This document shows, in pieces, positions 1 to 64,000 of a stretch of 64,000 nt of DNA. The DNA is from Empedobacter sedimenti. GTDB taxonomy: Bacteria; Bacteroidota; Bacteroidia; Flavobacteriales; Weeksellaceae. Each line of letters begins with the position of its first letter. Positions within the stretch are counted from its first letter, which is position 1. The stretch covers positions 1 to 64,000 of the forward strand of contig NZ_JASCQG010000010.1 in assembly GCF_030005555.1 (NCBI RefSeq). The letters are read 5' to 3'. A program made the position numbers and the translations under genes. The notes under the pieces were generated by a model, which had not been told where the DNA came from, did no database searches, and saw nothing but the letters and a program-made list of their open reading frames with translations.

Positions 1-170
1 TAAAATTGCTCTGTTTCATAATTATCCCTAAGTTAATAAACTATATTTTTAAACGGTCCGGTTTTTAGGGAAGATTACAATTTAGTAATAATGAATATTA
101 TATAGATGATAGTTGGTTAAAGTACTTTACAACAAAATACAAATTTGATAAATCAATTATTGACACTTTA

Positions 171-569
171 ATGAGCACAGCGATTAACCAAGAAGATTTT
201 GCAGCAGTAAAGACACTTAGTAAAAATTATATTTTTTCCAAAAAACAAATTGAAGCCGCTCAATCAAAAAAGATATATAAAGATTCTTTACATGGAAAAT
301 TAGATATAGTAGAATATTATGACCCTTCATATTCTAAAATTGATGAAATATTATCTTTCATTAAAAATTCTTTCGTCAAAAACAATATCCAAGACCCAGA
401 TGGTTATACCAATCTTAGAAAAGAAAAAAACGTACAATCAGCAATCATTCAACAAATAAAATCTGGAGAACATATTGAGGTTCTTGATAATTCTAATGAT
501 TGGTTTTTAGTCCAAACTAAAGAAGGAAAAGAAGGTTATGTGCATAAAAGTAGGATAAAGAATAACTAA
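171..569 (+). CDS. SH3-domain ORF, probably the 3' part of a truncated gene
   Basis: A 132-residue reading frame whose last ~60 residues look like a bacterial SH3 (SH3b) domain: a DGYTNLRK stretch, then GEHIEVLD, a WFLVQTKEGKEGYV core and a C-terminal HKSRI. Such domains bind peptides or cell-wall material and are common at the ends of Bacteroidota surface and immunity-type proteins. The ATG at 171 is probably not the native start: the same frame stays open upstream to position 69 with protein-like content (…DDSWLKYFTTKYKFD…) and is cut by a TAG at 66-68. No signal peptide is present. It ends 4 nt before the next lipoprotein gene, so the two are probably co-transcribed. I infer a 5'-truncated or frameshifted remnant of a longer gene; true function unknown. 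Confidence 0.55.
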   Translation: MSTAINQEDFAAVKTLSKNYIFSKKQIEAAQSKKIYKDSLHGKLDIVEYYDPSYSKIDEILSFIKNSFVKNNIQDPDGYTNLRKEKNVQSAIIQQIKSGEHIEVLDNSNDWFLVQTKEGKEGYVHKSRIKNN

Positions 570-573
570 CCTA

Positions 574-1761
574 ATGAAGTCCCTCCTACTCACCATACTT
601 ATCATACTGTTTTCTTGTAGAGGAACTTCACAAGAAAGTAATTCTTTGGTAGAAAAAACAAACAATATGAATGTAGATAATGATTCTTTAGAAAAAGTCC
701 TTAACAGACAGATTCAATCTGGTTATGCTATTGAAGAAGTTGGACTTGATATGATGAATAATTATAAATATAAAAGAGACGATTTTAATGCTATTAAAGA
801 AGTATCAATAAATATTCTTAAAAATAGTGGTTATAAATTTTTAGATAATAAGGAATTTGAAAATAAATTAGATTCTATTTTTAGTTTTAATGATGAAAAT
901 AACGAAATTAATTTTCTGATTGAATACCCTTGTAAAAGTGAAAAAATAACTTATCAATTAGACGGAAATTATGTTATCAGTAATAATAATCCTTTATTTA
1001 TTGATCCAAATAATAAACTAATCTTTGAATCTCTATTTATTCCTGAACTATTAGATTATAAAACAAAATATCCAATCATATATCAAAATGAAGAAAATAT
1101 TTCAAAACAAAAAATTATAGAAGGAACAACATATGATATAATAAAGTGGAAAGATGTCAAAAATTTAAATGAAATACAATTTACAAATAGCCAAAAATTA
1201 ATCCATAGAAACAAATACTTATTCAATGATGACAAAGCCAGTTTAACTTGGCTTAAATTCAATGATAAACTATTTTTAGAATCTTTAGTAAAAACATTTG
1301 GATATACAAAAGATAAAAGTCTAGTAATTCATGTTTTAAGAAAGGATTATAAAAATATTGATGAATTTGAAAAAATATTATGGAATAAAAAATGTGATGG
1401 AAAAATTGTATTTAATAAAGATGTTATGGATGTGATTACTGAATCTTCTTCTGAAGATCAAAAAAAATATTTATTAGCTATTTCAAATTATATAGTAAAA
1501 GAACAAAATAACAGAAATACGGAACTAAGTAAAAATCTAGCTAAAAAATCCGAAATATTAGGAAAATTGGCTTATTACGGGACTAAAATAGGAGAAAAAC
1601 ACAATATGTATTATGATTTTTTTAGCATTTTAGGTAGTGACGAAGGAGGTGAAAGATATGATAATGATTTTAAGAAAAATAATTACTATGGAATTTCTGA
1701 TTTTAAAGAAATTTGGGAAGAAACAAAATATGGAGGCGTTTCATTACCTGGAATGGAGTAG
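574..1761 (+). CDS. Lipoprotein of unknown function
   Basis: A 395-residue protein with a type II signal peptide: MKSLLLTILIILFSC places the lipobox cysteine at residue 15, so it should be lipid-anchored outside the cytoplasm. The rest is hydrophilic, rich in Asn, Lys, Asp and Ile, with no motif I recognise. It starts 4 nt after the SH3-domain ORF stop, which suggests one transcript. The base composition is very A/T-rich even for this genome, and a degenerate second copy of its signal-peptide region lies just after its stop (1775-1816), as seen in tandem arrays of accessory lipoproteins. An immunity or surface role would fit such arrays but is only a guess. A bidirectional hairpin terminator follows. 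Confidence 0.7.
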   Translation: MKSLLLTILIILFSCRGTSQESNSLVEKTNNMNVDNDSLEKVLNRQIQSGYAIEEVGLDMMNNYKYKRDDFNAIKEVSINILKNSGYKFLDNKEFENKLDSIFSFNDENNEINFLIEYPCKSEKITYQLDGNYVISNNNPLFIDPNNKLIFESLFIPELLDYKTKYPIIYQNEENISKQKIIEGTTYDIIKWKDVKNLNEIQFTNSQKLIHRNKYLFNDDKASLTWLKFNDKLFLESLVKTFGYTKDKSLVIHVLRKDYKNIDEFEKILWNKKCDGKIVFNKDVMDVITESSSEDQKKYLLAISNYIVKEQNNRNTELSKNLAKKSEILGKLAYYGTKIGEKHNMYYDFFSILGSDEGGERYDNDFKKNNYYGISDFKEIWEETKYGGVSLPGME

Positions 1762-1774
1762 ATATAATAATTTT

Positions 1775-1816
1775 ATAAAACCCCTCCTACTCATCATACC
1801 TATCCTATTGTTTTCT
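1775..1816 (+). pseudogene. Decayed duplicate of the upstream lipoprotein signal-peptide coding region
   Basis: Positions 1775-1816 align without gaps to 574-615, the first 14 codons of the preceding lipoprotein, with 35 of 42 bases identical. The ATG has become ATA and the cysteine codon that follows in the intact gene reads TTA here, so neither start nor lipobox is functional. The homology stops soon after. This looks like the remnant of a second tandem paralogue whose body has been deleted. Confidence 0.6.
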
Positions 1817-1843
1817 TTAAAATAATATCTTCTTATATAAAAC

Positions 1844-1876
1844 AAAAAAACGACCTCATCATGAAGTCGTTTTTTG
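1844..1876. terminator. Bidirectional hairpin terminator
   Basis: AAAACGAC at 1847-1854 pairs with GTCGTTTT at 1866-1873 around an 11-nt loop, with A-tract before and T-tract after. It lies between the plus-strand lipoprotein gene and the convergent minus-strand porin gene and can serve both. Confidence 0.8.
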
Positions 1877-1896
1877 TTTATAATTGTTGAATCTTT

Positions 1897-3870
1897 TTAA
1901 CTAAAAATATTCCATTTCAAACCAAGTTGGAATTTGAAATCTCGGTACGGAACATTTGGCGCTGCAAAATAATCGGGTTGTTTTGTAAACGACGCATTAA
2001 TATGCTCTCCTCTAATGTAAAAACGCATATTACGAACCTTAAAATTAATAAACAAATCAATCAATGGATATCCGCCTATTTCTTGTGCTGTTGAAGGGTT
2101 TTGCAAAGCAAATTCATTCATAATCGGAATATAACGCATTCCATTGTATTTCGTGAAATAAGTTACATTAACACCAGCTTGTAATTGTGCATTTTTATTG
2201 AACAATTCCCCTTGCCAATACAACGTTTCTCTAATCATAAAATCTGGCAAAGGCATATACGCATCATTTTTAGTTACTTGCTGATATTGAGCAGTAGAAA
2301 CCAAATTAATATGACCAAACTTTAGATGATTAACACCTTTTATTTTAAAATAATTGATATTATCTGTAAGTTGTTTATAAACCAAATCCTGATCTAAATA
2401 AACATGATTATCAATATTATAAAGCGCTCCTTCAAAAGTTGTATTCACCTTTTGCAAGTCTAACTTTGCATAAAGTTTCTGAATATTTTCTGTCTCAAAT
2501 CGGTTTGCATAATTAAAATCTGCAAAAAAACTTTGATTATAAATTTGATTTAATGACGGAATCTTTGACTGTAACAATGCTCCGGCCGTCAATGTATAAC
2601 CTTCCACAGGCGTAATATCCAAAATTGCATCTACATTATAAACGGTTTTATAATTATCGCTTTGTAAAAACTCTACATTACCATATAATTTCAACTTCTC
2701 ATTCCAATCAAAATTTACTTTTCCAACCACTCCAAAAAGATTCTCTTTCATTTCTTTTGGATTATTAACTTCTTGTATTATTATGGCAGAAGAGTTTGGA
2801 TGAAGAAATTTATGAGATAATGCTTGATCCGAGAATATGTTTAAACTCTGAAACTTCACTCCAGCTTCTATTTGTACACGATCTGTCCACTGAAAACCAG
2901 CCGTTGTAACATTAGAAAAGTCCGTTGCACTTTTACGATTATTATAACCAATTCCAGGAATAATTAACGTTGAATACAACTCTCCATTCGGAGAAGAATC
3001 TTCGTATCTGAATTTTTGCTTTTCGTAAGAGACTGTATTTTTTAAGATAATCGGATTATAATAAGTCGAATCTTTAACATTCAATCTTTTCAAAATTCCG
3101 TACGATGCGTTCGCTTCTATGCGACGAGCATCAAATTCGGATTTTGCCGTTTGAGAATTTACCGGAATATTTCGCACATTTGTCATTCTGCGTTCATCTT
3201 GCAAAATAAAATCGTTAATATCCCTTATTCCTCCGTTCTCATTATTCTTCAGATTCTGTGCCGAATAATGCCACCATAATTTGAAACGTTCAGATTTTGT
3301 TTTATAATTAGATGAAAAAACAAACGTGTTATTTTGCGCTTTTTCGTTTCGATAGCGTCCTTCCGAAATCAAACCGCGATAATGAAACGCATAATTAAAT
3401 TGCTTGTTGATGTTATGCGTAAACGTTGAAGACAAAAAATTACCTTCCTTTACTCCATTCTCATAAATAAATTCTGTGTAAGGCGTTTTAACATCATAAT
3501 ACTTAATCTCCGAAGCTTGGTAATAATTGTAACGTTTCCCAGTAGGTAACATACTTGTAGCAAAAGGCAAATCTTGATACTCTAAATCTACCACTACTCC
3601 ACCAACATTCGGGAAAAATAATTTTCCAAATGCATCTCGTCGAATAAAATTTTGATTATAATAATTTTTAATACTTAATGTTGTATCAATAACTTCTGGC
3701 TTTCTGCCATTTGTCCAAAATTTATAATCGTCAATCTTAGTTTTAAAATATGTAATCGAATCGTTTGCTGATGATCCTTTAAGTGGTTTCAAAATCTTTA
3801 TAGAATCTTGCTCCTGCGCTTGTGCTACAACAGCTCCTAATAAAAATAAACCAATGATTGTTTTTTTCAT
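1897..3870 (-). CDS. Putative outer-membrane porin (Porin_10-type beta-barrel)
   Basis: About 657 residues from the chosen start. The frame is open 16 codons further up, but the methionine at 3870 begins a clean signal peptide (MKKTIIGLFLLGAVVAQAQ) and is preferred. The mature protein is a beta-rich chain with alternating aromatic and polar residues, few cysteines and an aromatic-rich end (…LGLKWNIFS), typical of outer-membrane barrels; the N-terminal pattern (FWTNGRKPEVIDTTL, FPNVGGVVVDL) matches the Bacteroidota putative porin family. It has no plug or carboxypeptidase-like domain, so it is not a TonB receptor. It follows cysS but is separated by a terminator, so it is probably transcribed alone. 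Substrate unknown. Confidence 0.8.
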   Translation of the reverse strand: MKKTIIGLFLLGAVVAQAQEQDSIKILKPLKGSSANDSITYFKTKIDDYKFWTNGRKPEVIDTTLSIKNYYNQNFIRRDAFGKLFFPNVGGVVVDLEYQDLPFATSMLPTGKRYNYYQASEIKYYDVKTPYTEFIYENGVKEGNFLSSTFTHNINKQFNYAFHYRGLISEGRYRNEKAQNNTFVFSSNYKTKSERFKLWWHYSAQNLKNNENGGIRDINDFILQDERRMTNVRNIPVNSQTAKSEFDARRIEANASYGILKRLNVKDSTYYNPIILKNTVSYEKQKFRYEDSSPNGELYSTLIIPGIGYNNRKSATDFSNVTTAGFQWTDRVQIEAGVKFQSLNIFSDQALSHKFLHPNSSAIIIQEVNNPKEMKENLFGVVGKVNFDWNEKLKLYGNVEFLQSDNYKTVYNVDAILDITPVEGYTLTAGALLQSKIPSLNQIYNQSFFADFNYANRFETENIQKLYAKLDLQKVNTTFEGALYNIDNHVYLDQDLVYKQLTDNINYFKIKGVNHLKFGHINLVSTAQYQQVTKNDAYMPLPDFMIRETLYWQGELFNKNAQLQAGVNVTYFTKYNGMRYIPIMNEFALQNPSTAQEIGGYPLIDLFINFKVRNMRFYIRGEHINASFTKQPDYFAAPNVPYRDFKFQLGLKWNIFS

Positions 3871-3916
3871 CCTATTGAATAAATCCTTACAAAAGTAATC
3901 TAAAATTGAGAGATAC

Positions 3917-3946
3917 AAAAAAACCCACTTATTTCTAAGTGGGTTA
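3917..3946 (-). terminator. Terminator after cysS
   Basis: AACCCACTTA (3922-3931) pairs with TAAGTGGGTT (3936-3945) around a TTTC loop; on the minus strand a T-run (complement of the A-run at 3917-3923) follows the stem. It lies 20 nt past the cysS stop. Confidence 0.85.
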
Positions 3947-3965
3947 AATATTTTATAAACTTTTC

Positions 3966-5438
3966 TTAAAACGTAAACGTTGTTCCTTCAGCACCGTCTT
4001 TTAATTGAATTCCTAAAGCGCTTAATTGATCACGAATTTGATCAGATAAAGCCCAATTTTTATCCACACGTGCTTGATTACGCATTTCGATTAGCATTTT
4101 TACAACACCATCTAATTTGTCTGATCCTTCATTGATTTCTTCAGTATCCAAACCTAAAACATCATGAACAAAACCATTCATCATAGCTTTCAAACGTTCT
4201 AAATCTTCTGCTGTAATAGATTCTGAACCATCTTTGATAGAATTAATCATTTTTACTGCATCAAATAAATGTGCAATCAAAATTGGTGTATTGAAATCAT
4301 CATCCATAGCCGCATACAGCTTCGCTTCTAACTCTTCTATATTAACAGAAGATGAATTTTTAGGAGCAATAACTTCTAACGTTTTCAATGCTTCTACCAA
4401 ACGATTAAATCCTTTCTCAGAAGCTAACATTGCATCATTTGAAATATCTAAAACACTGCGATAATGCGCTTGTAAGAAACAAAAACGTACAACAGCAGGA
4501 TGAAATGGTTTTTCGAAGAAATCATTTTCACCCGTTACTAATTGCATTGGCAAAATGTAATTTCCAGTCGATTTACTCATACGCTGACCATTCATCGTCA
4601 ACATATTGGCATGCATCCAATATTTTACTGGTTCGTGACCGTTAGAACCTTTTGCTTGCGCAATTTCACATTCGTGGTGAGGGAATTTAAGATCCATTCC
4701 ACCTCCGTGAATATCAAAATAATCACCAAGATATTTGGTACTCATCACCGTACATTCTAAGTGCCAACCTGGGAAACCATCTCCCCAAGGTGAAGCCCAA
4801 CGCATAATATGAGCAGGCGAAGCATTTTTCCAAAGTGCAAAATCCACAGGATTTTTCTTCTCTCCTTGCCCGTCTAAATCTCTTGTATTATTGATTAATT
4901 CTTCAATGTTACGGTTACTCAATTCACCATAATCAAGTCCTTTTTTGTTGTAAGCTTCTACGTCAAAATAAACTGATCCGTTTACTTCATAAGCAAATCC
5001 TAAATCAATTAATTTTTCCGCTAAAGCAATTTGTTCTAAAATATGACCTGTCGCTGTAGGCTCGATTGTTGGAGGTAGTAAATTAAATTTTTCTAAAACT
5101 TTATGAAAATCAACCGTATATTTCTGTACGATTTCCATTGGTTCTAATTTCTCTAATTTAGATTGTTTTACAAAACGATCATTTTCTACATTTCCATCAT
5201 CTGTCAAATGCCCAGCATCCGTAATATTACGAACGTAACGAACTTTGTAACCTAAAAACTTCAGGTAACGGTAAATCATATCAAAAGACATAAACGTACG
5301 CACATTACCAAGATGCACATTACTATAAACGGTAGGTCCACAAACATACATACCAACATTATCTTGATTAATTGGTTCGAACGTTTCTTTCAGTCCCGTT
5401 AAGGAATTATGTAATTTTAATTGATTTTCTTTTACCAT
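3966..5438 (-). CDS. cysS: Cysteine--tRNA ligase
   Basis: Class I aminoacyl-tRNA synthetase that charges tRNA-Cys in the cytoplasm. At 490 residues it has the family length. Visible signatures are the zinc-ligand cysteine and HIGH motif near the N-terminus (CGPTVYSN from Cys33, HLGN at 42-45), the central GWHLEC and HHECE zinc-site segments, and a KMSKS motif in the form RMSKS near residue 283. The C-terminal helical anticodon-binding part is complete. It starts 17 nt after the folE stop on the same strand, so folE and cysS are likely one transcript, closed by the terminator at 3917-3946. Confidence 0.97.
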
Positions 5439-5455
5439 TTTATAGGATTTATAAT

Positions 5456-6133
5456 TTAAACATTGAAAGGAGTTTTCATTCCGATATACGCAATGAACTC
5501 TTTTCTTAATTGCTCACTTTCTTTAAAAGCTCCACCAAATTCAGCCGTTACCGTGCTAGATTCGATATCTTTGATTCCACGCGAATTCACACACAAATGT
5601 TTCGCATCAATAATACATGCTACATCGTCTGTACCTAACGCTTCTTGCATTGCTTTTACAATTTGCATTGTCAAACGCTCTTGTACTTGCGGACGTTTTG
5701 CATAATATTCTACAATACGATTCATTTTAGACAAACCGATTACTTTTCCTTTCGAGATGTAACCAACATGTGCACGTCCAACGATTGGTAAAAAGTGATG
5801 CTCGCAAGTCGAATAAACCACGATATCCTTTTCAACCAACATTTGATTGTAGTTATATTTATTTTCGAAAGTTGACATTCCAGGCTTACGCTCTGGCAAT
5901 AAACCACCAAAAATCTCTTTTACGAACATTTTCGCAACACGTTTTGGCGTTCCTTTCAAACTATCATCTGTTAAATCTAAGCCTAAAGTTTCCATGATGT
6001 TACGGAAATCCGCTTCTATCTTTTCCACTTTTTCTTCAGCAGACAACTCAAATGCATCAGCTCTCAAAGGCGTTTCTAAGTTTGCTGACATATGGTCGTC
6101 CCCCATTTCGTCATGAAGATGTTTATCACACAT
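5456..6133 (-). CDS. folE: GTP cyclohydrolase I
   Basis: Converts GTP to 7,8-dihydroneopterin triphosphate, the first step of folate and pterin synthesis (also a queuosine precursor route). The 225-residue protein carries the zinc ligands Cys110, His113 and Cys181 in the contexts STCEHHFLP and KHLCVNSRG, at the same numbering as in the E. coli enzyme, plus the QERLT segment. A Bacteroidota-type -7 element (TAAATTTG on the minus strand, complement of 6150-6157) lies 17 nt upstream of the start codon. Divergent from hutH; probably co-transcribed with cysS downstream. Confidence 0.97.
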
Positions 6134-6243
6134 TACATAAAAATTTTAGCAAATTTATAAAAGATAGTGTTATAAAACCTTATCAAATCTCAATTTATTA
6201 CATCTGAAATGATTTCTATCTTTTATCAAATCAATGAAAAGAT

Positions 6244-6251
6244 TATCTTTG
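6244..6251 (+). promoter_or_regulatory. Candidate -7 element for hutH, deciding its start
   Basis: TATCTTTG fits TAnnTTTG exactly. It falls inside the 5' end of the longest possible hutH frame (ATG at 6234), so the transcript would start after that codon. This argues for the downstream ATG at 6273. No clear -33 TTG was found. Confidence 0.45.
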
Positions 6252-6272
6252 AAGTATCACAAATTCGAAAAA

Positions 6273-7781
6273 ATGATCAAGAAAACTTACGGTATCGATT
6301 TTCTTTCGTTCGAGGATTACAAAGGAATCAAAGAAGGAAACATCGAAATTGAACTTAATGAAGCGAGTAAACAACAAATCTTAAAATCGCAACAAAATGT
6401 TGCTAAAATAGTTGCTTCTGGACAAACAGTTTATGGAATTAACACTGGTTTTGGACCACTTTGCGACACTAAAATCTCTGAAGAAGAAACACGTCAACTT
6501 CAACACAATTTATTAATCAGTCACGCAGTTGGTGTTGGAAATCCAATTAAGAAAGAAATTTCTAAAACCATGTTAATTGCAAAAGCACATGCTTTATCAA
6601 AAGGATATTCAGGTGTGACTTTAGATGTTGTAGAACGAATTTTACTAATGGTCGAAAAAGATATTATTCCGGTCGTTCCTGAAAAAGGATCTGTTGGAGC
6701 ATCTGGAGATTTAGCACCATTATCACATTTATTTTTACCATTAATTGGCGAAGGAAAAGTTTGGGATGGGGATGCTATTGTTTCGACAAAAGAAGCTTTA
6801 GCTAAACACAATTTACAACCTTTACATCTTTCTGCGAAAGAAGGTTTAGGATTAATTAATGGAACACAATTCATTTTATCTCACGCTTTAAATGGTTTAG
6901 AAAAATTCGAATATTTATTGAATTTAGCTGACGTTGCCGGTGCTTTATCATTAGAAGCATACGAAGGTTCTCCTCGTCCATTCGAAGAAGAATTGCACCA
7001 AGTTCGTCCATTCAAAGGAACTTTATTGGTTGCAGAACGTATGCGAAATTTATTGAAAGGTTCTGAAATTGCTTTCTCTCATGCAGAATGTGGTCGTGTA
7101 CAAGATCCATATTCATTGCGTTGTATGCCTCAAGTTCATGGTGCATCACGAAATGCATTTTTCCATTTACAAGAATTAGCAGAAATCGAATTAAATTCTG
7201 TAACAGATAATCCAATCGTTGTCTCAGACGAAGAAGCTATTTCTGGTGGAAACTTCCACGGACAACCATTAGCAATGGTATTAGATTATGCAACAATTGC
7301 GGCTTCAGAATTAGGAAATATTTCGGATCGTCGTCAATACTTATTAATCGAAGGAAAATATGGTTTACCAAAATTGTTAACCGAAAGCTCTGGTTTAAAT
7401 TCTGGTTTCATGATTCCTCAATATACCTCAGCCGCACTTTGCACAGAAAACAAAACCTTGTGTTTCCCTGCATCGGCAGATAGTATTCCGACTTCTTTGG
7501 GACAAGAAGATCACGTTTCGATGGGAAGTATTTCTGGACGAAAATTCAACCAAGTTTTAGACAATGTAGAACGTATTTTAGCAATTGAGTTAATGTACGC
7601 TTGTCAAGGTTTAGAATTTAGGAGACCTCGAAAAACAAGTGCTTTCTTAGAAGACGTTTTCGCAAAAGTTCGTTCAGTTTGTCCAAAATTAGAAGATGAT
7701 CGTTTGATTGGAGATGATATCAATAATATTATCGATTTACTACAAACAGATGATTTCAAAAAATTAATTTTAAGTTTCTAA
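6273..7781 (+). CDS. hutH: Histidine ammonia-lyase
   Basis: Removes ammonia from L-histidine to give urocanate, the first step of histidine degradation. The ASGDL motif (Ala-Ser-Gly at 143-145 from this start) forms the MIO electrophile autocatalytically; the surrounding GSVGASGDLAPLSH and the YGINTGFG segment are diagnostic. Length from this start is 502 residues, usual for the family. An ATG 39 nt upstream (6234) is in frame, but a -7 promoter element overlies that region, and the protein from 6273 already starts like its homologues. hutU lies about 1 kb downstream on the same strand; hutI and hutG are not in the window. Confidence 0.95.
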   Translation: MIKKTYGIDFLSFEDYKGIKEGNIEIELNEASKQQILKSQQNVAKIVASGQTVYGINTGFGPLCDTKISEEETRQLQHNLLISHAVGVGNPIKKEISKTMLIAKAHALSKGYSGVTLDVVERILLMVEKDIIPVVPEKGSVGASGDLAPLSHLFLPLIGEGKVWDGDAIVSTKEALAKHNLQPLHLSAKEGLGLINGTQFILSHALNGLEKFEYLLNLADVAGALSLEAYEGSPRPFEEELHQVRPFKGTLLVAERMRNLLKGSEIAFSHAECGRVQDPYSLRCMPQVHGASRNAFFHLQELAEIELNSVTDNPIVVSDEEAISGGNFHGQPLAMVLDYATIAASELGNISDRRQYLLIEGKYGLPKLLTESSGLNSGFMIPQYTSAALCTENKTLCFPASADSIPTSLGQEDHVSMGSISGRKFNQVLDNVERILAIELMYACQGLEFRRPRKTSAFLEDVFAKVRSVCPKLEDDRLIGDDINNIIDLLQTDDFKKLILSF

Positions 7782-7785
7782 TAAT

Positions 7786-8340
7786 ATGAAAAACAACCGC
7801 CTAATCCTACTTTTATTTTTATTAATATCAATTATTTCTCAAGCCCAAACCACAACTTTTGGAGATAGTAAACCAGAGGAATTTGAGTTTTTACCTTACG
7901 AAGGAAGCCGAATTATACAAGGTTTTCGTGTTGATATGGGAAATGAAAAATTTTGTATCGTTTACTCAAAACCCGCAAAAGGTATAACGCCAGACACCAT
8001 TTTTATACAAGAATATAAAAAAGATGGCTTGGAATGGAAACAGAATTTGAAAGACAAAAGAAGTAGTAATAACACGATTTTTATCTGGGGAAAACGTGGA
8101 GGATTTTTTACAGATGATGCAAAAATTGGAATTGCATATACGGCTTTTAGCGAAGAAAATTTAAAGACTGAAGAACGTTTTATTGTCGGATATTTTATTC
8201 TATACAAGGATAATTTATTTACGATAGAAGAGAATAAAGATGGTAAAATAACGAAATCTTCTAACTATAACGAGCTTCCTGCAAAAGCGCAAGAACGTAT
8301 AGAAGAAGCTTTTAGTAAACTTGATAAATGGAGTAAATAA
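7786..8340 (+). CDS. Secreted protein of unknown function
   Basis: 184 residues with a type I signal peptide (MKNNRLILLLFLLISIISQAQ, likely cleaved after the AQA/SQAQ region). The mature part is mixed alpha/beta, with repeated aromatic-Ile patterns (FIWGKRGGFF, FIVGYFILY), and I do not recognise a family. It begins 4 nt after the hutH stop, so it is almost certainly co-transcribed with hutH, and the next gene follows directly. It has no recognisable catalytic motif; a link to histidine use is suggested only by position. Confidence 0.7.
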   Translation: MKNNRLILLLFLLISIISQAQTTTFGDSKPEEFEFLPYEGSRIIQGFRVDMGNEKFCIVYSKPAKGITPDTIFIQEYKKDGLEWKQNLKDKRSSNNTIFIWGKRGGFFTDDAKIGIAYTAFSEENLKTEERFIVGYFILYKDNLFTIEENKDGKITKSSNYNELPAKAQERIEEAFSKLDKWSK

Positions 8341-8341
8341 G

Positions 8342-8719
8342 ATGTTCAAATTCGATAAAAAATCATTCATCATTGCGATTATAATTTTCTTAGTGGAAGT
8401 TTTTATTGCACTTTTTATCAAAGACAAAATCATTCGCCCTTTTGTTGGCGATATTTTAGTCGTAATTTTTATTTACTATTTTATCAAAGCATTTATCAAC
8501 ACAAAAGCGATTAACATTGCCATTTTTACATTGATTTTTTCTTTTGTTGTAGAAATTTTACAATATTTCAATTTTGTAGAAATGATTGGTTTAGGACATA
8601 ACAAAGCAGCTCGAATAATTATCGGAACATCTTTTTCGTGGATCGATTTACTATGTTATTTCGTCGGATTTGTTCTATTATTTTTTATTGATAAAGATTT
8701 GAAGAAAAATAAATTATAA
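8342..8719 (+). CDS. DUF2809 family membrane protein
   Basis: 125 residues from the ATG at 8342, which comes 1 nt after the previous stop; a longer frame (8321) would overlap the upstream gene and is less likely. Four hydrophobic helices are visible, with the DUF2809 pattern IRPFVGDILVVIF in the second and FSFVVEILQ in the third, followed by GTSFSWIDLLCYFVG. The family is of unknown function in the inner membrane. Lies within the hutH-hutU stretch, apparently part of the same transcript. Confidence 0.75.
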   Translation: MFKFDKKSFIIAIIIFLVEVFIALFIKDKIIRPFVGDILVVIFIYYFIKAFINTKAINIAIFTLIFSFVVEILQYFNFVEMIGLGHNKAARIIIGTSFSWIDLLCYFVGFVLLFFIDKDLKKNKL

Positions 8720-8755
8720 TCCTAGAGATTCTTCGACAATCTCAGAGTGACAACA
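8720..8755. repeat. Dispersed extragenic repeat, copy 1
   Basis: Contains GATTCTTCGACAA-TCTCAGAGTGACAA, very similar to positions 11276-11300 and to part of 36671-36706. Sits in the short gap between the DUF2809 gene and hutU. Sequences of the form AGATTCTTCGACAA..TCAGAATGACA recur between genes in many Bacteroidota genomes. Confidence 0.55.
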
Positions 8756-8791
8756 AAAAACGTTCAACGTAAAACATAAAAACACCAAAAA

Positions 8792-10771
8792 ATGACTTTT
8801 CAAGAACAAATAAAACAAGGTATTCCTTCTGTTTTACCTCAAAAAAAAGACAGAAATCCTAATGTAAGCCACGCACCAAAGCGTAAAGAAATATTATCGG
8901 AAGACGAAAAAAAGTTAGCACTTAAAAATGCGTTACGTTATTTCGAACCAAAAGATCATGCTGAACTAATTCCAGAATTTAAGCAAGAATTAGAAGATTT
9001 CGGAAGAATTTACATGTATCGTTTGATGCCTGATTACAAAATTTTTGCTCGTCCAATTACAGATTATCCAGGAGATTCAGAACAAGCAAAAGCAATTCAA
9101 TTAATGATTCAAAATAATTTGGATCACGCAGTTGCACAACATCCAGAAGAATTAATCACCTATGGTGGAAATGGTGCCGTTTTCCAAAACTGGGCGCAAT
9201 ATCTATTAACGATGAAATATTTGTCTGAAATGACAGAAGAGCAAACCTTGGTGATGTATTCTGGGCATCCAATGGGTTTATTTCCTTCAAACAAAAATGC
9301 TCCGCGCGTTGTCGTTACGAATGGAATGGTGATTCCTAATTACTCGAAACCGGATGATTGGGAAAAGATGAATGCGTTAGGTGTTTCTCAATATGGGCAA
9401 ATGACTGCAGGAAGTTATATGTACATTGGTCCGCAAGGAATTGTTCATGGAACAACGATTACCGTTTTGAATGGTTGTCGCAAAATTGACAATGAAGGAA
9501 CTGCTGGTAAATTATTTGTTACGGCAGGACTTGGTGGAATGTCTGGTGCGCAACCGAAAGCGGGAAATATTGCAGGAGTTGTATCTGTTACTGCCGAAGT
9601 GAATCCTGCTGCGACATACAAACGTCACGAACAAGGTTGGGTGGACGAAGTGATTACTGATTTGGATGAATTGGTTGCTCGTGTTCGCGAAGCCAAAGAA
9701 AATAAAGAAGTTGTTTCGATTGCTTATGATGGAAATGTGGTGGATGTTTGGGAAAAATTTGACCAAGAAAATCTATACATCGACTTAGGTTCAGATCAAA
9801 CCTCTTTGCATAATCCTTGGGCTGGTGGTTATTATCCTGTTGGATTATCATTTGACGAAGCCAATGAAATGATGGCAAATAATCCTGAATTATTCAAAGA
9901 AAAAGTACAAGAATCGCTGCGTCGTCATGCAGATTCTGTCAACAAACATACTGCAAAAGGAACGTATTTCTTCGATTATGGAAATGCCTTTTTGTTAGAA
10001 GCTTCTCGTGCTGGAGCAGATGTTATGGCTGAAAATAATATCGATTTTAAATACCCAAGTTATGTTCAAGACATTATGGGACCAATGTGTTTCGATTTTG
10101 GATTTGGACCTTTCCGTTGGGTTTGTACATCAGGAAATCCTAAAGATTTACAAAAAACGGATGAAATTGCTTGCCAAGTTTTAGAAGAAATCATGCAACA
10201 TTCTCCGAAGGAAATTCAACAACAAATGCAAGATAATATCACATGGATAAAAGGTGCGCAAGAAAACAAATTGGTTGTCGGATCTCAAGCACGTATTCTA
10301 TATGCAGATGCAGAAGGACGAATTAAAATTGCGAAAGCCTTTAACGATGCAATTTCAAAAGGTGAAATCGGAGCAGTTGTTTTAGGTCGTGATCATCATG
10401 ATGTTTCTGGAACAGATTCTCCTTTCCGTGAAACGTCTAATATTTATGATGGTTCAAAATTCACAGCTGATATGGCAATTCACAATGTAATTGGCGATAG
10501 TTTCCGTGGTGCAACTTGGGTTTCTATTCACAACGGTGGTGGCGTTGGTTGGGGAGAAGTTATCAATGGTGGTTTCGGAATGTTGTTAGATGGATCTTCG
10601 GATGCTGAACAACGTTTAAAATCGATGTTGCATTGGGATGTAAACAATGGAATTGCTCGTCGTTCTTGGGCAAGAAATGAAGAAGCTATTTTTGCGATCA
10701 AACGCGCGATGGAAGAAGAACCTTTGTTGAAAGTGACATTACCAAATATGGTTGATGAAAAATTACTATAA
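8792..10771 (+). CDS. hutU: Urocanate hydratase
   Basis: Adds water to urocanate to form imidazolonepropionate, second step of histidine degradation; uses tightly bound NAD+ as an electrophile. At 659 residues it belongs to the longer form seen in Bacteroidota, about 100 residues longer than the classical bacterial enzyme. Recognisable segments: YGGNGAVFQNWAQ, YSGHPMGLFPS, TAGLGGMSGAQPKA (NAD site), MGPMCFDFGFGPFRWVC with the conserved cysteine, and HNGGGVGWGEVINGG near the end. Its stop overlaps the next start by 1 nt (TAATG). Preceded by the DUF2809 gene and a dispersed repeat. Confidence 0.95.
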   Translation: MTFQEQIKQGIPSVLPQKKDRNPNVSHAPKRKEILSEDEKKLALKNALRYFEPKDHAELIPEFKQELEDFGRIYMYRLMPDYKIFARPITDYPGDSEQAKAIQLMIQNNLDHAVAQHPEELITYGGNGAVFQNWAQYLLTMKYLSEMTEEQTLVMYSGHPMGLFPSNKNAPRVVVTNGMVIPNYSKPDDWEKMNALGVSQYGQMTAGSYMYIGPQGIVHGTTITVLNGCRKIDNEGTAGKLFVTAGLGGMSGAQPKAGNIAGVVSVTAEVNPAATYKRHEQGWVDEVITDLDELVARVREAKENKEVVSIAYDGNVVDVWEKFDQENLYIDLGSDQTSLHNPWAGGYYPVGLSFDEANEMMANNPELFKEKVQESLRRHADSVNKHTAKGTYFFDYGNAFLLEASRAGADVMAENNIDFKYPSYVQDIMGPMCFDFGFGPFRWVCTSGNPKDLQKTDEIACQVLEEIMQHSPKEIQQQMQDNITWIKGAQENKLVVGSQARILYADAEGRIKIAKAFNDAISKGEIGAVVLGRDHHDVSGTDSPFRETSNIYDGSKFTADMAIHNVIGDSFRGATWVSIHNGGGVGWGEVINGGFGMLLDGSSDAEQRLKSMLHWDVNNGIARRSWARNEEAIFAIKRAMEEEPLLKVTLPNMVDEKLL

Positions 10772-11148
10772 TGAATAGACTTATTTCTGCATTTAGTTTA
10801 TTATTTATTATCTTTTCTTGTAATCAAAATTCAAATTGTGAAGCTTTTCTTAGAATAGATAAAAACGATGAATGTTTAATGATTGTAGAAAATAAAGATT
10901 GGGGAACAAGTGGGAATTTAGCAATGGATGGACGAAATCCATTTACCAATGAAAAATGTGATTGTAATGAACAAAATCGATGGTGGGCGAACTATAGAAA
11001 AGAAATAAATATTGGTGACACAATCATCAAAAGAAAAGGCGAATTAACATTTAACATTCACAAAAGAGATAGTATTATTTCTCATGAATGGGAATGTGAT
11101 GGTAAAACTTATAATATTGATGGTTCCATAAAAAATATTGAACCTTAA
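10771..11148 (+). CDS. Small lipoprotein of unknown function
   Basis: 125 residues with a lipoprotein signal (lipobox FIIFSC, Cys17). The mature part is short and polar and contains several cysteines (Cys23, the ECL, CDC and WECDG positions), which could form disulfides outside the cytoplasm. The start codon overlaps the hutU stop by one base, so it is translationally coupled to hutU. No family recognised. A strong terminator follows at 11153-11181, closing the hut transcript. Confidence 0.65.
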   Translation: MNRLISAFSLLFIIFSCNQNSNCEAFLRIDKNDECLMIVENKDWGTSGNLAMDGRNPFTNEKCDCNEQNRWWANYRKEINIGDTIIKRKGELTFNIHKRDSIISHEWECDGKTYNIDGSIKNIEP

Positions 11149-11152
11149 TCAT

Positions 11153-11181
11153 AAAAGCATCTCAAATGAGATGCTTTTATA
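11153..11181 (+). terminator. Terminator of the hut transcript
   Basis: AAAAGCATCTC (11153-11163) pairs perfectly with GAGATGCTTTT (11168-11178) around an AAAT loop, with T-rich 3' side. It begins 4 nt after the lipoprotein stop. Confidence 0.85.
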
Positions 11182-11204
11182 GTTTAATCACTTAATGCGC
11201 ACCT

Positions 11205-11300
11205 AAAACGAGTTCAGGATGACTTTGTTTGTCGTTCAGAATGTAGTGTTATCTAAATGACGAATCACGAGAAAATTCTTCGACAAACTCAGAATGACAA
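11205..11300. repeat. Dispersed extragenic repeats, copy 2
   Basis: Two parts. 11205-11246 (AAACGAGTTCAGGATGACTTTG … TTCAGAATGTAG) matches 36612-36656 closely. 11272-11300 (ATTCTTCGACAAACTCAGAATGACAA) matches the copy at 8726-8753. The rest of this 289-nt gap holds the hut terminator and the pirin promoter. Confidence 0.6.
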
Positions 11301-11394
11301 TTACTCATTATTCTTAAATCGCATTCATAATCAACCATAATTTACTTAAAATCGCTTCTTAACCTACATCAAGATAATCGATAATATGGCTTCG

Positions 11395-11402
11395 TAAATT
11401 TG
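11395..11402 (+). promoter_or_regulatory. Candidate -7 element for the pirin gene
   Basis: TAAATTTG fits TAnnTTTG, 35 nt before the pirin start codon, after the repeats in this gap. A -33 TTG at the usual distance is not evident. Confidence 0.4.
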
Positions 11403-11437
11403 TATAACAAAAGTAAAAACGTATAAAACATATCATT

Positions 11438-12310
11438 ATGAATACAAAAAATATAGAAGCAGTTATCGCTCCAAGAGAACCACATTATGTAGGAGACGGA
11501 TTTAGAGTTCACAATTTTATTCCAAGTGGTTATCATTTAGATATGAAAAGAATGGATCCATTTATTATGTTAGATTATAATTCGAAATTTCATTTTCCAG
11601 CAACAGACAAACCAAAAGGTGTTGGTGTGCATCCACATCGCGGTTTCGAAACGGTAACAATTGCTTATGAAGGAAGCGTTTCTCACCACGATAGTTCTGG
11701 TGGAGGAGGAACAATTCATCAAGGAGATGTACAATGGATGACTGCGGCTTCTGGTGTTTTGCACAAAGAATATCATGCAGAAGAATTTTATAAACAAGGA
11801 GGTATTTTCCAAATGGTTCAATTATGGGTAAACCTTCCTGCAAAAGATAAAATGAGTGCGCCTAAATATCAAGCGATTGAACACAAAAGCATTCCAACGG
11901 TAGAAGTTGAAAATGGTTTTGTAGAAGTTATTGCAGGTGAATACAACAAAACGAAAGGTGCTGCGTCTACATTTTCTCCTGTTAATATGTTGAATGCAAA
12001 ATTGAATGAAGGAGGAAAAGCAAATTTCAGTTTTCCTGCAAATTACAATACCGTTTTATTAGTTATTGAAGGCGAAGTAAAAGTAAATAACCAAGAAGTT
12101 GTACCAACAGATCATTTATTATTATTTACAAATGAAGGCGAAGATTTCTCTATCGAAGCAACAGAAAATAGTGTGGTATTAATTTTGAGTGGAGAACCTT
12201 TGAATGAACCAATTGCTTCTTATGGTCCTTTTGTGATGAATACACAAGAGCAAATTCGCGAAGCATTTGACGATTTCAATAACGGAAAATTTGGTACTTT
12301 AGAGGATTAA
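11438..12310 (+). CDS. Pirin family protein
   Basis: A 290-residue bicupin. The N-terminal pirin cupin shows the metal ligands His65, His67 (HPHRGFET), His109 and Glu111 (LHKEYH), with the GGGGTIHQGDVQWMTAASG segment between them; the C-terminal half is the pirin_C domain. Some bacterial pirins act as quercetin dioxygenases and others bind partner proteins; which applies here cannot be read from sequence. The metal site is intact. It has its own candidate promoter and is followed 25 nt later by a small GNAT gene on the same strand. Confidence 0.92.
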   Translation: MNTKNIEAVIAPREPHYVGDGFRVHNFIPSGYHLDMKRMDPFIMLDYNSKFHFPATDKPKGVGVHPHRGFETVTIAYEGSVSHHDSSGGGGTIHQGDVQWMTAASGVLHKEYHAEEFYKQGGIFQMVQLWVNLPAKDKMSAPKYQAIEHKSIPTVEVENGFVEVIAGEYNKTKGAASTFSPVNMLNAKLNEGGKANFSFPANYNTVLLVIEGEVKVNNQEVVPTDHLLLFTNEGEDFSIEATENSVVLILSGEPLNEPIASYGPFVMNTQEQIREAFDDFNNGKFGTLED

Positions 12311-12335
12311 TAAACAACTTAAAAACATAAAACTG

Positions 12336-12617
12336 ATGGAAATTAAACAAATTGACGACAAGAAAAATGGAGCTTTTTTCGTGTTAGATGGAGATAAAAA
12401 AGCTGGAGAAATGGCTTATGTTTGGGCTGGTGATGATAAGATCATTATCGATCATACAGAAGTTGACGAAGCCTATGGTGGACAAGGAGTTGGTAAAAAA
12501 GCTTTACTTGCTTTAGTAGATTGGGCAAGAAAAGAAAACATCAAAGTAATTCCTTTGTGTCCTTTTGCAAAAGCGCAGTTTGAAAAAAATCCAGAAATTA
12601 GAGATATCTTATCTTAA
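12336..12617 (+). CDS. Small GNAT-type N-acetyltransferase (YjdJ/NATD1-like)
   Basis: A 93-residue minimal GNAT domain, the normal size for this subfamily. The acetyl-CoA loop is seen as YGGQGVGKKALLALVDWAR at about residues 48-66, followed by the subfamily's VIPLCPFAKAQFEKNP ending. Substrate unknown. The gene follows pirin after 25 nt, a pairing that suggests co-transcription. Downstream (12618-12873) there is no further gene: the gap holds A/T-rich sequence, the metN promoter/operator and a hairpin. Confidence 0.88.
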   Translation: MEIKQIDDKKNGAFFVLDGDKKAGEMAYVWAGDDKIIIDHTEVDEAYGGQGVGKKALLALVDWARKENIKVIPLCPFAKAQFEKNPEIRDILS

Positions 12618-12759
12618 GAAATAATTACTATGAATTTCGATTATACAATAATAAATCGTAATCTTAAATATTAATTTGAAAATTTATTCTGCAAGATGGT
12701 TATTTTGTAGAATAAATTTCATTTTTAATAAAAAATCATTCAAAAAAAACTAATTATTT

Positions 12760-12806
12760 TTGCATAACTTTTTATAAGTCCATAATTTTAATAGACTTTA
12801 TAAAAG
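12760..12806 (+). promoter_or_regulatory. metNIQ promoter with inverted-repeat operator (AAGTC-N13-GACTTTA)
   Basis: TTG at 12760-12762, 20 nt, then TAATTTTA at 12783-12790 (one base off TAnnTTTG). The -7 element is enclosed by AAGTC (12776-12780) and GACTTTA (12794-12800), which are inverted copies. The TonB-receptor promoter at 19985-20027 has the same half-sites, same 13-nt spacer, same position relative to -7. An overlapping TATTTTTG at 12755-12762 is an alternative -7; it fits the consensus better but has no matching -33. Confidence 0.55.
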
Positions 12807-12818
12807 CAAAAAAACACA

Positions 12819-12858
12819 ACCTCTCTGCATTTATTTATAATAATTGAGAGGTTTTTTT
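12819..12858 (+). terminator. Hairpin with T-tract in the metNIQ leader (possible attenuator)
   Basis: AACCTCTC (12819-12826) pairs with GAGAGGTT (12846-12853), 19-nt loop, followed by a T-run to 12858. It lies only 15 nt before the metN ATG and after the predicted promoter, so it could stop transcription before metN. It may instead terminate read-through from the upstream GNAT gene. Confidence 0.55.
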
Positions 12859-12873
12859 ATTAAGATTTTTAAA

Positions 12874-13911
12874 ATGATTGAACTAAAAAACATATCCAAA
12901 ACTTTCAGAACTTCTAAAAGAGAAATTCATGCTTTGCGCGATGTTTCTTTGCAGATTGAAGAAGGAAAAATTTTTGGAATCATTGGTAAATCTGGTGCCG
13001 GAAAAAGCACCTTGATTCGCTGTGTTAATTTATTAGAACGACCTGATACAGGAGAAGTTTTGATAAATGGAACAAATTTATTGAACTTAAGTAATTCAAA
13101 ATTAACTTTAGAAAGAAGAAAAATCGGAATGATTTTTCAACATTTCAATTTACTTTCTTCGCGAACTGTAGAAGAAAATATTGCTTTTCCGATGGAATTG
13201 GAAGGTATCTCAAAAAGCCAAATAAGAACAAAGGTTGACGAACTTTTACACCTTGTTGGTATTCACGAAAAAGCAAAGGAATATCCTACAAATTTATCGG
13301 GCGGACAAAAACAACGTGTTGCAATAGCGCGTGCTTTGGCTAATAATCCAACTGTTTTGTTGTGTGACGAAGCAACAAGTGCGTTAGATCCTGCGACTAC
13401 AAAATCTATTTTGAGATTGTTGAAAGAAATCAATCAACGACTTAATCTGACAATTTTATTGATTACTCATGAAATGGAAGTGATTAATTCTATTTGTGAT
13501 GAAGTTGGAGTGATTGAAAATGGAAAATTGGTAGAACATGGTACAGTAGAAGAAATTTTTACTAATCCGAAAGAAAATATCACGCAAGAATTTATCAAAA
13601 ATTCATTGGATATAGCTTTACCACTAAGTTTTCAGAAAAATTTGGTTGATACTTATTCAGAAAATGACTCAACAATTTATAAAATCAATTTCACGAATCA
13701 ACCAAAATTCAATCAACTTATTGCAGAAATAAATTCGTTGTATAATATTGAAGCAGAAATCGTAAATTCAAGAATCGAATATGCTGGAGAAATCAATTAC
13801 GGAACATTTTTCTTGAAAATTAATTCAAAAGAAAACTCAGCAATCGAAACATATTTACAGCAAAATAAATTTAATTTAGAAAAAATCGGTTATGTCAGAA
13901 GCAGTTATTAA
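12874..13911 (+). CDS. metN: Methionine ABC transporter, ATP-binding protein
   Basis: Cytoplasmic ATPase of the D/L-methionine importer. 345 residues from the ATG at 12874; a longer frame opening at 12844 would run through the leader hairpin and is rejected. Walker A GKSGAGKST, Q-loop FQHFNLL, signature LSGGQKQR, Walker B VLLCDEATSALD and switch histidine (LLITHEM) are all present. The last ~80 residues form the ACT-like NIL domain that binds methionine and inhibits transport in this family. metI overlaps its end by 20 nt. Predicted regulation by the shared operator at 12760-12806. Confidence 0.96.
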   Translation: MIELKNISKTFRTSKREIHALRDVSLQIEEGKIFGIIGKSGAGKSTLIRCVNLLERPDTGEVLINGTNLLNLSNSKLTLERRKIGMIFQHFNLLSSRTVEENIAFPMELEGISKSQIRTKVDELLHLVGIHEKAKEYPTNLSGGQKQRVAIARALANNPTVLLCDEATSALDPATTKSILRLLKEINQRLNLTILLITHEMEVINSICDEVGVIENGKLVEHGTVEEIFTNPKENITQEFIKNSLDIALPLSFQKNLVDTYSENDSTIYKINFTNQPKFNQLIAEINSLYNIEAEIVNSRIEYAGEINYGTFFLKINSKENSAIETYLQQNKFNLEKIGYVRSSY

Positions 13912-14545
13912 TCTATTACTTAAGGGAACTTGGGAAACAGTTTTGATGACATTTGTTTCCGGATTTTTTGGTTTTGTACTTGGTCTTCCAATCGGAATCT
14001 TCTTGTTTTTAACGAGAAAAGGACAATTATTAGAAAACAAATTGGTTAATCAAATTTTAGCCTTTTTTGTCAATATTTTCAGATCAATTCCATTCATTAT
14101 TCTAATCGTTTGGATGATTCCTTTTACACGAAGTTTAGTTGGAACATCAATCGGCGTTTCTGCTGCCTTGGTACCTCTTAGTATTGGAGCCGCACCATTT
14201 ATAGCGCGTTTAGTAGAAAATAGTTTATTAGAGATTCCTGAAGGTTTGATAGAAGCAGCACGTTCTATGGGTGCAAAACCTTCGCAAATCATTTTCAAAG
14301 TTTTGTTACCAGAAGCATTACCATCGTTAATAAATGCCGCAACAATTACGTTAATTACTTTAGTCGGCTATTCGGCAATGGGTGGCGCTGTAGGAGCTGG
14401 CGGATTAGGACAAATCGGATATCAATATGGTTATGTAGGATATGATACTTTTATTATGAATACCGTTTTAATTCTATTAATAATTATCGTTTTTATCATC
14501 CAATTTACTGGTGATTTCTTATCAAAAAAATTCAATCATAAATAA
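13892..14545 (+). CDS. metI: Methionine ABC transporter, permease
   Basis: 217-residue inner-membrane permease with about five transmembrane helices and the EAA loop that docks on MetN (EAARSMGAKPSQIIFKVLLP at ~125-144). The SIPFIILIVWMIPFTR and GYSAMGGAVGAGGLGQIGYQYGY segments are typical of MetI. Its start lies inside the metN 3' end (20-nt overlap), implying coupled translation, and metQ follows after 8 nt. Confidence 0.95.
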   Translation: MSEAVINLLLKGTWETVLMTFVSGFFGFVLGLPIGIFLFLTRKGQLLENKLVNQILAFFVNIFRSIPFIILIVWMIPFTRSLVGTSIGVSAALVPLSIGAAPFIARLVENSLLEIPEGLIEAARSMGAKPSQIIFKVLLPEALPSLINAATITLITLVGYSAMGGAVGAGGLGQIGYQYGYVGYDTFIMNTVLILLIIIVFIIQFTGDFLSKKFNHK

Positions 14546-14553
14546 TTTAAACA

Positions 14554-15363
14554 ATGAAAAAGTTAATTAAAAATATACTTCTTACAACACTATCAGCACT
14601 TGCTTTAACATCATGTGGAGAATCTAAAACTGATGCAAATACAATACGTGTTGGTGTAATGACTGGACCTGAATTTGAAGTGGCTCAGGTTGCGAAACAA
14701 GTTGCAAAAGAAAAATACAATTTGGAAGTAGAATTGATCACTTTCAATGATTATATTATTCCGAATGAAGCGTTGAATCAAGGAGATTTAGATGTTAATG
14801 CTTACCAAACAGTTCCATTTTTAGAAGAACAAGAAAAACAACGTGGTTACAAATTAGAACCTATTGGAAATACATTTTTATACCCAATCGTTGGATATTC
14901 TAAAAAAATAAAATCTATAAATGAATTAAAAGAAGGTAATACAATTGCTATTCCGAATGATCCAGCTAATGGAGGTCGATCTTTATTGTTGTTACAAAAA
15001 ATAGGTTTAATTAAATTGAAAGATGGTGTAGGGTTATTTCCTAAATTAACTGATATTGTTTCTAATCCTAAAAAATTAGAGATTTTAGAATTAGAAGCTC
15101 CTCAATTACCTCGTGTTTTAGATGATGAAAAAGTAGCGATTTCTGTTATTAATAATAATTTTGCAGGACAAGCTGGTTTAGATGCTAAAAAACAAGGAAT
15201 TTTTACAGAGGATAAAGAATCTCCTTATGTCAATATCATTGTGAGTCGTGAAGACAACAAAAACGATGAAAAAGTGAAGAAATTTGTACAAGCATACCAA
15301 TCTGAACAAGTTGCTAAAAAAGCAGACGAAGTATTCAAAGGTGGAGCTATAAAAGGTTGGTAA
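14554..15363 (+). CDS. metQ: Methionine-binding lipoprotein
   Basis: Substrate-binding component of the methionine importer (NlpA/MetQ family). 269 residues; signal peptide with lipobox ALTSC, Cys21. The family segments VGVMTGPEFEVAQ, DVNAYQTVPFL (here DVNAYQ at ~85-90) and IAIPNDPANGGRSLLLLQ are present. Some members bind Gly-Met or other dipeptides, which the sequence alone cannot exclude. Last gene of metNIQ; a strong hairpin terminator follows. Confidence 0.95.
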   Translation: MKKLIKNILLTTLSALALTSCGESKTDANTIRVGVMTGPEFEVAQVAKQVAKEKYNLEVELITFNDYIIPNEALNQGDLDVNAYQTVPFLEEQEKQRGYKLEPIGNTFLYPIVGYSKKIKSINELKEGNTIAIPNDPANGGRSLLLLQKIGLIKLKDGVGLFPKLTDIVSNPKKLEILELEAPQLPRVLDDEKVAISVINNNFAGQAGLDAKKQGIFTEDKESPYVNIIVSREDNKNDEKVKKFVQAYQSEQVAKKADEVFKGGAIKGW

Positions 15364-15382
15364 AATAATTATTTATAATATT

Positions 15383-15413
15383 AAAAAGGCTATTCAATTG
15401 AATAGCCTTTTTG
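15383..15413. terminator. Bidirectional terminator between metQ and ggt
   Basis: AAAAAGGCTATTC (15383-15395) pairs perfectly with GAATAGCCTTTTT (15400-15412) around the AATT centre. A-tract and T-tract on the two sides let it serve both convergent units. Confidence 0.9.
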
Positions 15414-15427
15414 TTTATCTAACTTTT

Positions 15428-17095
15428 TTAATACCCTACTGCCTTATCATCTCCTCGCGGATCTGCTCCAGCTTGATATGTTCCATCCTTGTTTACCAAA
15501 ATTCCTTCTACACGTCCATAAGGTTTACGTTCTTTCAACTTATAACCTTTTTGTTTTAACGTTTCGCGAACATTTTCTGAAATCGCATTTGGTTCATAAT
15601 CGATCTGGTCTGGCAACCATTGATGATGAAATCTTGGTGCTGCAACAGCTTCTTGCATTGTCATTCCAAAATCAACAACATTCAAAATTGCTTGAAAAAC
15701 AGACGTAATAATTGTAGAACCACCCGGCGTTCCCACAACCATAAACAATTTACCATCTTTCTCTAAAATCGAAGGTGTCATCGAACTTAACATTCTTTTC
15801 GAAGGTTCAATCGCATTGGCTTTTCCTCCAACCAAACCATATAAATTAGGCGTTCCTGGTTTTACAGAAAAATCATCCATTTCATCATTCAACAAAAATC
15901 CAGCTCCTTCTACAACAACCAAAGATCCGTACGAATTATTCAACGTTGTGGTTACAGAAGCCGCATTTCCATCTTTATCAACAATTACATAATGTGTTGT
16001 TTCCATCGATTCTTTACCAATCATTTCTCCCGCTTTAATTGCTGAACTTGGTGTTGCTTTATCAAACGAAAAATCTTTCATTCGATTCACATTATAACTT
16101 TTATCCAATAATTGTTTTTGCGGAACTTTTATAAAATCTGGATCACCTAAATGCTCTGCGCGATCAGCATAAACGCGACGTTCTGCTTCTACCATCACTT
16201 GAATTGTAGAATCTGCCTGAAATCCCCATTTGTTGATTGGATAATCTTCAATTGATTGAAATAACGAAACCAAAGCAATTCCACCACTTGAAGGCGGCGG
16301 CATCGAAATCACTTTAAGACCTTTATAATTTCCAGAAACTGGCGTTCTCCAAACCGATTGATATTCTTTTAAATCTTCGTGTGAAATAATTCCGTTTCCA
16401 CTTTTCATTTCTTTCACTATTAAATCAGCTGTTTTTCCTTCATAAAAACCAGCTCGACCTTTTTGCTGAATTAATTTTAACGTATTAGCTAAATCTTTCT
16501 GAATTAGTAAATCGCCTTCTTTCCAAGATGATTTAGAGGTTAAAGCATTTATTTTCTGATTATATTTTACAAAATCATTGTGTTTATTTGTCAATTCGCT
16601 CGCTTGCTGTTTTGTGATTTTAAATCCTTTTTGAGCTAAATTAATAGCTGGCTGAACTAATTCTTTCCAATTTAATTTACCATATTTTTCGTGCGCTTTT
16701 ACCATTCCATCAACTGTTCCGGGAACACCTGCAGCAAATTGTCCATACAAACTAAGATCAGTAATTGCATTGCCGTTTTTGTCCCAATACATATCTTCAC
16801 TCGCTTTTAAAGGTGCTTTTTCACGATAATCTAACGCATCGGTCTTTCCTTTTGCATCGCGATAAACCAAAAATCCACCGCCACCAATATTTCCTGCATT
16901 TGGGTAAACAACCGCCAACGCAAACTGAACTGCAATAGAAGCATCAATCGCATTTCCACCTTTTTTCAGAATTTCAACTCCAACTTTTGAAGCTTCTGGA
17001 TGAGCTGTTACAACAACTCCATTTTTGTATGATTCTTGCGCATTCAACTGAATAATCGCCAAGAATGAAACTATAATAAATGATATTTTTTTCAT
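15428..17095 (-). CDS. ggt: Gamma-glutamyltransferase (glutathione hydrolase), secreted
   Basis: Cleaves the gamma-glutamyl bond of glutathione and related peptides outside the cytoplasm, releasing glutamate and e.g. Cys-Gly. 555 residues from the methionine at 17095, which opens a signal peptide (MKKISFIIVSFLAIIQLNAQ); the frame extends 21 codons further but without good content. The autocleavage site is the TTHY motif, with Thr366 as the predicted catalytic nucleophile of the small subunit. Substrate-binding elements SMTPSI and GTPGGSTI follow. It lies 77 nt downstream of the TonB receptor on the same strand with no terminator between, so the two probably form one transcript. Confidence 0.93.
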   Translation of the reverse strand: MKKISFIIVSFLAIIQLNAQESYKNGVVVTAHPEASKVGVEILKKGGNAIDASIAVQFALAVVYPNAGNIGGGGFLVYRDAKGKTDALDYREKAPLKASEDMYWDKNGNAITDLSLYGQFAAGVPGTVDGMVKAHEKYGKLNWKELVQPAINLAQKGFKITKQQASELTNKHNDFVKYNQKINALTSKSSWKEGDLLIQKDLANTLKLIQQKGRAGFYEGKTADLIVKEMKSGNGIISHEDLKEYQSVWRTPVSGNYKGLKVISMPPPSSGGIALVSLFQSIEDYPINKWGFQADSTIQVMVEAERRVYADRAEHLGDPDFIKVPQKQLLDKSYNVNRMKDFSFDKATPSSAIKAGEMIGKESMETTHYVIVDKDGNAASVTTTLNNSYGSLVVVEGAGFLLNDEMDDFSVKPGTPNLYGLVGGKANAIEPSKRMLSSMTPSILEKDGKLFMVVGTPGGSTIITSVFQAILNVVDFGMTMQEAVAAPRFHHQWLPDQIDYEPNAISENVRETLKQKGYKLKERKPYGRVEGILVNKDGTYQAGADPRGDDKAVGY

Positions 17096-17172
17096 AAAAA
17101 TCGATTTAAACAAAAATACCAAACCTTCATCAATTAAGACAAAGATTTGGTAAAACATATAAACTATTTCAA

Positions 17173-19974
17173 TTATAAATTCAATGATAAACGAGCGAAG
17201 GCAAAACGTCCTCCAGTTCCGAATTGTTGTCCAGTACGTGAATACACGAAATATCCTGCACCTCTATTTCCTCCAATTTTCGTTTCATCAGGATAGATAT
17301 CAAACAAATTATTTGCACCGATCGTCAACGATATATTTTTATTAAAAGCATATCCAAAACTTAAATCCGTTACAACTTTTCCGCTAAATGTTTGTGATTC
17401 TTCTATAGTATTTGTCGCTGCATCAACTTCTCCGAAGTAAACATTTCGCAAATAAACATTCCATTTATCTAGAGAATAATTAAGTGATAAATTAACCTTT
17501 GTACGAGGAACAGCCGATTCTAAATAAATACGACTTGAACGATCAAAATAAGTAGATTCTTTTCCTTTCAATAAATCCGAAGCATGAACGTCGCCCACAA
17601 CATTTGTTTTACTAAAAGTCGCCGATAAATCTCCACGTAATTTCCCAGCTCCCAAACGATCTTGATATGTTAAAACAACATCTACTCCTTTCGTTTCGGT
17701 ATCAATTGCATTGGCGAAGAAACGTGCAGAAGTTGCATTAGCTTGTTGCAATAATTCATAAATCTCTTTGTCTTGAGCTGAAGCATTTGCAGCATTACTT
17801 CCTTTAAATGACCCTGTATAAATAATACGATCATCTATACGAATGAAATATCCATCAACACTCAACTTGAATTTTCCCCAATTTGCTGTTATACCAGCAG
17901 AAACTGATTTCGATTTTTCTTCGTTCAATTGTGGGATTCCTAATAATTTTGCGGCGCGACTATCATTTGTAAAAGTTCCTGAATTAGAAATTGCTCCGTC
18001 TAAGAATAAACTTGATGTTGCACTAAAATATAATTGATGCAAAGATGGTGCTCTAAATCCTGTACTTGCAGCGGCTCTCAATACATAGTTTCCTAATTTG
18101 TATCGTGTCGAAATTTTTCCATTTAACGTTGATCCAAAATCTGAATAATCTTCGTAACGTAAGGCTGTAGCAACTAAGAAATCTTTTGAAAAATTAAATT
18201 CCGTATCCAAATATGCCGCTACAGAATGACGATTTGCGTTGACTTCGTTCGCTGGTAAAAATCCAGGAAAAGCTTGCGCTCCACCCGCTAAAGCAGTTCC
18301 ATTTGCAGCGAATAATGTATTGATATTTCCGTTAAAATCTTGTACATAAATTGGCTTTCCATTTCCGTCTACACCAATTTGGCGAACTTTACCATAATTT
18401 GCATAAGATGATTCTTCACCTCCTACAATTTGATAATTTTCGTAACGAAATTCTGCACCAAAAGCCACATTAATTCCAGCTAAGGCATCATCAAAAAATC
18501 GTGTAAAATCTAGGTTAGTCGTATTTTGAGTAAAACGATATCCACCAGCTTCAAAAGATGTTGGCGAAGATTCTTTCATCGATGCGTTAACTGTATTTTT
18601 GACTCCAAAATCGATGGTATTATTTCCGTATGTGTTCGAAAAATCAACTTTCCAACCGTTAATTTCACTACGAATCCCGGCTGATAATGAACGGTCATAG
18701 TTATTTGTTTCAATTAAAGGCAGATATCCATTTGGAAAAATTGAAGCAACTGTTTGGTGTAATTGAGCAGGTTGACGACGAAAAGCTGTCGATTCACCCA
18801 AACGATAATTTAAACCTCCAAACGTATAAATTTCAGTTTTATCTGAAACTGGAAAAAGTGAATTAAGAAAGATTGCTCCTCCTTCATTTTTTGATTGTCC
18901 GATTCGAGAAACATAATCTGCACGTGTTTCTCCACGGCGTGCTAATTCTTCGTTTGTAATATCTTTTCCTGTTGGATTTGGGTATAAATCTGGTCGATTA
19001 TAATCAGAAAAAATTGTTCCTGTAAACTCTTTTTGACGATTAAATGGTTGACGTTTGTCGTAAGAACCTGCAAGATTTACAAATCCTCCTTTTTCACCCA
19101 CTTTTACACCATAATTTACATTCGCTTGAAAAGTTTCACCATCAAAATTATCTTCTGCATTTTTCGATAGATTTCCTCCATAGGAAATTGATGCACGCAA
19201 TTTATCTGTCGAATCTTCCAAGACAATATTGATCACACCTGCAATCGCATCAGAACCATATTGAGCAGCGGCTCCATCTCGAAGAATTTCAATTCTTTTA
19301 ATCGCAGAAGTTGGAATCGCATTCAAATCTGTACCGACAGAACCTTTACCAAATGAACCATTAATATTAACCAATGATGTTGTATGACGACGTTTTCCGT
19401 TAATCAAAACCAATACTTGATCTGGTCCTAAACCTCGCAAAGAAGCAGGATCAATATGATCTGTTCCATCAGAAATAACTTGCGTATTCGAGCTAAAAGA
19501 TGGCGCAACATAATTTAAGATTTGATTCAACGAAACTTGTCCCACATCTTTTGTTACTTCTTTGATGTCAATTACATCAACTGGTGTTGAAGAGTCTAAC
19601 TGTGTACGACCTACTGCACGAGAACCAATCAAAACAACTTCGTTAAGATTCGTTTGTTCTTCTGTTTGCTCTAAAAAAAAATCTAAAGCTACTTCAGCAT
19701 CTTCGCTTACATTAATTGTTTGCGTTGTTGTTGGCTCACCTATTTTCGAAACAGTAATCTCGTATTTACCAGGCTCTAATGTTAATTGATACAAACCACT
19801 TACATCAGTAATTGTTGTAATATTGGTTCCTTTTACATTAATGGTTGCTTGATCGATTGGTCCATTTAAATCTTCAACCGTACCTGTTACTTTCGTTTGG
19901 GCAAATAAAAGTGTTCCGCCGAAAAGAGCGGTGATAAAAAATATTTTTTTGAGTGAGTATAATTTCTTGTTCAT
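17173..19974 (-). CDS. TonB-dependent outer-membrane receptor
   Basis: 933 residues from the methionine at 19974, which begins a signal peptide ending LLFAQ. An in-frame ATG 48 nt upstream lies 5' of the predicted -7 element (19996-20003), so it cannot be on the transcript. Order: signal peptide 1-~26; carboxypeptidase-like beta-sandwich (VTGTVEDLNGPI … YEITVSKIG) to ~110; plug domain (LNQILNYVAPSF, LRGLGPDQVLVLINGKRRH, IEILRDGAAAQYGSDAIAGVINIVL); long 22-strand-type barrel with aromatic C-terminus. Energised uptake across the outer membrane; ligand unknown. No SusD partner lies next to it. Operon with ggt and operator shared with metNIQ hint at sulfur-containing or gamma-glutamyl compounds; this is inference. 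Confidence 0.9.
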   Translation of the reverse strand: MNKKLYSLKKIFFITALFGGTLLFAQTKVTGTVEDLNGPIDQATINVKGTNITTITDVSGLYQLTLEPGKYEITVSKIGEPTTTQTINVSEDAEVALDFFLEQTEEQTNLNEVVLIGSRAVGRTQLDSSTPVDVIDIKEVTKDVGQVSLNQILNYVAPSFSSNTQVISDGTDHIDPASLRGLGPDQVLVLINGKRRHTTSLVNINGSFGKGSVGTDLNAIPTSAIKRIEILRDGAAAQYGSDAIAGVINIVLEDSTDKLRASISYGGNLSKNAEDNFDGETFQANVNYGVKVGEKGGFVNLAGSYDKRQPFNRQKEFTGTIFSDYNRPDLYPNPTGKDITNEELARRGETRADYVSRIGQSKNEGGAIFLNSLFPVSDKTEIYTFGGLNYRLGESTAFRRQPAQLHQTVASIFPNGYLPLIETNNYDRSLSAGIRSEINGWKVDFSNTYGNNTIDFGVKNTVNASMKESSPTSFEAGGYRFTQNTTNLDFTRFFDDALAGINVAFGAEFRYENYQIVGGEESSYANYGKVRQIGVDGNGKPIYVQDFNGNINTLFAANGTALAGGAQAFPGFLPANEVNANRHSVAAYLDTEFNFSKDFLVATALRYEDYSDFGSTLNGKISTRYKLGNYVLRAAASTGFRAPSLHQLYFSATSSLFLDGAISNSGTFTNDSRAAKLLGIPQLNEEKSKSVSAGITANWGKFKLSVDGYFIRIDDRIIYTGSFKGSNAANASAQDKEIYELLQQANATSARFFANAIDTETKGVDVVLTYQDRLGAGKLRGDLSATFSKTNVVGDVHASDLLKGKESTYFDRSSRIYLESAVPRTKVNLSLNYSLDKWNVYLRNVYFGEVDAATNTIEESQTFSGKVVTDLSFGYAFNKNISLTIGANNLFDIYPDETKIGGNRGAGYFVYSRTGQQFGTGGRFAFARLSLNL

Positions 19975-19984
19975 ATCTATAATT

Positions 19985-20027
19985 TTAAAGTCTAGCAAAG
20001 TTATAGACTTTATAGAATACAAAACAA
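19985..20027 (-). promoter_or_regulatory. Promoter of the TonB receptor-ggt unit with inverted-repeat operator
   Basis: On the minus strand: TTG (complement of 20025-20027), 21 nt, TAACTTTG (complement of 19996-20003), an exact TAnnTTTG. A perfect 8-bp inverted repeat, AAAGTCTA (19987-19994) and TAGACTTT (20004-20011), flanks the -7 element. Half-sites, spacing and position match the metNIQ promoter. Confidence 0.65.
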
Positions 20028-20152
20028 GTCCTGATTAGATAAAATAAAAGAAAACAATAAAATTTAGATAATTTAAAAACATATTCTAAATATTTTACTA
20101 TTTTTAGAATTAAATTCTAAATAAGTGGCAGTTAACAAAACATTTTGAAACA

Positions 20153-20184
20153 AAAAAGGGAACTCGTAATGAGTTCCCTTTTTA
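20153..20184 (-). terminator. Terminator of rimP-nusA-infB
   Basis: AAAAAGGGAACTC (20153-20165) pairs with GAGTTCCCTTTTT (20171-20183) around GTAAT; 21 nt past the infB stop. Between here and the receptor promoter (20040-20150) only A/T-rich sequence is seen. Confidence 0.88.
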
Positions 20185-20204
20185 TATATTGAGAGAAATT
20201 AATC

Positions 20205-23200
20205 TTATTTCAATTTCTTTTTAACCTCTACAGTTTCATAAGCTTCAATAATATCATTTACTTGAATATCATTAAAGTTTTTGATGTTAAGACCACATTC
20301 GTAACCTTTACTAACCTCTTTCACGTCATCTTTGAAACGTTTCAATGAAGCTAATTCACCATCGTGAATTACTACACCATCACGAATGATACGAATTTTA
20401 GAGTTTCTGTAAACTTTACCATCTAATACCATACATCCTGCAATAGTACCAACTTTAGTAACTTTGAAAGTCTCACGAACTTCAATATTACCAGTTACTT
20501 GCTCTTTCAATTCTGGAGATAACATACCTTCCATCGCTTCTTTGATCTCTTCAATCGCAGCATAGATGATAGAATAAGTTCTGATTTCTACTTCTTCTTT
20601 ATCTGCAATTTCGCGAGCTGATCCACCTGGACGAACGTTAAATCCGATAATAATCGCATCTGAAGCAGAAGCTAATAATACGTCAGATTCTGTAATTTGT
20701 CCAACACCTTTATGTAAGATGTTAACGATAATCTCTTCAGTAGAAAGTTTTTGTAATGAATCTGTTAATGCTTCAACAGAACCATCCACGTCACCTTTCA
20801 AGATAATATTTAACTCTTTGAAATCTCCTAAAGCAATACGACGACCAATCTCATCAAGCGTAATGTGTTTTTGTGTACGAATAGTTTGCTCACGTTGTAA
20901 TTGATCTCTACGAGATGCAATTTGTTTCGCTTCACGCTCGTCTTCGTAAACTTTAAACTTATCACCTGCAGTTGGCGCTCCGTCTAAACCTAAAATTGTA
21001 ACTGGTGTAGATGGCCCAGCAACTTTTACGTTGTTACCGCGCTCATCTAACAATGCACGAACTTTACCGTGGTGAGACCCTGCTAATACATAATCTCCGA
21101 TGTGTAAAGTACCTGTTTGTACAATAATAGTAGATACATATCCACGTCCTTTATCTAAAGCAGCTTCTACAACTGTACCTGATGCTTTACGTTTTGGATT
21201 AGCTTTAAGATCTAATACTTCAGCTTCTAATAATACTTTTTCTAATAAATCATCAACACCTAAACCAGATTTAGCAGAGATTTCTTGAGACTGGTAAGTA
21301 CCACCCCAATCTTCAACTAATAAGTTCATTTGAGCTAATTGCTCTTTTACTTTTTCTGGATTAGCAGCTGGTTTATCAATTTTGTTGATTGCAAAAATCA
21401 TTGGTACACCTGCAGCTTGTGCGTGAGAAATTGCCTCACGTGTTTGTGGCATGATTTGATCATCCGCCGCAATCACAATAATTGCAATATCTGTTACTTG
21501 AGCTCCACGAGCACGCATCGCTGTAAAAGCTTCGTGACCAGGAGTATCTAAGAACGCTACACGTTTTCCACTTGATAAAGTTACATTATATGCACCGATA
21601 TGTTGTGTAATACCTCCAGACTCACCTGCAATTACATTTGCTTTACGAACGTAATCTAATAACGATGTTTTACCGTGGTCAACGTGTCCCATTACAGTTA
21701 CGATTGGCGCACGTGTTACTAAATCTTCTTCGTTATCGATTTCTTCTTCTTCTGTTGAGATTTCCTCTTCAGCATTTGCAAATACAGCTTCGAATCCGAA
21801 ATCATCTGCAACTAACTGAATTGTATCAGCTTCTAAACGTTGGTTCATTGTTACCATGATACCTAAAGACATACATGCAGAAATAACTTCTGTTACAGAT
21901 ACATCCATTAAAGATGCTAATTCATTAACAGTAACAAATTCTGTTACATGTAATGTTTTGTCCATATCCATCGCTTCTTGCTCCATTTCGGCAAATTCAC
22001 GACGTTGGTTACGTTTATCTCTTCTGTGTTTTGCACCTTTTGCTCCCTTACCTTTATTCGTAAGTTTATCTAAAGTGTCTTTAATTTGTTTTTTAACATC
22101 TTCATCAGAAAGTTCTACTTGCGGTGCACGTTGTCCACCTCTAAAGTTATTATTTCCTGGACGATTGTTTCCTCCTTGGCGATTTCCACCACCTTGTCCG
22201 CCTGGACGGTTATTTCCACCTGGACGATTTCCTCCTTGGTGGTTGTTATTACCTCCTTGACGGTTATTGTTTCCACCTTGGTGGTTGTTATTACCTCCTT
22301 GACGGTTGTTATTATTGTTTCCTCCGTTTTCACCAGCTTTTGCTACATCTTCTGGCTTAACATTTTTCTGGATACGTTTACGCTTCTTCTTGTCAGCAGC
22401 ATTGTTGTTACCACCTTTTTGATTTCCTTGTTTTGGATCAGGTTTTTTCTTATCAAATTTAGATAAGTCAATTTTAGCTCCAGTAAAATTAGGTCCATCT
22501 AATTTGGTATAAACTGTCTCAATTTTTTGAGATTCAGCTGCTACTTCTTCTGTTTCTTCTTTCTTCACTTCAGGCTTCGCTTCCGATTTTATTTCAGGCT
22601 TTTTAACCTCTTCAACCTTTTTAGGTTCTTCTTTCTTCACCTCTTTTTTAACTTCCGCCTTCGGTGCTTCCGCCTTTTTAGGTTCTGCTTGCTCTTTTTT
22701 AGGAGCTGGAGAATCTTGTTTTTTAGGTTTACCCGTATTATTTATTTTATCAAGATCGATTACTTTGATCACTTTCGGACCTTTTACTTCTTCTTTTGAT
22801 TCAGTTTTTTCTTCAACTTTAGGAGCTGGAGTTTCTTCTTTCTTGATTTCTTGTTTTACTTCTTCCTTAGCTGGCGTTTTTTCCACCTTTGCTTTCGGTT
22901 TCAAAGCATCTAAGTCTATTTTACCAACAGTCTTAGGACCTTCTAACTCTACCTTAGTCGTTTGCACTACTTCTGGTTTTTCTACCACAACAGGTTTTTC
23001 AGCAGCTACTTTAGCATCTGCTTCTTTTTTCTCTGCTGCTTTGATATCAGAAATTTTGTTAATGACTACTTCACCAGAAGCTTGCTTTTGTTTAGCATCT
23101 GACCGGAACTCATTAACTAAAATATCGTAAGTCGGCACATCGATTTTAGAGTTTGGGTTTTTTTCTACTGTTTTACCTTTGGCTTCTAAAAAATCAACAG

Positions 23201-23258
23201 CTCTATCTATTGATATATTTAATTCTTTTAATACTTTACTTAATCTTATTTCCGGCAT
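20205..23258 (-). CDS. infB: Translation initiation factor IF-2
   Basis: GTPase that places initiator tRNA on the 30S subunit. 1017 residues. N-terminal IF-2N helix bundle (1-~50), then a long Lys/Glu/Pro-rich charged stretch (~60-290), an Asn/Gly/Gln-rich repeat tract (~310-378), a second IF-2N-like segment, and the G domain with GHVDHGKTS (~523), DTPGHEAF and NKIDK, followed by domains II-IV. Last gene of the rimP-nusA-infB order conserved in bacteria, 65 nt after nusA. The repeat tract contains a 42-nt DNA repeat (see separate entry). Confidence 0.97.
22234..22307. repeat. 42-nt direct repeat inside infB
   Basis: 32 identical bases at 22234-22265 and 22276-22307, offset 42 nt, i.e. 14 codons, encoding the ([14 protein letters not shown]) type peptide repeat of IF-2. 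Being in frame, copy-number change would lengthen or shorten the linker without breaking the protein. Confidence 0.75.
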
Positions 23259-23323
23259 ATGAAACTAATCTCTTATTTTATAATGTTTGCAAATTTACAA
23301 ATTGTTTATGAATTGAGTGTGAA

Positions 23324-24559
23324 TTAATCTTCAAACTCTTCTTTTAAGACACGGATAACCTCTAAAATTGTTTCCTCTTCTAGGTCAGTACGCTTAATTA
23401 AGTCATCAACATCTTGTTCTAAAATACTTTTTGCAGTATCTAATCCGATTGCACTAAATGCATCGATTACCCACGCATCAATTTCGTCTGAGAATTCTGA
23501 TAATTCTACATCCTCGTCTTGCGCACCTTCTCTGAAAATATCAATTTCCATTCCAACTAATTTAGATGCTAAACGTACGTTATAACCTCCTTTACCAATT
23601 GCTTTAGAAACTTCTTCTGGACTTACATGTACTAATGCTTTATTCTCTTCCTCGTTAATTTCGATATTCGCAATTTTCGCAGGACTTAAAGCGCGTTGTA
23701 TGTACAAACTTTGGTTGTTAGTATAGTTAATTACGTCGATGTTTTCGTTACGTAATTCGCGTACGATCGAGTGGATACGAGATCCTTTCATACCAACACA
23801 AGCTCCAACAGGATCGATACGATCATCGTAAGATTCTACTGCAACTTTTGCTTTATCTCCAGGGATACGAACTACATTTTTGATTGTAATTAATCCATCT
23901 AAAATTTCTGGAATTTCTTGTTCAAATAATTTCTCTAAGAATTTTGGTGATGTTCTTGATAAAATAATTTGAGGTTTTGCTCCTCTTAATTTTACGTCAT
24001 CTACAACAGCACGTAATGTATCTCCTTTTCTGAAAAAATCTGATGGAATTTGATTTTCTTTTGGTAAAATCATTTCGTTTTGTTCGTCATCCATAATAAT
24101 CACTTGTTTGTGACGTACATAGTGGATTTCTCCTGAAACTACTTCTCCTATTAAACCTTTAAATTTCTCGTATAAATTAGAGTTATCATGCTCCATTACT
24201 TTAGAAACCAATGTTTGACGTAATGTTAAAATAGCACGACGACCTAATGCTTCGATCGGAATTTTTTCCGATACTTCTTCACCTACTTCAAAATCTGGCT
24301 CAATTTTACGTGCTTCAGATAATTCAATATCTGTTGCATCATCTTCTGAGAAACCGTCTTCTACAACGATACGGTTGTGCCAAATCTCTAAGTCTCCTTT
24401 ATCAGGATTTACAATAATATCAAAGTTATCATCTGTACCATATTTCTTTTTCAAAACACTTTTCAGGGTTTCTTCTAAGATTGCCATCAGCGTAATACGG
24501 TCGATGTTCTTATCGTCTTTAAAATCTCCAAAAGATTCAATTAATGCAAGATTGTCCAT
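23324..24559 (-). CDS. nusA: Transcription termination/antitermination factor NusA
   Basis: RNA polymerase-binding factor controlling pausing, termination and antitermination. 411 residues: N-terminal polymerase-binding domain (1-~130), S1 domain (EVVSGEIHYVRHKQVIIM region, ~140-200), and two KH domains (GACVGMKGSRIHSIVRELRNENIDV and ISKAIGKGGYNVRLASKLVGMEIDI, i.e. VSKAIGKGGYN near 310). A short acidic tail replaces the repeated C-terminal AR domains of E. coli NusA, which is usual outside proteobacteria. Starts 15 nt after rimP stop. Confidence 0.96.
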   Translation of the reverse strand: MDNLALIESFGDFKDDKNIDRITLMAILEETLKSVLKKKYGTDDNFDIIVNPDKGDLEIWHNRIVVEDGFSEDDATDIELSEARKIEPDFEVGEEVSEKIPIEALGRRAILTLRQTLVSKVMEHDNSNLYEKFKGLIGEVVSGEIHYVRHKQVIIMDDEQNEMILPKENQIPSDFFRKGDTLRAVVDDVKLRGAKPQIILSRTSPKFLEKLFEQEIPEILDGLITIKNVVRIPGDKAKVAVESYDDRIDPVGACVGMKGSRIHSIVRELRNENIDVINYTNNQSLYIQRALSPAKIANIEINEEENKALVHVSPEEVSKAIGKGGYNVRLASKLVGMEIDIFREGAQDEDVELSEFSDEIDAWVIDAFSAIGLDTAKSILEQDVDDLIKRTDLEEETILEVIRVLKEEFED

Positions 24560-24574
24560 TAAACTTTAATTTTT

Positions 24575-25042
24575 TTAAAAGGTGACTTTTATAATCGCTT
24601 TCTTGATGTCAGCGTAATTTATTTTTTCTTCGTATTCTACTGTAATTTTACCTTTTCCTACTGCCTTTTGTTCGCGTGCTTCCCAAAAAATTGTAACACC
24701 TTCTTCATCGGCTTCTACAATTTCGCCTTCCATCACTTTGTCATTTAATGTAGCTTCTAAAGTTCTACCTATATTTTTGACAAATTGACGAGGCATTGTT
24801 AAGTTACTTCCTACACCAGGAGAGGAAACTTCTAATGCAAAATCACATTCTTCTCTATCAAGATTGTGTTCTACATGTCGGCTTATTCTTACAATTTCTT
24901 CGACTGAAAGACCTTCGTCTCCATCTGCTAAAATGACAATTTTATCATCTGGAGTGATTTTCCAATCGATTAGAAACAATGACGGATTCTCCGCAATTGC
25001 TTCTTCTATCAGTTGTTTTACTTTGTTAGAATCCATATACAA
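24575..25042 (-). CDS. rimP: Ribosome maturation factor RimP
   Basis: Needed for maturation of the 30S subunit. 155 residues with the family segments DREECDFALEVSSPGVGSNL (SPG motif) and the C-terminal SH3-like barrel. An alternative start is the methionine two codons later (25036). First gene of rimP-nusA-infB; a -7 promoter element lies 54 nt upstream. Confidence 0.95.
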   Translation of the reverse strand: MYMDSNKVKQLIEEAIAENPSLFLIDWKITPDDKIVILADGDEGLSVEEIVRISRHVEHNLDREECDFALEVSSPGVGSNLTMPRQFVKNIGRTLEATLNDKVMEGEIVEADEEGVTIFWEAREQKAVGKGKITVEYEEKINYADIKKAIIKVTF

Positions 25043-25095
25043 CGAAAAAGAGAGCTATAACCAGCCCTCCTCCATTTATTCCTTTAAATTCTCTG

Positions 25096-25103
25096 CAAAT
25101 ATA
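25096..25103 (-). promoter_or_regulatory. Candidate -7 element of rimP-nusA-infB
   Basis: TATATTTG on the minus strand, an exact TAnnTTTG, 54 nt before the rimP start. No TTG at -33 spacing was found. Confidence 0.4.
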
Positions 25104-25146
25104 GGTAAATATTTTTTACTGACCTAATTTCAGCAATTTAATCTCT

Positions 25147-25632
25147 TTAATTCATTAATTGATAAACAAATATTCCGATAAATACTAGAGTTAAAATGAC
25201 ATCGTAACCTGTTGTTAAAATAAATCCTACGAATGATCCAAATGCAGATTTCAATGCTACTTTTGGCTCTGCTGCGCTAAAAATTAATTCACCTAACAAT
25301 GCTCCCAAAAATGGACCTACTATAAATCCGATTGGTGGGAAAAATAACCCAACAATTAACCCAACAATTGAGCCCCAAATCCCATACTTTGTTCCTCCTA
25401 ATTTCTTGGTCATATAAGCTGGCAATAAATAGTCTAGTAATGCGCCAATTAGGACAAATAATCCTGCTATAATTATCGTTCCCCAATTGTAACTACAATC
25501 TCCACTAAATTTAAAGACTAGCAATCCTACCAATGCCAATGGAGCTCCTGGTAAAACTGGTAATACTGTTCCGATTAATCCTACAACTAGTAAAATTCCG
25601 CTGATTATATTTAGTATCGAGTCGTTATCCAT
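25147..25632 (-). CDS. DUF456 family membrane protein
   Basis: 161 residues, about five hydrophobic helices rich in Gly and Pro. The family hallmark is the glycine-rich stretch with LPVLPGAPLALVGLL near residue 24-40 and the GxxxG-rich segments GSIVGLIVGLFFPPIGFIVGPFLGALLGE at ~90-118. Inner-membrane protein of unknown function. It lies upstream of rimP on the same strand with a 104-nt gap that has its own rimP promoter. Confidence 0.85.
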   Translation of the reverse strand: MDNDSILNIISGILLVVGLIGTVLPVLPGAPLALVGLLVFKFSGDCSYNWGTIIIAGLFVLIGALLDYLLPAYMTKKLGGTKYGIWGSIVGLIVGLFFPPIGFIVGPFLGALLGELIFSAAEPKVALKSAFGSFVGFILTTGYDVILTLVFIGIFVYQLMN

Positions 25633-25686
25633 GTTTTTGTATTTTTAAAAATGTAACTTTGTACAATTCAATTCCATTCTATTTAT

Positions 25687-26958
25687 ATGAAACTGCTTGT
25701 GCAAGATAAATCTTTTTATGAAGAATTTTCTGATGGTGTAAAGTTTTTTTTCAATCAATATTTCAAAATTGATTTGTCAGAAAATTTATTCACTTTTTTT
25801 GAAATTGTTTCTTGGATTTCAATCCTATTTATTATTGATTTTATTTTAAGAATCATCATTCTTCCTTTGCTGAAAAAGATTAAAAATTTTACGGAGAATG
25901 ATTGGATGAAATTTTTGTACATAAACAAAGTCTTTACATCTGTCATCCATCTTATTCCGACTAGTTTTGCATTAAGTATGAACGTTATTCTTTTTAAGGA
26001 TGATGGTAATATTTTTCATGTAGTACAACGAATCACCGAATTAATTTCTTTAATTCTGTTTACGCAGCTTATCTTCAGAGTTATTAATACAATTATTGAT
26101 GTTTACAACGAAGAAAACAGCTACACAACGGTTGGTGTAAGAACTTTTGGACAAATGTTAAAATTTATTGTTGTCTTTTTCTCCATTATTTTGGGTATCA
26201 TGATTCTGTTTACTGTTGAACAAAATACCATTATAACAGTATTAGGAGCATTAACAGCTGCAGTTTTATTGATTTTTCGTGACGCTATTTTCGGTTTTGT
26301 ATCTGGACTACAAATCTCCTATTCTAAAATTGTAAAAGTTGGAGATTGGATTACCATTTCGAAAGGAGATATCGAAGGAATCGTCAAAGAAATTAACATC
26401 AACTTAGTGAAAATTGAGAAGTTTGATAAATCAATCGCAACTGTACCAACTGTAGATTTGGTGTCATCACAAGTAACTAATCACATGGCAATGATGGCGA
26501 CAGGAACACGTCAAATAAAACGTTCGGTTTCATTTAACGTCAATTCATTTCAGTTTTGTAACGAAGAAATGCTAAATCGTTTCGAAAATATCACTTTAAT
26601 ACAACAATACATTCAACAAAAAAGGCACGAAATCTCTTTATATAATCAAAACATCGAAAATTCTGATTTGGACATCAATGGTAAAAATTTAACCAATATT
26701 GGTGTGTTTAGAATTTATGTCGAACATTATTTGAAAAGTTTAAAAACAGTTTCTCAAAATGATCCAATTATAGTGAAACAATTACCCGTTTCTCCACTTG
26801 GAATGCCTCTAGAAATTGGATGTTTTACAACTTCAGCAAATAATTCAGAATTCGAAAGAATTCAGTCCGATATTTTCGATCATTTGTTGACAGCTTGTCG
26901 TAAATTTGACTTAGAAATTATGCAAAGCATTTCGCTTTCTGATATTAAAAAATTATAA
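25687..26958 (+). CDS. Mechanosensitive ion channel, MscS family (YbdG-like)
   Basis: 423 residues. About five N-terminal transmembrane helices, then the pore-lining TM3-type helix (TVLGALTAAVLLIFRDAIFGFVSGLQ, ~180-205) and the MscS beta domain (VKVGDWITISKGDIEGIVKEINI) with the cytoplasmic alpha/beta part after it. The presence of an insertion after the beta domain (~265-330) and the overall length match the YbdG/MscM-like branch. Protects against osmotic downshock. A TAACTTTG -7 element lies at 25654-25661. pdxJ follows after 9 nt. Confidence 0.92.
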   Translation: MKLLVQDKSFYEEFSDGVKFFFNQYFKIDLSENLFTFFEIVSWISILFIIDFILRIIILPLLKKIKNFTENDWMKFLYINKVFTSVIHLIPTSFALSMNVILFKDDGNIFHVVQRITELISLILFTQLIFRVINTIIDVYNEENSYTTVGVRTFGQMLKFIVVFFSIILGIMILFTVEQNTIITVLGALTAAVLLIFRDAIFGFVSGLQISYSKIVKVGDWITISKGDIEGIVKEININLVKIEKFDKSIATVPTVDLVSSQVTNHMAMMATGTRQIKRSVSFNVNSFQFCNEEMLNRFENITLIQQYIQQKRHEISLYNQNIENSDLDINGKNLTNIGVFRIYVEHYLKSLKTVSQNDPIIVKQLPVSPLGMPLEIGCFTTSANNSEFERIQSDIFDHLLTACRKFDLEIMQSISLSDIKKL

Positions 26959-26967
26959 CATAAAATC

Positions 26968-27693
26968 ATGACTAAATTAAGTGTTAATATAAATAAAATT
27001 GCCACAATTCGTAATGCACGAGGTGGAAACACGCCAAATCTTGTAGAAGCGGCAATCAAAATTCAGGAATTTGGTGGACAAGGAATTACAATTCATCCAC
27101 GTCCAGACGAACGTCATATTCGTTACCAAGATGTGTACGATTTGAAACCTGTTGTAACAACTGAATTTAATATTGAAGGGAAACCGATTGATAGTTTTAT
27201 GGAGTTGGTTTTAAATTCAAAACCAGAACAAGTTACCTTGGTTCCTGATGCAGAAGATGCGATTACGTCAAATGCTGGTTGGGATACAATCAAACATTTT
27301 GATTATTTAACGGATGTGATTAAAACGTTTAAAGATGCTGGAATCAGAACATCTATTTTCTTAGATCCAAATCCTGCTTTAATTGAAAGTGCTGCGAAAA
27401 CTGGTGCAGACAGAATCGAATTATATACAGAAGAGTTTGCAACACAATATGGTTTAGGGAATCTTGCAGCAATCAATCCTTATAAAGAAACGGCAAAATT
27501 GGCAATCGAAAATGGCTTGGCTGTAAATGCTGGACACGATTTGAGTTTAGATAATATCGAATATTTTATTCGTGAAATTCCAACAATTGCGGAAGTTTCT
27601 ATTGGTCACGCCTTGATTTCTGAAGCGTTATATTTAGGTTTAGAAAATACAATACAAGCGTATTTACGTAAAATTGAATTAGCAAATTTGTAA
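26968..27693 (+). CDS. pdxJ: Pyridoxine 5'-phosphate synthase
   Basis: TIM-barrel enzyme that condenses deoxyxylulose 5-phosphate with 3-amino-2-oxopropyl phosphate to make vitamin B6 phosphate. 241 residues; signature segments LSVNINKIATIRNARGG, ITIHPRPDERHI, VTLVPDAEDAITSNAGWD and VNAGHDLSLDN are all present. Sits between the MscS gene (9 nt) and the hydrolase gene (3 nt) in one likely transcript. Confidence 0.97.
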   Translation: MTKLSVNINKIATIRNARGGNTPNLVEAAIKIQEFGGQGITIHPRPDERHIRYQDVYDLKPVVTTEFNIEGKPIDSFMELVLNSKPEQVTLVPDAEDAITSNAGWDTIKHFDYLTDVIKTFKDAGIRTSIFLDPNPALIESAAKTGADRIELYTEEFATQYGLGNLAAINPYKETAKLAIENGLAVNAGHDLSLDNIEYFIREIPTIAEVSIGHALISEALYLGLENTIQAYLRKIELANL

Positions 27694-27696
27694 AAA

Positions 27697-28473
27697 ATGG
27701 CAGAAATCTTACACAGTAAAATTGTTGGTTCTGGTGAAAAACATTTATTGGTTTTTCATGGTTTATTCGGACAATTAGACAATTGGAGTACATTAGGAAA
27801 ACAATTTGGAGAACATTTTACGACACATTTGATTGATTTGCGCAATCACGGGCGTAGTTTTCATAGCGAAGATTCTTCTTTAGCAGCAATGACACAAGAT
27901 ATCGTGAATTATATGGATGCCAATTCTATCGAAAAAGCGCATTTGTTGGGACATTCACTTGGCGGAAGAATTGTGATTGATTTTGCGATGATTCATCAAA
28001 ATAGATTAGATCATTTAATCGTTGCTGACATGGCTCCAAAAGCGTACCAACCTCATCATAATGCGATTTTCAAGGCGCTGAAATCTGTTAATTTTGATCA
28101 AATTGAAACTCGAAAAGATGTCGAAACAACCTTAGAACAATTTATTCCTGAAATTGGTGTGCGACAATTTTTATTAAAAAACGTATACAATGCAGAAAAC
28201 GGGAAATATGCTTTTCGATTCAATTTAGATGTTTTAGATAAATATTACCAAGAAATGATTGGTTCTGAATTATTGAAAGGAGAATTTGATGGTCCAACTT
28301 TATTTTTGGGTGGCGCAAATTCTAATTACATCATGCCCGAAGATGAAATGATGATCAAAAATCGTTTTCCGAATGCTGAAATCAAGAAAATTGCAAACGC
28401 AGGACATTGGTTGCATGCAGAAAATCCGAAAGACTTTACAGCAGAAATCTTAGATTTTTTGTTGAATAAATAA
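27697..28473 (+). CDS. Alpha/beta hydrolase (YbfF-like esterase)
   Basis: 258-residue cytoplasmic alpha/beta-fold hydrolase. Oxyanion-hole region HGLFGQLDNW (21-30), nucleophile elbow GHSLGG with Ser87, and a C-terminal catalytic histidine in NAGHWLH. The RNHGRS segment matches YbfF-type esterases; natural substrate unknown. Third gene of MscS-pdxJ-hydrolase; a hairpin terminator follows. Confidence 0.9.
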   Translation: MAEILHSKIVGSGEKHLLVFHGLFGQLDNWSTLGKQFGEHFTTHLIDLRNHGRSFHSEDSSLAAMTQDIVNYMDANSIEKAHLLGHSLGGRIVIDFAMIHQNRLDHLIVADMAPKAYQPHHNAIFKALKSVNFDQIETRKDVETTLEQFIPEIGVRQFLLKNVYNAENGKYAFRFNLDVLDKYYQEMIGSELLKGEFDGPTLFLGGANSNYIMPEDEMMIKNRFPNAEIKKIANAGHWLHAENPKDFTAEILDFLLNK

Positions 28474-28478
28474 AAACT

Positions 28479-28512
28479 AAAAAGCGAAATTCAACTTGAA
28501 TTTCGCTTTTTT
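28479..28512 (+). terminator. Terminator after the hydrolase gene
   Basis: AAAAAGCGAAATTC pairs with GAATTTCGCTTTTT around AACTT, followed by T residues. Begins 6 nt past the stop codon. Confidence 0.88.
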
Positions 28513-28561
28513 ATCTTACTATCATTCTGTCCAATATAAATATAAAACGAAGAATGCTATT

Positions 28562-29089
28562 TTACTCTTTCAATAACGACCAATGGATATACTTGGCATC
28601 TCTGCTTAACTCTTTAAAATTCAATTTTTTCAACAGATTAATAGAACTAATGTTAGTAATTAAACAACTCGCTGTAATTTCTTCTAACAATTCGTTAGAA
28701 AAAGCCCATTTAATCAATCCTACAGCAGCTTCCTCTGCATATCCTTTTTTTCTTTCTGCTGCTACAAGTCCGTAACCGATGTCACAGCTTTTCTCTACAA
28801 AATTTAAACCTTTAAACCCTATATCACCGATTACTTCACGCGTAGATTTCTTGATAATCATCCACGACTCAAAACCAGTTGGATAATCCACTTTAGCTAA
28901 ATTATTCATAATTCTAGGTAAAGTATCCATCACAACACGATCTGGCCAATCAGTTCCTCTAACTAAATTCAACTTATCTAAATCAGAAAAATTATTCGCT
29001 AATATATTTTCACAAAACTTTGTTGTAAATGGAATTAAAAGCAATCTTTCTGTAGATAATTTCAGTACTTGCAAACTTTCTAAACTCAT
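28562..29089 (-). CDS. GNAT family N-acetyltransferase (RimJ/RimL-like)
   Basis: 175-residue GNAT domain. Visible: TERLLLIPF N-terminal strand, GDIGFKGL strand, and the acetyl-CoA loop around ERKKGYAEEAAVGLIKWAF (~110-128), with the C-terminal NLLKKLNFKE typical of RimJ/RimL relatives. Substrate not predictable. Its start overlaps the end of the upstream ABC ATPase gene by 4 nt (ATGA), so the two are translated from one transcript. Confidence 0.88.
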   Translation of the reverse strand: MSLESLQVLKLSTERLLLIPFTTKFCENILANNFSDLDKLNLVRGTDWPDRVVMDTLPRIMNNLAKVDYPTGFESWMIIKKSTREVIGDIGFKGLNFVEKSCDIGYGLVAAERKKGYAEEAAVGLIKWAFSNELLEEITASCLITNISSINLLKKLNFKELSRDAKYIHWSLLKE

Positions 29090-30045
29090 AATTGATGAAA
29101 TTTTACGATGTCAAATTTAAGCAAATCATTTGTCAATATTTTATGGGGTGAAAAAGTAACTAATTCTATATTTTTATAAATAAATCTAATTAAATAATCT
29201 CGTCCCTGAAATTTAGTCGAAATTACTTTTCCTTCAAATTTTCCTTTCTCTGAGATGACAATTTCCTCTGGATAAACTACAACATTAGCTGAATTAATCT
29301 CCAGACTCTTTGCGTCATTCAATATATTAACATAACCAAAAAGTTTTGCCACATATTCTAATACAGGAAATTCTCTCACCTTTTCTACCTCATCAAACTG
29401 AATCATTTTTCCTTCTTGAAGGACTAATATTTTATCAGATGTATAAAAAGCATCATTCAAATCGTGTGTTGTAAAGATCACCGTTATTTGATGCGCTTTA
29501 CACCAATCCATAATTTTTTCTCGAATAGTCAATTTCAAGGTTTGATCGAGATTAGAGAAAGGTTCGTCTAACAACAAAATTTCGGGCTGTTGAGCCAAAG
29601 CTCGTGCAATAGAAACACGTTGACGTTGTCCTCCACTTAATTTATTCGGAAAAATATATTTGAAATCTGACATTTCAACAACTTCTAATGCTTCGTCAAT
29701 ACTTTGTTGTTTAAGCTCTAAATCGAAATTACTTAAGAATTTTCCTACATTTTCTCCTACAGTCACAAAATCTAACAAATCATAATCTTGTGCTACATAT
29801 TTCATCATTTCATGGCCTGGAATAAGATTGTAAGCTGGTCCACGTAATTTTTTGGTTTGATATAAGATTTCTCCTTCATTAAAATCTAACAAACCATAAA
29901 TCAATTTCAGTAACGTTGATTTGCCACTTCCACTTTCTCCAATAATACTAATTACCTCACCTTTTTCTACAACAAAATTGATATCAGCTACCACATTTTT
30001 GTTAAAATCAGGATAATTATAATTAAGATTCTGAATATTTAGCAC
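29086..30045 (-). CDS. ABC transporter ATP-binding protein (orphan, PotA/FbpC-like)
   Basis: 319 residues. ATPase domain complete: Walker A GESGSGKST (~36-44), signature LSGGQRQR, Walker B EILLLDEPFSNLD, switch histidine TTHDLND. The last ~90 residues resemble a TOBE-like regulatory domain (VVVYPEEIVIS, GKVISTKFQGRDYLIRF), as in iron, spermidine or molybdate importers. No permease or binding protein gene lies nearby; only a GNAT gene is coupled to it. It either pairs with a permease elsewhere or works outside transport. Confidence 0.85.
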   Translation of the reverse strand: MLNIQNLNYNYPDFNKNVVADINFVVEKGEVISIIGESGSGKSTLLKLIYGLLDFNEGEILYQTKKLRGPAYNLIPGHEMMKYVAQDYDLLDFVTVGENVGKFLSNFDLELKQQSIDEALEVVEMSDFKYIFPNKLSGGQRQRVSIARALAQQPEILLLDEPFSNLDQTLKLTIREKIMDWCKAHQITVIFTTHDLNDAFYTSDKILVLQEGKMIQFDEVEKVREFPVLEYVAKLFGYVNILNDAKSLEINSANVVVYPEEIVISEKGKFEGKVISTKFQGRDYLIRFIYKNIELVTFSPHKILTNDLLKFDIVKFHQL

Positions 30046-30121
30046 GATTGAATAAATTTTGATTATTTTTGATAAAGGTATTTAGAATTATTCAAAATGA
30101 TTTATATAATTATTTCATTAA

Positions 30122-30165
30122 TTGACTTAAATCAATACCTAGAATCAATTTAAGTGATAATTTTG
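30122..30165 (+). promoter_or_regulatory. yceI promoter with Crp/Fnr-type dyad
   Basis: TTGACTTAAATCAA at 30122-30135 is one base off the FNR consensus TTGATNNNNATCAA. An exact -7 element TAATTTTG lies at 30158-30165. The dyad centre (30128.5) is 36.5 nt before the final G of the -7, about -43 from the expected start, the class II activator position. No -33 TTG is present, as expected for an activated promoter. Confidence 0.6.
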
Positions 30166-30187
30166 AAAAAAAATTAATAAAAGCGAT

Positions 30188-30865
30188 ATGAAAAAATTAT
30201 TTTTAGGCCTTGCCGTAGTTTCTGCAGTTGTATTAACATCATGTGATAACAAAACTGAAACTAAAGCTGCTACAGAAGCACAAGAAGGTGCAACATCTAC
30301 TGAAGGTGCAACAGAATATGCATTAGACACAACAACTTCTGTTGTTAACTGGAAAGGTGGAAAAACTTTTGATGATATTAAAAAACCAGAAGAAGGACAC
30401 TACGGAGTAGTAAAATTAAAAGAAGGGTCTGTAAAAGTAAATAATGGAGTTTTAGAATCAGGTAAATTAGTTGCTGATTTTGCTACTTTCGAATCTAAAG
30501 ATTTAGATGCTGATGCAGAAAGCAAAGGAAAATTAGACGGACACTTAAAATCACCAGATTTCTTAGATGTAGCTAAATTCCCAACTGCAACTTTCGAAAT
30601 TACTGGAGTTAAAGCTTTACAAGGAGCAGATTACAATACAGAAATTTCTGGAAACTTAGATTTCCGTGGAGTTCCTAAAAATGTAACTTTCAAAGCTAAC
30701 GTAACTGTTGATGCGAATGGAGTATCTATCAAATCTGAAGAATTTGCAATTAACCGTAAAGATTTCGGAATTACATTTACAGGAGCTGGAGGTTCTATCG
30801 TAAAAGACGAAGTATTATTACAAGTTGATTTAACTGCGAAAGCAGCAGCTACACCAGCAAAATAA
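30188..30865 (+). CDS. YceI family lipoprotein
   Basis: 225 residues; lipoprotein signal with Cys19 (VLTSC), a short Thr/Glu/Ala-rich linker (~23-43), then a YceI domain: YALDTTTSVVNWKGGKTF, GHYGVVKLKEGSVKV, LDGHLKSPDFLDVAKFPTATFEI and the final FGITFTGAGGSIVKDEVLLQVDL. YceI proteins form a lipocalin-like barrel that binds polyisoprenoids such as quinones in structurally studied members. Here it would be membrane-anchored in the periplasm. Monocistronic: own promoter with a Crp/Fnr-type dyad, own terminator. Confidence 0.93.
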   Translation: MKKLFLGLAVVSAVVLTSCDNKTETKAATEAQEGATSTEGATEYALDTTTSVVNWKGGKTFDDIKKPEEGHYGVVKLKEGSVKVNNGVLESGKLVADFATFESKDLDADAESKGKLDGHLKSPDFLDVAKFPTATFEITGVKALQGADYNTEISGNLDFRGVPKNVTFKANVTVDANGVSIKSEEFAINRKDFGITFTGAGGSIVKDEVLLQVDLTAKAAATPAK

Positions 30866-30889
30866 TCAAAACGTAAAATAGTATAATTT

Positions 30890-30920
30890 AAAGCCATACA
30901 TGAAAATGTGTGGCTTTTTT
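30890..30920 (+). terminator. Terminator after yceI
   Basis: AAAGCCATACAT pairs with ATGTGTGGCTTT (one G-T pair) around GAAA, then a T-run to 30920. Confidence 0.8.
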
Positions 30921-31026
30921 GATTTAAAATGTTAAAAAAAATAATTTCTTATCATTTTTTATTGTGAAAATTAATTGAACTTATTTATATTCGTACTCAT
31001 AATTAATAACATACATTAACAAAACA

Positions 31027-31545
31027 ATGAAAACAATTAAGTTCTTCCATTCGGAGGAAACATTTAATTACCAAATTGAAAAAGCACTTTGCAAAGTCGT
31101 TTTTCAGGGAAATAAAAAATGTTTATTGGTCGAAATCCATTCCAATGATGACTTAGAACACGTAGAAGGAGATTCGTTACAGAACGATTTTCCTCAACTT
31201 TCTTTCTTTATCGATGATTTTCCGTTAGATGTAGAATCTGTAGAAGAATTAAACGGTAAAAAAGTTTCTATTCCTTATGGTTTTGCAGAAGAAGAGGACG
31301 AAGAAGGTGAAACAGTAGAAGTTTATTACACAACGTTGAATGTTTCGGAAGAAGATTATGAAACTGTCAACAACGAATTAACGTTTAGTGTAAATGACGA
31401 TGGTATTTTGACTCTTAATTGGAAAGGAGAAGTGCAAGATTTTACTGAAGAAACAGATGGAGATATTCCTTTTGAAGTAGAATGTACTTTTGAAGAATTT
31501 GAATTTAATGAAGATGATTTCGAAGAAATAGCTCAACCAAAATAA
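31027..31545 (+). CDS. Acidic cytoplasmic protein of unknown function
   Basis: 172 residues, no signal peptide or membrane helix, markedly acidic, especially EEEDEEGETVEVYY (~88-101) and the C-terminal EFEFNEDDFEEIA. It begins MKTIKFFHSEETFNY. The alternating hydrophobic pattern suggests a beta-rich fold, but I recognise no family. It stands alone: terminator of yceI upstream and its own terminator downstream (31549-31578). Confidence 0.7.
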   Translation: MKTIKFFHSEETFNYQIEKALCKVVFQGNKKCLLVEIHSNDDLEHVEGDSLQNDFPQLSFFIDDFPLDVESVEELNGKKVSIPYGFAEEEDEEGETVEVYYTTLNVSEEDYETVNNELTFSVNDDGILTLNWKGEVQDFTEETDGDIPFEVECTFEEFEFNEDDFEEIAQPK

Positions 31546-31548
31546 TCA

Positions 31549-31578
31549 AAAAACGGCGCTGAAATAGCGCCGTTTTTT
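31549..31578. terminator. Bidirectional terminator
   Basis: AAACGGCGCT (31551-31560) pairs perfectly with AGCGCCGTTT (31566-31575), loop GAAAT, with A- and T-tracts on either side. Lies between convergent genes. Confidence 0.92.
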
Positions 31579-31596
31579 ATTCTTATATAATTGATA

Positions 31597-31980
31597 TTAT
31601 CTTCCTTTCATAAAAATCCAAGCCAATAATCCCCAACCTACAACCATTAATAAACCTCCAAGTGGTGTAATTGGTCCTAAGAATTTTAGATTTGCTCCCC
31701 AATGATTGGCAAACGAAAGCAAATAAATACTTACAGAAAATATAAATGTACCTGCAATAAGACACCAAGCTGCAGAACGTTCTAAACTTTTATCGAACTG
31801 AAAATACATTCCGATCGCTAACAACGCAATCGCATGATACATTTGATAACGAACACCAACCTCAAAACTTACCAATTTATCTTCTGGCAAAAATTTCTTG
31901 AATGCATGCGCGCCAAAAGCACCCAAAATAATTGCTGTCATTCCGTACAAAGACGCAATTGTTAATACAAGATTCTTCAT
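31597..31980 (-). CDS. DUF423 family membrane protein (YgdD-like)
   Basis: 127 residues, four transmembrane helices. Family signatures are the N-terminal GAFGAHAFKKFL segment (~21-32), the YQMYHAIALLAIG helix and the C-terminal GPITPLGGLLMVVGW. Inner-membrane, function unknown. It follows tsaB by 15 nt on the same strand. Confidence 0.92.
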   Translation of the reverse strand: MKNLVLTIASLYGMTAIILGAFGAHAFKKFLPEDKLVSFEVGVRYQMYHAIALLAIGMYFQFDKSLERSAAWCLIAGTFIFSVSIYLLSFANHWGANLKFLGPITPLGGLLMVVGWGLLAWIFMKGR

Positions 31981-31995
31981 GATATTTCTTTTTAT

Positions 31996-32667
31996 TTATT
32001 CCGTTTTCTTTTTTCCTGCAACAAAATCCTTCAAATAATAAGGTTCGAAATAAGCAACATCTTCGAATTGTTTTTCTTCAAAACGATTCTCTGCTAATGA
32101 ACTCATCCATTTAGCTGACGGAAAAGTTTGTACAAAAACAGCATCTAAATGCGCTAAAACCTCTTGACATTTTTCAGCGCCATCACCTACAAAAACAATC
32201 TTTTTCCCTTTCAATTCTTCAAAAGAAGTCTCGTCAATTACCTTTGCTTCAGTTTCTGTTAATTGATTTCCTTGTGTATCAAATTGTGCTGTATAAACTT
32301 CCATACGACGCGCATCAATCATAGGTATTATTATATCATAGCCTTGATTAATTTGAGATTCTGCTAAAATTTGAAGAGAATTAATGGCTAATAATGGAAG
32401 GTTAAGACCAAACGCAAATCCTTTTGCAGACGAAACTCCAATTCGCAAACCTGTATAAGAGCCTGGTCCTTTCGAAACGCAAACTGCATCTAGATCTTTC
32501 CACTCAATTTCAGCCCCATCAATACACCAATCAACAAATTGATTTAGTTTTTCTCCATGCGCGAAACTTTCTGCACTTTCTTCAACTAAACATAGTTGAA
32601 CACCGTCTTTAGCAATCGAAACTGAACAATTTTTTGTTGAAGTTTCTAAATTTAAGATTGTTGCCAT
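31996..32667 (-). CDS. tsaB: tRNA threonylcarbamoyladenosine biosynthesis protein TsaB
   Basis: Partner of TsaD and TsaE in making t6A37 on ANN-decoding tRNAs. 223 residues from the methionine at 32667 (MATILNLETSTKNCSV), the usual family start; the frame extends 6 codons upstream without support. The SKGPGSYTGLRIGVSSAKGFAFGL segment (~60-83) is diagnostic. Belongs with the DUF423 gene downstream. Confidence 0.95.
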   Translation of the reverse strand: MATILNLETSTKNCSVSIAKDGVQLCLVEESAESFAHGEKLNQFVDWCIDGAEIEWKDLDAVCVSKGPGSYTGLRIGVSSAKGFAFGLNLPLLAINSLQILAESQINQGYDIIIPMIDARRMEVYTAQFDTQGNQLTETEAKVIDETSFEELKGKKIVFVGDGAEKCQEVLAHLDAVFVQTFPSAKWMSSLAENRFEEKQFEDVAYFEPYYLKDFVAGKKKTE

Positions 32668-32755
32668 GATGCAAAGATACATCACGAAAGTTAGAAGATT
32701 GTCTAAAAAATAATGATTTTAGAATAGGTTTTGGCGAAATTGCTACGTTAAAACC

Positions 32756-34078
32756 CTATTTCGACTCCAACGTAATCGGAACTCCTGCATAGAAATCTAA
32801 CACTTTTTGTTTAAAAATGTAGTTGTATTTTGCTTGTAGCATTTGCGATTCTGATACCATCAAGTCATTTCGCGAACGGTTAAAATCATATTGATTAATT
32901 ACGCCAGCATTATACGATTTTTGAGCAAAATCATACGAAATCTTTGCATATTTCACTGCTTCCTTTGACGAATCATAAGATGCAAAAGAACTATTAACTT
33001 CGAAATAAGCAGATTGTACATTTTTCTGAATTTCTTGACGAGATTGCATCAAATTATTCTTTGCTAAATCTTGATTGATTAACGCTTTCTGAATATTAAT
33101 TTTATACGAATATTGATTCCAGATTGGCACAATAACACTCACTCCAAAAACACCTGTTACATTATGTCCTAATTGCGTTAGAAAAGCATCTTGACGTAGT
33201 CTTTTGTTAAAATATTGTAAGTAACTTGTTCCGAAGTTAAAGCTACCTGTAACTTTAGGAAACAATGAGGTACGCGTTATCTCAGTTTGTTTTACAGCAG
33301 ATTCTATTTGCAACTCTGCATATTTTACTGCTGGTTGATTTGCATAAGCATATTCTAAAACATCATCTAAATTATACAACTGAGAAGACACATTATCTGG
33401 CAATTTAACACTAACTACATTAAATTTTCGGTAATCTTCTAATTGTAACAACATAGCCAAGTTAAACAAAGCGCGTTCTATTTCAATTTGAGCATTTACC
33501 ACCTCTCTTGTATTTGTTGCAACCTCAGATTCAGATTGTGCCACAATAGATTGTGCTACAGTACCGGCTTTAAATTTCTTTCTGTTTTGATCTAATAATA
33601 ACTTAGAAATATCCAAATTACCAACCGCTACTTGTTTCAATTCTTTATTCAGAAGCACTGCCAAATAATAATTGGCAACTTGTAACGAAATATCATTTAC
33701 AGTAATTTCTGTCTGTGTTTTTGCAGCTTGTAAATCAATCTCTGCTTTTTCTTTGTTTAGTTTTACAACTCCACCACTGTAAATATTGATACTTGATTGC
33801 GCACCAACCGAATGAGAAAATTGATAATATCCTTTATCAATCGTTGGATTATAGGAACCAATCGTAAAACTATTATCCATAGTTCCCGAAACTGTTGGCA
33901 ACCACGAGTTATACATCAACTCTTTGTCCTTATTAAAAAGCTCTTCGTTGATTTTATTTTGCTGAACCGTCAAGTTGTTCTTGTTCGCATACATAATGCA
34001 TTGTTCTATTGTCCAATCTTCTTGGGCAAAAGAATAAATTGATCCTAAAAATGTTAGCGCAAATAATAGACGTTTCAT
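32756..34078 (-). CDS. TolC family outer-membrane efflux protein
   Basis: 440 residues with a signal peptide (MKRLLFALTFLGSIYSFAQ). Two OEP repeats of long amphipathic helices and beta segments: the first around WTIEQCIMYANKNN, the second around VLEYAYANQPAVKYAELQIE, ending near SYNAGVINQYDFNRSRNDLMVSESQMLQAKYNYIFKQKVLDFYAG. Forms the outer-membrane channel of type I secretion or efflux pumps. No membrane fusion protein or inner-membrane pump is adjacent, so its partner is elsewhere. A weak hairpin overlapping the stop (32722-32760) may terminate it. Confidence 0.92.
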   Translation of the reverse strand: MKRLLFALTFLGSIYSFAQEDWTIEQCIMYANKNNLTVQQNKINEELFNKDKELMYNSWLPTVSGTMDNSFTIGSYNPTIDKGYYQFSHSVGAQSSINIYSGGVVKLNKEKAEIDLQAAKTQTEITVNDISLQVANYYLAVLLNKELKQVAVGNLDISKLLLDQNRKKFKAGTVAQSIVAQSESEVATNTREVVNAQIEIERALFNLAMLLQLEDYRKFNVVSVKLPDNVSSQLYNLDDVLEYAYANQPAVKYAELQIESAVKQTEITRTSLFPKVTGSFNFGTSYLQYFNKRLRQDAFLTQLGHNVTGVFGVSVIVPIWNQYSYKINIQKALINQDLAKNNLMQSRQEIQKNVQSAYFEVNSSFASYDSSKEAVKYAKISYDFAQKSYNAGVINQYDFNRSRNDLMVSESQMLQAKYNYIFKQKVLDFYAGVPITLESK

Positions 34079-34104
34079 ATAATCGTTAGTCAGAAATTTA
34101 AAGA

Positions 34105-34152
34105 TATAAAATAAGTCGAATTTCTAAACAATATGTTACGAAATTCGACTTC
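34105..34152 (-). terminator. Long-stem hairpin after gldC
   Basis: AAGTCGAATTTC (34113-34124) pairs perfectly with GAAATTCGACTT (34140-34151), 15-nt loop. On the minus strand it follows the gldC stop by 23 nt; the T-run after the stem is imperfect (ATTTTATAT). Confidence 0.6.
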
Positions 34153-34174
34153 AAAAAGGAGAAAAAAAATTTTT

Positions 34175-34501
34175 CTATCCTTTAATTTTTGATGCAAGTG
34201 CAAATTCTTCTGCAAAAGCTGCAATTCTTTGCGCTACTTCTTCTTCATCAGTTGCTCTTTGGTAAGAGCTAGACATAGAGATTAAGATTTGGTGAAAGAA
34301 ACGTTTCATATCATCTTGTGTCATATCTTTTGTCCACAAATCGATACGTAAAGCCTCTTTTGATTTATCATCCCAAACAGAAAGTAACATTGCTTTTGTT
34401 TCTTCGTGACTAATTCCACCATCTGGTGCATTCCAAGTCATTTTTTCTGGAACATTGTTTTCATCTAATTCGATGTCTACAGAAATATTTGTTGTTCTCA
34501 T
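34175..34501 (-). CDS. gldC: Gliding motility protein GldC
   Basis: Small cytoplasmic protein (108 residues from the methionine at 34501; three more codons are open upstream) of the gliding/type IX secretion set. The N-terminal strand with LDENNVPEKMTWNAPDGG and the DKSKEALRIDLWTKDMTQDDMKRFFHQ segment are typical. In flavobacteria it travels with gldB, and here it starts 18 nt after the gldB stop. Confidence 0.93.
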   Translation of the reverse strand: MRTTNISVDIELDENNVPEKMTWNAPDGGISHEETKAMLLSVWDDKSKEALRIDLWTKDMTQDDMKRFFHQILISMSSSYQRATDEEEVAQRIAAFAEEFALASKIKG

Positions 34502-34519
34502 AAAATTCAAATTCTACTA

Positions 34520-35569
34520 TTATTTTATAAAATGATAATTTTTACCATTTATTGATTTCGTTGTATATGTTGATTCGCTATTTCCATCTAAAGCTGGTTT
34601 ATATTTCGAATCTTTAAAGATTTTTTGTCCATCCATATCTTCCAACAATGCTTTCAATTCAACCTTAGGATTCTCTCTCATGTATTGACGAATAATTTGC
34701 CAACCCAACCAAGCACCAATTTTCCCTGGAGATTCTTGCTCTATTTCGTTGTTAAACTTAGAGAAAGGAGCTGTAACCAAAAAGCGTTTGTCTAATGAAG
34801 CATCCGAACTAAAAATATAATTTTGTTCAACAAAAAAGTTCCAAATCTGTCCTTCATTTGCTATACACCACGCTATTTGCTCTGGCGTGTAACCCATTTT
34901 ATATTCGTCGGGCGTATCAGTTAACAAAGCATCTTGCAAAATTAACTTCTTTCCTTCGTAAATAATTTTATCAATAAATAATTGATTTCTTGGGCTAAAT
35001 GTCACAATATCATTCGCAATTGCATCTACTGCCTGCGATGGTAAACGATCTATTTCAAGATTTGTGCGTAAATAACGATCAACTCTTATGCTATCATATA
35101 ATTTATTCTTTTCGCCCAAATAAGCATCCATTGCGATAAACATCATTCCAGATTGTTGACTAAACATCACTGGATAATCTATATTTTGCAAACCAGATGA
35201 ATATGTAAAAACTGTTGGCGTTTTATATTCAGGAAAATAATATTGATAACGCTGAAACATTGGTGTAAGCGTTTTATCAAGTTGGCTATAATCTCCAAAA
35301 TTCTTCTTTGCTAAACTATAAATAGCTAATTCTTCTTTGTTTTTACGTTGTTTTTCCCAAATACTATCATGCGTCTTTTCATCAAAAAAGAACGGATATT
35401 CTTTGCGTAAAGTTGCTAACGGAATTGTATCGTTAAAAAAATCTTTACTAATATCATGAATCGTCAACTTTACGTTTTGTTGTTGAACGTCAACATCCCA
35501 CGACTTTTCTTTTTTACATGCTGTAAATAAAATTAAACTCGCAAAAGCAAGGCGACAAATAAATTTCAT
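34520..35569 (-). CDS. gldB: Gliding motility lipoprotein GldB
   Basis: 349 residues; signal peptide with lipobox LFTAC (Cys18), so anchored in the periplasm. Required for gliding and type IX secretion in Flavobacterium johnsoniae. Family segments: YPFFF near residue 60, IDYPVMFSQQSGMMFIAMDAYLG, and the C-terminal GKIGAWLGWQIIRQYMRENP. Divergent from nadE and followed by gldC, the order usual in flavobacteria. A TATTTTTG -7 element lies at 35590-35597 (minus). Confidence 0.94.
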   Translation of the reverse strand: MKFICRLAFASLILFTACKKEKSWDVDVQQQNVKLTIHDISKDFFNDTIPLATLRKEYPFFFDEKTHDSIWEKQRKNKEELAIYSLAKKNFGDYSQLDKTLTPMFQRYQYYFPEYKTPTVFTYSSGLQNIDYPVMFSQQSGMMFIAMDAYLGEKNKLYDSIRVDRYLRTNLEIDRLPSQAVDAIANDIVTFSPRNQLFIDKIIYEGKKLILQDALLTDTPDEYKMGYTPEQIAWCIANEGQIWNFFVEQNYIFSSDASLDKRFLVTAPFSKFNNEIEQESPGKIGAWLGWQIIRQYMRENPKVELKALLEDMDGQKIFKDSKYKPALDGNSESTYTTKSINGKNYHFIK

Positions 35570-35589
35570 TGCGTTGGTTATTTAGCAAA

Positions 35590-35686
35590 CAAAAATAGGA
35601 AATAATCTGTAGACTATTGCACATTAAAATTTTGAATGATTCTTGAAAAGTTGAAAAGCTTTCTTCTCATATTATACTTATATTTG
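35590..35686. promoter_or_regulatory. Divergent gldB / nadE promoter region
   Basis: Minus-strand TATTTTTG (complement of 35590-35597) for gldB, 21 nt before its start, and plus-strand TATATTTG (35679-35686) for nadE, 17 nt before its start. Both fit TAnnTTTG; neither has a well-spaced TTG. Confidence 0.4.
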
Positions 35687-35702
35687 AGTTAAAATAACGC
35701 AT

Positions 35703-36497
35703 ATGCAAACTGAAAAAGTTGTACAATATATTGTTTCTTGGTTAAAGGATTATTTGGAAACCTCACATCAAAAAGGCTTTGTGATTGGAATTTCTGGTGG
35801 AATAGATTCTGCAGTAACCTCAACACTTTGTGCCATGACAGGTTATCCTTTGCTTAATTTGGAAATGCCTATTCATCAAGAAAAAAATCAAGCAAATAGA
35901 GCAAAACGTCATATCGAATGGTTAAAAGCTAAATTTTCGTCACCAATTGATTCGATTGAGGTAGATTTAACTTCAACATTTGACGCAATGGTTTCAGCAT
36001 TACCACAAACCGAGGCTACTGATAAAGTAAATTTAGCTTTGGCTAATACACGTTCTCGTTTGCGTATGACAACCTTGTATTATTTTGCAGGTTTGCACAA
36101 TTATTTGGTCGCTGGTACAGGAAATAAAGTCGAAGATTTTGGTGTTGGTTTTTATACAAAATATGGTGATGGAGGTGTTGACCTAAGTCCGATTGCTGAT
36201 TTAATGAAATCTGAAGTGTATAAAATTGCAGAGTTTTTAGGTATTAATACCGATATACAAAAAGCAAAACCAACCGATGGTTTGTTTGGCGATGATCGTT
36301 CGGATGAAGATCAATTAGGAGCAAATTACGATGAATTGGAATGGGCAATGAAAGCGAAAGAAGCTGGAAAAACTGCCGATGAATTTGAAGGAAGAGAAAA
36401 AGAAGTTTTCGAGATTTATTTGAGATTAAATCGTATCAACCAACACAAGATGGTTCCAATTCCGATTTGTGATATTCCTGAGGAATTGATGAAGTAA
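35703..36497 (+). CDS. nadE: NH3-dependent NAD(+) synthetase
   Basis: Final step of NAD synthesis: amidation of deamido-NAD with ammonia. 264 residues, no glutaminase domain. The PP-loop SGGIDS (31-36) and the substrate segments GTGNKVEDFGVGFYTKYGDGGVD and KPTDGLFGDDRSDEDQLGA are complete. Divergent from gldB. Confidence 0.96.
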   Translation: MQTEKVVQYIVSWLKDYLETSHQKGFVIGISGGIDSAVTSTLCAMTGYPLLNLEMPIHQEKNQANRAKRHIEWLKAKFSSPIDSIEVDLTSTFDAMVSALPQTEATDKVNLALANTRSRLRMTTLYYFAGLHNYLVAGTGNKVEDFGVGFYTKYGDGGVDLSPIADLMKSEVYKIAEFLGINTDIQKAKPTDGLFGDDRSDEDQLGANYDELEWAMKAKEAGKTADEFEGREKEVFEIYLRLNRINQHKMVPIPICDIPEELMK

Positions 36498-36568
36498 GTG
36501 AACAGGTAAAACATATTCCGAGTTTCGAAATTCGAACTTCGATAAAACTTATAACTAGAATACAATTT

Positions 36569-36597
36569 AAAAGCAAGCGAAAGTTTGCTTTTTTTGT
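36569..36597 (+). terminator. Terminator after nadE
   Basis: AAAAGCAA (36569-36576) pairs with TTGCTTTT (36585-36592), loop GCGAAAGT, followed by a T-run. 72 nt past the stop. Confidence 0.75.
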
Positions 36598-36607
36598 TTT
36601 TGATGAG

Positions 36608-36706
36608 ATGTTGAAACGAGTTCAACATGACTTTTAGTTATGTCATTCTGAATGTAGCTCTAGCGGAATAAAGAATCTCAGATTCCTCCTTTCGTCGGAA
36701 TGACAT
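36608..36706. repeat. Dispersed extragenic repeats, copy 3
   Basis: AAACGAGTTCAACATGACTTT … ATTCTGAATGTAG at 36612-36656 matches 11206-11246; the following GAATCTCAGATTCCTCC..CGTCGGAATGACAT resembles the other half of the element seen at 8726 and 11272. Occupies most of the 235-nt gap between nadE and the vanZ-like gene. Confidence 0.6.
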
Positions 36707-36716
36707 TTGAAAAAAC

Positions 36717-36748
36717 AAAAAACTCAGTAGAACTACTGAGTTTTTTTA
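36717..36748. terminator. Terminator of the ruvA-sprA-gcvH-vanZ unit
   Basis: ACTCAGTAG (36722-36730) pairs with CTACTGAGT (36733-36741); A-run and T-run on the two sides. The stem includes the stop codon of the VanZ-like gene. Confidence 0.82.
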
Positions 36749-37113
36749 TGTTGTAAATAATATATTACAATAATGTATGCAATGGTGATTCCGGATAAGT
36801 TTGCCATAAGATCTACAAAATCGAAGCTTCGATGTAAAAAAGTTAAAGTTCCTTGTAAAATCTCAATCAAAAAACTGATTGAAAATGGAACAATAATTAA
36901 CCGAAGATCAAAAATTTTGTAGCAGCAGAAGAACAAAATCGTCATCAAACCAAACATGCCAAAATGTACAACTTTATCTAAATTATCAATCTCTAAAAAG
37001 ATTTCTAATTGTCTTATTTTACTAAGTTTAGAAAAGTTTTCTTGCGGAAGAAGCGTCAGATAAAATACTAACGCTACATACGCAAAGAATATTATTTTTT
37101 TTGTCTTATGCAC
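36733..37113 (-). CDS. VanZ-like family membrane protein
   Basis: 126 residues, four transmembrane helices. The VanZ-like pattern is seen in FYLTLLPQ (first helix end), [17 protein letters not shown] and the [31 protein letters not shown] segment with the conserved S/F-D-D/L-x-AN motif. Function of these homologues is unknown; there is no vancomycin cluster here. It overlaps the gcvH end by 8 nt, as often seen in flavobacteria. Confidence 0.85.
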
Positions 37114-37486
37114 CGATTAAATCTCCGTAAGCAGCAGCGTCTAATAAAGCATCTAATTGAGATGCGTCTTCAACTTTTACTTTGATAATCCACCCTTTTC
37201 CGTAAGGATCAGTGTTGATTAATTCTGGCTCACCTTCTAATTCAGTGTTAAATTCTACTACTTCTCCACTAATTGGCATAAATAAGTCAGAAACTGTTTT
37301 TACTGCTTCTACTGTTCCAAAAACTTCTTCTTGACCTAAAGTTTCTCCTTCAGTTTCTACATCAACATAAACGATATCTCCTAACTCACCTTGTGCGAAA
37401 GCAGTGATACCAATTGTTGCAACGTCTCCTTCTACAGAAATCCATTCGTGATCTTTACTGTACTTTAAATTGTTTGGAATGCTCAT
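37106..37486 (-). CDS. gcvH: Glycine cleavage system H protein
   Basis: Lipoyl carrier of the glycine cleavage complex. 126 residues with the lipoylation motif EAVKTVSD (lysine near residue 63), and the family start YSKDHEWI and end segments [19 protein letters not shown]. Lies 20 nt after sprA; the P, T and L components are not in the window. Confidence 0.96.
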
Positions 37487-37506
37487 AATTGTTTGTTTTA
37501 TTGTTT

Positions 37507-40500
37507 TTAATTTCCGAATGTAAATGTAGCACTAAATCCGGCACGAATCTGAGAAATTGGAAAAGCTGTTGAAATTTTATATTTACTCATCATCTGATCC
37601 CAGTAAAATCTCACGTTAAGACTCTTACTTACATTATAATCTGCTGTTAATTTTAATGACATAATTCGTTGTCCACCAGTAATCTGAGAATCTCCATAAA
37701 TACTTGTTGGTAAATTTTGATCATTAAAATTATAAACTATTTTACGAATCGTGGTTTGATTGTCGCGTAAAGAAAAATCTCCACGAATATTTAAATCTCC
37801 TTTGATTGTTTTTTGATTTCCTTGGTAACGAATCTTCATTTTGAAGTCTTTGAAAATATATCCAAATCCTACAATATACTCAGAACCATAATCTTCTGTA
37901 TATGTATAGTTTGTTGTGCTTAATGACAACATACGATCACGGTTATATTGCGCACGCAATTGCATACTGTTACGGAAAGTTAAATCTACACCTAACAATG
38001 GCGAAAAAGATTCGATCATCGTTACAGCTCCATATAAATTCTTTGTGTAATAGTTACCATTATCATCCTTTCCTGTTACTGTACCGCCATTCATCACACC
38101 AGCATCTAACATATAATTTGGATTAGATTGGATTGATGAAGCTGTGTACGTAGAATTGTAAGCACTTAAGATTTCTACATTATCAAAATATTTGTTTACA
38201 ATTGGTATAGATTTTAAACCTGTATATGTTACACGCCAGTTAGGAACTGGAATTGTACGGTTGTATCCTAACTTAGACGAATTAGCATCTTTTCCTTCTA
38301 CTGCTGCTAAGAAAGCTGGTAAAATAACATCAGAACTACGAGCATTAAAACCTTCATAATACCCTAATCCATCTTGATTACTACCACGTTGTCTACCTAA
38401 ACGATTAGAGATTGTTCTTGTATTATCTAAGAATTGATTAAAAATTAAATCTCCATTCTTGAAAGCCGTTTTTAAGCTTACCGTAGAAATATTAAGGTTT
38501 GATAATTCATCAATATATGGGTTTTCGACATCAAGATTGAAACCTGAATGATAAATACGACGATCTTTCATTCGCTTCGCATTCAAGTCAATTCGTAAAT
38601 CTGGAATTGGCTCTATCAAAGCAGTTGCTGTAAAGTCTGATCCTTTTGTTAACTGATAAGCATCTGTCATCAATTCATCATTTACAATCAAACCACGTTC
38701 TATTAATTGACGTTTAATATCGAATTGTGTTCCGTAAACAAACCCTAAACTTGGTCCATTTTTACCATTTACACCAAAGAAACCTGGCTCGTACAATAAT
38801 CCCGGAATAAATGCTCCGTGACGTTGATTAAACGTAAAGTTGGCACGTTTTAGTGACGATAAAACCATCCAACCGTAATCTTTTGCAGTAAACTTGTTTT
38901 TAAACTTATATTGTGATTTCTTATTGCGATTACGTTTCTTCGCATAAAGATCAGTATAAACTTGATTCAATGAATCTATTTCTTCACGACGACCTTTCAA
39001 AATTGAGTCAAATCGTTTGTAACCTTTAAATTCTGGATAAAATTTAGCGAAATCAAAATCACCGATTAAATTAACCGAATTAGAGTTTTGCGCTGTTCCA
39101 CGTCCCAAATCTGCAATACGACTTGTTACATTTCCGTTCGCATCTACAACATCCGTTTCAAATCTGCGATAAGCCGTTGGCGTTGCCATCCAATTGTAAT
39201 TAGATGTAAAACCTAACTCAACATTCATAAAACTTAAATACGGAAAGAATTTGAATGGTAATTTATAATTGACCTGAAATTGCTGATCATATTGTACTGG
39301 ACGTCCTATTGTAAACAAATTTTGCCAAATCAGACCTTGATCTGCTTTCTGAAAAGTTGTTCCATCATTCAAGGTCATTGTTGAAGATGTTAAATCTAAT
39401 CGCAACGATTTTGTCAAGTCAAATCCTAAATTATATTGCCAATTGAACAAGAAATTATTGCTATAAGTTGGCTGAATCAAAGATGAACTCGACGATCCTC
39501 CAGTTAAATATTGGCTAATATCTCTGTATTGTCTTTCACTATATGTACGCGCAATTTCTGTACGGAAAGCAAATCTTGTTGGTAAAGGATTGATATTAAA
39601 TTCTCTAATAAATTGTAAATACTTACCAGATTCTTCTTTTTCTTGTGCTGCTCGCCAATTTTTGAATGGTTGATACGATTTTCCTTTAAACCCAAAATTA
39701 TAATTAACAGAAGCTCTTAACTGCTGATTAACATTATATTGTGTGTAAATATCTCTATAATAATTATCCGAATACATCATCGAAACAGTAAAATTCGATG
39801 GATCATAAAAACGTACTGGATTATTATTTTTTGTTGATCTTACTTTACGAATATTGTTAAAAGCAAAACTTTTGAATTGTGTATAGGTACGTACTACTTT
39901 TTCTAATTCTGCTTTATTAGGCGCTTCGTCAAAAATAATATCATTATCTAATGGGTTATATTTCGGATCAACAAAACTTTCTTGAATTGTAAAGTTAAAC
40001 GGAACTTCCATTCCCCATTTCTTAGGTAAAAACTTGTCTAATTTTATTTCAGCATTCAATGCATATTGCAATGATTCGTCTTGATTTCTTCCTGACGGAC
40101 CTTGATCTATCGCTCCAAAACCAACCGAACTTGTACTACCAGAAAGTTGCACATTGGCAAAATCTCCTAAATTAAACTGTACATTGGCTGCAGCAGCATA
40201 ACCACCGTCATTGTCAATTTCGCTTAAGCGTAATTCGTTCACCCAAAGTAAAACTTCTTTGTTTGACGCTCCAGAAGTGTTACGCACACCAATCATCATC
40301 GACGATACGTTGCCTAAAGTTGGACGTCCTTTTACATAAACTGCTTTATTTGGATTTTGTTGATCAAAAGCAAAAGCATAACGCTGTAAAGTACTAAAAG
40401 ACTCTAAATCACGTTGTTTTTTGGCATCTGTAAACAAATCTGTTGTAAGATCAATAAAGTTTTCGTCTGGCCAAATTGCACTTTCTGTCGAAGCACTTTG

Positions 40501-43500
40501 TGGCGTATATTTTACCGGAATTTCATATTCGTAGTAGTTATCAGTATAATCGCTACCTAAACGAATAAATAATTTTGTTCCGTTGTCTACTTGACTATTT
40601 GTACGATCTAATAAATCTTGAGCAGATACAAACATTTGTAATTTTTTGTATCGTCTCAGATCTAAATTCGTATTCTTGAAAATCGCTTTTGATGTACTTC
40701 CTGGTTTAAATTTCGCTTTTAACGTCATCGACGCTTCATTCTGCGATTGATAACCTGTTGTACCTTGCGTTTGCTCACGGTAAACACCAGGAGGCATTTT
40801 ATATGGAGGACGATCACCATTATTACGCTCAATACTTACTTCTCCAATTTCTAAATCATCTATATTTTGATCTTGAGATTCTCCTTCTTGATTATTAACA
40901 ATTAAAGGATAAATATTTTTTTGATAACGTCTCCATTCAGAGCGTACCAAATCAAAAGTACCAAAACGTAATGTTGTTTGCTCATCAAAACCGCGCATTA
41001 CCAAACGCATATAACGCGCTGCTGTCAAAACGCTTTCTGCCTGAGAAATTGAAGCAGGATTATTTAGCTCCTCTACACCATCTCCGTCAATATCCAAGTC
41101 AAAATTATCAACAGGAATACGAACTTGATACCATTTTACTTTATGTGAAGATTTGTCTGGAAATTCTCCGTCAACTTCTTTTCTTGCTACAATAAATTTA
41201 TTTTCAGGATCATTTAAACTTTGACGATCAATTTTTAATGTGTACTGATTATAATTTTCAGTTTGATCTAAGTTAAAATCTCCATTAATATCTTCTGTAT
41301 CGGGCATTAAAGACGAAGCGTGTAATGGGTTTGATGTCGAGTTGTTTCCTTGCGGATTACGGAAAAATCGGTAACGATCTTGCACCGTATTTCCGATAGA
41401 AGAACTTTTGAAACGATCATCTAAAAAGAATAAATAATTATCATTTGCAGGGTCTAACTCACCTGTAACAATATTATTACTCGAAAAACCATAACGATTA
41501 ACCTCTTCTTGATCTGTTAATCCATTAAATCCTAAATCTTGTTCTTTGCGAGCTGCTCCTTCTGTGTCAAAAGCATAAAGAATTGGATTTAACTGAGGCG
41601 TTTTACCCCAATTTGTCGCAACTGTTTGCGTATTATTGCTAGAATGAGGCATTCCATTTTCGTACATCAACTCACCATCTTTCAGCACATCTTCAGATAC
41701 ATTTCCTAAATGAAGTAATAATTCTCCATTTCCTCCATCTCCGTCTGCATACGGATCCATCATCCAAAATTCAACATATTCGACATTAGAATCTTTGAAA
41801 TTTGAAACTGAAATAGGACGCATTACAGAAGCCCAATTTTTGGTATCTGTTGCCATTGGATTTACATTGTACGGACCTCTTTCTTGTGGATAAAACGTCA
41901 TATCAAACGTGCTGATATACGAATTAGTACCCGCCATTACATCTCGCTGATCAAATAACTCTTTCAACTTTACACGGCGAGATTTATGCGTCGACATTTG
42001 CTGATCTGATAACGGCGAACTACCACCAAGACCATAAAAGCGAGGATCGATTGTATACCACGAAAGCATTTTTCGTCCGTTATTGAAACTTAAATCATCA
42101 TTTTTGTTTCCATTTGGAAAAAATGGGTGATAATTTGTTCCTGATAAACCAGCTGGCTTTCCTGGTGTAGAACCAAAACGCCAAGCACCTACATCTAAAA
42201 TACTGATACGAGATTGCGCATCTTCGAAATCATCGATGTAAGAATAACCACTTGTTACTTTATTTACACCTGGCATCAAATAAGCAGCTTCTGCCTGAAC
42301 GGTGATGTTCGACATTTCATCTGTTTTGATTCCAGGAATTTTATTTGTTAATCGTGTTAACCACTCCGCTTCGGAGTTATACTGTGTATTTAGTCCAAAA
42401 ATTGTATTATTAACTGGTTCCGAACCAAATTGAGTTTTTTGCGTAACTGGACGTTCTTGGTAATTAATTAATGTACCACCTAACATAAATTTATCGCTAA
42501 ACTTATGTTCGACATTAATTCCCATAAAACGTTTTTTCTGTAAGTTGAAAGTAGATTGATTCTCTAAACTTACATTAATTGGAGCACCAGAGTTTTTAAG
42601 TTGATCATTAATAATCTTAACTCGTCCCAATTGATAATCTACTGTATAGTCAACACCTTCTGTCAAAGTTGCTCCACCAGAAGTTACTTTTACAGAACCT
42701 TGTGGTACATTGAAAGCTCCTAATGGAATACCATCAGAAACGGTTCCTTTGTAGCGACCTTCTATTGTATATCGGTTGGCTAATTTTTCTCCAGTTAAAG
42801 TATTTGGTAACTGATCATAAATTTCGTTGAAAACATACTCAGGATTTTGGCCTTGTAATTTTTTAGTCAAATTTGCCCCAAAAGGCTCAACAGTTGTGAA
42901 TATAATGTTTCCTCTTTCGGTATCAATTGTTAAACCAGGTTCAAAATCGAATAAACCATCTCCAAATGTGCCATTCGGATTTTGTTGTACTTGCCTATTC
43001 GTATTTAACCTATCCATATTCATTACCTGAAGTAATGGTTGTTCAGCTACAGCCGAGTTTGGAAGATAATTTAATTTACCAGAAGAATTTTCTCCATTAT
43101 CCTTGAAATTAATATTCAACATAAAATCCTCATTCGAAACTCCGTAAGCATTTAATGAATAAATATTTTTCATCATCAAATCCCACATTGGCGAAGCCAC
43201 GTTTACGGCAGAATTTGGTTTGATTAATTTCGCAATAATTGGTTTATCTGTCTCATTAGACATTTGCCCAACAGTGTATAATTTACCTGGATCTGAGCTT
43301 AATGTATATTGAAAAGAAACCGCTAATAAATCTTCCCCATCAACCAAAGGTGTATTTAAGGAAACATATCCTAATTTTGGATAGAAAGTAAATTCAGAAG
43401 GATCAAGTTTTCGTACACTTTCATTGACAACGAAATTTTCGCCATCCTGAAATTGCTCACCATTATAACTGTACCCATTCAAGAAATTTCTTGCATCACT

Positions 43501-44691
43501 AATCTTTGTAAAATTCTGGTTTTTAATGTCATTAAATAATCCATTATTACTATTATTTGGTGCTGCATTACTTTCTGCAATATCTCTAATCGCAATTACC
43601 GAACGTCTATTTTGCTGATTACCACCAGATTTATCAACTTTCCAAACTTCGATATTACTAATATTAATATTACTATTGATCGCTGGATAATTGGACAAAG
43701 CTCTGTCGTAAGAATTTCTGAAATATTGTCCTAAAAAGAAATGTCGGTTGTACTCGTATTTTTCCGCTGCAACTTTAAAATCTGTCATTACACCACCACC
43801 TTGTACAACGATGTTTTTTGCCTCAGAACGTTGCTCAGAAAAAACAGCAGTTACGTTTGTACGTCCAAATTTGAGATCAGTACGAACTCCAAAAAGCGAC
43901 TGCGCACCTGTAATTAATGATGTACTTAGCGGCATCGAGATATTTCCTAACTCTACGTTTTGTAAAATATCATCTTCTCCACCAAACGGATCTAATTTTG
44001 TTCCTAATGCTTTTCTCCACTGAAGTTTCATTTGATTCTCAAACCCAAAACCGGCTTGTGTATCATAATTCACTTTCATTTGTAGGTTTTCACCTACTTT
44101 ACCCAAAATACTCAATTGCATACGTTGATTAAGATCCATCGTAAGCGTTTGTCTATTCTGAGGCAAAAGCATAGGGTTATCTATTTTTTGTAAGAAAACG
44201 CCTAAATCAAGATTTGCGTAACCTTGTGGAATCAAAGAAATTTCTGATCCACCAAAAATCATTTCAAAAGCTTTCGATTTTACTCTAAAACTTGGTAAAA
44301 TATTGCTCTCTTTTTTCCCTTCTTTATCTCCAAAACGTTGTTCACGATAAAATTGATCGTTGGTTTGCGATTTGGTTCTAAAATAACTCTTCATATCTTG
44401 GTTTTGTACCAAAGTCAAATATTCTTGACGAGTTAAATAAATAGGTTCTGAGACTAAACTTGTCCCAATTTGTGGGTATAAGATATACTGACGCTTTATC
44501 GCATCGTACTGAACATCGTATTTTACTTGATTATCTAAAAATAATCCTCCTTTCTGATCTCGGATAGGAAACTTTAGTGTGTCACTTTCTTGCGCTACAA
44601 CGTCGCCCATTGCTCCCATTACAAAAAGGAAACATAATGCTGCAATTGTAGAGCCTTTACGAATAGATTTTGGTTCGCGGTGAATCTTCAT
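37507..44691 (-). CDS. sprA: Cell-surface protein SprA, type IX secretion translocon
   Basis: 2394 residues, the size expected for SprA (Sov in Porphyromonas), the giant single-chain outer-membrane barrel through which type IX substrates leave the periplasm; needed for gliding. Signal peptide 1-~34 (ending VVAQ). The rest is beta-rich with very many Asn, Tyr and Arg residues; repeated GANL/GNIS-like and LGFTSNYNW-like barrel strands; the C-terminus ends in an aromatic strand ([12 protein letters not shown]). The start overlaps the ruvA stop by one base (TAATG), giving the ruvA-sprA order typical of flavobacteria. No frameshift. Confidence 0.95.
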
Positions 44692-45272
44692 TAAATTTTC
44701 TTCAAGGTTTCTTTTACTAAGAATTCTACATCTGCTTCTGGTGTATCTTGTAGGATTTTGTCCATGATTTTTTCAGCAGATTTTTTCGGAATTCCAAGAA
44801 CTTCTAATGCAGATAACGCTTCATTCTTAGATTTATTTTTTGAAGACCCTGAATTAACATCTAATATTAAATTTTGATCCAATTTATCTTTTAGATCAAT
44901 GATGATTCTTTGTGCTGTTTTGGCTCCAATTCCTTTTACACTTTGCAATAATTTAGCATCCTCTGAAGCGATTGCCGTAGCAATTTCTTTGGAAGAAAGT
45001 GTTGAAATTATCATCATTCCCGATGCTGGACCAACTCCATTAACACTAATTAATTTCTGAAAAATTTCGCGCTCTAATTTTGTTGCAAAACCATATAAAA
45101 TGTGTGCATCTTCGCGAACAATCAGATGTGAAAAAATTGTAACTGCTTCTTCGTGTTCTAAAGTTGAGTATGTATTCAATGAAATATTGACCCAATATCC
45201 TACACCATTGCAATCTATTACAGCATTTGTTGGGTAAATTTCGATTAATTTACCTCTTAATTGTGTTATCAT
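44691..45272 (-). CDS. ruvA: Holliday junction branch migration protein RuvA
   Basis: DNA-binding subunit of RuvAB that recognises Holliday junctions. 193 residues: N-terminal OB fold (MITQLRGKLIEIYPT), two helix-hairpin-helix motifs (ISVNGVGPASGMMIIS and SVKGIGAKTAQRIIIDLKDKL) and the C-terminal RuvB-binding helices (ALEVLGIPKKSAEKIM). Start of the ruvA-sprA-gcvH-vanZ unit; -7 element TAATTTTG lies on the minus strand at 45313-45320. Confidence 0.96.
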   Translation of the reverse strand: MITQLRGKLIEIYPTNAVIDCNGVGYWVNISLNTYSTLEHEEAVTIFSHLIVREDAHILYGFATKLEREIFQKLISVNGVGPASGMMIISTLSSKEIATAIASEDAKLLQSVKGIGAKTAQRIIIDLKDKLDQNLILDVNSGSSKNKSKNEALSALEVLGIPKKSAEKIMDKILQDTPEADVEFLVKETLKKI

Positions 45273-45318
45273 TCTGAAGTTTATTTAGTTATACCACATA
45301 TAGTGATAACGCCAAAAT

Positions 45319-45340
45319 TACAATTTATTTTGTAAGGATG
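45319..45340. repeat. 22-bp direct repeat, copy A (ruvA promoter)
   Basis: TACAATTTATTTTGTAAGGA followed by TG, identical to 46336-46357. Overlaps the edge of the ruvA -7 element. Weaker similarity continues for ~15 nt on the higher-coordinate side. Confidence 0.8.
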
Positions 45341-45351
45341 AAATAATTGAT

Positions 45352-46305
45352 TTATTGAGGTGAATCTAATTTGAGTTTTAGAGACTGCAATAATCGTTTT
45401 TCAAAATCATGAATAATAATTTCAGCCCAAAAGTTTCCATACCAATTTAGTTTAGAAGTTATTTGATATTCGCAGGAAAGAGTAATTTTTGTTTGTGTTG
45501 AATTTATTTTTTCTAAACGATAATTTATATTTTCAAACCTAAAATAATTTCCTTTCAATATATGTTGATCTGTTGGTTTTTGACGAAGTTTAGATTTTGA
45601 AATATCTATTTTGAAATTTACAAATTTGTTTTCTTCCAATTCTGTAACATACTCAAATAACTCCAAATCATCTGTAAATTTTCCAATACGAACCAATTGA
45701 TTATTTTCTATAAATGATGTCGATTTTATTGGTCGCGGAACGCCAATAAATTGATAAAATCCCTCTTTATATTCATCTTGCTTTATTTCTTTGACTTCAA
45801 TCAAATTAGGGAAAATATTTTCAGGTTGATTATTCACAACAATAGAACTTTCTATAGTAAAGAATTCATTTTTATCAGGAAAAACACTTTCAATTGGAAA
45901 TAAAAACAACGGCAATAATAAAATTGAGTATAGTTTTTTATCATTCTCTCTTTCTGCTGTTCTACTCCCACAAATTAATCCTGCAATTCCTGCAACTATT
46001 AAAGCTGGAAATCCCAATATTAATCCACAAACCAAATCTTCAATTCCTGTCATTAAGCACGTCATAATATAAATCACAACTGTAATTATTGGATAAAAAA
46101 ATTGTTTCAATTTTGATTTATAGATTTCTGTAGAAGAATACAAAATCGGAACTACTCCAATAACAACTGGAATCCCGAAAAGGAAGGTATATGTTAGTAC
46201 ACCATTATCAAATATATTGTATGAATTATCACCTATTACAAACCGAAAAAGCAAACCATACAATGCTCCTAAAATAATTCCTATATATTCTGATTTGAAC
46301 TTCAT
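45352..46305 (-). CDS. Membrane protein with C-terminal SRPBCC-like domain, unknown function
   Basis: 317 residues. N-terminal half has four to five hydrophobic helices (~8-25, 36-55, 70-90, 92-112, 126-140). The C-terminal half, from ~145, reads like a polyketide-cyclase/START-type (SRPBCC) domain: NNQPENIFPNLIEV, FYQFIGVPRPIKST, NYRLEKINSTQTKITLSCEY and a final amphipathic helix FEKRLLQSLKLKL. I infer this from pattern only. The gene is flanked by two perfect 22-bp direct repeats and sits between ruvA and an accessory block. Confidence 0.7.
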   Translation of the reverse strand: MKFKSEYIGIILGALYGLLFRFVIGDNSYNIFDNGVLTYTFLFGIPVVIGVVPILYSSTEIYKSKLKQFFYPIITVVIYIMTCLMTGIEDLVCGLILGFPALIVAGIAGLICGSRTAERENDKKLYSILLLPLFLFPIESVFPDKNEFFTIESSIVVNNQPENIFPNLIEVKEIKQDEYKEGFYQFIGVPRPIKSTSFIENNQLVRIGKFTDDLELFEYVTELEENKFVNFKIDISKSKLRQKPTDQHILKGNYFRFENINYRLEKINSTQTKITLSCEYQITSKLNWYGNFWAEIIIHDFEKRLLQSLKLKLDSPQ

Positions 46306-46335
46306 CGCGTTAATCGCATTTCATTAAATTAAAAA

Positions 46336-46357
46336 TACAATTTATTTTGTAAGGATG
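46336..46357. repeat. 22-bp direct repeat, copy B
   Basis: Identical to 45319-45340, 1017 nt away. Upstream of the membrane-protein gene in the same relative position as copy A upstream of ruvA, so the two genes carry near-identical promoter segments. Confidence 0.8.
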
Positions 46358-46410
46358 GATGAATGTATTGATTTTAATGAAATATTTTATGAAATCAATT
46401 TTTAGTTTTT

Positions 46411-46466
46411 TTAACTCCTTAATTTTCTCAATTATTCTTTTCAGCGTTTCCGCTAGCTCCGTAAAG
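46411..46466 (-). pseudogene. Remnant of the C-terminal tail of a TPR serine hydrolase
   Basis: Read on the minus strand this segment aligns to the last codons of the serine hydrolase at 48763-50157 (…GNAEKMIEKIKELK): GGAAACGCTGAAAAG, one extra A, then ATAATTGAGAAAATTAAGGA and TTAAAA. The single-base insertion breaks the frame (GNAEK then stop in one frame, IIEKIKELK in the other). No start or body is present. The remainder of the 46306-46506 gap shows nothing else. Confidence 0.6.
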
Positions 46467-46506
46467 ACAATTTAAGCTTTCTACTTTCTTATTTATCCAT
46501 CGACCG

Positions 46507-47931
46507 CTAACCTTTCTCAATTTCCCTTACCACAAAATCCATCTGTCTATCAAAACCAGTTTTTAAATCTTCTGCTTGAAGTGGAATTTCAACATCGGGT
46601 TTTATCCCTTTCGCGTCACTTTTAAAATTAGGCATTCGCATTTTATATTGGAAATGGGGAATCCAAACCAACGTTTTGGAATATGGCAAAACAAAAGCTT
46701 GACCTCCTGCATTGCTGTAATTACTTCCTTGAGAATATTCGCCGTAGAATTTTCCAATTTTGTATTCGCGTAGTAAAGCCAAAAAATGTCCTGTTGTCGA
46801 AAAACAACCTCCATTAATCAGAACGCTCACTTTTCCTTTATATGAATTAGCTTTATTTTGCTGCTTTTTAAACCACCAATCATCGGTATTGGTTGAATTA
46901 TAACAATTCAAACTATTCATTTTCTTCGTCTCTGATAAATCAATTTCTTCAATATTATCAGGGTTTTGAGCATAATGTTTCCAACTTTTTACACTGTTGT
47001 ATTTTGCACCATAGTAGTCTAAATAGTAGTAAGGTTTATCCGTCAAGTAAGAAAAAAGATAATTGGCAATGTCAGCTGAACCACCTCCGTTGTCGCGAAG
47101 GTCAATAATGAGATTCTTGGTTTTTAGGCTATCAAGTTTAGCGAAAAAATCGTCTAATTGTTTTTTGGCAACCTTTCGATCAGCTTCGTTATAACCATTT
47201 GCGAAAGAATGAAATTTCAGAACTGCAATATTATCTTTGCGTATTTCTGTGCTTAATGACGGGATATTTTCAGCGATACTTTTTGTGAAATTTCCGAATG
47301 TTATTCCGTTTAAAACAATCTGTTGTTTTTGATTTTTATCATCTAAATATTCAACATCAAATTTATCTGCTTGGTCGTAGATAAAATAATAAAAAGGAAA
47401 ATTTTTAAACTTTAAATTCAAACCCGATTCGTTTCTTCCTTCAAGATGAATGTATTTTTTAACTTCACTAACAATCGTGGCAATATTTTTTCCGTTTATC
47501 GTAAGGATTTGTAAGCCTTTATAATTCTTATTTTCGTTGGTCGATTTATCAAAATAGTATTTATTATTAATTTTATAAATACTGAAAGGAAAAACCTGTT
47601 CATCCTTTAATAAAGCAGTAATCTGTCCTCTATCAACTGTTGTGTGCCCATCTTTAATTTTTGCCATCAAAGCCGCCGTAAGTTTATAATAATCTATGAT
47701 GGAAAGATTGGTTTTAATGGATTTTTTTAAATCAAAATACGTTTTGTCAAACTCCTTTTTAGAAGTGAACATAAACTCCCCCGGATGAATGGTGTTTGTC
47801 AAATTGTACAATTCCGTAAACTCTGCAGAAATACTGTCTTTATTGAGAGTTTTCTCCAACAACAAGTTTTTCTGTCCAAAACTAAAATTAATTGCAAATA
47901 AAAAAGAGAAGAAAAGTAGTTTATAATTCAT
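46507..47931 (-). CDS. S41 family peptidase, secreted
   Basis: 474 residues from the methionine at 47931, which starts a signal peptide (MNYKLLFFSFLFAINFSFGQ); 31 further upstream codons are open but overlap the next gene. The S41 (C-terminal processing, tail-specific-protease-like) core is seen in KNLIIDLRDNGGGSADIANYL and the nucleophile segment GGCFSTTGHFLAL, followed by GQAFVLPYSK. An N-terminal helical bundle precedes it (YKLTAALMAKIKDGHTTV). Acts outside the cytoplasm on unknown substrate proteins. Part of the minus-strand accessory block 46.5-52.9 kb. Confidence 0.88.
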   Translation of the reverse strand: MNYKLLFFSFLFAINFSFGQKNLLLEKTLNKDSISAEFTELYNLTNTIHPGEFMFTSKKEFDKTYFDLKKSIKTNLSIIDYYKLTAALMAKIKDGHTTVDRGQITALLKDEQVFPFSIYKINNKYYFDKSTNENKNYKGLQILTINGKNIATIVSEVKKYIHLEGRNESGLNLKFKNFPFYYFIYDQADKFDVEYLDDKNQKQQIVLNGITFGNFTKSIAENIPSLSTEIRKDNIAVLKFHSFANGYNEADRKVAKKQLDDFFAKLDSLKTKNLIIDLRDNGGGSADIANYLFSYLTDKPYYYLDYYGAKYNSVKSWKHYAQNPDNIEEIDLSETKKMNSLNCYNSTNTDDWWFKKQQNKANSYKGKVSVLINGGCFSTTGHFLALLREYKIGKFYGEYSQGSNYSNAGGQAFVLPYSKTLVWIPHFQYKMRMPNFKSDAKGIKPDVEIPLQAEDLKTGFDRQMDFVVREIEKG

Positions 47932-47999
47932 TATCCAAATGTTGTTTGTCGTTAATTCCAGATATTTAAACAAAAATACTGAAACATAAATAATTTCTG

Positions 48000-48701
48000 C
48001 TACAAAGAAAGTTCCGCTTGCCAATAATAGAAACTTTTCATTTCGCCAGTATCCATTTTGAATTCGTAAGATATTTTGCTGACTTTGGAAATTTTGACAT
48101 CAATTTTGGTTTTAAAAAGCCAACCATCATAAGAAAAAGTGTGATATTCACCATTTTCGCCACAGACATCAATACCTTCGGGAAGCAGTTTTGAGAAATT
48201 TTCATCGATTTCTTTTCCAATAAAACTTTCGGCCAGCTTGTCGGCTTGTGTTACAATGATTTTGGTTTTAATACCTGATTTTAAAAAGTCTTCAAAAATT
48301 TCTTCCGAAGATTTTCCCCAAAGTGGCTCAACGACTTCTATACCTAAAGGATTAAGTTTGCTTTCTCGATACGACTTCACATCTGCCAAAAAAATATCAC
48401 CAAAAATAAAATGTTTTACACCTTGGTCTTTGAAATGTTCAACTGCTTCGGTCATTCCTTCTTCGTAGGTTTTGGTATCTTTTGATAAAGAAACTGTGTA
48501 AAGAGGAATTCCGATGCTTTCCGCTTGCTTCTGTAACAAGATTAAAGGAATTGCATGAATAGAAGACGTTTGCGTATCATCATTAATGGTTGTCAATAAA
48601 GAAATGACTTCAAACTCATTTTCTTGAAGAATTTTTTGAAGTGCAAAAGCTGAATCTTTTCCGCCGCTCCAATTAAATACTGCTTTTTTTCTAACACTCA
48701 T
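48000..48701 (-). CDS. Dph6-type ATP-binding protein (diphthine--ammonia ligase family)
   Basis: 233 residues. PP-loop ATP pyrophosphatase with NWSGGKDSAF near residue 10-19 and the family segment FGDIFLADVKSYRE; also VCGENGEYHTFSYDG near the end, the Dph6 signature. In eukaryotes and archaea this family amidates diphthine on EF2; bacteria lack diphthamide, so the bacterial role is unknown. Cytoplasmic. Lies between the S41 peptidase and the serine hydrolases, same strand. Confidence 0.9.
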   Translation of the reverse strand: MSVRKKAVFNWSGGKDSAFALQKILQENEFEVISLLTTINDDTQTSSIHAIPLILLQKQAESIGIPLYTVSLSKDTKTYEEGMTEAVEHFKDQGVKHFIFGDIFLADVKSYRESKLNPLGIEVVEPLWGKSSEEIFEDFLKSGIKTKIIVTQADKLAESFIGKEIDENFSKLLPEGIDVCGENGEYHTFSYDGWLFKTKIDVKISKVSKISYEFKMDTGEMKSFYYWQAELSL

Positions 48702-48762
48702 ATCTTCTTTTTGTCAATCTTAACCCAACCAATGTACAAAAAATCAAATATAGATTGATAGA

Positions 48763-50157
48763 TTATTTCCCTTTCAATTCCTTAATTTTCTCAATCATTT
48801 TTTCGGCATTTCCGTTGGTTCCGCCGAGGCTGATGGCTTTGTTATACCATTCTAACGCCAAATCATATTGCTTGTTAGTAAGATAAGCTTCGCCCAAACT
48901 ATCGGCAACACTTGCGTTATTCGGGAACTCTTTTACAACCAATTGAAATATTTTGATGGACTCATTAATTTTGCCTGCTCTTAATAATTCGTAACCCAAT
49001 GTGTTAAGTTCAGTTGGATTTTCAAAACTATACTCTTTTTCGGAAGTATTTTTCAATTGATAATAATTCTCAATCGCTTTATTGACATCAGTTTGTGCCT
49101 CTTTTCTTAACGCTTGGTAAATCGATTTTTTAGGGATTTCAAACGATTTTCCCAACATAATATCACGAATGATATGTCCTAAATTCCAAACTTTATTGCG
49201 ACTGTTGGATGCTAAAATGATGACAACATCATTTTTCATATCATTTAACACCAGCGATTCAAATTTGTAGGAAACACCATTATGACGCTGCAATTCTTCT
49301 TCTCCAAAATAATCGCCAAACGACCCGCCTTGATGGTCTTTTGTGTAGGGATTATTCAATAAAGCTTCATAGGATTTTCTGGAAATCAAACGATGATGAT
49401 CCATCGCATCAATCCATTTGTACATATTATTAGTGTCCATCCAAAGCCAACCGCTGATAAATTCCATTTCTGGACAACGGTTATTATCCATATCGTAGCA
49501 AGACGTTCGATTTTTATAGTCCGGTTTTGCGTCAAACACGGAATTGTTCATTTTCAGAGGTTTGATAATATTTTTCTTTACAAAATCTTGGAAAGTCATT
49601 CCTGTAATCTTTTCAATAATTCTTCTTTGTAAAAAAACATTGCCATTATCGTATCGGTAATCCTTTCCAGGCTCAAATAACAACGTATCCGTTTTTCTCA
49701 AAATCTTCCAAGCTTCTTCATCGTTTTTCGGGACGACGAGTCCGTTTTCTATTCTTGGAATTCCGCTGGCGTAATTAATCAAATGTCTTGTCGTTACTTT
49801 TTCCGACCATTTTGGTAAATCTAAATTGTATTTCGAAATCGGGTCGTCAAGATTGAGTTGACCACGTTCTACCAACATCATAATCGCAACGGCATTAAGC
49901 TCCTTTGCAATAGAACCAAAATTAAAAATTGAATTTTTTGTTAAGGGAGTTTTTTTCGTTTCGTCTGTATAACCAAATGACTTTTGATAGATGATTTTTC
50001 CTTTTTTGACAACCAAAATATTTCCATTGTACAATCCTCTTTCGTAAGATTTTGTCATCAGATAATCTATTTTCTCGGAGACATTTTGAGCGAAAGTGTA
50101 GCAAGAAAAAATCAGCAAAAGGAAACTGATATTTCTTGTGAGATTATTTATTTTCAT
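48763..50157 (-). CDS. Serine hydrolase (beta-lactamase/PBP4 class C-like) with TPR tail
   Basis: 464 residues with a signal peptide (…LLLIFSCYTFAQ). Penicillin-binding-like fold: nucleophile SxxK as GSIAKE (~77-82), second motif YDNG, and a C-terminal hydrolase segment RHNGVSYKF. A linker and two TPR-like repeats follow (ELNTLGYELLRAGKINESIKIF; VADSLGEAYLTNKQYDLALEWYNKAISLG), ending NAEKMIEKIKELKGK. Likely a periplasmic esterase or peptidase. Tandem paralogue of the next gene (6 nt apart). Confidence 0.87.
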   Translation of the reverse strand: MKINNLTRNISFLLLIFSCYTFAQNVSEKIDYLMTKSYERGLYNGNILVVKKGKIIYQKSFGYTDETKKTPLTKNSIFNFGSIAKELNAVAIMMLVERGQLNLDDPISKYNLDLPKWSEKVTTRHLINYASGIPRIENGLVVPKNDEEAWKILRKTDTLLFEPGKDYRYDNGNVFLQRRIIEKITGMTFQDFVKKNIIKPLKMNNSVFDAKPDYKNRTSCYDMDNNRCPEMEFISGWLWMDTNNMYKWIDAMDHHRLISRKSYEALLNNPYTKDHQGGSFGDYFGEEELQRHNGVSYKFESLVLNDMKNDVVIILASNSRNKVWNLGHIIRDIMLGKSFEIPKKSIYQALRKEAQTDVNKAIENYYQLKNTSEKEYSFENPTELNTLGYELLRAGKINESIKIFQLVVKEFPNNASVADSLGEAYLTNKQYDLALEWYNKAISLGGTNGNAEKMIEKIKELKGK

Positions 50158-50163
50158 AAATGT

Positions 50164-51669
50164 CTATTTCTTTGATTCTTTTTCGATTTTTGAAAGCATT
50201 TCTTTTGCATTCTGATTGGTCGGCTCCAGCTCCAATACTTTTTGATAATCAGCTTTTGATGCTGCGTAATCTTTTTTATCAAAATAAGCTTCAGCACGGC
50301 TATCGTACGCATTTGCTAAATCTGGAAATTGATTAATATTCAAAGTGAAAATCTTTATGGCTTCATCAATTTTGTTATTTCTTAAAAACTCGTAACCCAA
50401 AGTATTCAATTCGCTTGCATCTGAGAAATTGTAACCACTCGGATTGTTTGATTTTAGTTTTTTGTAAAGCTCAATACCTTTATCAATGTCTTGCTTTGCC
50501 ATTTTTTTAATTGTTAACGAAATAGATTCTTTTATGGGTTCAAAAGGATAGTTTTTCCATTGATTTTGATAGGCAATATTTGAAACTATTTCATTGATCA
50601 GCTGCATATTTCTGCCGTTGGTCATTACAACAACGCCATTGCCATCTTCCAAACTTCCAATGTAATGGCAAACAAATCCATCATTTCCACCGCTGTGACC
50701 AAAGTATTTTGTACCGTTATAATCTTGAACAAATACACCTAAATTGTTATCAAGTCTTTTTATTGACATTTCTTTTGAAAGAATCTTATTGGATTTTCCT
50801 TGTAAAGACAATTGCGTTTCGATGATGTATTTTGCCAAATCTGCCGGATTTGTCCACAAACCAGCCGCAGCTTGTTCGGGATAAATATGGTATTTGCCAA
50901 CAACCTCGACCTTTCCATTGTAACCCGTTGCTAAAAGATTTTGCTTGTCCGGCGATGGCGGTTGATTAAAAGAACTTTGTGTCATTCCTAAAGATTGCAA
51001 TATGTTTTTTTGCATATAATCCGCATACTTTTCGCCAGTTGTATCTTCCAAAATTAATTGAGAAATGGTCGTTCCGCCTCCCGAATATTGAAACTTTAAA
51101 CTTGGTTCAAAAATCGAACGAACGGCATCAGAATTTGCAGGTTTTGTGCCATCCAAAATTTGCGTAATTGTAGGCAAATCTTGTCCTCGTTCGTAACCTC
51201 CAAAACCACTTACAGAAAGTCCTGCCGTATGATTTAACAATTGAGCGATGTTGATTTTTTTTCCTTTTGAAATAGAATCGTAAGGGAATTTCCACGTTTT
51301 CAAAAAGGTATTAATATCCTGATCCAGATTTAATCTTTGATCTTCAACCAACTTTAAAATTCCCAGACTGTTAAACGATTTACTAATCGAAGCTGCCTGA
51401 AAAAGCGTTTTCGTGGTTGCAGGTCTTTTCTCAGAAACTTCCGCAAAACCGTATGCTTTTGTCCATTCAATTTTGTAATTTTTAACGACAGCAATACTTA
51501 CGGCCTTGACTTCATAAAAATCCATGCGTTCTTTTAAAGTCGTTTTTTTAGTTTTAGTCTTGTCCCAAGCGTTTAGATTATTCTCTAAAGATTTGATTTT
51601 TTCGTTGACACTTTGACCAAAAGTGAAGCCTGAAAAAATCAGAAAAAGGAAAAGGATTGCATTTTTCAT
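50164..51669 (-). CDS. Serine hydrolase (beta-lactamase/PBP4 class C-like) with TPR tail
   Basis: 501 residues from the methionine at 51669 (MKNAILFLFLIFSGFTFGQ signal peptide); 11 more codons are open upstream. Motifs: SxxK as ASISKS (~90), YSGGGT (YxN-like position), and HSGGNDGF (KTG-equivalent HxG). C-terminal TPR repeats similar to those of the neighbour (ELNTLGYEFLRNNKIDEAIKIF; YDSRAEAYFDKKDYAASKADYQKVLELEP). Periplasmic. Upstream of it, reading the same way, is the membrane AraC regulator. Confidence 0.88.
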   Translation of the reverse strand: MKNAILFLFLIFSGFTFGQSVNEKIKSLENNLNAWDKTKTKKTTLKERMDFYEVKAVSIAVVKNYKIEWTKAYGFAEVSEKRPATTKTLFQAASISKSFNSLGILKLVEDQRLNLDQDINTFLKTWKFPYDSISKGKKINIAQLLNHTAGLSVSGFGGYERGQDLPTITQILDGTKPANSDAVRSIFEPSLKFQYSGGGTTISQLILEDTTGEKYADYMQKNILQSLGMTQSSFNQPPSPDKQNLLATGYNGKVEVVGKYHIYPEQAAAGLWTNPADLAKYIIETQLSLQGKSNKILSKEMSIKRLDNNLGVFVQDYNGTKYFGHSGGNDGFVCHYIGSLEDGNGVVVMTNGRNMQLINEIVSNIAYQNQWKNYPFEPIKESISLTIKKMAKQDIDKGIELYKKLKSNNPSGYNFSDASELNTLGYEFLRNNKIDEAIKIFTLNINQFPDLANAYDSRAEAYFDKKDYAASKADYQKVLELEPTNQNAKEMLSKIEKESKK

Positions 51670-51795
51670 AAGTGAAACCATTTGATTGTGATTCATATTC
51701 AATATTAATTATTTTTCCGCAAAACTGCGATAAATAACTTCAGTACGCGACCGACTAAAAAAAGTCGAACTCATTTTCTGGAAAATAATACGATT

Positions 51796-52932
51796 TTACA
51801 AAGCTTCTTTCCTAAAATCGGTCGGCGTTTTCCCTGTGTATTTTTTGAAGGACGTATTGAATGAAGATTTGGAATTAAATCCAACTTGATACAGAATTTC
51901 CAAAACGGTTAATTGTTTTTGAGAAGGATCTTTTAGAATTTTCATTGCTTTTTCGATTCGGTATTCATTTACAAAATCAAAAAAATGTTTGTCCATGTAC
52001 AAATTAATCAAAACCGATAAATCTTTCACGGGCATTTTGACTTGCTCCGCCAAATCCTGAATCGTTAACGAAGAATCCAAATAAGGTTCATTTTTAAGCA
52101 TAAAATCTTTTAAAGATTCGATTGCTGTATTTTTCTCCTCATTAATTTGGGGATTCGGTTTTTCTTCGGAAACGACTTCTTTAATCGGTTTTAAATCCGA
52201 ATTCACACCACGGAAAAAATCGGGATTGTTTAATGCTACAAATAGATACCAACAGGTACAGACAAAAAAAGAAATACCATCAAGCATCACAATCCATTCT
52301 CTCAATTCGCCGAAACCATAAGTAAAAGTAACCCACCATCTTATCAATACTAAAAAATGTACAACATAAAATAGAATGTTGATCTTGTAAAGTGCATTAA
52401 GAATCGAAATATTGGGATTGGTATAATTCTCGAGATAGACCGTTTTCGATTTTCTAATCACCAAAAATGAAGCAATGAAATAAACCTGAAATAGAACTTC
52501 GAAAAGAATGTGGAAAAAGTCCATAATTGGCGATGCTCCCAACCCATTGATGAAACTGATTTTCCCTGCTCTATCTTGAAAATAAATCCCATACGCCATA
52601 TACAAATTGAACGCAATAAAAGGAACGATATGCCATAAATATTTCGGGTTTAATCGAAATTTGGTATAACAGACTGACAAAACGTACAAGTAAAATGAGG
52701 CAGGAAAAATATAATTAAGACTCCAACGGAAAGCCTCAAGCTTCATATAATTGATAGGGAAATCACGCATCAAAAACTTCAACCCATCTGCAGCAGTCGT
52801 AAAAAGAAAAAATGCCAGCAAACAATTGGACAGTTTGTGCTTTGTCTTTACTGTTACCAAAAATAAGGCAAGGACAAGCACAAGGAAAATCCCAATAAAA
52901 GCGGCTATTTCTTTAAAAGTGAAGTTGTCCAT
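51796..52932 (-). CDS. AraC family transcriptional regulator with membrane-spanning N-terminus
   Basis: 378 residues. The first ~240 residues contain seven hydrophobic helices (e.g. FLVLVLALFLVTV, YIFPASFYLYVLSVC, VYFIASFLVI), so the protein sits in the inner membrane. The last ~100 residues are a complete AraC double helix-turn-helix: IQDLAEQVKMPVKDLSVLINLY and KQLTVLEILYQVGFNSKSSFNTSFKKYTGKTPTDFRKEA. A TACATTTG -7 element is at 52952-52959 (minus). It likely senses an external or membrane signal; the downstream serine hydrolases are the natural target candidates. Confidence 0.9.
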   Translation of the reverse strand: MDNFTFKEIAAFIGIFLVLVLALFLVTVKTKHKLSNCLLAFFLFTTAADGLKFLMRDFPINYMKLEAFRWSLNYIFPASFYLYVLSVCYTKFRLNPKYLWHIVPFIAFNLYMAYGIYFQDRAGKISFINGLGASPIMDFFHILFEVLFQVYFIASFLVIRKSKTVYLENYTNPNISILNALYKINILFYVVHFLVLIRWWVTFTYGFGELREWIVMLDGISFFVCTCWYLFVALNNPDFFRGVNSDLKPIKEVVSEEKPNPQINEEKNTAIESLKDFMLKNEPYLDSSLTIQDLAEQVKMPVKDLSVLINLYMDKHFFDFVNEYRIEKAMKILKDPSQKQLTVLEILYQVGFNSKSSFNTSFKKYTGKTPTDFRKEAL

Positions 52933-53003
52933 TTTGTTTTGAATACAAAATCAAATGTAATATTTTTTCACCTCTTTGAGAAAATACATTTTTTTATAAA
53001 AAA

Positions 53004-53720
53004 CTACATACAATGCTCATCCATACCATTTAGCTGAAGTGCTTCTTTGGCTGGCGAGATAAAAGGAATATCTAGTTCTAATCCGCGAAGAATAAATAAT
53101 ACACCCAAAATAAGTGTGATAATTGGTAAGATTTTCAGGATAGTTTGGCGCTGTTTCACAGATAAAAAATTACCAAATAAAACGGTTGCAAACATCAAAG
53201 GTAATGTTCCAAGTCCGAAAAAGAACATAAACATTGCGCTCTTGTAAATAGATCCTAAACCAATGGCCGCTGTAAGTGAAGCGTAAACCATTCCACAAGG
53301 CAACAATCCATTTAATAGTCCAATAATATAAAGTGATGATGAATCTTTCTTTATTAAGTATTTCCCTAATGCAAGCTTTACTTTTACCATTAAAGCATTG
53401 ATTGGGCGAAGTTGTGTTGCTCCATTTTCGTAGAATTTTGGAATCATGACCATAATAATCATCAAAACCCCAATCAAAATACTTAAATAATTTTGTAAAC
53501 CTGCGAAAGAAAGTGATTCGCCAATCAACCCTAAAATTGCACCAAGAATTGTATACGTTGTAACTCGTCCTAATTGATAGGTTAAATTACGAAGTGTAAA
53601 TTTTAGTTTGTTCTGAGATTCTAATCCCAAAGATAAAGCAATAGGTCCGCACATCCCCACGCAATGCAAGGATGATGTAAGACCTATAGAAAGTGCTATT
53701 ATGATTATTGTGAAATCCAT
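53004..53720 (-). CDS. Sulfite exporter TauE/SafE (UreH-type) membrane protein of the cbb3 locus
   Basis: 238 residues, six transmembrane helices. The first helix carries SSLHCVGMCGPIALSLG, with a conserved Cys-x3-Cys, and a second motif GLLPCGMVYASL lies in helix 4; both are typical of the UreH/DsbD-like branch found next to ccoGH, where a role in copper or haem delivery to the oxidase is proposed. It overlaps the ccoH end by 16 nt, showing tight coupling. Metal transport is inferred, not shown. Confidence 0.86.
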   Translation of the reverse strand: MDFTIIIIALSIGLTSSLHCVGMCGPIALSLGLESQNKLKFTLRNLTYQLGRVTTYTILGAILGLIGESLSFAGLQNYLSILIGVLMIIMVMIPKFYENGATQLRPINALMVKVKLALGKYLIKKDSSSLYIIGLLNGLLPCGMVYASLTAAIGLGSIYKSAMFMFFFGLGTLPLMFATVLFGNFLSVKQRQTILKILPIITLILGVLFILRGLELDIPFISPAKEALQLNGMDEHCM

Positions 53721-54148
53721 CGAATGGACTTTTTAATCAAATACGTTTGTTTGTTTTCTGTCCAGCTTAATGTTAACTCATATTCTCCATTAATTAACTT
53801 GGCTGAAGAAACTAAAAAATTCTTTTTATCCGTTAATTTGATTGGTAACTTTACGTCTTTTGTTTCGTCGTCGTTACGCATCAAATAAATATCTCCTTTA
53901 AAATCAGCCGCAGTAGTTTCAGGAAATTGAAACAAAAATCCATTGGCTTGAGTAATAATTTCTGGTTTTTCGGCTAAAACGTTTGCACGTTTTTCAGCAT
54001 TAATTTCGTCTTGAAAATGCAATTCTTTTTCATAGTAATTATCCGTTACCATTCCGCCTGTATCTCCTGCAAAATATAACAATGACAAAATAAAGATGAT
54101 AAAACATCCTAAGGCAATTGCTACATAATGTCCCCAATTTAACTTCAT
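53705..54148 (-). CDS. ccoH: FixH/CcoH family protein
   Basis: 147 residues. One N-terminal transmembrane helix (GHYVAIALGCFIIFILSLLYF), then the FixH motif VTDNYYEKELHFQDEI and a beta-sandwich periplasmic domain (NGFLFQFPE … GEYELTLSW). Small assembly or stability factor of cbb3 oxidase. Starts 5 nt after ccoG and overlaps the TauE gene. Confidence 0.93.
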   Translation of the reverse strand: MKLNWGHYVAIALGCFIIFILSLLYFAGDTGGMVTDNYYEKELHFQDEINAEKRANVLAEKPEIITQANGFLFQFPETTAADFKGDIYLMRNDDETKDVKLPIKLTDKKNFLVSSAKLINGEYELTLSWTENKQTYLIKKSIRWISQ

Positions 54149-54153
54149 AATTT

Positions 54154-55635
54154 CTAATATTTGAATGGAGCTGAGAAGCTCGTTTCGTATTTATCGATTA
54201 CTTTTCCTTTACTGTTAACTAAACCTATTACAACTTTTTCTTTGTATGATTTAATCTCGTTCATCGGAATTTTAAGGAAGAATTTTCCTTGAACGATTTG
54301 ACCTTTTTCCATGTTCAATTTGTTTGAACCTTCATACATTTCGACCTTTGAGTTTTTATGTGATAAAAGCTGTACAGAAACAATTTGATCTTCATTTGTT
54401 TTATTGTACAAAGTATATTCAAACTGATTAACGTAATATTGTCCTTCTACTTTATAATCTGTTCCTGGAACTTTAAGATATTTAGATTCTACATCAGAAC
54501 GAGAGAATAAGAAAGCTGTCATTGCACCAATTAATAGTAATAATGCAAATGTATAGGCTGCTAATCGTTTTGTAAACTTGAATTTTTCTCCACGTTTGAT
54601 ATCGTCTTCTGATGCATAGCGAATTAGTCCTGTTGGTAAACCAACTTTTTCCATTACTTCGTCGCAGGCGTCAATACAAGCAGTACAGTTTACACACTCT
54701 AATTGAATTCCGTTACGAATATCAATTCCAGTAGGACAAACAACTACACATTGTCCACAATCTATACAATCACCTTTTCCTTCGGCTTTGCGATCTTCAT
54801 TCTTTTTGAATTTAGCACGACCAGAAGTTCCTTCTCCACGTTTAAAATCATATGTAACATTGATTGTGTGCGAATCAATTAATACCCCTTGGAAACGTCC
54901 GTAAGGACAAACCAATGTACAAGCTTGTTCGCGAAACCATGCAAATACAAAGTAAAACATCGCAGAAAAGAATACTAACCCAACTAATGTTCCTACATTA
55001 TCTGCTGGTCCTTCTTTTATGACTGCGTATAAGGCGTCAGCTCCAATAATATATGCTAAGAAAACATTTGCTATGATAAATGAAATGATTGCAAAGATGG
55101 TCCATTTCAATAATTTTTTACGAATTTTTTCTTCGTCCCATTCCTGTTTGTCTAATCGCATTTGTTTAGCTCGATCGCCTTCGATAGCATATTCTATTTT
55201 ACGAAAAACCATTTCTAAGAAAATAGTTTGTGGGCAGACCCAACCACAGAACAATCGACCATAAGCCATCGTAAATAATACGATGAAAATAATTGTGGTA
55301 ATCATTCCTAAGGCTAAAAGGAAAAAGTCTGATGTAAAGAATGGAAATCCAAATAAAACGAATTGACTATGCAAAACATCAAATTTAAATAAAGGATTAC
55401 CATTAGGTAATTTCACAAACGGAGTTACTAACAATATTGCTAATAATACATAACTGACATAGGTTCTGTAATTCGTAAACTTTCCGTGAGGTTTCTTTGG
55501 GTATACCCATTTACGCTCACCAGTAGTCTCCATAGTACCAATTGATGAACGTACACCTTCGTTCATTTGACTATTTTCGTCTAAATAATCATCTAACTTA
55601 AATTCATCCCTTTTATCTGAATTCTGAGCACTCAT
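54154..55635 (-). CDS. ccoG: Cytochrome c oxidase accessory protein CcoG (RdxA/FixG)
   Basis: 493 residues from the methionine at 55635 (MSAQNSDKRDEFKLD); 8 more codons are open upstream. Membrane ferredoxin with about five helices, two 4Fe-4S clusters in CIDCGQCVVVCPTGI and CVNCTACIDACDEVM (~295-330), additional CGWVCPQ and CTLVCPYG motifs, and a C-terminal Ig-like periplasmic domain. CcoG homologues act as copper(II) reductases during CuB insertion. Separate transcript from ccoP: a terminator and a promoter lie between. Confidence 0.95.
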   Translation of the reverse strand: MSAQNSDKRDEFKLDDYLDENSQMNEGVRSSIGTMETTGERKWVYPKKPHGKFTNYRTYVSYVLLAILLVTPFVKLPNGNPLFKFDVLHSQFVLFGFPFFTSDFFLLALGMITTIIFIVLFTMAYGRLFCGWVCPQTIFLEMVFRKIEYAIEGDRAKQMRLDKQEWDEEKIRKKLLKWTIFAIISFIIANVFLAYIIGADALYAVIKEGPADNVGTLVGLVFFSAMFYFVFAWFREQACTLVCPYGRFQGVLIDSHTINVTYDFKRGEGTSGRAKFKKNEDRKAEGKGDCIDCGQCVVVCPTGIDIRNGIQLECVNCTACIDACDEVMEKVGLPTGLIRYASEDDIKRGEKFKFTKRLAAYTFALLLLIGAMTAFLFSRSDVESKYLKVPGTDYKVEGQYYVNQFEYTLYNKTNEDQIVSVQLLSHKNSKVEMYEGSNKLNMEKGQIVQGKFFLKIPMNEIKSYKEKVVIGLVNSKGKVIDKYETSFSAPFKY

Positions 55636-55656
55636 CTTACTGAATTTTATATTAAT

Positions 55657-55664
55657 CAAAGATA
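55657..55664 (-). promoter_or_regulatory. Candidate -7 element of ccoG-ccoH
   Basis: TATCTTTG on the minus strand, exact TAnnTTTG, 21 nt before the ccoG start and just after the ccoP terminator. Confidence 0.5.
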
Positions 55665-55667
55665 CGA

Positions 55668-55706
55668 CTAAAAATAAAAAGAGAGCTTATAAATAAGCTC
55701 TCTTCT
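55668..55706 (-). terminator. Terminator after ccoP
   Basis: AGAGAGCTTAT (55680-55690) pairs with ATAAGCTCTCT (55693-55703); on the minus strand a T-rich run follows. The stem is perfect, the loop very short (AA), so the closing pairs likely open. Confidence 0.85.
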
Positions 55707-55739
55707 ACTATGATATTTGTTGTTTTAGATAAATCTAAA

Positions 55740-56687
55740 TTACTTTTGTTTCCACGCTTCCATCAAGTCACCTTGCTTATCTGCAGCTCCTTCAGCAACA
55801 GTTTTCGTAGGCTCTTTTTGGTTGATGTAATAAACGTAAGAAGCAATTTTTTCGATTGCTAAACCTGATAACTCTTTACGTTGACCGAAAGGTCGCATCT
55901 GAGGATTTTTTGGAGATCCATCATAAATGATATGATAAATGTTTTTGAACAAACTATCTTCTACATGATTAACCCAGTAATCATCTGTTAAGTTTGGTCC
56001 AATACCACCTTTACCACCTTCCATGTGACATTGTGTACAGTTTTGCTCGAACAATTTTTTTCCTTGCTCTACCATTGCAGGATCGTTAGATTTGTTTACA
56101 GCTCCTGTGATATCAATATCATTAGCAACTGCCCAAACACTATCTCTCTCGTTAAGGTATACCATTTCTTCTTCAAATTCTTTATCAGAGTGTGCAAAGT
56201 CTGTAAAGCTATAAGCCATTACATAAACTACCATAAATACTACACCAAAGTAGAATAATGATAACCACCATTGTGGTAAAGCGTTGTCTAACTCTTTAAT
56301 TCCATCAAAACCGTGATCTAAAATGATTGCTTCTTCTTCTGCGTCTGATTGTTTTTTACCAGCACTGCTGAATAATCTTTTGAAGTAACCGATTTTACCA
56401 TCAGCAAGGTATTGATTTTGTTCTTCAGTTGATAAACGTTTGAATTTTTCTGCCTCAACAACTTTATTTAAAGCATTGATAATTAAAAGCATCACAATTG
56501 CAACTGCCAAAACAGCCCAGAAGATTCCTTGTGCAAAAACATGTTTCAAGTGCTCATATAAATTGTGCATCATTCCTTGAAAACCTGGTTCTGGCACCAC
56601 ATCTACTGGCGTAACCATTGTAAACGCTAAGATAACTGCTAATAGCGTTAACGGTATAAAAATATAAGCCGGGGTACGTTGTCTCAT
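55740..56687 (-). CDS. ccoP: cbb3 oxidase subunit CcoP (mono-haem)
   Basis: 315 residues. Two N-terminal membrane helices (~8-28, 52-72) and another at ~143-162, then a cytochrome c domain with a single CTQCH haem site (Cys217, Cys220, His221) and the MRPFG methionine-ligand segment near 278. Classical CcoP has two c-type haems; only one CxxCH exists here, as in other Bacteroidota. Its start overlaps the ccoQ stop by 4 nt. Confidence 0.94.
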   Translation of the reverse strand: MRQRTPAYIFIPLTLLAVILAFTMVTPVDVVPEPGFQGMMHNLYEHLKHVFAQGIFWAVLAVAIVMLLIINALNKVVEAEKFKRLSTEEQNQYLADGKIGYFKRLFSSAGKKQSDAEEEAIILDHGFDGIKELDNALPQWWLSLFYFGVVFMVVYVMAYSFTDFAHSDKEFEEEMVYLNERDSVWAVANDIDITGAVNKSNDPAMVEQGKKLFEQNCTQCHMEGGKGGIGPNLTDDYWVNHVEDSLFKNIYHIIYDGSPKNPQMRPFGQRKELSGLAIEKIASYVYYINQKEPTKTVAEGAADKQGDLMEAWKQK

Positions 56688-56884
56688 TTTGTATTATTTT
56701 TTTCTTTCTCTTCTGGTTCTAAATCTAATGCTGCAGACTCGTTGTCTTTATAATAACCTTTTGGTTTTTTCATTACTCGAACAAATATCGTTACGAAAAC
56801 GGTAATAAATCCGATTAAGATTAAGGTCTGCAACAAAGATGCATACTCATACTGAGATAGGAATTCTTTATAATATTTTAACAT
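56684..56884 (-). CDS. ccoQ: cbb3 oxidase small subunit CcoQ
   Basis: 66 residues: one transmembrane helix (LLQTLILIGFITVFVTIFVRVM) and a polar tail with RVMKKPKGYYKDNE. Stabilises the oxidase core. Start overlaps the ccoNO stop (56884, TAATG) and its end overlaps ccoP, so all four are translationally coupled. Confidence 0.9.
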   Translation of the reverse strand: MLKYYKEFLSQYEYASLLQTLILIGFITVFVTIFVRVMKKPKGYYKDNESAALDLEPEEKEKNNTK

Positions 56885-59151
56885 TAGTTACTTGCTGTCT
56901 CTACTTGTTCAGCTTTGATATCTGTTCCTAAACGTTGTAAGTAAGCAATTAAAGCTGTAATCTCACGATCTCTTAATGGAACAAATTCTTTGCCTTCTTT
57001 TTTCGCTTCAGCTTCTTTTTTTGCGTATAACTCTTTCAAGTCACTTGCATCTTTAAAGATTGTTTGCTCAATAGCTAAAGCTTGCTTATCCATAGAAATC
57101 TTCATGCTATCAAAATCTTCATCTTGATAAGGAACACCTAATGCAACCATTGATTTCATTTTATCACGCGTTAACTCTCGGTCTAATTTATTTTCAATTA
57201 ACCATGGGTAACGTGGCATGATTGATCCATCTGATGTAGAACGTGGATTCCACATATGTTTGTAATGCCAAGCATCTGGATTTTTACCTCCTTCGCGGTG
57301 TAAATCTGGACCTGTTCTCTTAGAACCCCATAAGAATGGGTGATCGTATACGAATTCTCCCGCTTTAGAGTATTCACCATAACGTTTTACTTCGTCACGG
57401 AATGGACGAACCATTTGCGTGTGACAAGCATTACATCCTTCACGAATATATAAATCACGACCTTCTAACTCTAATGGAGTATAAGGTTTGATACTTGCGA
57501 TTGTAGGTACATTAGATTTAACAACGATTGTAGGAACAATCTCTACTAAACCACCAACTGCTAATGTTAATACAGCTCCGATAGTTAAAACGATTGGAGT
57601 TCTTTCAATCCAAGAGTGAACACCTTCTCCTTGTGTACGCGCAGCTGTTTTTGGAGCTAAAGCAGGAGCTTCTGCTTCTTCGTTTGCTACAAAGTATCCA
57701 GCTTTTGCTGTTTTCCATACATTGATAATCATTAATACTGATCCGATCAAATATAATGTACCACCAAATGCACGTAATGGATATAACCATTTTTTAAGAA
57801 TTGTAACTGTTTGTAAGAAGTTACCATATTCTAATGTTCCGTCTGCTGCAAATTGTTTCCACATTAAACCTTGTGTCCATCCTGCAACATACATAGGAAT
57901 TACCCAGAATAAGATACCAAAAGTACCAATCCAGAAGTGAGCATTAGCCATCTTAACAGATGCTAATTTTGTGTTGAATAATTTTGGTGCTAAGTAATAG
58001 ATCATACCAAAAGCGATAAATCCATTCCATCCTAAAGTACCTACGTGTACGTGAGCAGGAACCCAGTCTGTAAAGTGACCAATTTTATTTAATGTTTTTG
58101 TTGCTAACATTGGACCTTCAAAAGTAGCCATACCATAACAAGTTAAAGCAACTACGAAGAATTTCAATACAGGATTTTCTCTTACTTTATCCCATGCACC
58201 ACGTAATGTTAATAAACCATTTAACATACCTCCCCAAGATGGAGCGATTAACATGATAGAGAAACCTGTTCCTAAAGCTTGTGCCCAACCTGGTAATGCT
58301 GTATAAAGCAAGTGGTGAGGACCAGCCCAGATATAAATAAAGATTAATGACCAGAAGTGGATAATAGATAATTTGTATGAGAATACAGGTCTATTTGCCG
58401 CTTTAGGTACAAAGTAATACATTAATCCTAAGATAGGTGTAGTTAAGAAGAAAGCTACGGCATTGTGTCCGTACCACCATTGTACTAATGCATCTTGAAC
58501 CCCTGAGTATAATGAATACGATTTTGGAGCTGATAAGCTAAAAGTAACTGGAATTTCTAAGTTATTAAAAACGTGTAACATTGTAATTGCAGCCCAAGTT
58601 CCGATAAAGAACCAAATTGCTACATACAAGTGACGTACACGACGTTTAGCAATCGTTAAGAACATTTGCGTTCCGAACAATACCCAAACAAGTGCAATCA
58701 AAATATCAATTGGCCATTCGTGCTCAGCATACTCTTTAGAAGTATTGTATCCTAAGATGAATGTTACAAATGATAATACAATAAATAATTGCCATCCCCA
58801 GAAAATTATCCAGCTTAAAACATCGCTGTACATTCTGGTTTTCAACAACCTTTGCATTGAATAATAAGCTCCGGTAAAGAAAGAGTTACCAACAAAGGCG
58901 AAAACCGCAAATGTTGTGTGTATCATTCTTAATCTACCAAAACCAAGTTTTCCTTGCGAATTGATTAAACCTTGAATATTCCCTCCAATTGTACCATCAT
59001 CTGATCCGAAGATGTATTCTGGTAACGTAGGAAAAAACAACAAAGTTGCAACCAATACTCCAAAGAAAAATGCCATAACTGCCCAAAACAATGTGGCATA
59101 AAGGAAATACTTTACGATCTTATTGTCGTAACTAAAAGTCTGCATTTGCAT
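56884..59151 (-). CDS. ccoN: cbb3 oxidase, fused CcoN-CcoO subunit
   Basis: 755 residues joining the catalytic CcoN with the haem-c subunit CcoO. CcoN part: about 12 helices with the haem-b and CuB histidines in RMIHTTFAVFAFVGNSFF, QWWYGHNAVAFFLT, GPHHLLYTALP and HFTDWVPAHVHVGTLGWNG. CcoO part: a membrane helix near 515 then CNACH (Cys573, Cys576, His577) and the IMPRYPWL methionine-ligand segment. Terminal oxidase reducing O2 with high affinity. Starts where ccoS stops (TAATG). Confidence 0.96.
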   Translation of the reverse strand: MQMQTFSYDNKIVKYFLYATLFWAVMAFFFGVLVATLLFFPTLPEYIFGSDDGTIGGNIQGLINSQGKLGFGRLRMIHTTFAVFAFVGNSFFTGAYYSMQRLLKTRMYSDVLSWIIFWGWQLFIVLSFVTFILGYNTSKEYAEHEWPIDILIALVWVLFGTQMFLTIAKRRVRHLYVAIWFFIGTWAAITMLHVFNNLEIPVTFSLSAPKSYSLYSGVQDALVQWWYGHNAVAFFLTTPILGLMYYFVPKAANRPVFSYKLSIIHFWSLIFIYIWAGPHHLLYTALPGWAQALGTGFSIMLIAPSWGGMLNGLLTLRGAWDKVRENPVLKFFVVALTCYGMATFEGPMLATKTLNKIGHFTDWVPAHVHVGTLGWNGFIAFGMIYYLAPKLFNTKLASVKMANAHFWIGTFGILFWVIPMYVAGWTQGLMWKQFAADGTLEYGNFLQTVTILKKWLYPLRAFGGTLYLIGSVLMIINVWKTAKAGYFVANEEAEAPALAPKTAARTQGEGVHSWIERTPIVLTIGAVLTLAVGGLVEIVPTIVVKSNVPTIASIKPYTPLELEGRDLYIREGCNACHTQMVRPFRDEVKRYGEYSKAGEFVYDHPFLWGSKRTGPDLHREGGKNPDAWHYKHMWNPRSTSDGSIMPRYPWLIENKLDRELTRDKMKSMVALGVPYQDEDFDSMKISMDKQALAIEQTIFKDASDLKELYAKKEAEAKKEGKEFVPLRDREITALIAYLQRLGTDIKAEQVETASN

Positions 59152-59315
59152 TATGAGTCGATTTTATCTTGTGTTTTTTTATCATCTTTTAACATTCTCA
59201 CTGCGGGAGATTCATCTTCATCAAATTGCCCTTTCTTGTATCCCAAAAAGAATAAAAGAAGGAAAATTGCCCCTAAAGAGACACTAACCAATATCATTAA
59301 TAATAATATCCCCAT
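59151..59315 (-). CDS. ccoS: cbb3 oxidase assembly protein CcoS
   Basis: 54 residues: MGILLLMILVSVSLGAIFLL begins a single transmembrane helix, followed by the family motif GYKKGQFDEDESPAVRML (Gly29-Gln30). The distance from Met1 to the GQ motif equals that in known CcoS proteins, supporting this start. Needed for haem and copper loading of CcoN. The stop overlaps the ccoN start by one base. The -7 promoter element ends only 7 nt before the start codon, implying a nearly leaderless mRNA. Confidence 0.9.
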   Translation of the reverse strand: MGILLLMILVSVSLGAIFLLLFFLGYKKGQFDEDESPAVRMLKDDKKTQDKIDS

Positions 59316-59322
59316 AGCCGTA

Positions 59323-59368
59323 CAAAATTACAAAGCTGTAAGTTCTTATCACAATGATTTTGGTCACA
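59323..59368 (-). promoter_or_regulatory. ccoSNQP promoter with Crp/Fnr-type dyad
   Basis: On the minus strand: TTG (complement of 59352-59354), 21 nt, TAATTTTG (complement of 59323-59330), a full consensus promoter. The dyad TGTGACCAAAATCATT (complement of 59353-59368, TGA-N6-TCA) is centred 37.5 nt before the last -7 base, matching the yceI arrangement to one nucleotide. Confidence 0.6.
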
Positions 59369-59394
59369 GCAGTATTTATATCCCTAATTTAAAA

Positions 59395-61791
59395 TCAGTC
59401 TAAATTCCATTTTGTTAATTTATCTGCAATTCGGGTACTTGCCGTTGCAAAAATCAATACGGAAATTGAACTTACAGGCATCAAAATCGCCGCTACAACT
59501 GGCTGTAAATAACCAGTTACAGCAAAACTAAGCCCTACAATGTTATACAAGAAACTTATCAAGAAAGCGATCTTTACAAATTTCATTGTTGTTTTAGATA
59601 ATTTCAAAAAATTTGGAATTGCCTTAAAACTTTTCGCATCTAAAATTCCATCACACGAAGGCGAAAAACTGTTAATATCTTCTGAGATAGAAATTCCGAC
59701 TGTACTTTGCTTCAAAGCTCCAGCATCATTCAATCCATCTCCAAGCATCATCACTTTTTTTCCTTGTGTTTCTAACGCTTTTATATATTCCAATTTATCT
59801 GCTGGTGATTGATTAAAAATCAACTTTGAATTTGCAGGAAAAATTGTTTCTAAATATTCTTTCTCCGAATCATTATCTCCTGACAAAACATGTAATTGAT
59901 ACATATTCAATTCATTTAACAATTCATCCAAACCTTTTCGATATCGATTTGTGTAAACAAATTTACCAAAAACTTCTCCATCAATTGATATAAAAACTTG
60001 AGATTGATTCAATATATTTTCATTAAAAATTGCATTCGTAAAACTTCTCGAACCAACTTTTACTTGATGTCCATCTACTTCGGCTTGCTGACCTTTACCT
60101 ACCACTTCTTCGTAATGCTCAATTGGTAAGTGATCATTCACATTTATTTTTTTATAAAGTGTTCTACTTAACGGATGATTTGAATTTCTAATCAGTGTTT
60201 TTACCAACTGCTTCTGATACTCAGACAATTCTTTTCCTTCGTATGTAACTTGTGCTTCATCACTTTCTGTTATTGTTCCCGTTTTATCAAAAACAATATC
60301 TGTAATTTTGTCCATACGTTCTACGGTAGACGTATTTTTTACATACAACTTTTTGTTCCCAAAAATTCGCATCATATGTCCCAAAATAAATGGAGAAGAA
60401 AGTCCTAGCGCACACGGACAAGCGATAATCAAAATAGATGTAACAACCTCTAATATTTTTGAAGTATCATGAAAATACCAGTAAACGGCTGAAATTGCTG
60501 TAATAATCAAAATGATTATAGTAAAATAATGACTAATTTTATTGGTAAGTGCATTTAGTTCTGATTCTTCTTTCTGGAAAGCATCATTGTTCCACAATTG
60601 TGTTAAGTAACTCTGATTAACATCCGAAATAATTTCCAACTCAATCGCATGACCAGATTGTTTTCCTCCTGCAAAAATTTTATCTCCTGCTTTTTTAGGA
60701 ATTAAACGCGATTCTCCCGTTACAAATGAGTTATCAATCATTGCTTCGCCTTTCATCAAAATCGCATCAGCTGGAATAATTTCTTCATTTCTGATTAAGA
60801 TTCGATCGCCTTTTTTCAATTCTGACAACAAAATTGGTAATTCGTGTCCATTTTCAATTTTAGCAACCGCAATAGGATAAAATGATTTATAATCTCTATC
60901 AAACGCTAATGCTTGCATTGTTTGTTGTTGAAACCATTTTCCTGTCAACATCAGAAACAGAAGCATCGCTAATGTATCAAAATAACCAGGTGAAATATCG
61001 AAAATGATATCATAAGTTGATTTGAACATAATCACAATGATTCCCAATGCAATTGGCACATCAATGTTGATGTATTTATTTTTAAGACCTTGCCAAGCCG
61101 AAACAAAATAATCGGTAGATGAATAAAAGAAAACAGGAAGTGATAAGGCAAACATCGTCCAACGGAAGTAACCTTTGTTCTGATCTAACCATTGTTCTTT
61201 CACATTTCCAAAAACCTCAACATACTCTGGGAACGATAAAAGCATAATATTCCCAAAACAGAAACCTGCAATAACCAATTTGCTCACCAAAGAACGATCG
61301 ACTTTACTTTTCTTCTTTTTGTCTAAAGTTTTAAGATTAATAGATGGTTTGTAACCCAGATTTGTGATAAATCTAGCTAAATCTCCTAACTGCAAATCTG
61401 CGTCACGATAGGTAATCTGAACCGTTTTTTGCGTAAAATTGACATTAGATGAAATAATATTTGGATTAATTGTATCCAAACTCTCTAACAGCCAAACACA
61501 AGAAGTACAGTGCATAACTGGCACAAAAAACGAAACAACGGTAACACCATCATCAGAAAAATCGACTACTTTGTCAAAAATTTCTTTGGTATTTAAAAAA
61601 TCAAACTGATGATTACTCTTCGCATCAGGTCGTACACCTGCATTTCGATTAAGATCATAATAATCCTTAAGATCATTTATATTCAAAATCTCATAAACCG
61701 TCTTACAACCCTGACAACAAAAGTCTTTTTCATCGAACTGAATAACCTCTTCTTCAATTCGTTGACCACAGTGAAAACAATTCTCTTCCAT
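59395..61791 (-). CDS. ccoI: Copper-type P1B ATPase CcoI (FixI)
   Basis: 798 residues. N-terminal zinc-ribbon-like cysteines (CFHCG, CCQGC) and an HMA domain with CTSCVWLL; then membrane helices and ATPase core: CPCALGLSSP ion motif (~450), DKTGTITES phosphorylation site, HPL-type segment SNHPLSRTL, and GDGLNDAGAL. Exports copper toward cbb3 assembly. Divergent from the Crp/Fnr gene. The 79-nt gap to ccoS contains the ccoS promoter, so ccoS-ccoP need not depend on ccoI transcription. Confidence 0.95.
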   Translation of the reverse strand: MEENCFHCGQRIEEEVIQFDEKDFCCQGCKTVYEILNINDLKDYYDLNRNAGVRPDAKSNHQFDFLNTKEIFDKVVDFSDDGVTVVSFFVPVMHCTSCVWLLESLDTINPNIISSNVNFTQKTVQITYRDADLQLGDLARFITNLGYKPSINLKTLDKKKKSKVDRSLVSKLVIAGFCFGNIMLLSFPEYVEVFGNVKEQWLDQNKGYFRWTMFALSLPVFFYSSTDYFVSAWQGLKNKYINIDVPIALGIIVIMFKSTYDIIFDISPGYFDTLAMLLFLMLTGKWFQQQTMQALAFDRDYKSFYPIAVAKIENGHELPILLSELKKGDRILIRNEEIIPADAILMKGEAMIDNSFVTGESRLIPKKAGDKIFAGGKQSGHAIELEIISDVNQSYLTQLWNNDAFQKEESELNALTNKISHYFTIIILIITAISAVYWYFHDTSKILEVVTSILIIACPCALGLSSPFILGHMMRIFGNKKLYVKNTSTVERMDKITDIVFDKTGTITESDEAQVTYEGKELSEYQKQLVKTLIRNSNHPLSRTLYKKINVNDHLPIEHYEEVVGKGQQAEVDGHQVKVGSRSFTNAIFNENILNQSQVFISIDGEVFGKFVYTNRYRKGLDELLNELNMYQLHVLSGDNDSEKEYLETIFPANSKLIFNQSPADKLEYIKALETQGKKVMMLGDGLNDAGALKQSTVGISISEDINSFSPSCDGILDAKSFKAIPNFLKLSKTTMKFVKIAFLISFLYNIVGLSFAVTGYLQPVVAAILMPVSSISVLIFATASTRIADKLTKWNLD

Positions 61792-61800
61792 ACTATTTTA

Positions 61801-61856
61801 CAAAATTACTTTCCTTTTACCAGAAATAACGTTAACTTTGTATGAATTAAGTCATA
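61801..61856. promoter_or_regulatory. Divergent ccoI / Crp-Fnr promoters with shared dyad
   Basis: Minus-strand TAATTTTG (complement of 61801-61808) for ccoI, 9 nt before its start; plus-strand TAACTTTG (61833-61840) for the regulator. Between the latter and its ATG lies the palindrome TATGAATTAAGTCATA (61841-61856, TGA-N6-TCA). It would overlap the regulator's own transcription start, the usual place for autorepression, and sits 47.5 nt upstream of the ccoI -7 end. Confidence 0.55.
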
Positions 61857-61866
61857 ACTATACGAT

Positions 61867-62574
61867 ATGCCAGAGTTTAATGAGAATGTAGAGTCGATAA
61901 GAGCAATGTTTGATAACCCAGAATCTTTTGGAGTTTTTACCAAAGAAGAATTACTGGAGTTTGAACAGGAGAAGAAAATTATTAATCTGAAAAAAGGTGA
62001 CGAAATTATACAAGAAGGAAATACGCCAAAGGGTATTTATTGTGTAATGAAAGGAACTGCAAAACTTTTCAAGATTGGTTTCAATGGAAAAGAGCAAATT
62101 CTACGTTTTATTAATGAAGGTGATATAATTGGTTATCGTTCTATTTTGAGCCAAGAAGTTTTTGGAGCTTCTGCAACTGCAATGACGTCGATAGAAATCT
62201 ATTATATTCCTGAAAAATTCTTCTTAAAATTATTAGAAGTTAATCCTAAATTAGCATTCAATATTTTGCAAAGAATTGCGAAAGATTTAGGTGAATATGC
62301 ACGTACAATTACTTATTTAGCCCAAAAAACAGTTCGCGAGCGTTTAGCAGAAGTTTTAATTTTATTAGAAGGAAAGTTAGGAACGGACAAGGATGGTTTT
62401 ATCAACATTTCGTTAACGCGAGAAGAAATGGCGAATTTGATTGGTACTGCAACAGAATCTGCAATTCGTTTGATTTCTGAATTTAAAACAGATGAGTTGA
62501 TTGAAGTTGAAGGAAGAAAAATCAAAGTTTTAGATCACCAAAAATTAACTAAATTAGGTCACGTTATTTTATAA
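61867..62574 (+). CDS. Crp/Fnr family transcriptional regulator
   Basis: 235 residues: cyclic-nucleotide-binding-type beta roll (~30-140; GDEIIQEGNTPKGIYCVMKG, INEGDIIGYRSILS), dimerisation helix (~145-165), C-terminal winged HTH with LTREEMANLIGTATESAIRLISEF (~185-208). The recognition helix keeps the Glu and Arg that in FNR contact TTGA-type half-sites (E--IR here versus E--SR). Only one cysteine is present, so no FNR-type 4Fe-4S cluster can form; the effector is unknown. Divergent from ccoI and probably the regulator of the cbb3 locus. Confidence 0.93.
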   Translation: MPEFNENVESIRAMFDNPESFGVFTKEELLEFEQEKKIINLKKGDEIIQEGNTPKGIYCVMKGTAKLFKIGFNGKEQILRFINEGDIIGYRSILSQEVFGASATAMTSIEIYYIPEKFFLKLLEVNPKLAFNILQRIAKDLGEYARTITYLAQKTVRERLAEVLILLEGKLGTDKDGFINISLTREEMANLIGTATESAIRLISEFKTDELIEVEGRKIKVLDHQKLTKLGHVIL

Positions 62575-62593
62575 AAAATATACTATATACAAT

Positions 62594-62623
62594 AAAAAAA
62601 GTCGCTTATATAGCGACTTTTTT
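62594..62623. terminator. Bidirectional terminator
   Basis: AAAAAAGTCGCT (62595-62606) pairs perfectly with AGCGACTTTTTT (62612-62623), loop TATAT. Serves the regulator gene and the convergent AlkD-like gene. Confidence 0.92.
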
Positions 62624-62632
62624 ATTATCATT

Positions 62633-63343
62633 TTATTTCAACTTCATGTAATAATCTTTCAGTGTAGGATCCATTTTTTCTACTGCGTAACGTAAAGTTG
62701 TTCGCGGCAATTTTAACGTATATTCATCTAAGAAATGAATTAACTTTTCATCATCTTTTTTACCCATTTCGCGTAACATCCATCCGTTTGCTTTGTGCAT
62801 TAAATCATGTGGATGATTAAGATTTATCACTACAATTTCTGGCACAACATCCAATACTTTTTTCCGGATATAATAATTGGTTGAAACAATTGCGATTCGT
62901 TTTTCCCACATATCATCGGATTGTGCTAAATCAAATAATAAATTTTCTTGATTATGATGAAAGCAATAATGCCCCAAAATATTATAACAACTTGTGTCTA
63001 CCAAATCCCAGTTATTAATGTAAGTAGTATTAGATAAATAAAAATCTACAATACGCTTTTGCTCATCAATATCTTTTGATTTTTGATATTTTGAAACTAA
63101 CATCAACAATGCTGTCAAACGGTATTCGTGAATGGTTGATTGTAACAACTCTTTGAGTTCATCTAAAGAAATAGCCAAATAAAACTCTTTTGCTACCAAT
63201 CGCTGATTAGGAACTGTAATTCCCAAAAACTGATCACCTTCACCATACTCGCCTTTACCTGTCTTGAAAAAGCGCTTCATAATTTCTGCTTTACCTTCTT
63301 CAACTAAATCTTGCAATGAGTTTCTTACTTGATTTACAACCAT
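62633..63343 (-). CDS. DNA alkylation repair protein, AlkD-like
   Basis: 236 residues of HEAT-like helical repeats. AlkD signatures: FFKTGKGEYGEGDQFLG near residue 25, NNWDLVDTS with Trp and Asp of the active site, MWEKRIAIVSTNYYI, and HKANGWMLREMGKKD. Removes cationic alkylated bases (N3- or N7-alkylpurines) without flipping them. Flanked by terminators on both sides; monocistronic. Confidence 0.93.
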   Translation of the reverse strand: MVVNQVRNSLQDLVEEGKAEIMKRFFKTGKGEYGEGDQFLGITVPNQRLVAKEFYLAISLDELKELLQSTIHEYRLTALLMLVSKYQKSKDIDEQKRIVDFYLSNTTYINNWDLVDTSCYNILGHYCFHHNQENLLFDLAQSDDMWEKRIAIVSTNYYIRKKVLDVVPEIVVINLNHPHDLMHKANGWMLREMGKKDDEKLIHFLDEYTLKLPRTTLRYAVEKMDPTLKDYYMKLK

Positions 63344-63370
63344 AATTATTAAATTAATACTGAAGTTAAC

Positions 63371-63409
63371 AAAAAAAAAGAGTTCAATAGCTCGAACTCT
63401 TTTTTTTTT
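63371..63409 (-). terminator. Terminator after hflX
   Basis: AGAGTTC (63379-63385) pairs with GAACTCT (63394-63400), extended by A/T tracts of nine on each side. 15 nt past the hflX stop on the minus strand. Confidence 0.85.
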
Positions 63410-63423
63410 ATTTATTGAATATC

Positions 63424-64000
63424 TTATTCTTCTGTTTCTTCCTCCTCATCATAATACTGAAAAAGGAAATTATTGTAAGGAAAACGTTTTGTGTGAATAT
63501 TTTTCACTTCTTCATAAATTGTTTTGCGTAGCTCCTCTAAATTATCTTTTTCTGTTGCAGAAATAAATAATGTTGGATAATCTGTCTTAGCAAACCAAGT
63601 ACGTTTCCAATCTTCAAGCGAATAATTTTCGAATTTCTTTTCAGTCAAATCATCATCATCTTGTTTAACATACGAAAAATTATCTATTTTATTAAAAACC
63701 ATCACAGTAGGCTTTTCTTTAGATTCTATTTCGGCTAAAATTTGATTCACAGAATTGACATGATCCTCAAAACTTGGATGCGAAATATCTACAACATGCA
63801 CCAACAAATCTGCTTCACGAACCTCATCTAACGTAGATTTAAAAGACTCTACTAATTGAGTTGGCAACTTGCGAATAAATCCTACTGTATCCGTTAATAA
63901 AAAAGGCAAATTACCAATTACAACCTTACGAACTGTTGTATCTAATGTCGCAAATAATTTATTTTCAGCAAAAACCTCTGACTTAGATAAAACATTCATT
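63424..64000 (-). CDS. hflX: GTPase HflX, C-terminal part (runs off the window)
   Basis: 192 codons visible; the reading frame continues past 64000, so the N-terminal half and Walker A loop are missing. Present: NVLSKSEVFAENKLFATLDTTVR (switch I, LFATLDTT), the G3 DTVGFIRKLP, G4 NKID and SATEKDNLEEL (G5-like), then a short C-terminal domain with an acidic tail (YDEEEETEE). Ribosome-associated GTPase that rescues or splits stalled ribosomes. Any start inside the window would be artificial. Confidence 0.93.
   Translation of the reverse strand, partial: MNVLSKSEVFAENKLFATLDTTVRKVVIGNLPFLLTDTVGFIRKLPTQLVESFKSTLDEVREADLLVHVVDISHPSFEDHVNSVNQILAEIESKEKPTVMVFNKIDNFSYVKQDDDDLTEKKFENYSLEDWKRTWFAKTDYPTLFISATEKDNLEELRKTIYEEVKNIHTKRFPYNNFLFQYYDEEEETEE

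Follow-up and report, generated by a model that had tools for sequence, protein, structure and literature searches.

Two promoters in the window, a 64,000-nt stretch of an Empedobacter sedimenti contig, carry the same inverted repeat, one ahead of metNIQ and the other ahead of a TonB receptor-ggt unit, which raises the question of what binds there and which genes it controls. The initial annotation had placed AAGTC-N13-GACTTTA at 12776-12800 (plus strand) and 20010-19986 (minus strand), and had proposed a dimeric repressor acting across the -7 elements of a sulfur-source or methionine regulon. Both copies are present at these positions and agree with each other at 24 of 32 aligned bases, as it had said; the second also matches on the other strand (19988-20012). 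Chance does not account for the inverted repeat: the pattern matches 3 times in 64 kb, whereas 100 shuffles gave 0.01 matches on average and never as many as 3, and a wider core, AGTCTAT-N7-ATAGACT with at most one mismatch, matches twice in the window (Table 1) and not once in 100 shuffles of it. One further match of AAGTC-N13-GACTTTA in the genome, at C45:141815, is a G+C-richer repeat. The recurring core could be refined to TCTAT-N7-ATAGA with the flanks AG and CT.

Table 1. Features of the two window loci and of the candidate regulator gene; coordinates are window positions unless another contig is named.
Feature	Position	Strand	Basis
TTG of metN promoter -33 element	12760..12762	+	sequence
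Palindromic candidate operator TAAGTCCATAATTTTAATAGACTTT, metN promoter, spanning the -7	12775..12799	.	pattern match, shuffles; PWM 26.2 (training row)
-7-like element TAATTTTA of metN promoter, within palindrome	12783..12790	+	sequence
Terminator-like hairpin CCTCTC...GAGAGG followed by T7, metN leader	12820..12858	+	fold, z -1.9
metN, methionine ABC transporter ATPase	12874..13911	+	Pfam ABC_tran and NIL domain
metI, methionine ABC transporter permease	13892..14545	+	NCBIfam NF008049 over cut-off
metQ, substrate-binding lipoprotein	14554..15363	+	NCBIfam NF008285 over cut-off
ggt, gamma-glutamyltransferase / glutathione hydrolase	15428..17095	-	Pfam; NCBIfam TIGR00066 over cut-off
TonB-dependent outer-membrane receptor, carboxypeptidase-regulatory-like N-domain	17173..19974	-	Pfam
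Palindromic candidate operator AAAGTCTATAACTTTGCTAGACTTT (- strand), TonB receptor-ggt promoter	19987..20011	.	pattern match, shuffles, conservation
-7 element TAACTTTG of receptor promoter, within palindrome	19996..20003	-	sequence
TTG of receptor promoter -33 element	20025..20027	-	sequence
rrf2A, Rrf2-family regulator gene, TTG start	C1:4245-4652 of the same genome, outside the window		

The promoter spacing described earlier also holds, with 20 nt between the TTG and TAATTTTA on the metN side and 21 nt between the TTG and TAACTTTG on the receptor side; these are the elements that we take to be the promoters' own under the Bacteroidota consensus. In both the palindrome lies across the -7, as the initial annotation had it, but this did not carry over to other copies as a rule of the motif. 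The palindrome stands directly upstream of the -7 at an SDF-family symporter gene elsewhere in the genome and directly after it at a second TonB receptor gene and at cysH. The position of the operator is independent of the -7, and the motif does not include the -7 that falls within the palindrome at the two window promoters.

The two window units code for uptake and hydrolysis functions. The best NCBIfam model for metN was ABC_MetN (459 bits, below the cut-off of 499.7), and no specific NCBIfam model exceeded its cut-off for the TonB receptor. Ggt has a signal-like segment at its N-terminus and, judged by eye from this segment, is probably exported. The metN leader contains a terminator-like hairpin, a possible second layer of control, and comparable hairpins were seen by eye ahead of metN in the relatives G003 and G008. 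The scan for consensus terminators did not report the metN hairpin because its loop exceeds the limit of the scan; in the two receptor leaders scanned it found no consensus terminator.

A search for the motif ahead of other genes, as had been suggested, gave enrichment in the E. sedimenti genome: at most one mismatch yielded 4 palindromes against 0 for the reversed control. All four are intergenic and precede metNIQ, the TonB receptor-ggt unit, the SDF-family symporter gene, and the second TonB receptor gene. Weaker copies lie ahead of cysH, where the distance to the ATG is 10 nt, ahead of cysD, where a long leader with a terminator-like hairpin brings the distance to the start codon to 307 nt, and ahead of cysN. 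At up to 3 mismatches there was no enrichment (128 matches against 184 for the reversed control, per strand), and loose matches were left out of the evidence because the motif is then rarer than its control. Eight of the 14 core matches in the genome were not counted as regulon sites, C7:72773, C14:9512, C41:139412, C42:14049, and C42:120571 being inside ORFs and C1:221852, C23:62507, and C42:109141 lying outside ORFs with PWM scores below 1. We left the terminator-like repeats AAAGTCGAAAC...GTTTCGACTTT (C3:98744 and C9:35470) aside as belonging to another kind of element. For the SDF symporter, no NCBIfam model gave a hit at E <= 0.001. In PDB alignments it has Gly where a neutral amino acid transporter has Cys (position 467), a place occupied by Arg in acidic-amino-acid transporters; glutamate would therefore be an unlikely substrate, and cystine is only a guess.

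The enrichment extends to the genus, where 14 genomes contain 30 sites at no more than one mismatch versus 10 for the control. Eighteen of the 30 lie at two genes (SDF symporter, 10; TonB receptor, 8) and 10 lie elsewhere, two of those ten within genes. All 11 genomes of the genus with the SDF gene have its site, including a copy in G013 with a PWM score of 18.5, and it always stands directly upstream of a TAnnTTTG -7-like element (11/11). The receptor copy is conserved with at most one mismatch in eight of the nine genomes with the receptor and is degenerate in the ninth, G009; a ggt motif adjoins the receptor in eight of the nine and none was found in G009. Conservation of both window sites in relatives thus stood for the receptor and only in part for metN, whose copy is present in just two of the four genomes that have metN; one is G003, in which the counterpart AATCTCTATAAATTTGCTAGATTAT occupies the equivalent promoter place (PWM 16.5, outside the training set). 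A copy without mismatch precedes a cysE-cysK-like pair in the relative G198. Copies at cysH in G002 (PWM 3.8) and at cysN in G012 (PWM 0.0) are weak, and G011 has Rrf2A and no site at up to one mismatch. Across 246 family genomes the exact motif is only mildly enriched (13 sites versus 8 for the control), which suggests that it drifts between genera.

Gene neighborhood links the site to the candidate regulator. The site occurs beside rrf2A more often than chance and with a specific spacing. YCTA-N9-TAGR lies within 330 nt downstream of rrf2A in 50 of 80 named Flavobacteriia loci, whereas other spacers (3-8 and 10-17) occur there in 0-5 of the 80, random windows have the motif in 3.2% and shuffled windows in 2.3% of cases. 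The linkage with cysH is also tight, with the motif in 45 of 47 loci that have a cysH-like motif behind rrf2A versus 5 of 33 that do not. A PWM trained on 13 sites, none of them adjoining rrf2A, gave a score of at least 12 in the region downstream of rrf2A at 10 of the 80 named loci; for the upstream region the figure was 1 of 80, and for random windows 0.18%. In Weeksellaceae a copy stands at the stop codon of rrf2A or immediately behind it in 15 of 18 loci, some with a degenerate half; five of the 15, the g10 loci, match by PWM only (10.7-22.7), the left half being degenerate. Nine of the 15 lack cysH directly behind rrf2A; in four of them the gene that follows codes for a similar membrane protein, the one scanned being a TauE/SafE sulfite exporter. 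In Empedobacter, including our genome, the site is not beside rrf2A. A match near its own rrf2A (C1:5794) was dropped as an autoregulatory copy, as it lies inside a tilS-like ORF.

Rrf2A passed the Rrf2 family test (PF02082, C1:4248-4646, 120.2 bits against a cut-off of 30). The family wing motif, given as Lx3Gx6Gx2GGx2L in the excerpts of PMC9338935, can be read by eye in alignment A1 as L52-x3-G56-x6-G63-x2-G66G67-x2-L70. Cysteines 95, 104, 107, and 113 are invariant in 80 of 80 orthologs. An ortholog is present in all 14 congeners and in 71 of 120 family genomes. Queried with the 123 aa from its first ATG (full length, 135 aa), Rrf2A failed both the NCBIfam CymR model NF047409 (58.3 bits, equivalog cut-off 195) and the IscR model TIGR02010 (58.1 bits, cut-off 207.55). 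With its four invariant cysteines, Rrf2A appears from these comparisons to be a CymR-like sulfur regulator but not CymR. Of all protein columns, column 65 in the DNA-binding wing tracks site type most closely: His occurs there in 25 loci, and all 25 have CCTA..TAGG. Site type changes only about four times on the tree, and we toned this association down as proof of binding, given that it is confounded by descent.

The palindrome most likely serves as docking site for a conserved, apparently undescribed regulator of flavobacterial sulfur acquisition genes. More specifically, dimeric Rrf2A probably binds the repeat as the operator of a sulfur (cysteine) regulon. The sequences themselves show the palindrome with its conservation, promoter positions, gene set, and close linkage to rrf2A and cysH; that Rrf2A binds it, that binding represses, and that cysteine status is sensed are what we infer, repression from the position of the sites in the promoters. 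An Rrf2A dimer would sit on a palindrome of about 17-25 bp, YCTA-N9-TAGR, in the genus usually AGTCTAT-N7-ATAGACT. With ample cysteine or sulfur, the dimer would sit on the promoter and keep RNA polymerase from it; upon sulfur limitation it would leave, allowing synthesis of the sulfate-assimilation enzymes (cysH, cysDN) and of importers of organic sulfur, namely methionine (metNIQ) and the substrate of the SDF-family amino-acid symporter. The TonB receptor and ggt under Rrf2A would probably serve import of glutathione or gamma-glutamyl peptides. Of the sulfur-source or methionine regulon first suggested, the sulfur part is supported by the cysH, cysD, cysN, and cysE-cysK-like targets and the Rrf2 link, while methionine shrinks to one branch; the predicted targets support cysteine and sulfate assimilation rather than methionine as the center.

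A sulfur-regulon operator could also belong to another dimeric regulator, with rrf2A being only a neighbor of the cys genes that controls, for example, Fe-S assembly. IscR-type Rrf2 proteins classically control Fe-S genes, the four conserved cysteines point to a cluster or a thiol sensor, the rrf2A of our own genome has no adjoining site, and this genome has two further Rrf2 genes in a survey that covered the Rrf2 family. We nevertheless regard this as unlikely, as rrf2A is the directly adjacent regulator gene, site and rrf2A occur together in the nine Weeksellaceae loci without cysH behind, and all congeners have Rrf2A. Moreover, the Rrf2-DNA complex described in the excerpts of PMC9338935 (NsrR) was solved with a 23-bp operator fragment, similar in size to the palindrome. 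Somewhat less probable again is that the regulator activates its targets under sulfur limitation with no repression; the sign cannot be read from sequence and the cysD site lies far upstream of the start codon with a long leader between, but sites beside or across the -7 overlap promoter elements, the usual place of a repressor.

That the repeats act as hairpins of RNA or single-stranded DNA, for example in a riboswitch or a structured leader, seems very improbable. As single strands the two window copies can form weak folds, and the metN and cysD leaders do contain terminator-like hairpins; yet the SDF palindrome lies upstream of its -7 and so outside the transcript starting from it, and no Rfam family reached its gathering score at positions 8000-26000. 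Chance resemblance is more remote still: in both copies some of the spacer comes from the -7 consensus TAnnTTTG, but shuffling never produced such palindromes, and half-sites lying outside the -7 persist in relatives and are seen again where a promoter has its -7 elsewhere.

Among the matches listed in the open-access literature, no such sulfur/cysteine regulator is described for Bacteroidota. If regulation by Rrf2A is true, it provides a candidate gene, an operator sequence, and a target list for a large clade, predicts that the TonB receptor with Ggt and the SDF symporter serve sulfur uptake, and may help to assign substrates to otherwise unassigned outer-membrane receptors. A bolder and more doubtful extension is that a four-cysteine Rrf2 protein, perhaps Fe-S or thiol-sensing, serves the Flavobacteriia as their own master sulfur regulator and through one palindrome ties sulfate assimilation to the uptake of methionine, glutathione-type peptides, and amino acids, with attenuation by Met/Cys-rich leader peptides before TonB/SusC receptor genes added at some targets.

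Methionine and sulfur genes are controlled through palindromes by McbR in C. glutamicum and by MetJ/SahR/SamR, which differ from Rrf2A in protein family and half-sites. IscR, NsrR, and RsrR belong to the same family as Rrf2A and share a Cys-rich stretch in the C-terminal half, where IscR cysteines hold its Fe-S cluster; their palindromic operators are similar in length to the one here, the NsrR fragment having 23 bp. Rrf2A differs from them in its cysteine spacing, C-x8-C-x2-C-x5-C, and in candidate targets for sulfur acquisition rather than Fe-S assembly or nitric oxide.

If the reading is right, the regulon would parallel that of CymR in Firmicutes. CymR regulates genes for cysteine synthesis and cystine uptake, and binds DNA complexed with CysK when cysteine is present. 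Like Rrf2A, CymR of Bacillus and Staphylococcus is an Rrf2 protein with a cysteine regulon, and CymR (2y75) is among the best PDB sequence matches of Rrf2A (E 1.7e-14). According to the excerpts of PMC2869319, direct targets of S. aureus CymR include metNPQ, cysM, and tcyABC, and loss of CymR derepresses cystine importers such as tcyP; the candidate targets here are metNIQ, the SDF symporter, cys genes, and ggt. In B. subtilis, CymR carries no iron-sulfur cluster (excerpts of PMC9338935), whereas Rrf2A has four invariant cysteines that may bind one. Compared with the CymR regulon, the TonB receptor with gamma-glutamyltransferase would be the Gram-negative addition. S. aureus uses glutathione as a sulfur source through GisABCD and Ggt (excerpts of PMC10355420), which likewise pairs a gamma-glutamyltransferase with an importer; there, an ABC importer works with a cytoplasmic Ggt, whereas here a TonB receptor accompanies a probably exported one.

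The palindrome AGTCTAT-N7-ATAGACT (at most one mismatch) occurs twice in the 64-kb window and in none of 100 dinucleotide shuffles. The initial annotation had reported an inverted repeat, AAGTC-N13-GACTTTA, across the -7 elements of two promoters; both copies lie at the positions it gave, the distances to the TTG and the -7 are as described for both promoters, and 24 of 32 aligned bases are identical between the copies. The downstream genes are likewise those it named, metN, metI and metQ in one case and a TonB-dependent receptor gene followed by a gamma-glutamyltransferase gene (ggt) in the other. In the whole 3.24-Mb Empedobacter sedimenti genome, the palindrome was found four times at this stringency and the reversed control not at all.

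Searching with the core TCTAT-N7-ATAGA returned 14 sites, against nine for the control. Five are located ahead of cysH, cysD, cysN, the second TonB receptor gene and the SDF symporter gene, and one precedes an aldo/keto reductase-like gene (assigned by eye), whose relative in the related genome G013 likewise has a site. The remaining eight lie within ORFs or have position weight matrix (PWM) scores below 1. A domain scan detected PAPS_reduct matches in cysH and cysD and GTP-binding elongation-factor-type domains in cysN, with the cysDN names assigned from gene order. Since cysH, cysD and cysN carry copies, the motif thus also marks the sulfate-assimilation genes of the host. Another inverted repeat, AAAGTCGAAAC...GTTTCGACTTT, is present in two copies (G000:C3:98744 and C9:35470).

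Palindrome copies and associated features in the E. sedimenti genome (G000)
Feature	Location	Context	PWM score
Palindrome copy	window 12775-12799	metN
metN, metI, metQ	window 12874-15363
Palindrome copy	window 19987-20011	TonB receptor-ggt
TonB receptor, ggt	window 19974-15428
Palindrome copy	C23:236551	ahead of TonB receptor, short ORF intervening
Palindrome copy	C34:98302	core end 29 nt ahead of SDF-family symporter
cysH site		10 nt ahead of ATG	12.5
cysD site		307 nt upstream	12.1
cysN site		7 nt upstream	14.8
Terminator-like hairpin with T7	window 12820-12858	between metN promoter and start codon
cysD leader (L250)	C12:56740-57048	short ORF MKNLVFNMSMYMCRSLQEEEIVVTY
rrf2A	C1:4245-4652	outside window

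Across the 14 genomes of the genus, we counted 30 sites when allowing up to one mismatch (control, 10): 10 at the SDF symporter gene, eight at the TonB receptor gene, single sites at metN and at the second TonB gene, and 10 scattered, including two within genes. The SDF gene is present in 11 of these genomes, and all 11 have the site directly 5' of a TAnnTTTG element (score of 18.5 in G013). The receptor is encoded in nine genomes and accompanied by both the site and an adjoining ggt motif in eight; in the ninth, G009, the site is degenerate (12.5) and the 1.5-kb flanks of the receptor gene contain no ggt motif. Among the four genomes with metN, the site is present in E. sedimenti and G003, and metN of G007 and G008 has no site scoring at least 8. 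PF01507 gave strong matches in eight genomes, all with a copy scoring at least 8 at cysH, cysD or cysN, and a weak match in G008. Weak copies were seen at cysH of G002 (3.8) and cysN of G012 (0.0), and none at cysN of G006 or of the second G013 operon, where cysH is followed by cysD and cysN. In G003, a different SDF-family-like symporter gene, divergent from the TonB receptor gene, lies 155 nt from the operator (L119, C11 near 76800). In G006, an operator-like site precedes a PEP mutase/isocitrate lyase-like gene (L125, C5:66248), a look-alike of which is located near cysH in E. sedimenti.

The position of the palindrome core differs between promoters: immediately upstream of the -7 at SDF, across it at metN and TonB-ggt, and just downstream of it at the second TonB gene and cysH. 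Because its place relative to the -7 varies, the palindrome is not a promoter element. Judged by its position, the SDF copy would fall outside the transcript of that promoter. The arrangement fits a DNA operator, and we infer a repressor as the simplest sign of control.

The exact string is not distributed across the whole family: of 246 genomes, 12 have exact copies, at 13 sites in total against eight for the control. G007 and G008 account for two of these with their SDF sites, and seven are located about 600 nt ahead of a SusC-like receptor gene in the Weeksellaceae genus g21. One precedes a cysE-cysK-like pair in G198 with hexapeptide-transferase and PALP domains, two lie near EamA-like and JmjC-like protein genes (by eye), and one is intragenic.

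The proposed regulator, the Rrf2-family protein Rrf2A, is present in all 14 congeners (86-99% identity where compared); family-wide, it was detected in 71 of 120 genomes (E <= 1e-25). Linkage was analyzed in 80 named loci of Rrf2A relatives, the best 80 of 496, using a PWM derived from 13 sites that do not adjoin rrf2A. Among these best 80 of 496, sites scoring at least 12 occur within 250 nt downstream of rrf2A in 10 loci and upstream in one (random windows, 0.18%). In the same best 80 of 496, YCTA-N9-TAGR lies within 330 nt downstream in 50 loci, against 0-5 for control spacers of 3-8 and 10-17 nt and a background of 3.2% in random and 2.3% in shuffled windows; it accompanies 45 of the 47 loci with a cysH-like motif behind rrf2A and five of the 33 without. 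Outside the genus, 59 Weeksellaceae genomes matched and loci came from 18, all of which were inspected. In 15 of these 18, a copy (PWM >= 7 or YCTA-N9-TAGR) sits at the rrf2A stop codon or up to about 30 nt beyond, five g10 loci having it by PWM only (10.7-22.7), with a degenerate left half. Nine of these 15 loci have a gene other than cysH directly behind rrf2A, which ties the site to the regulator gene beyond cysH alone. Four of these nine (g21 loci L304, L308, L309 and L312) are followed by a similar membrane protein gene; the one scanned, in L304, encodes a TauE/SafE sulfite exporter, a candidate further sulfur target of the putative operator. At g10 loci L296, L297, L298, L300 and L301, the half-degenerate copy is kept at the stop codon, and the gene after rrf2A is on the opposite strand or ribosomal-looking.

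Cysteines 95, 104, 107 and 113 of Rrf2A are invariant in all 80 relatives (best 80 of 496). In the PDB, the best sequence matches to Rrf2A are to a BadM/Rrf2-family regulator (4cic) and CymR (2y75, 3t8r), with IscR and NsrR ranking lower. As the query, short of its first 12 residues, scored far under the CymR and IscR equivalog-model cut-offs, we assign Rrf2A to the Rrf2 family only. Of all alignment columns compared, the one most predictive of site type is wing residue 65: all 25 loci with histidine there carry CCTA..TAGG. In solved complexes of Rrf2 proteins with DNA, wing residues touch the ends of the operator (PMC9338935). The tree requires only about four site-type changes, which makes the association supportive rather than proof.

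Attenuation-like leaders are suggestive of a possible second control layer. The metN leaders of G003 and G008 have, judged by eye, hairpins similar to that of E. sedimenti. No short ORF starting with ATG is present in the E. sedimenti leader. The cysD leaders of E. sedimenti, G002, G004 and G005 contain a short ORF that includes Cys and Met codons, followed by a terminator-like hairpin, and the short ORF of the G012 leader lacks Cys. In the L250-type leader (relatives L253, L240, L238 and L258), GAGGAGG of the ORF can pair, by eye, with CTCCTCC of the hairpin, making this leader a possible attenuator. All seven g21 SusC loci (L140, L142, L143, L146, L147, L148, L150) have a conserved short ORF between palindrome and SusC-like gene that ends in MCF..MMC(K/T)MMM plus one residue; this Met/Cys-rich peptide looks like an attenuation leader. 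The g21 RNA may form a CCTCC...GGAGG hairpin ahead of the receptor gene, and the one leader scanned of the seven lacks a consensus terminator. In E. sedimenti, a short ORF ending HFRMRMHC (L083, C23:236549-236811) separates the second TonB receptor gene from its operator.

Among the matches listed from the open-access literature, we found no Bacteroidota cysteine/sulfur regulator of the Rrf2A kind, and the passages retrieved from PMC9723704, PMC12596196 and PMC13404960 describe none. In Staphylococcus aureus, CymR directly targets metNPQ, cysM, mccAB and tcyABC, and cymR deletion derepresses cystine importers including tcyP (PMC2869319). The Empedobacter gene set follows the same logic as the CymR regulon, with four cysteines in its proposed regulator and TonB-Ggt as an addition to the set.
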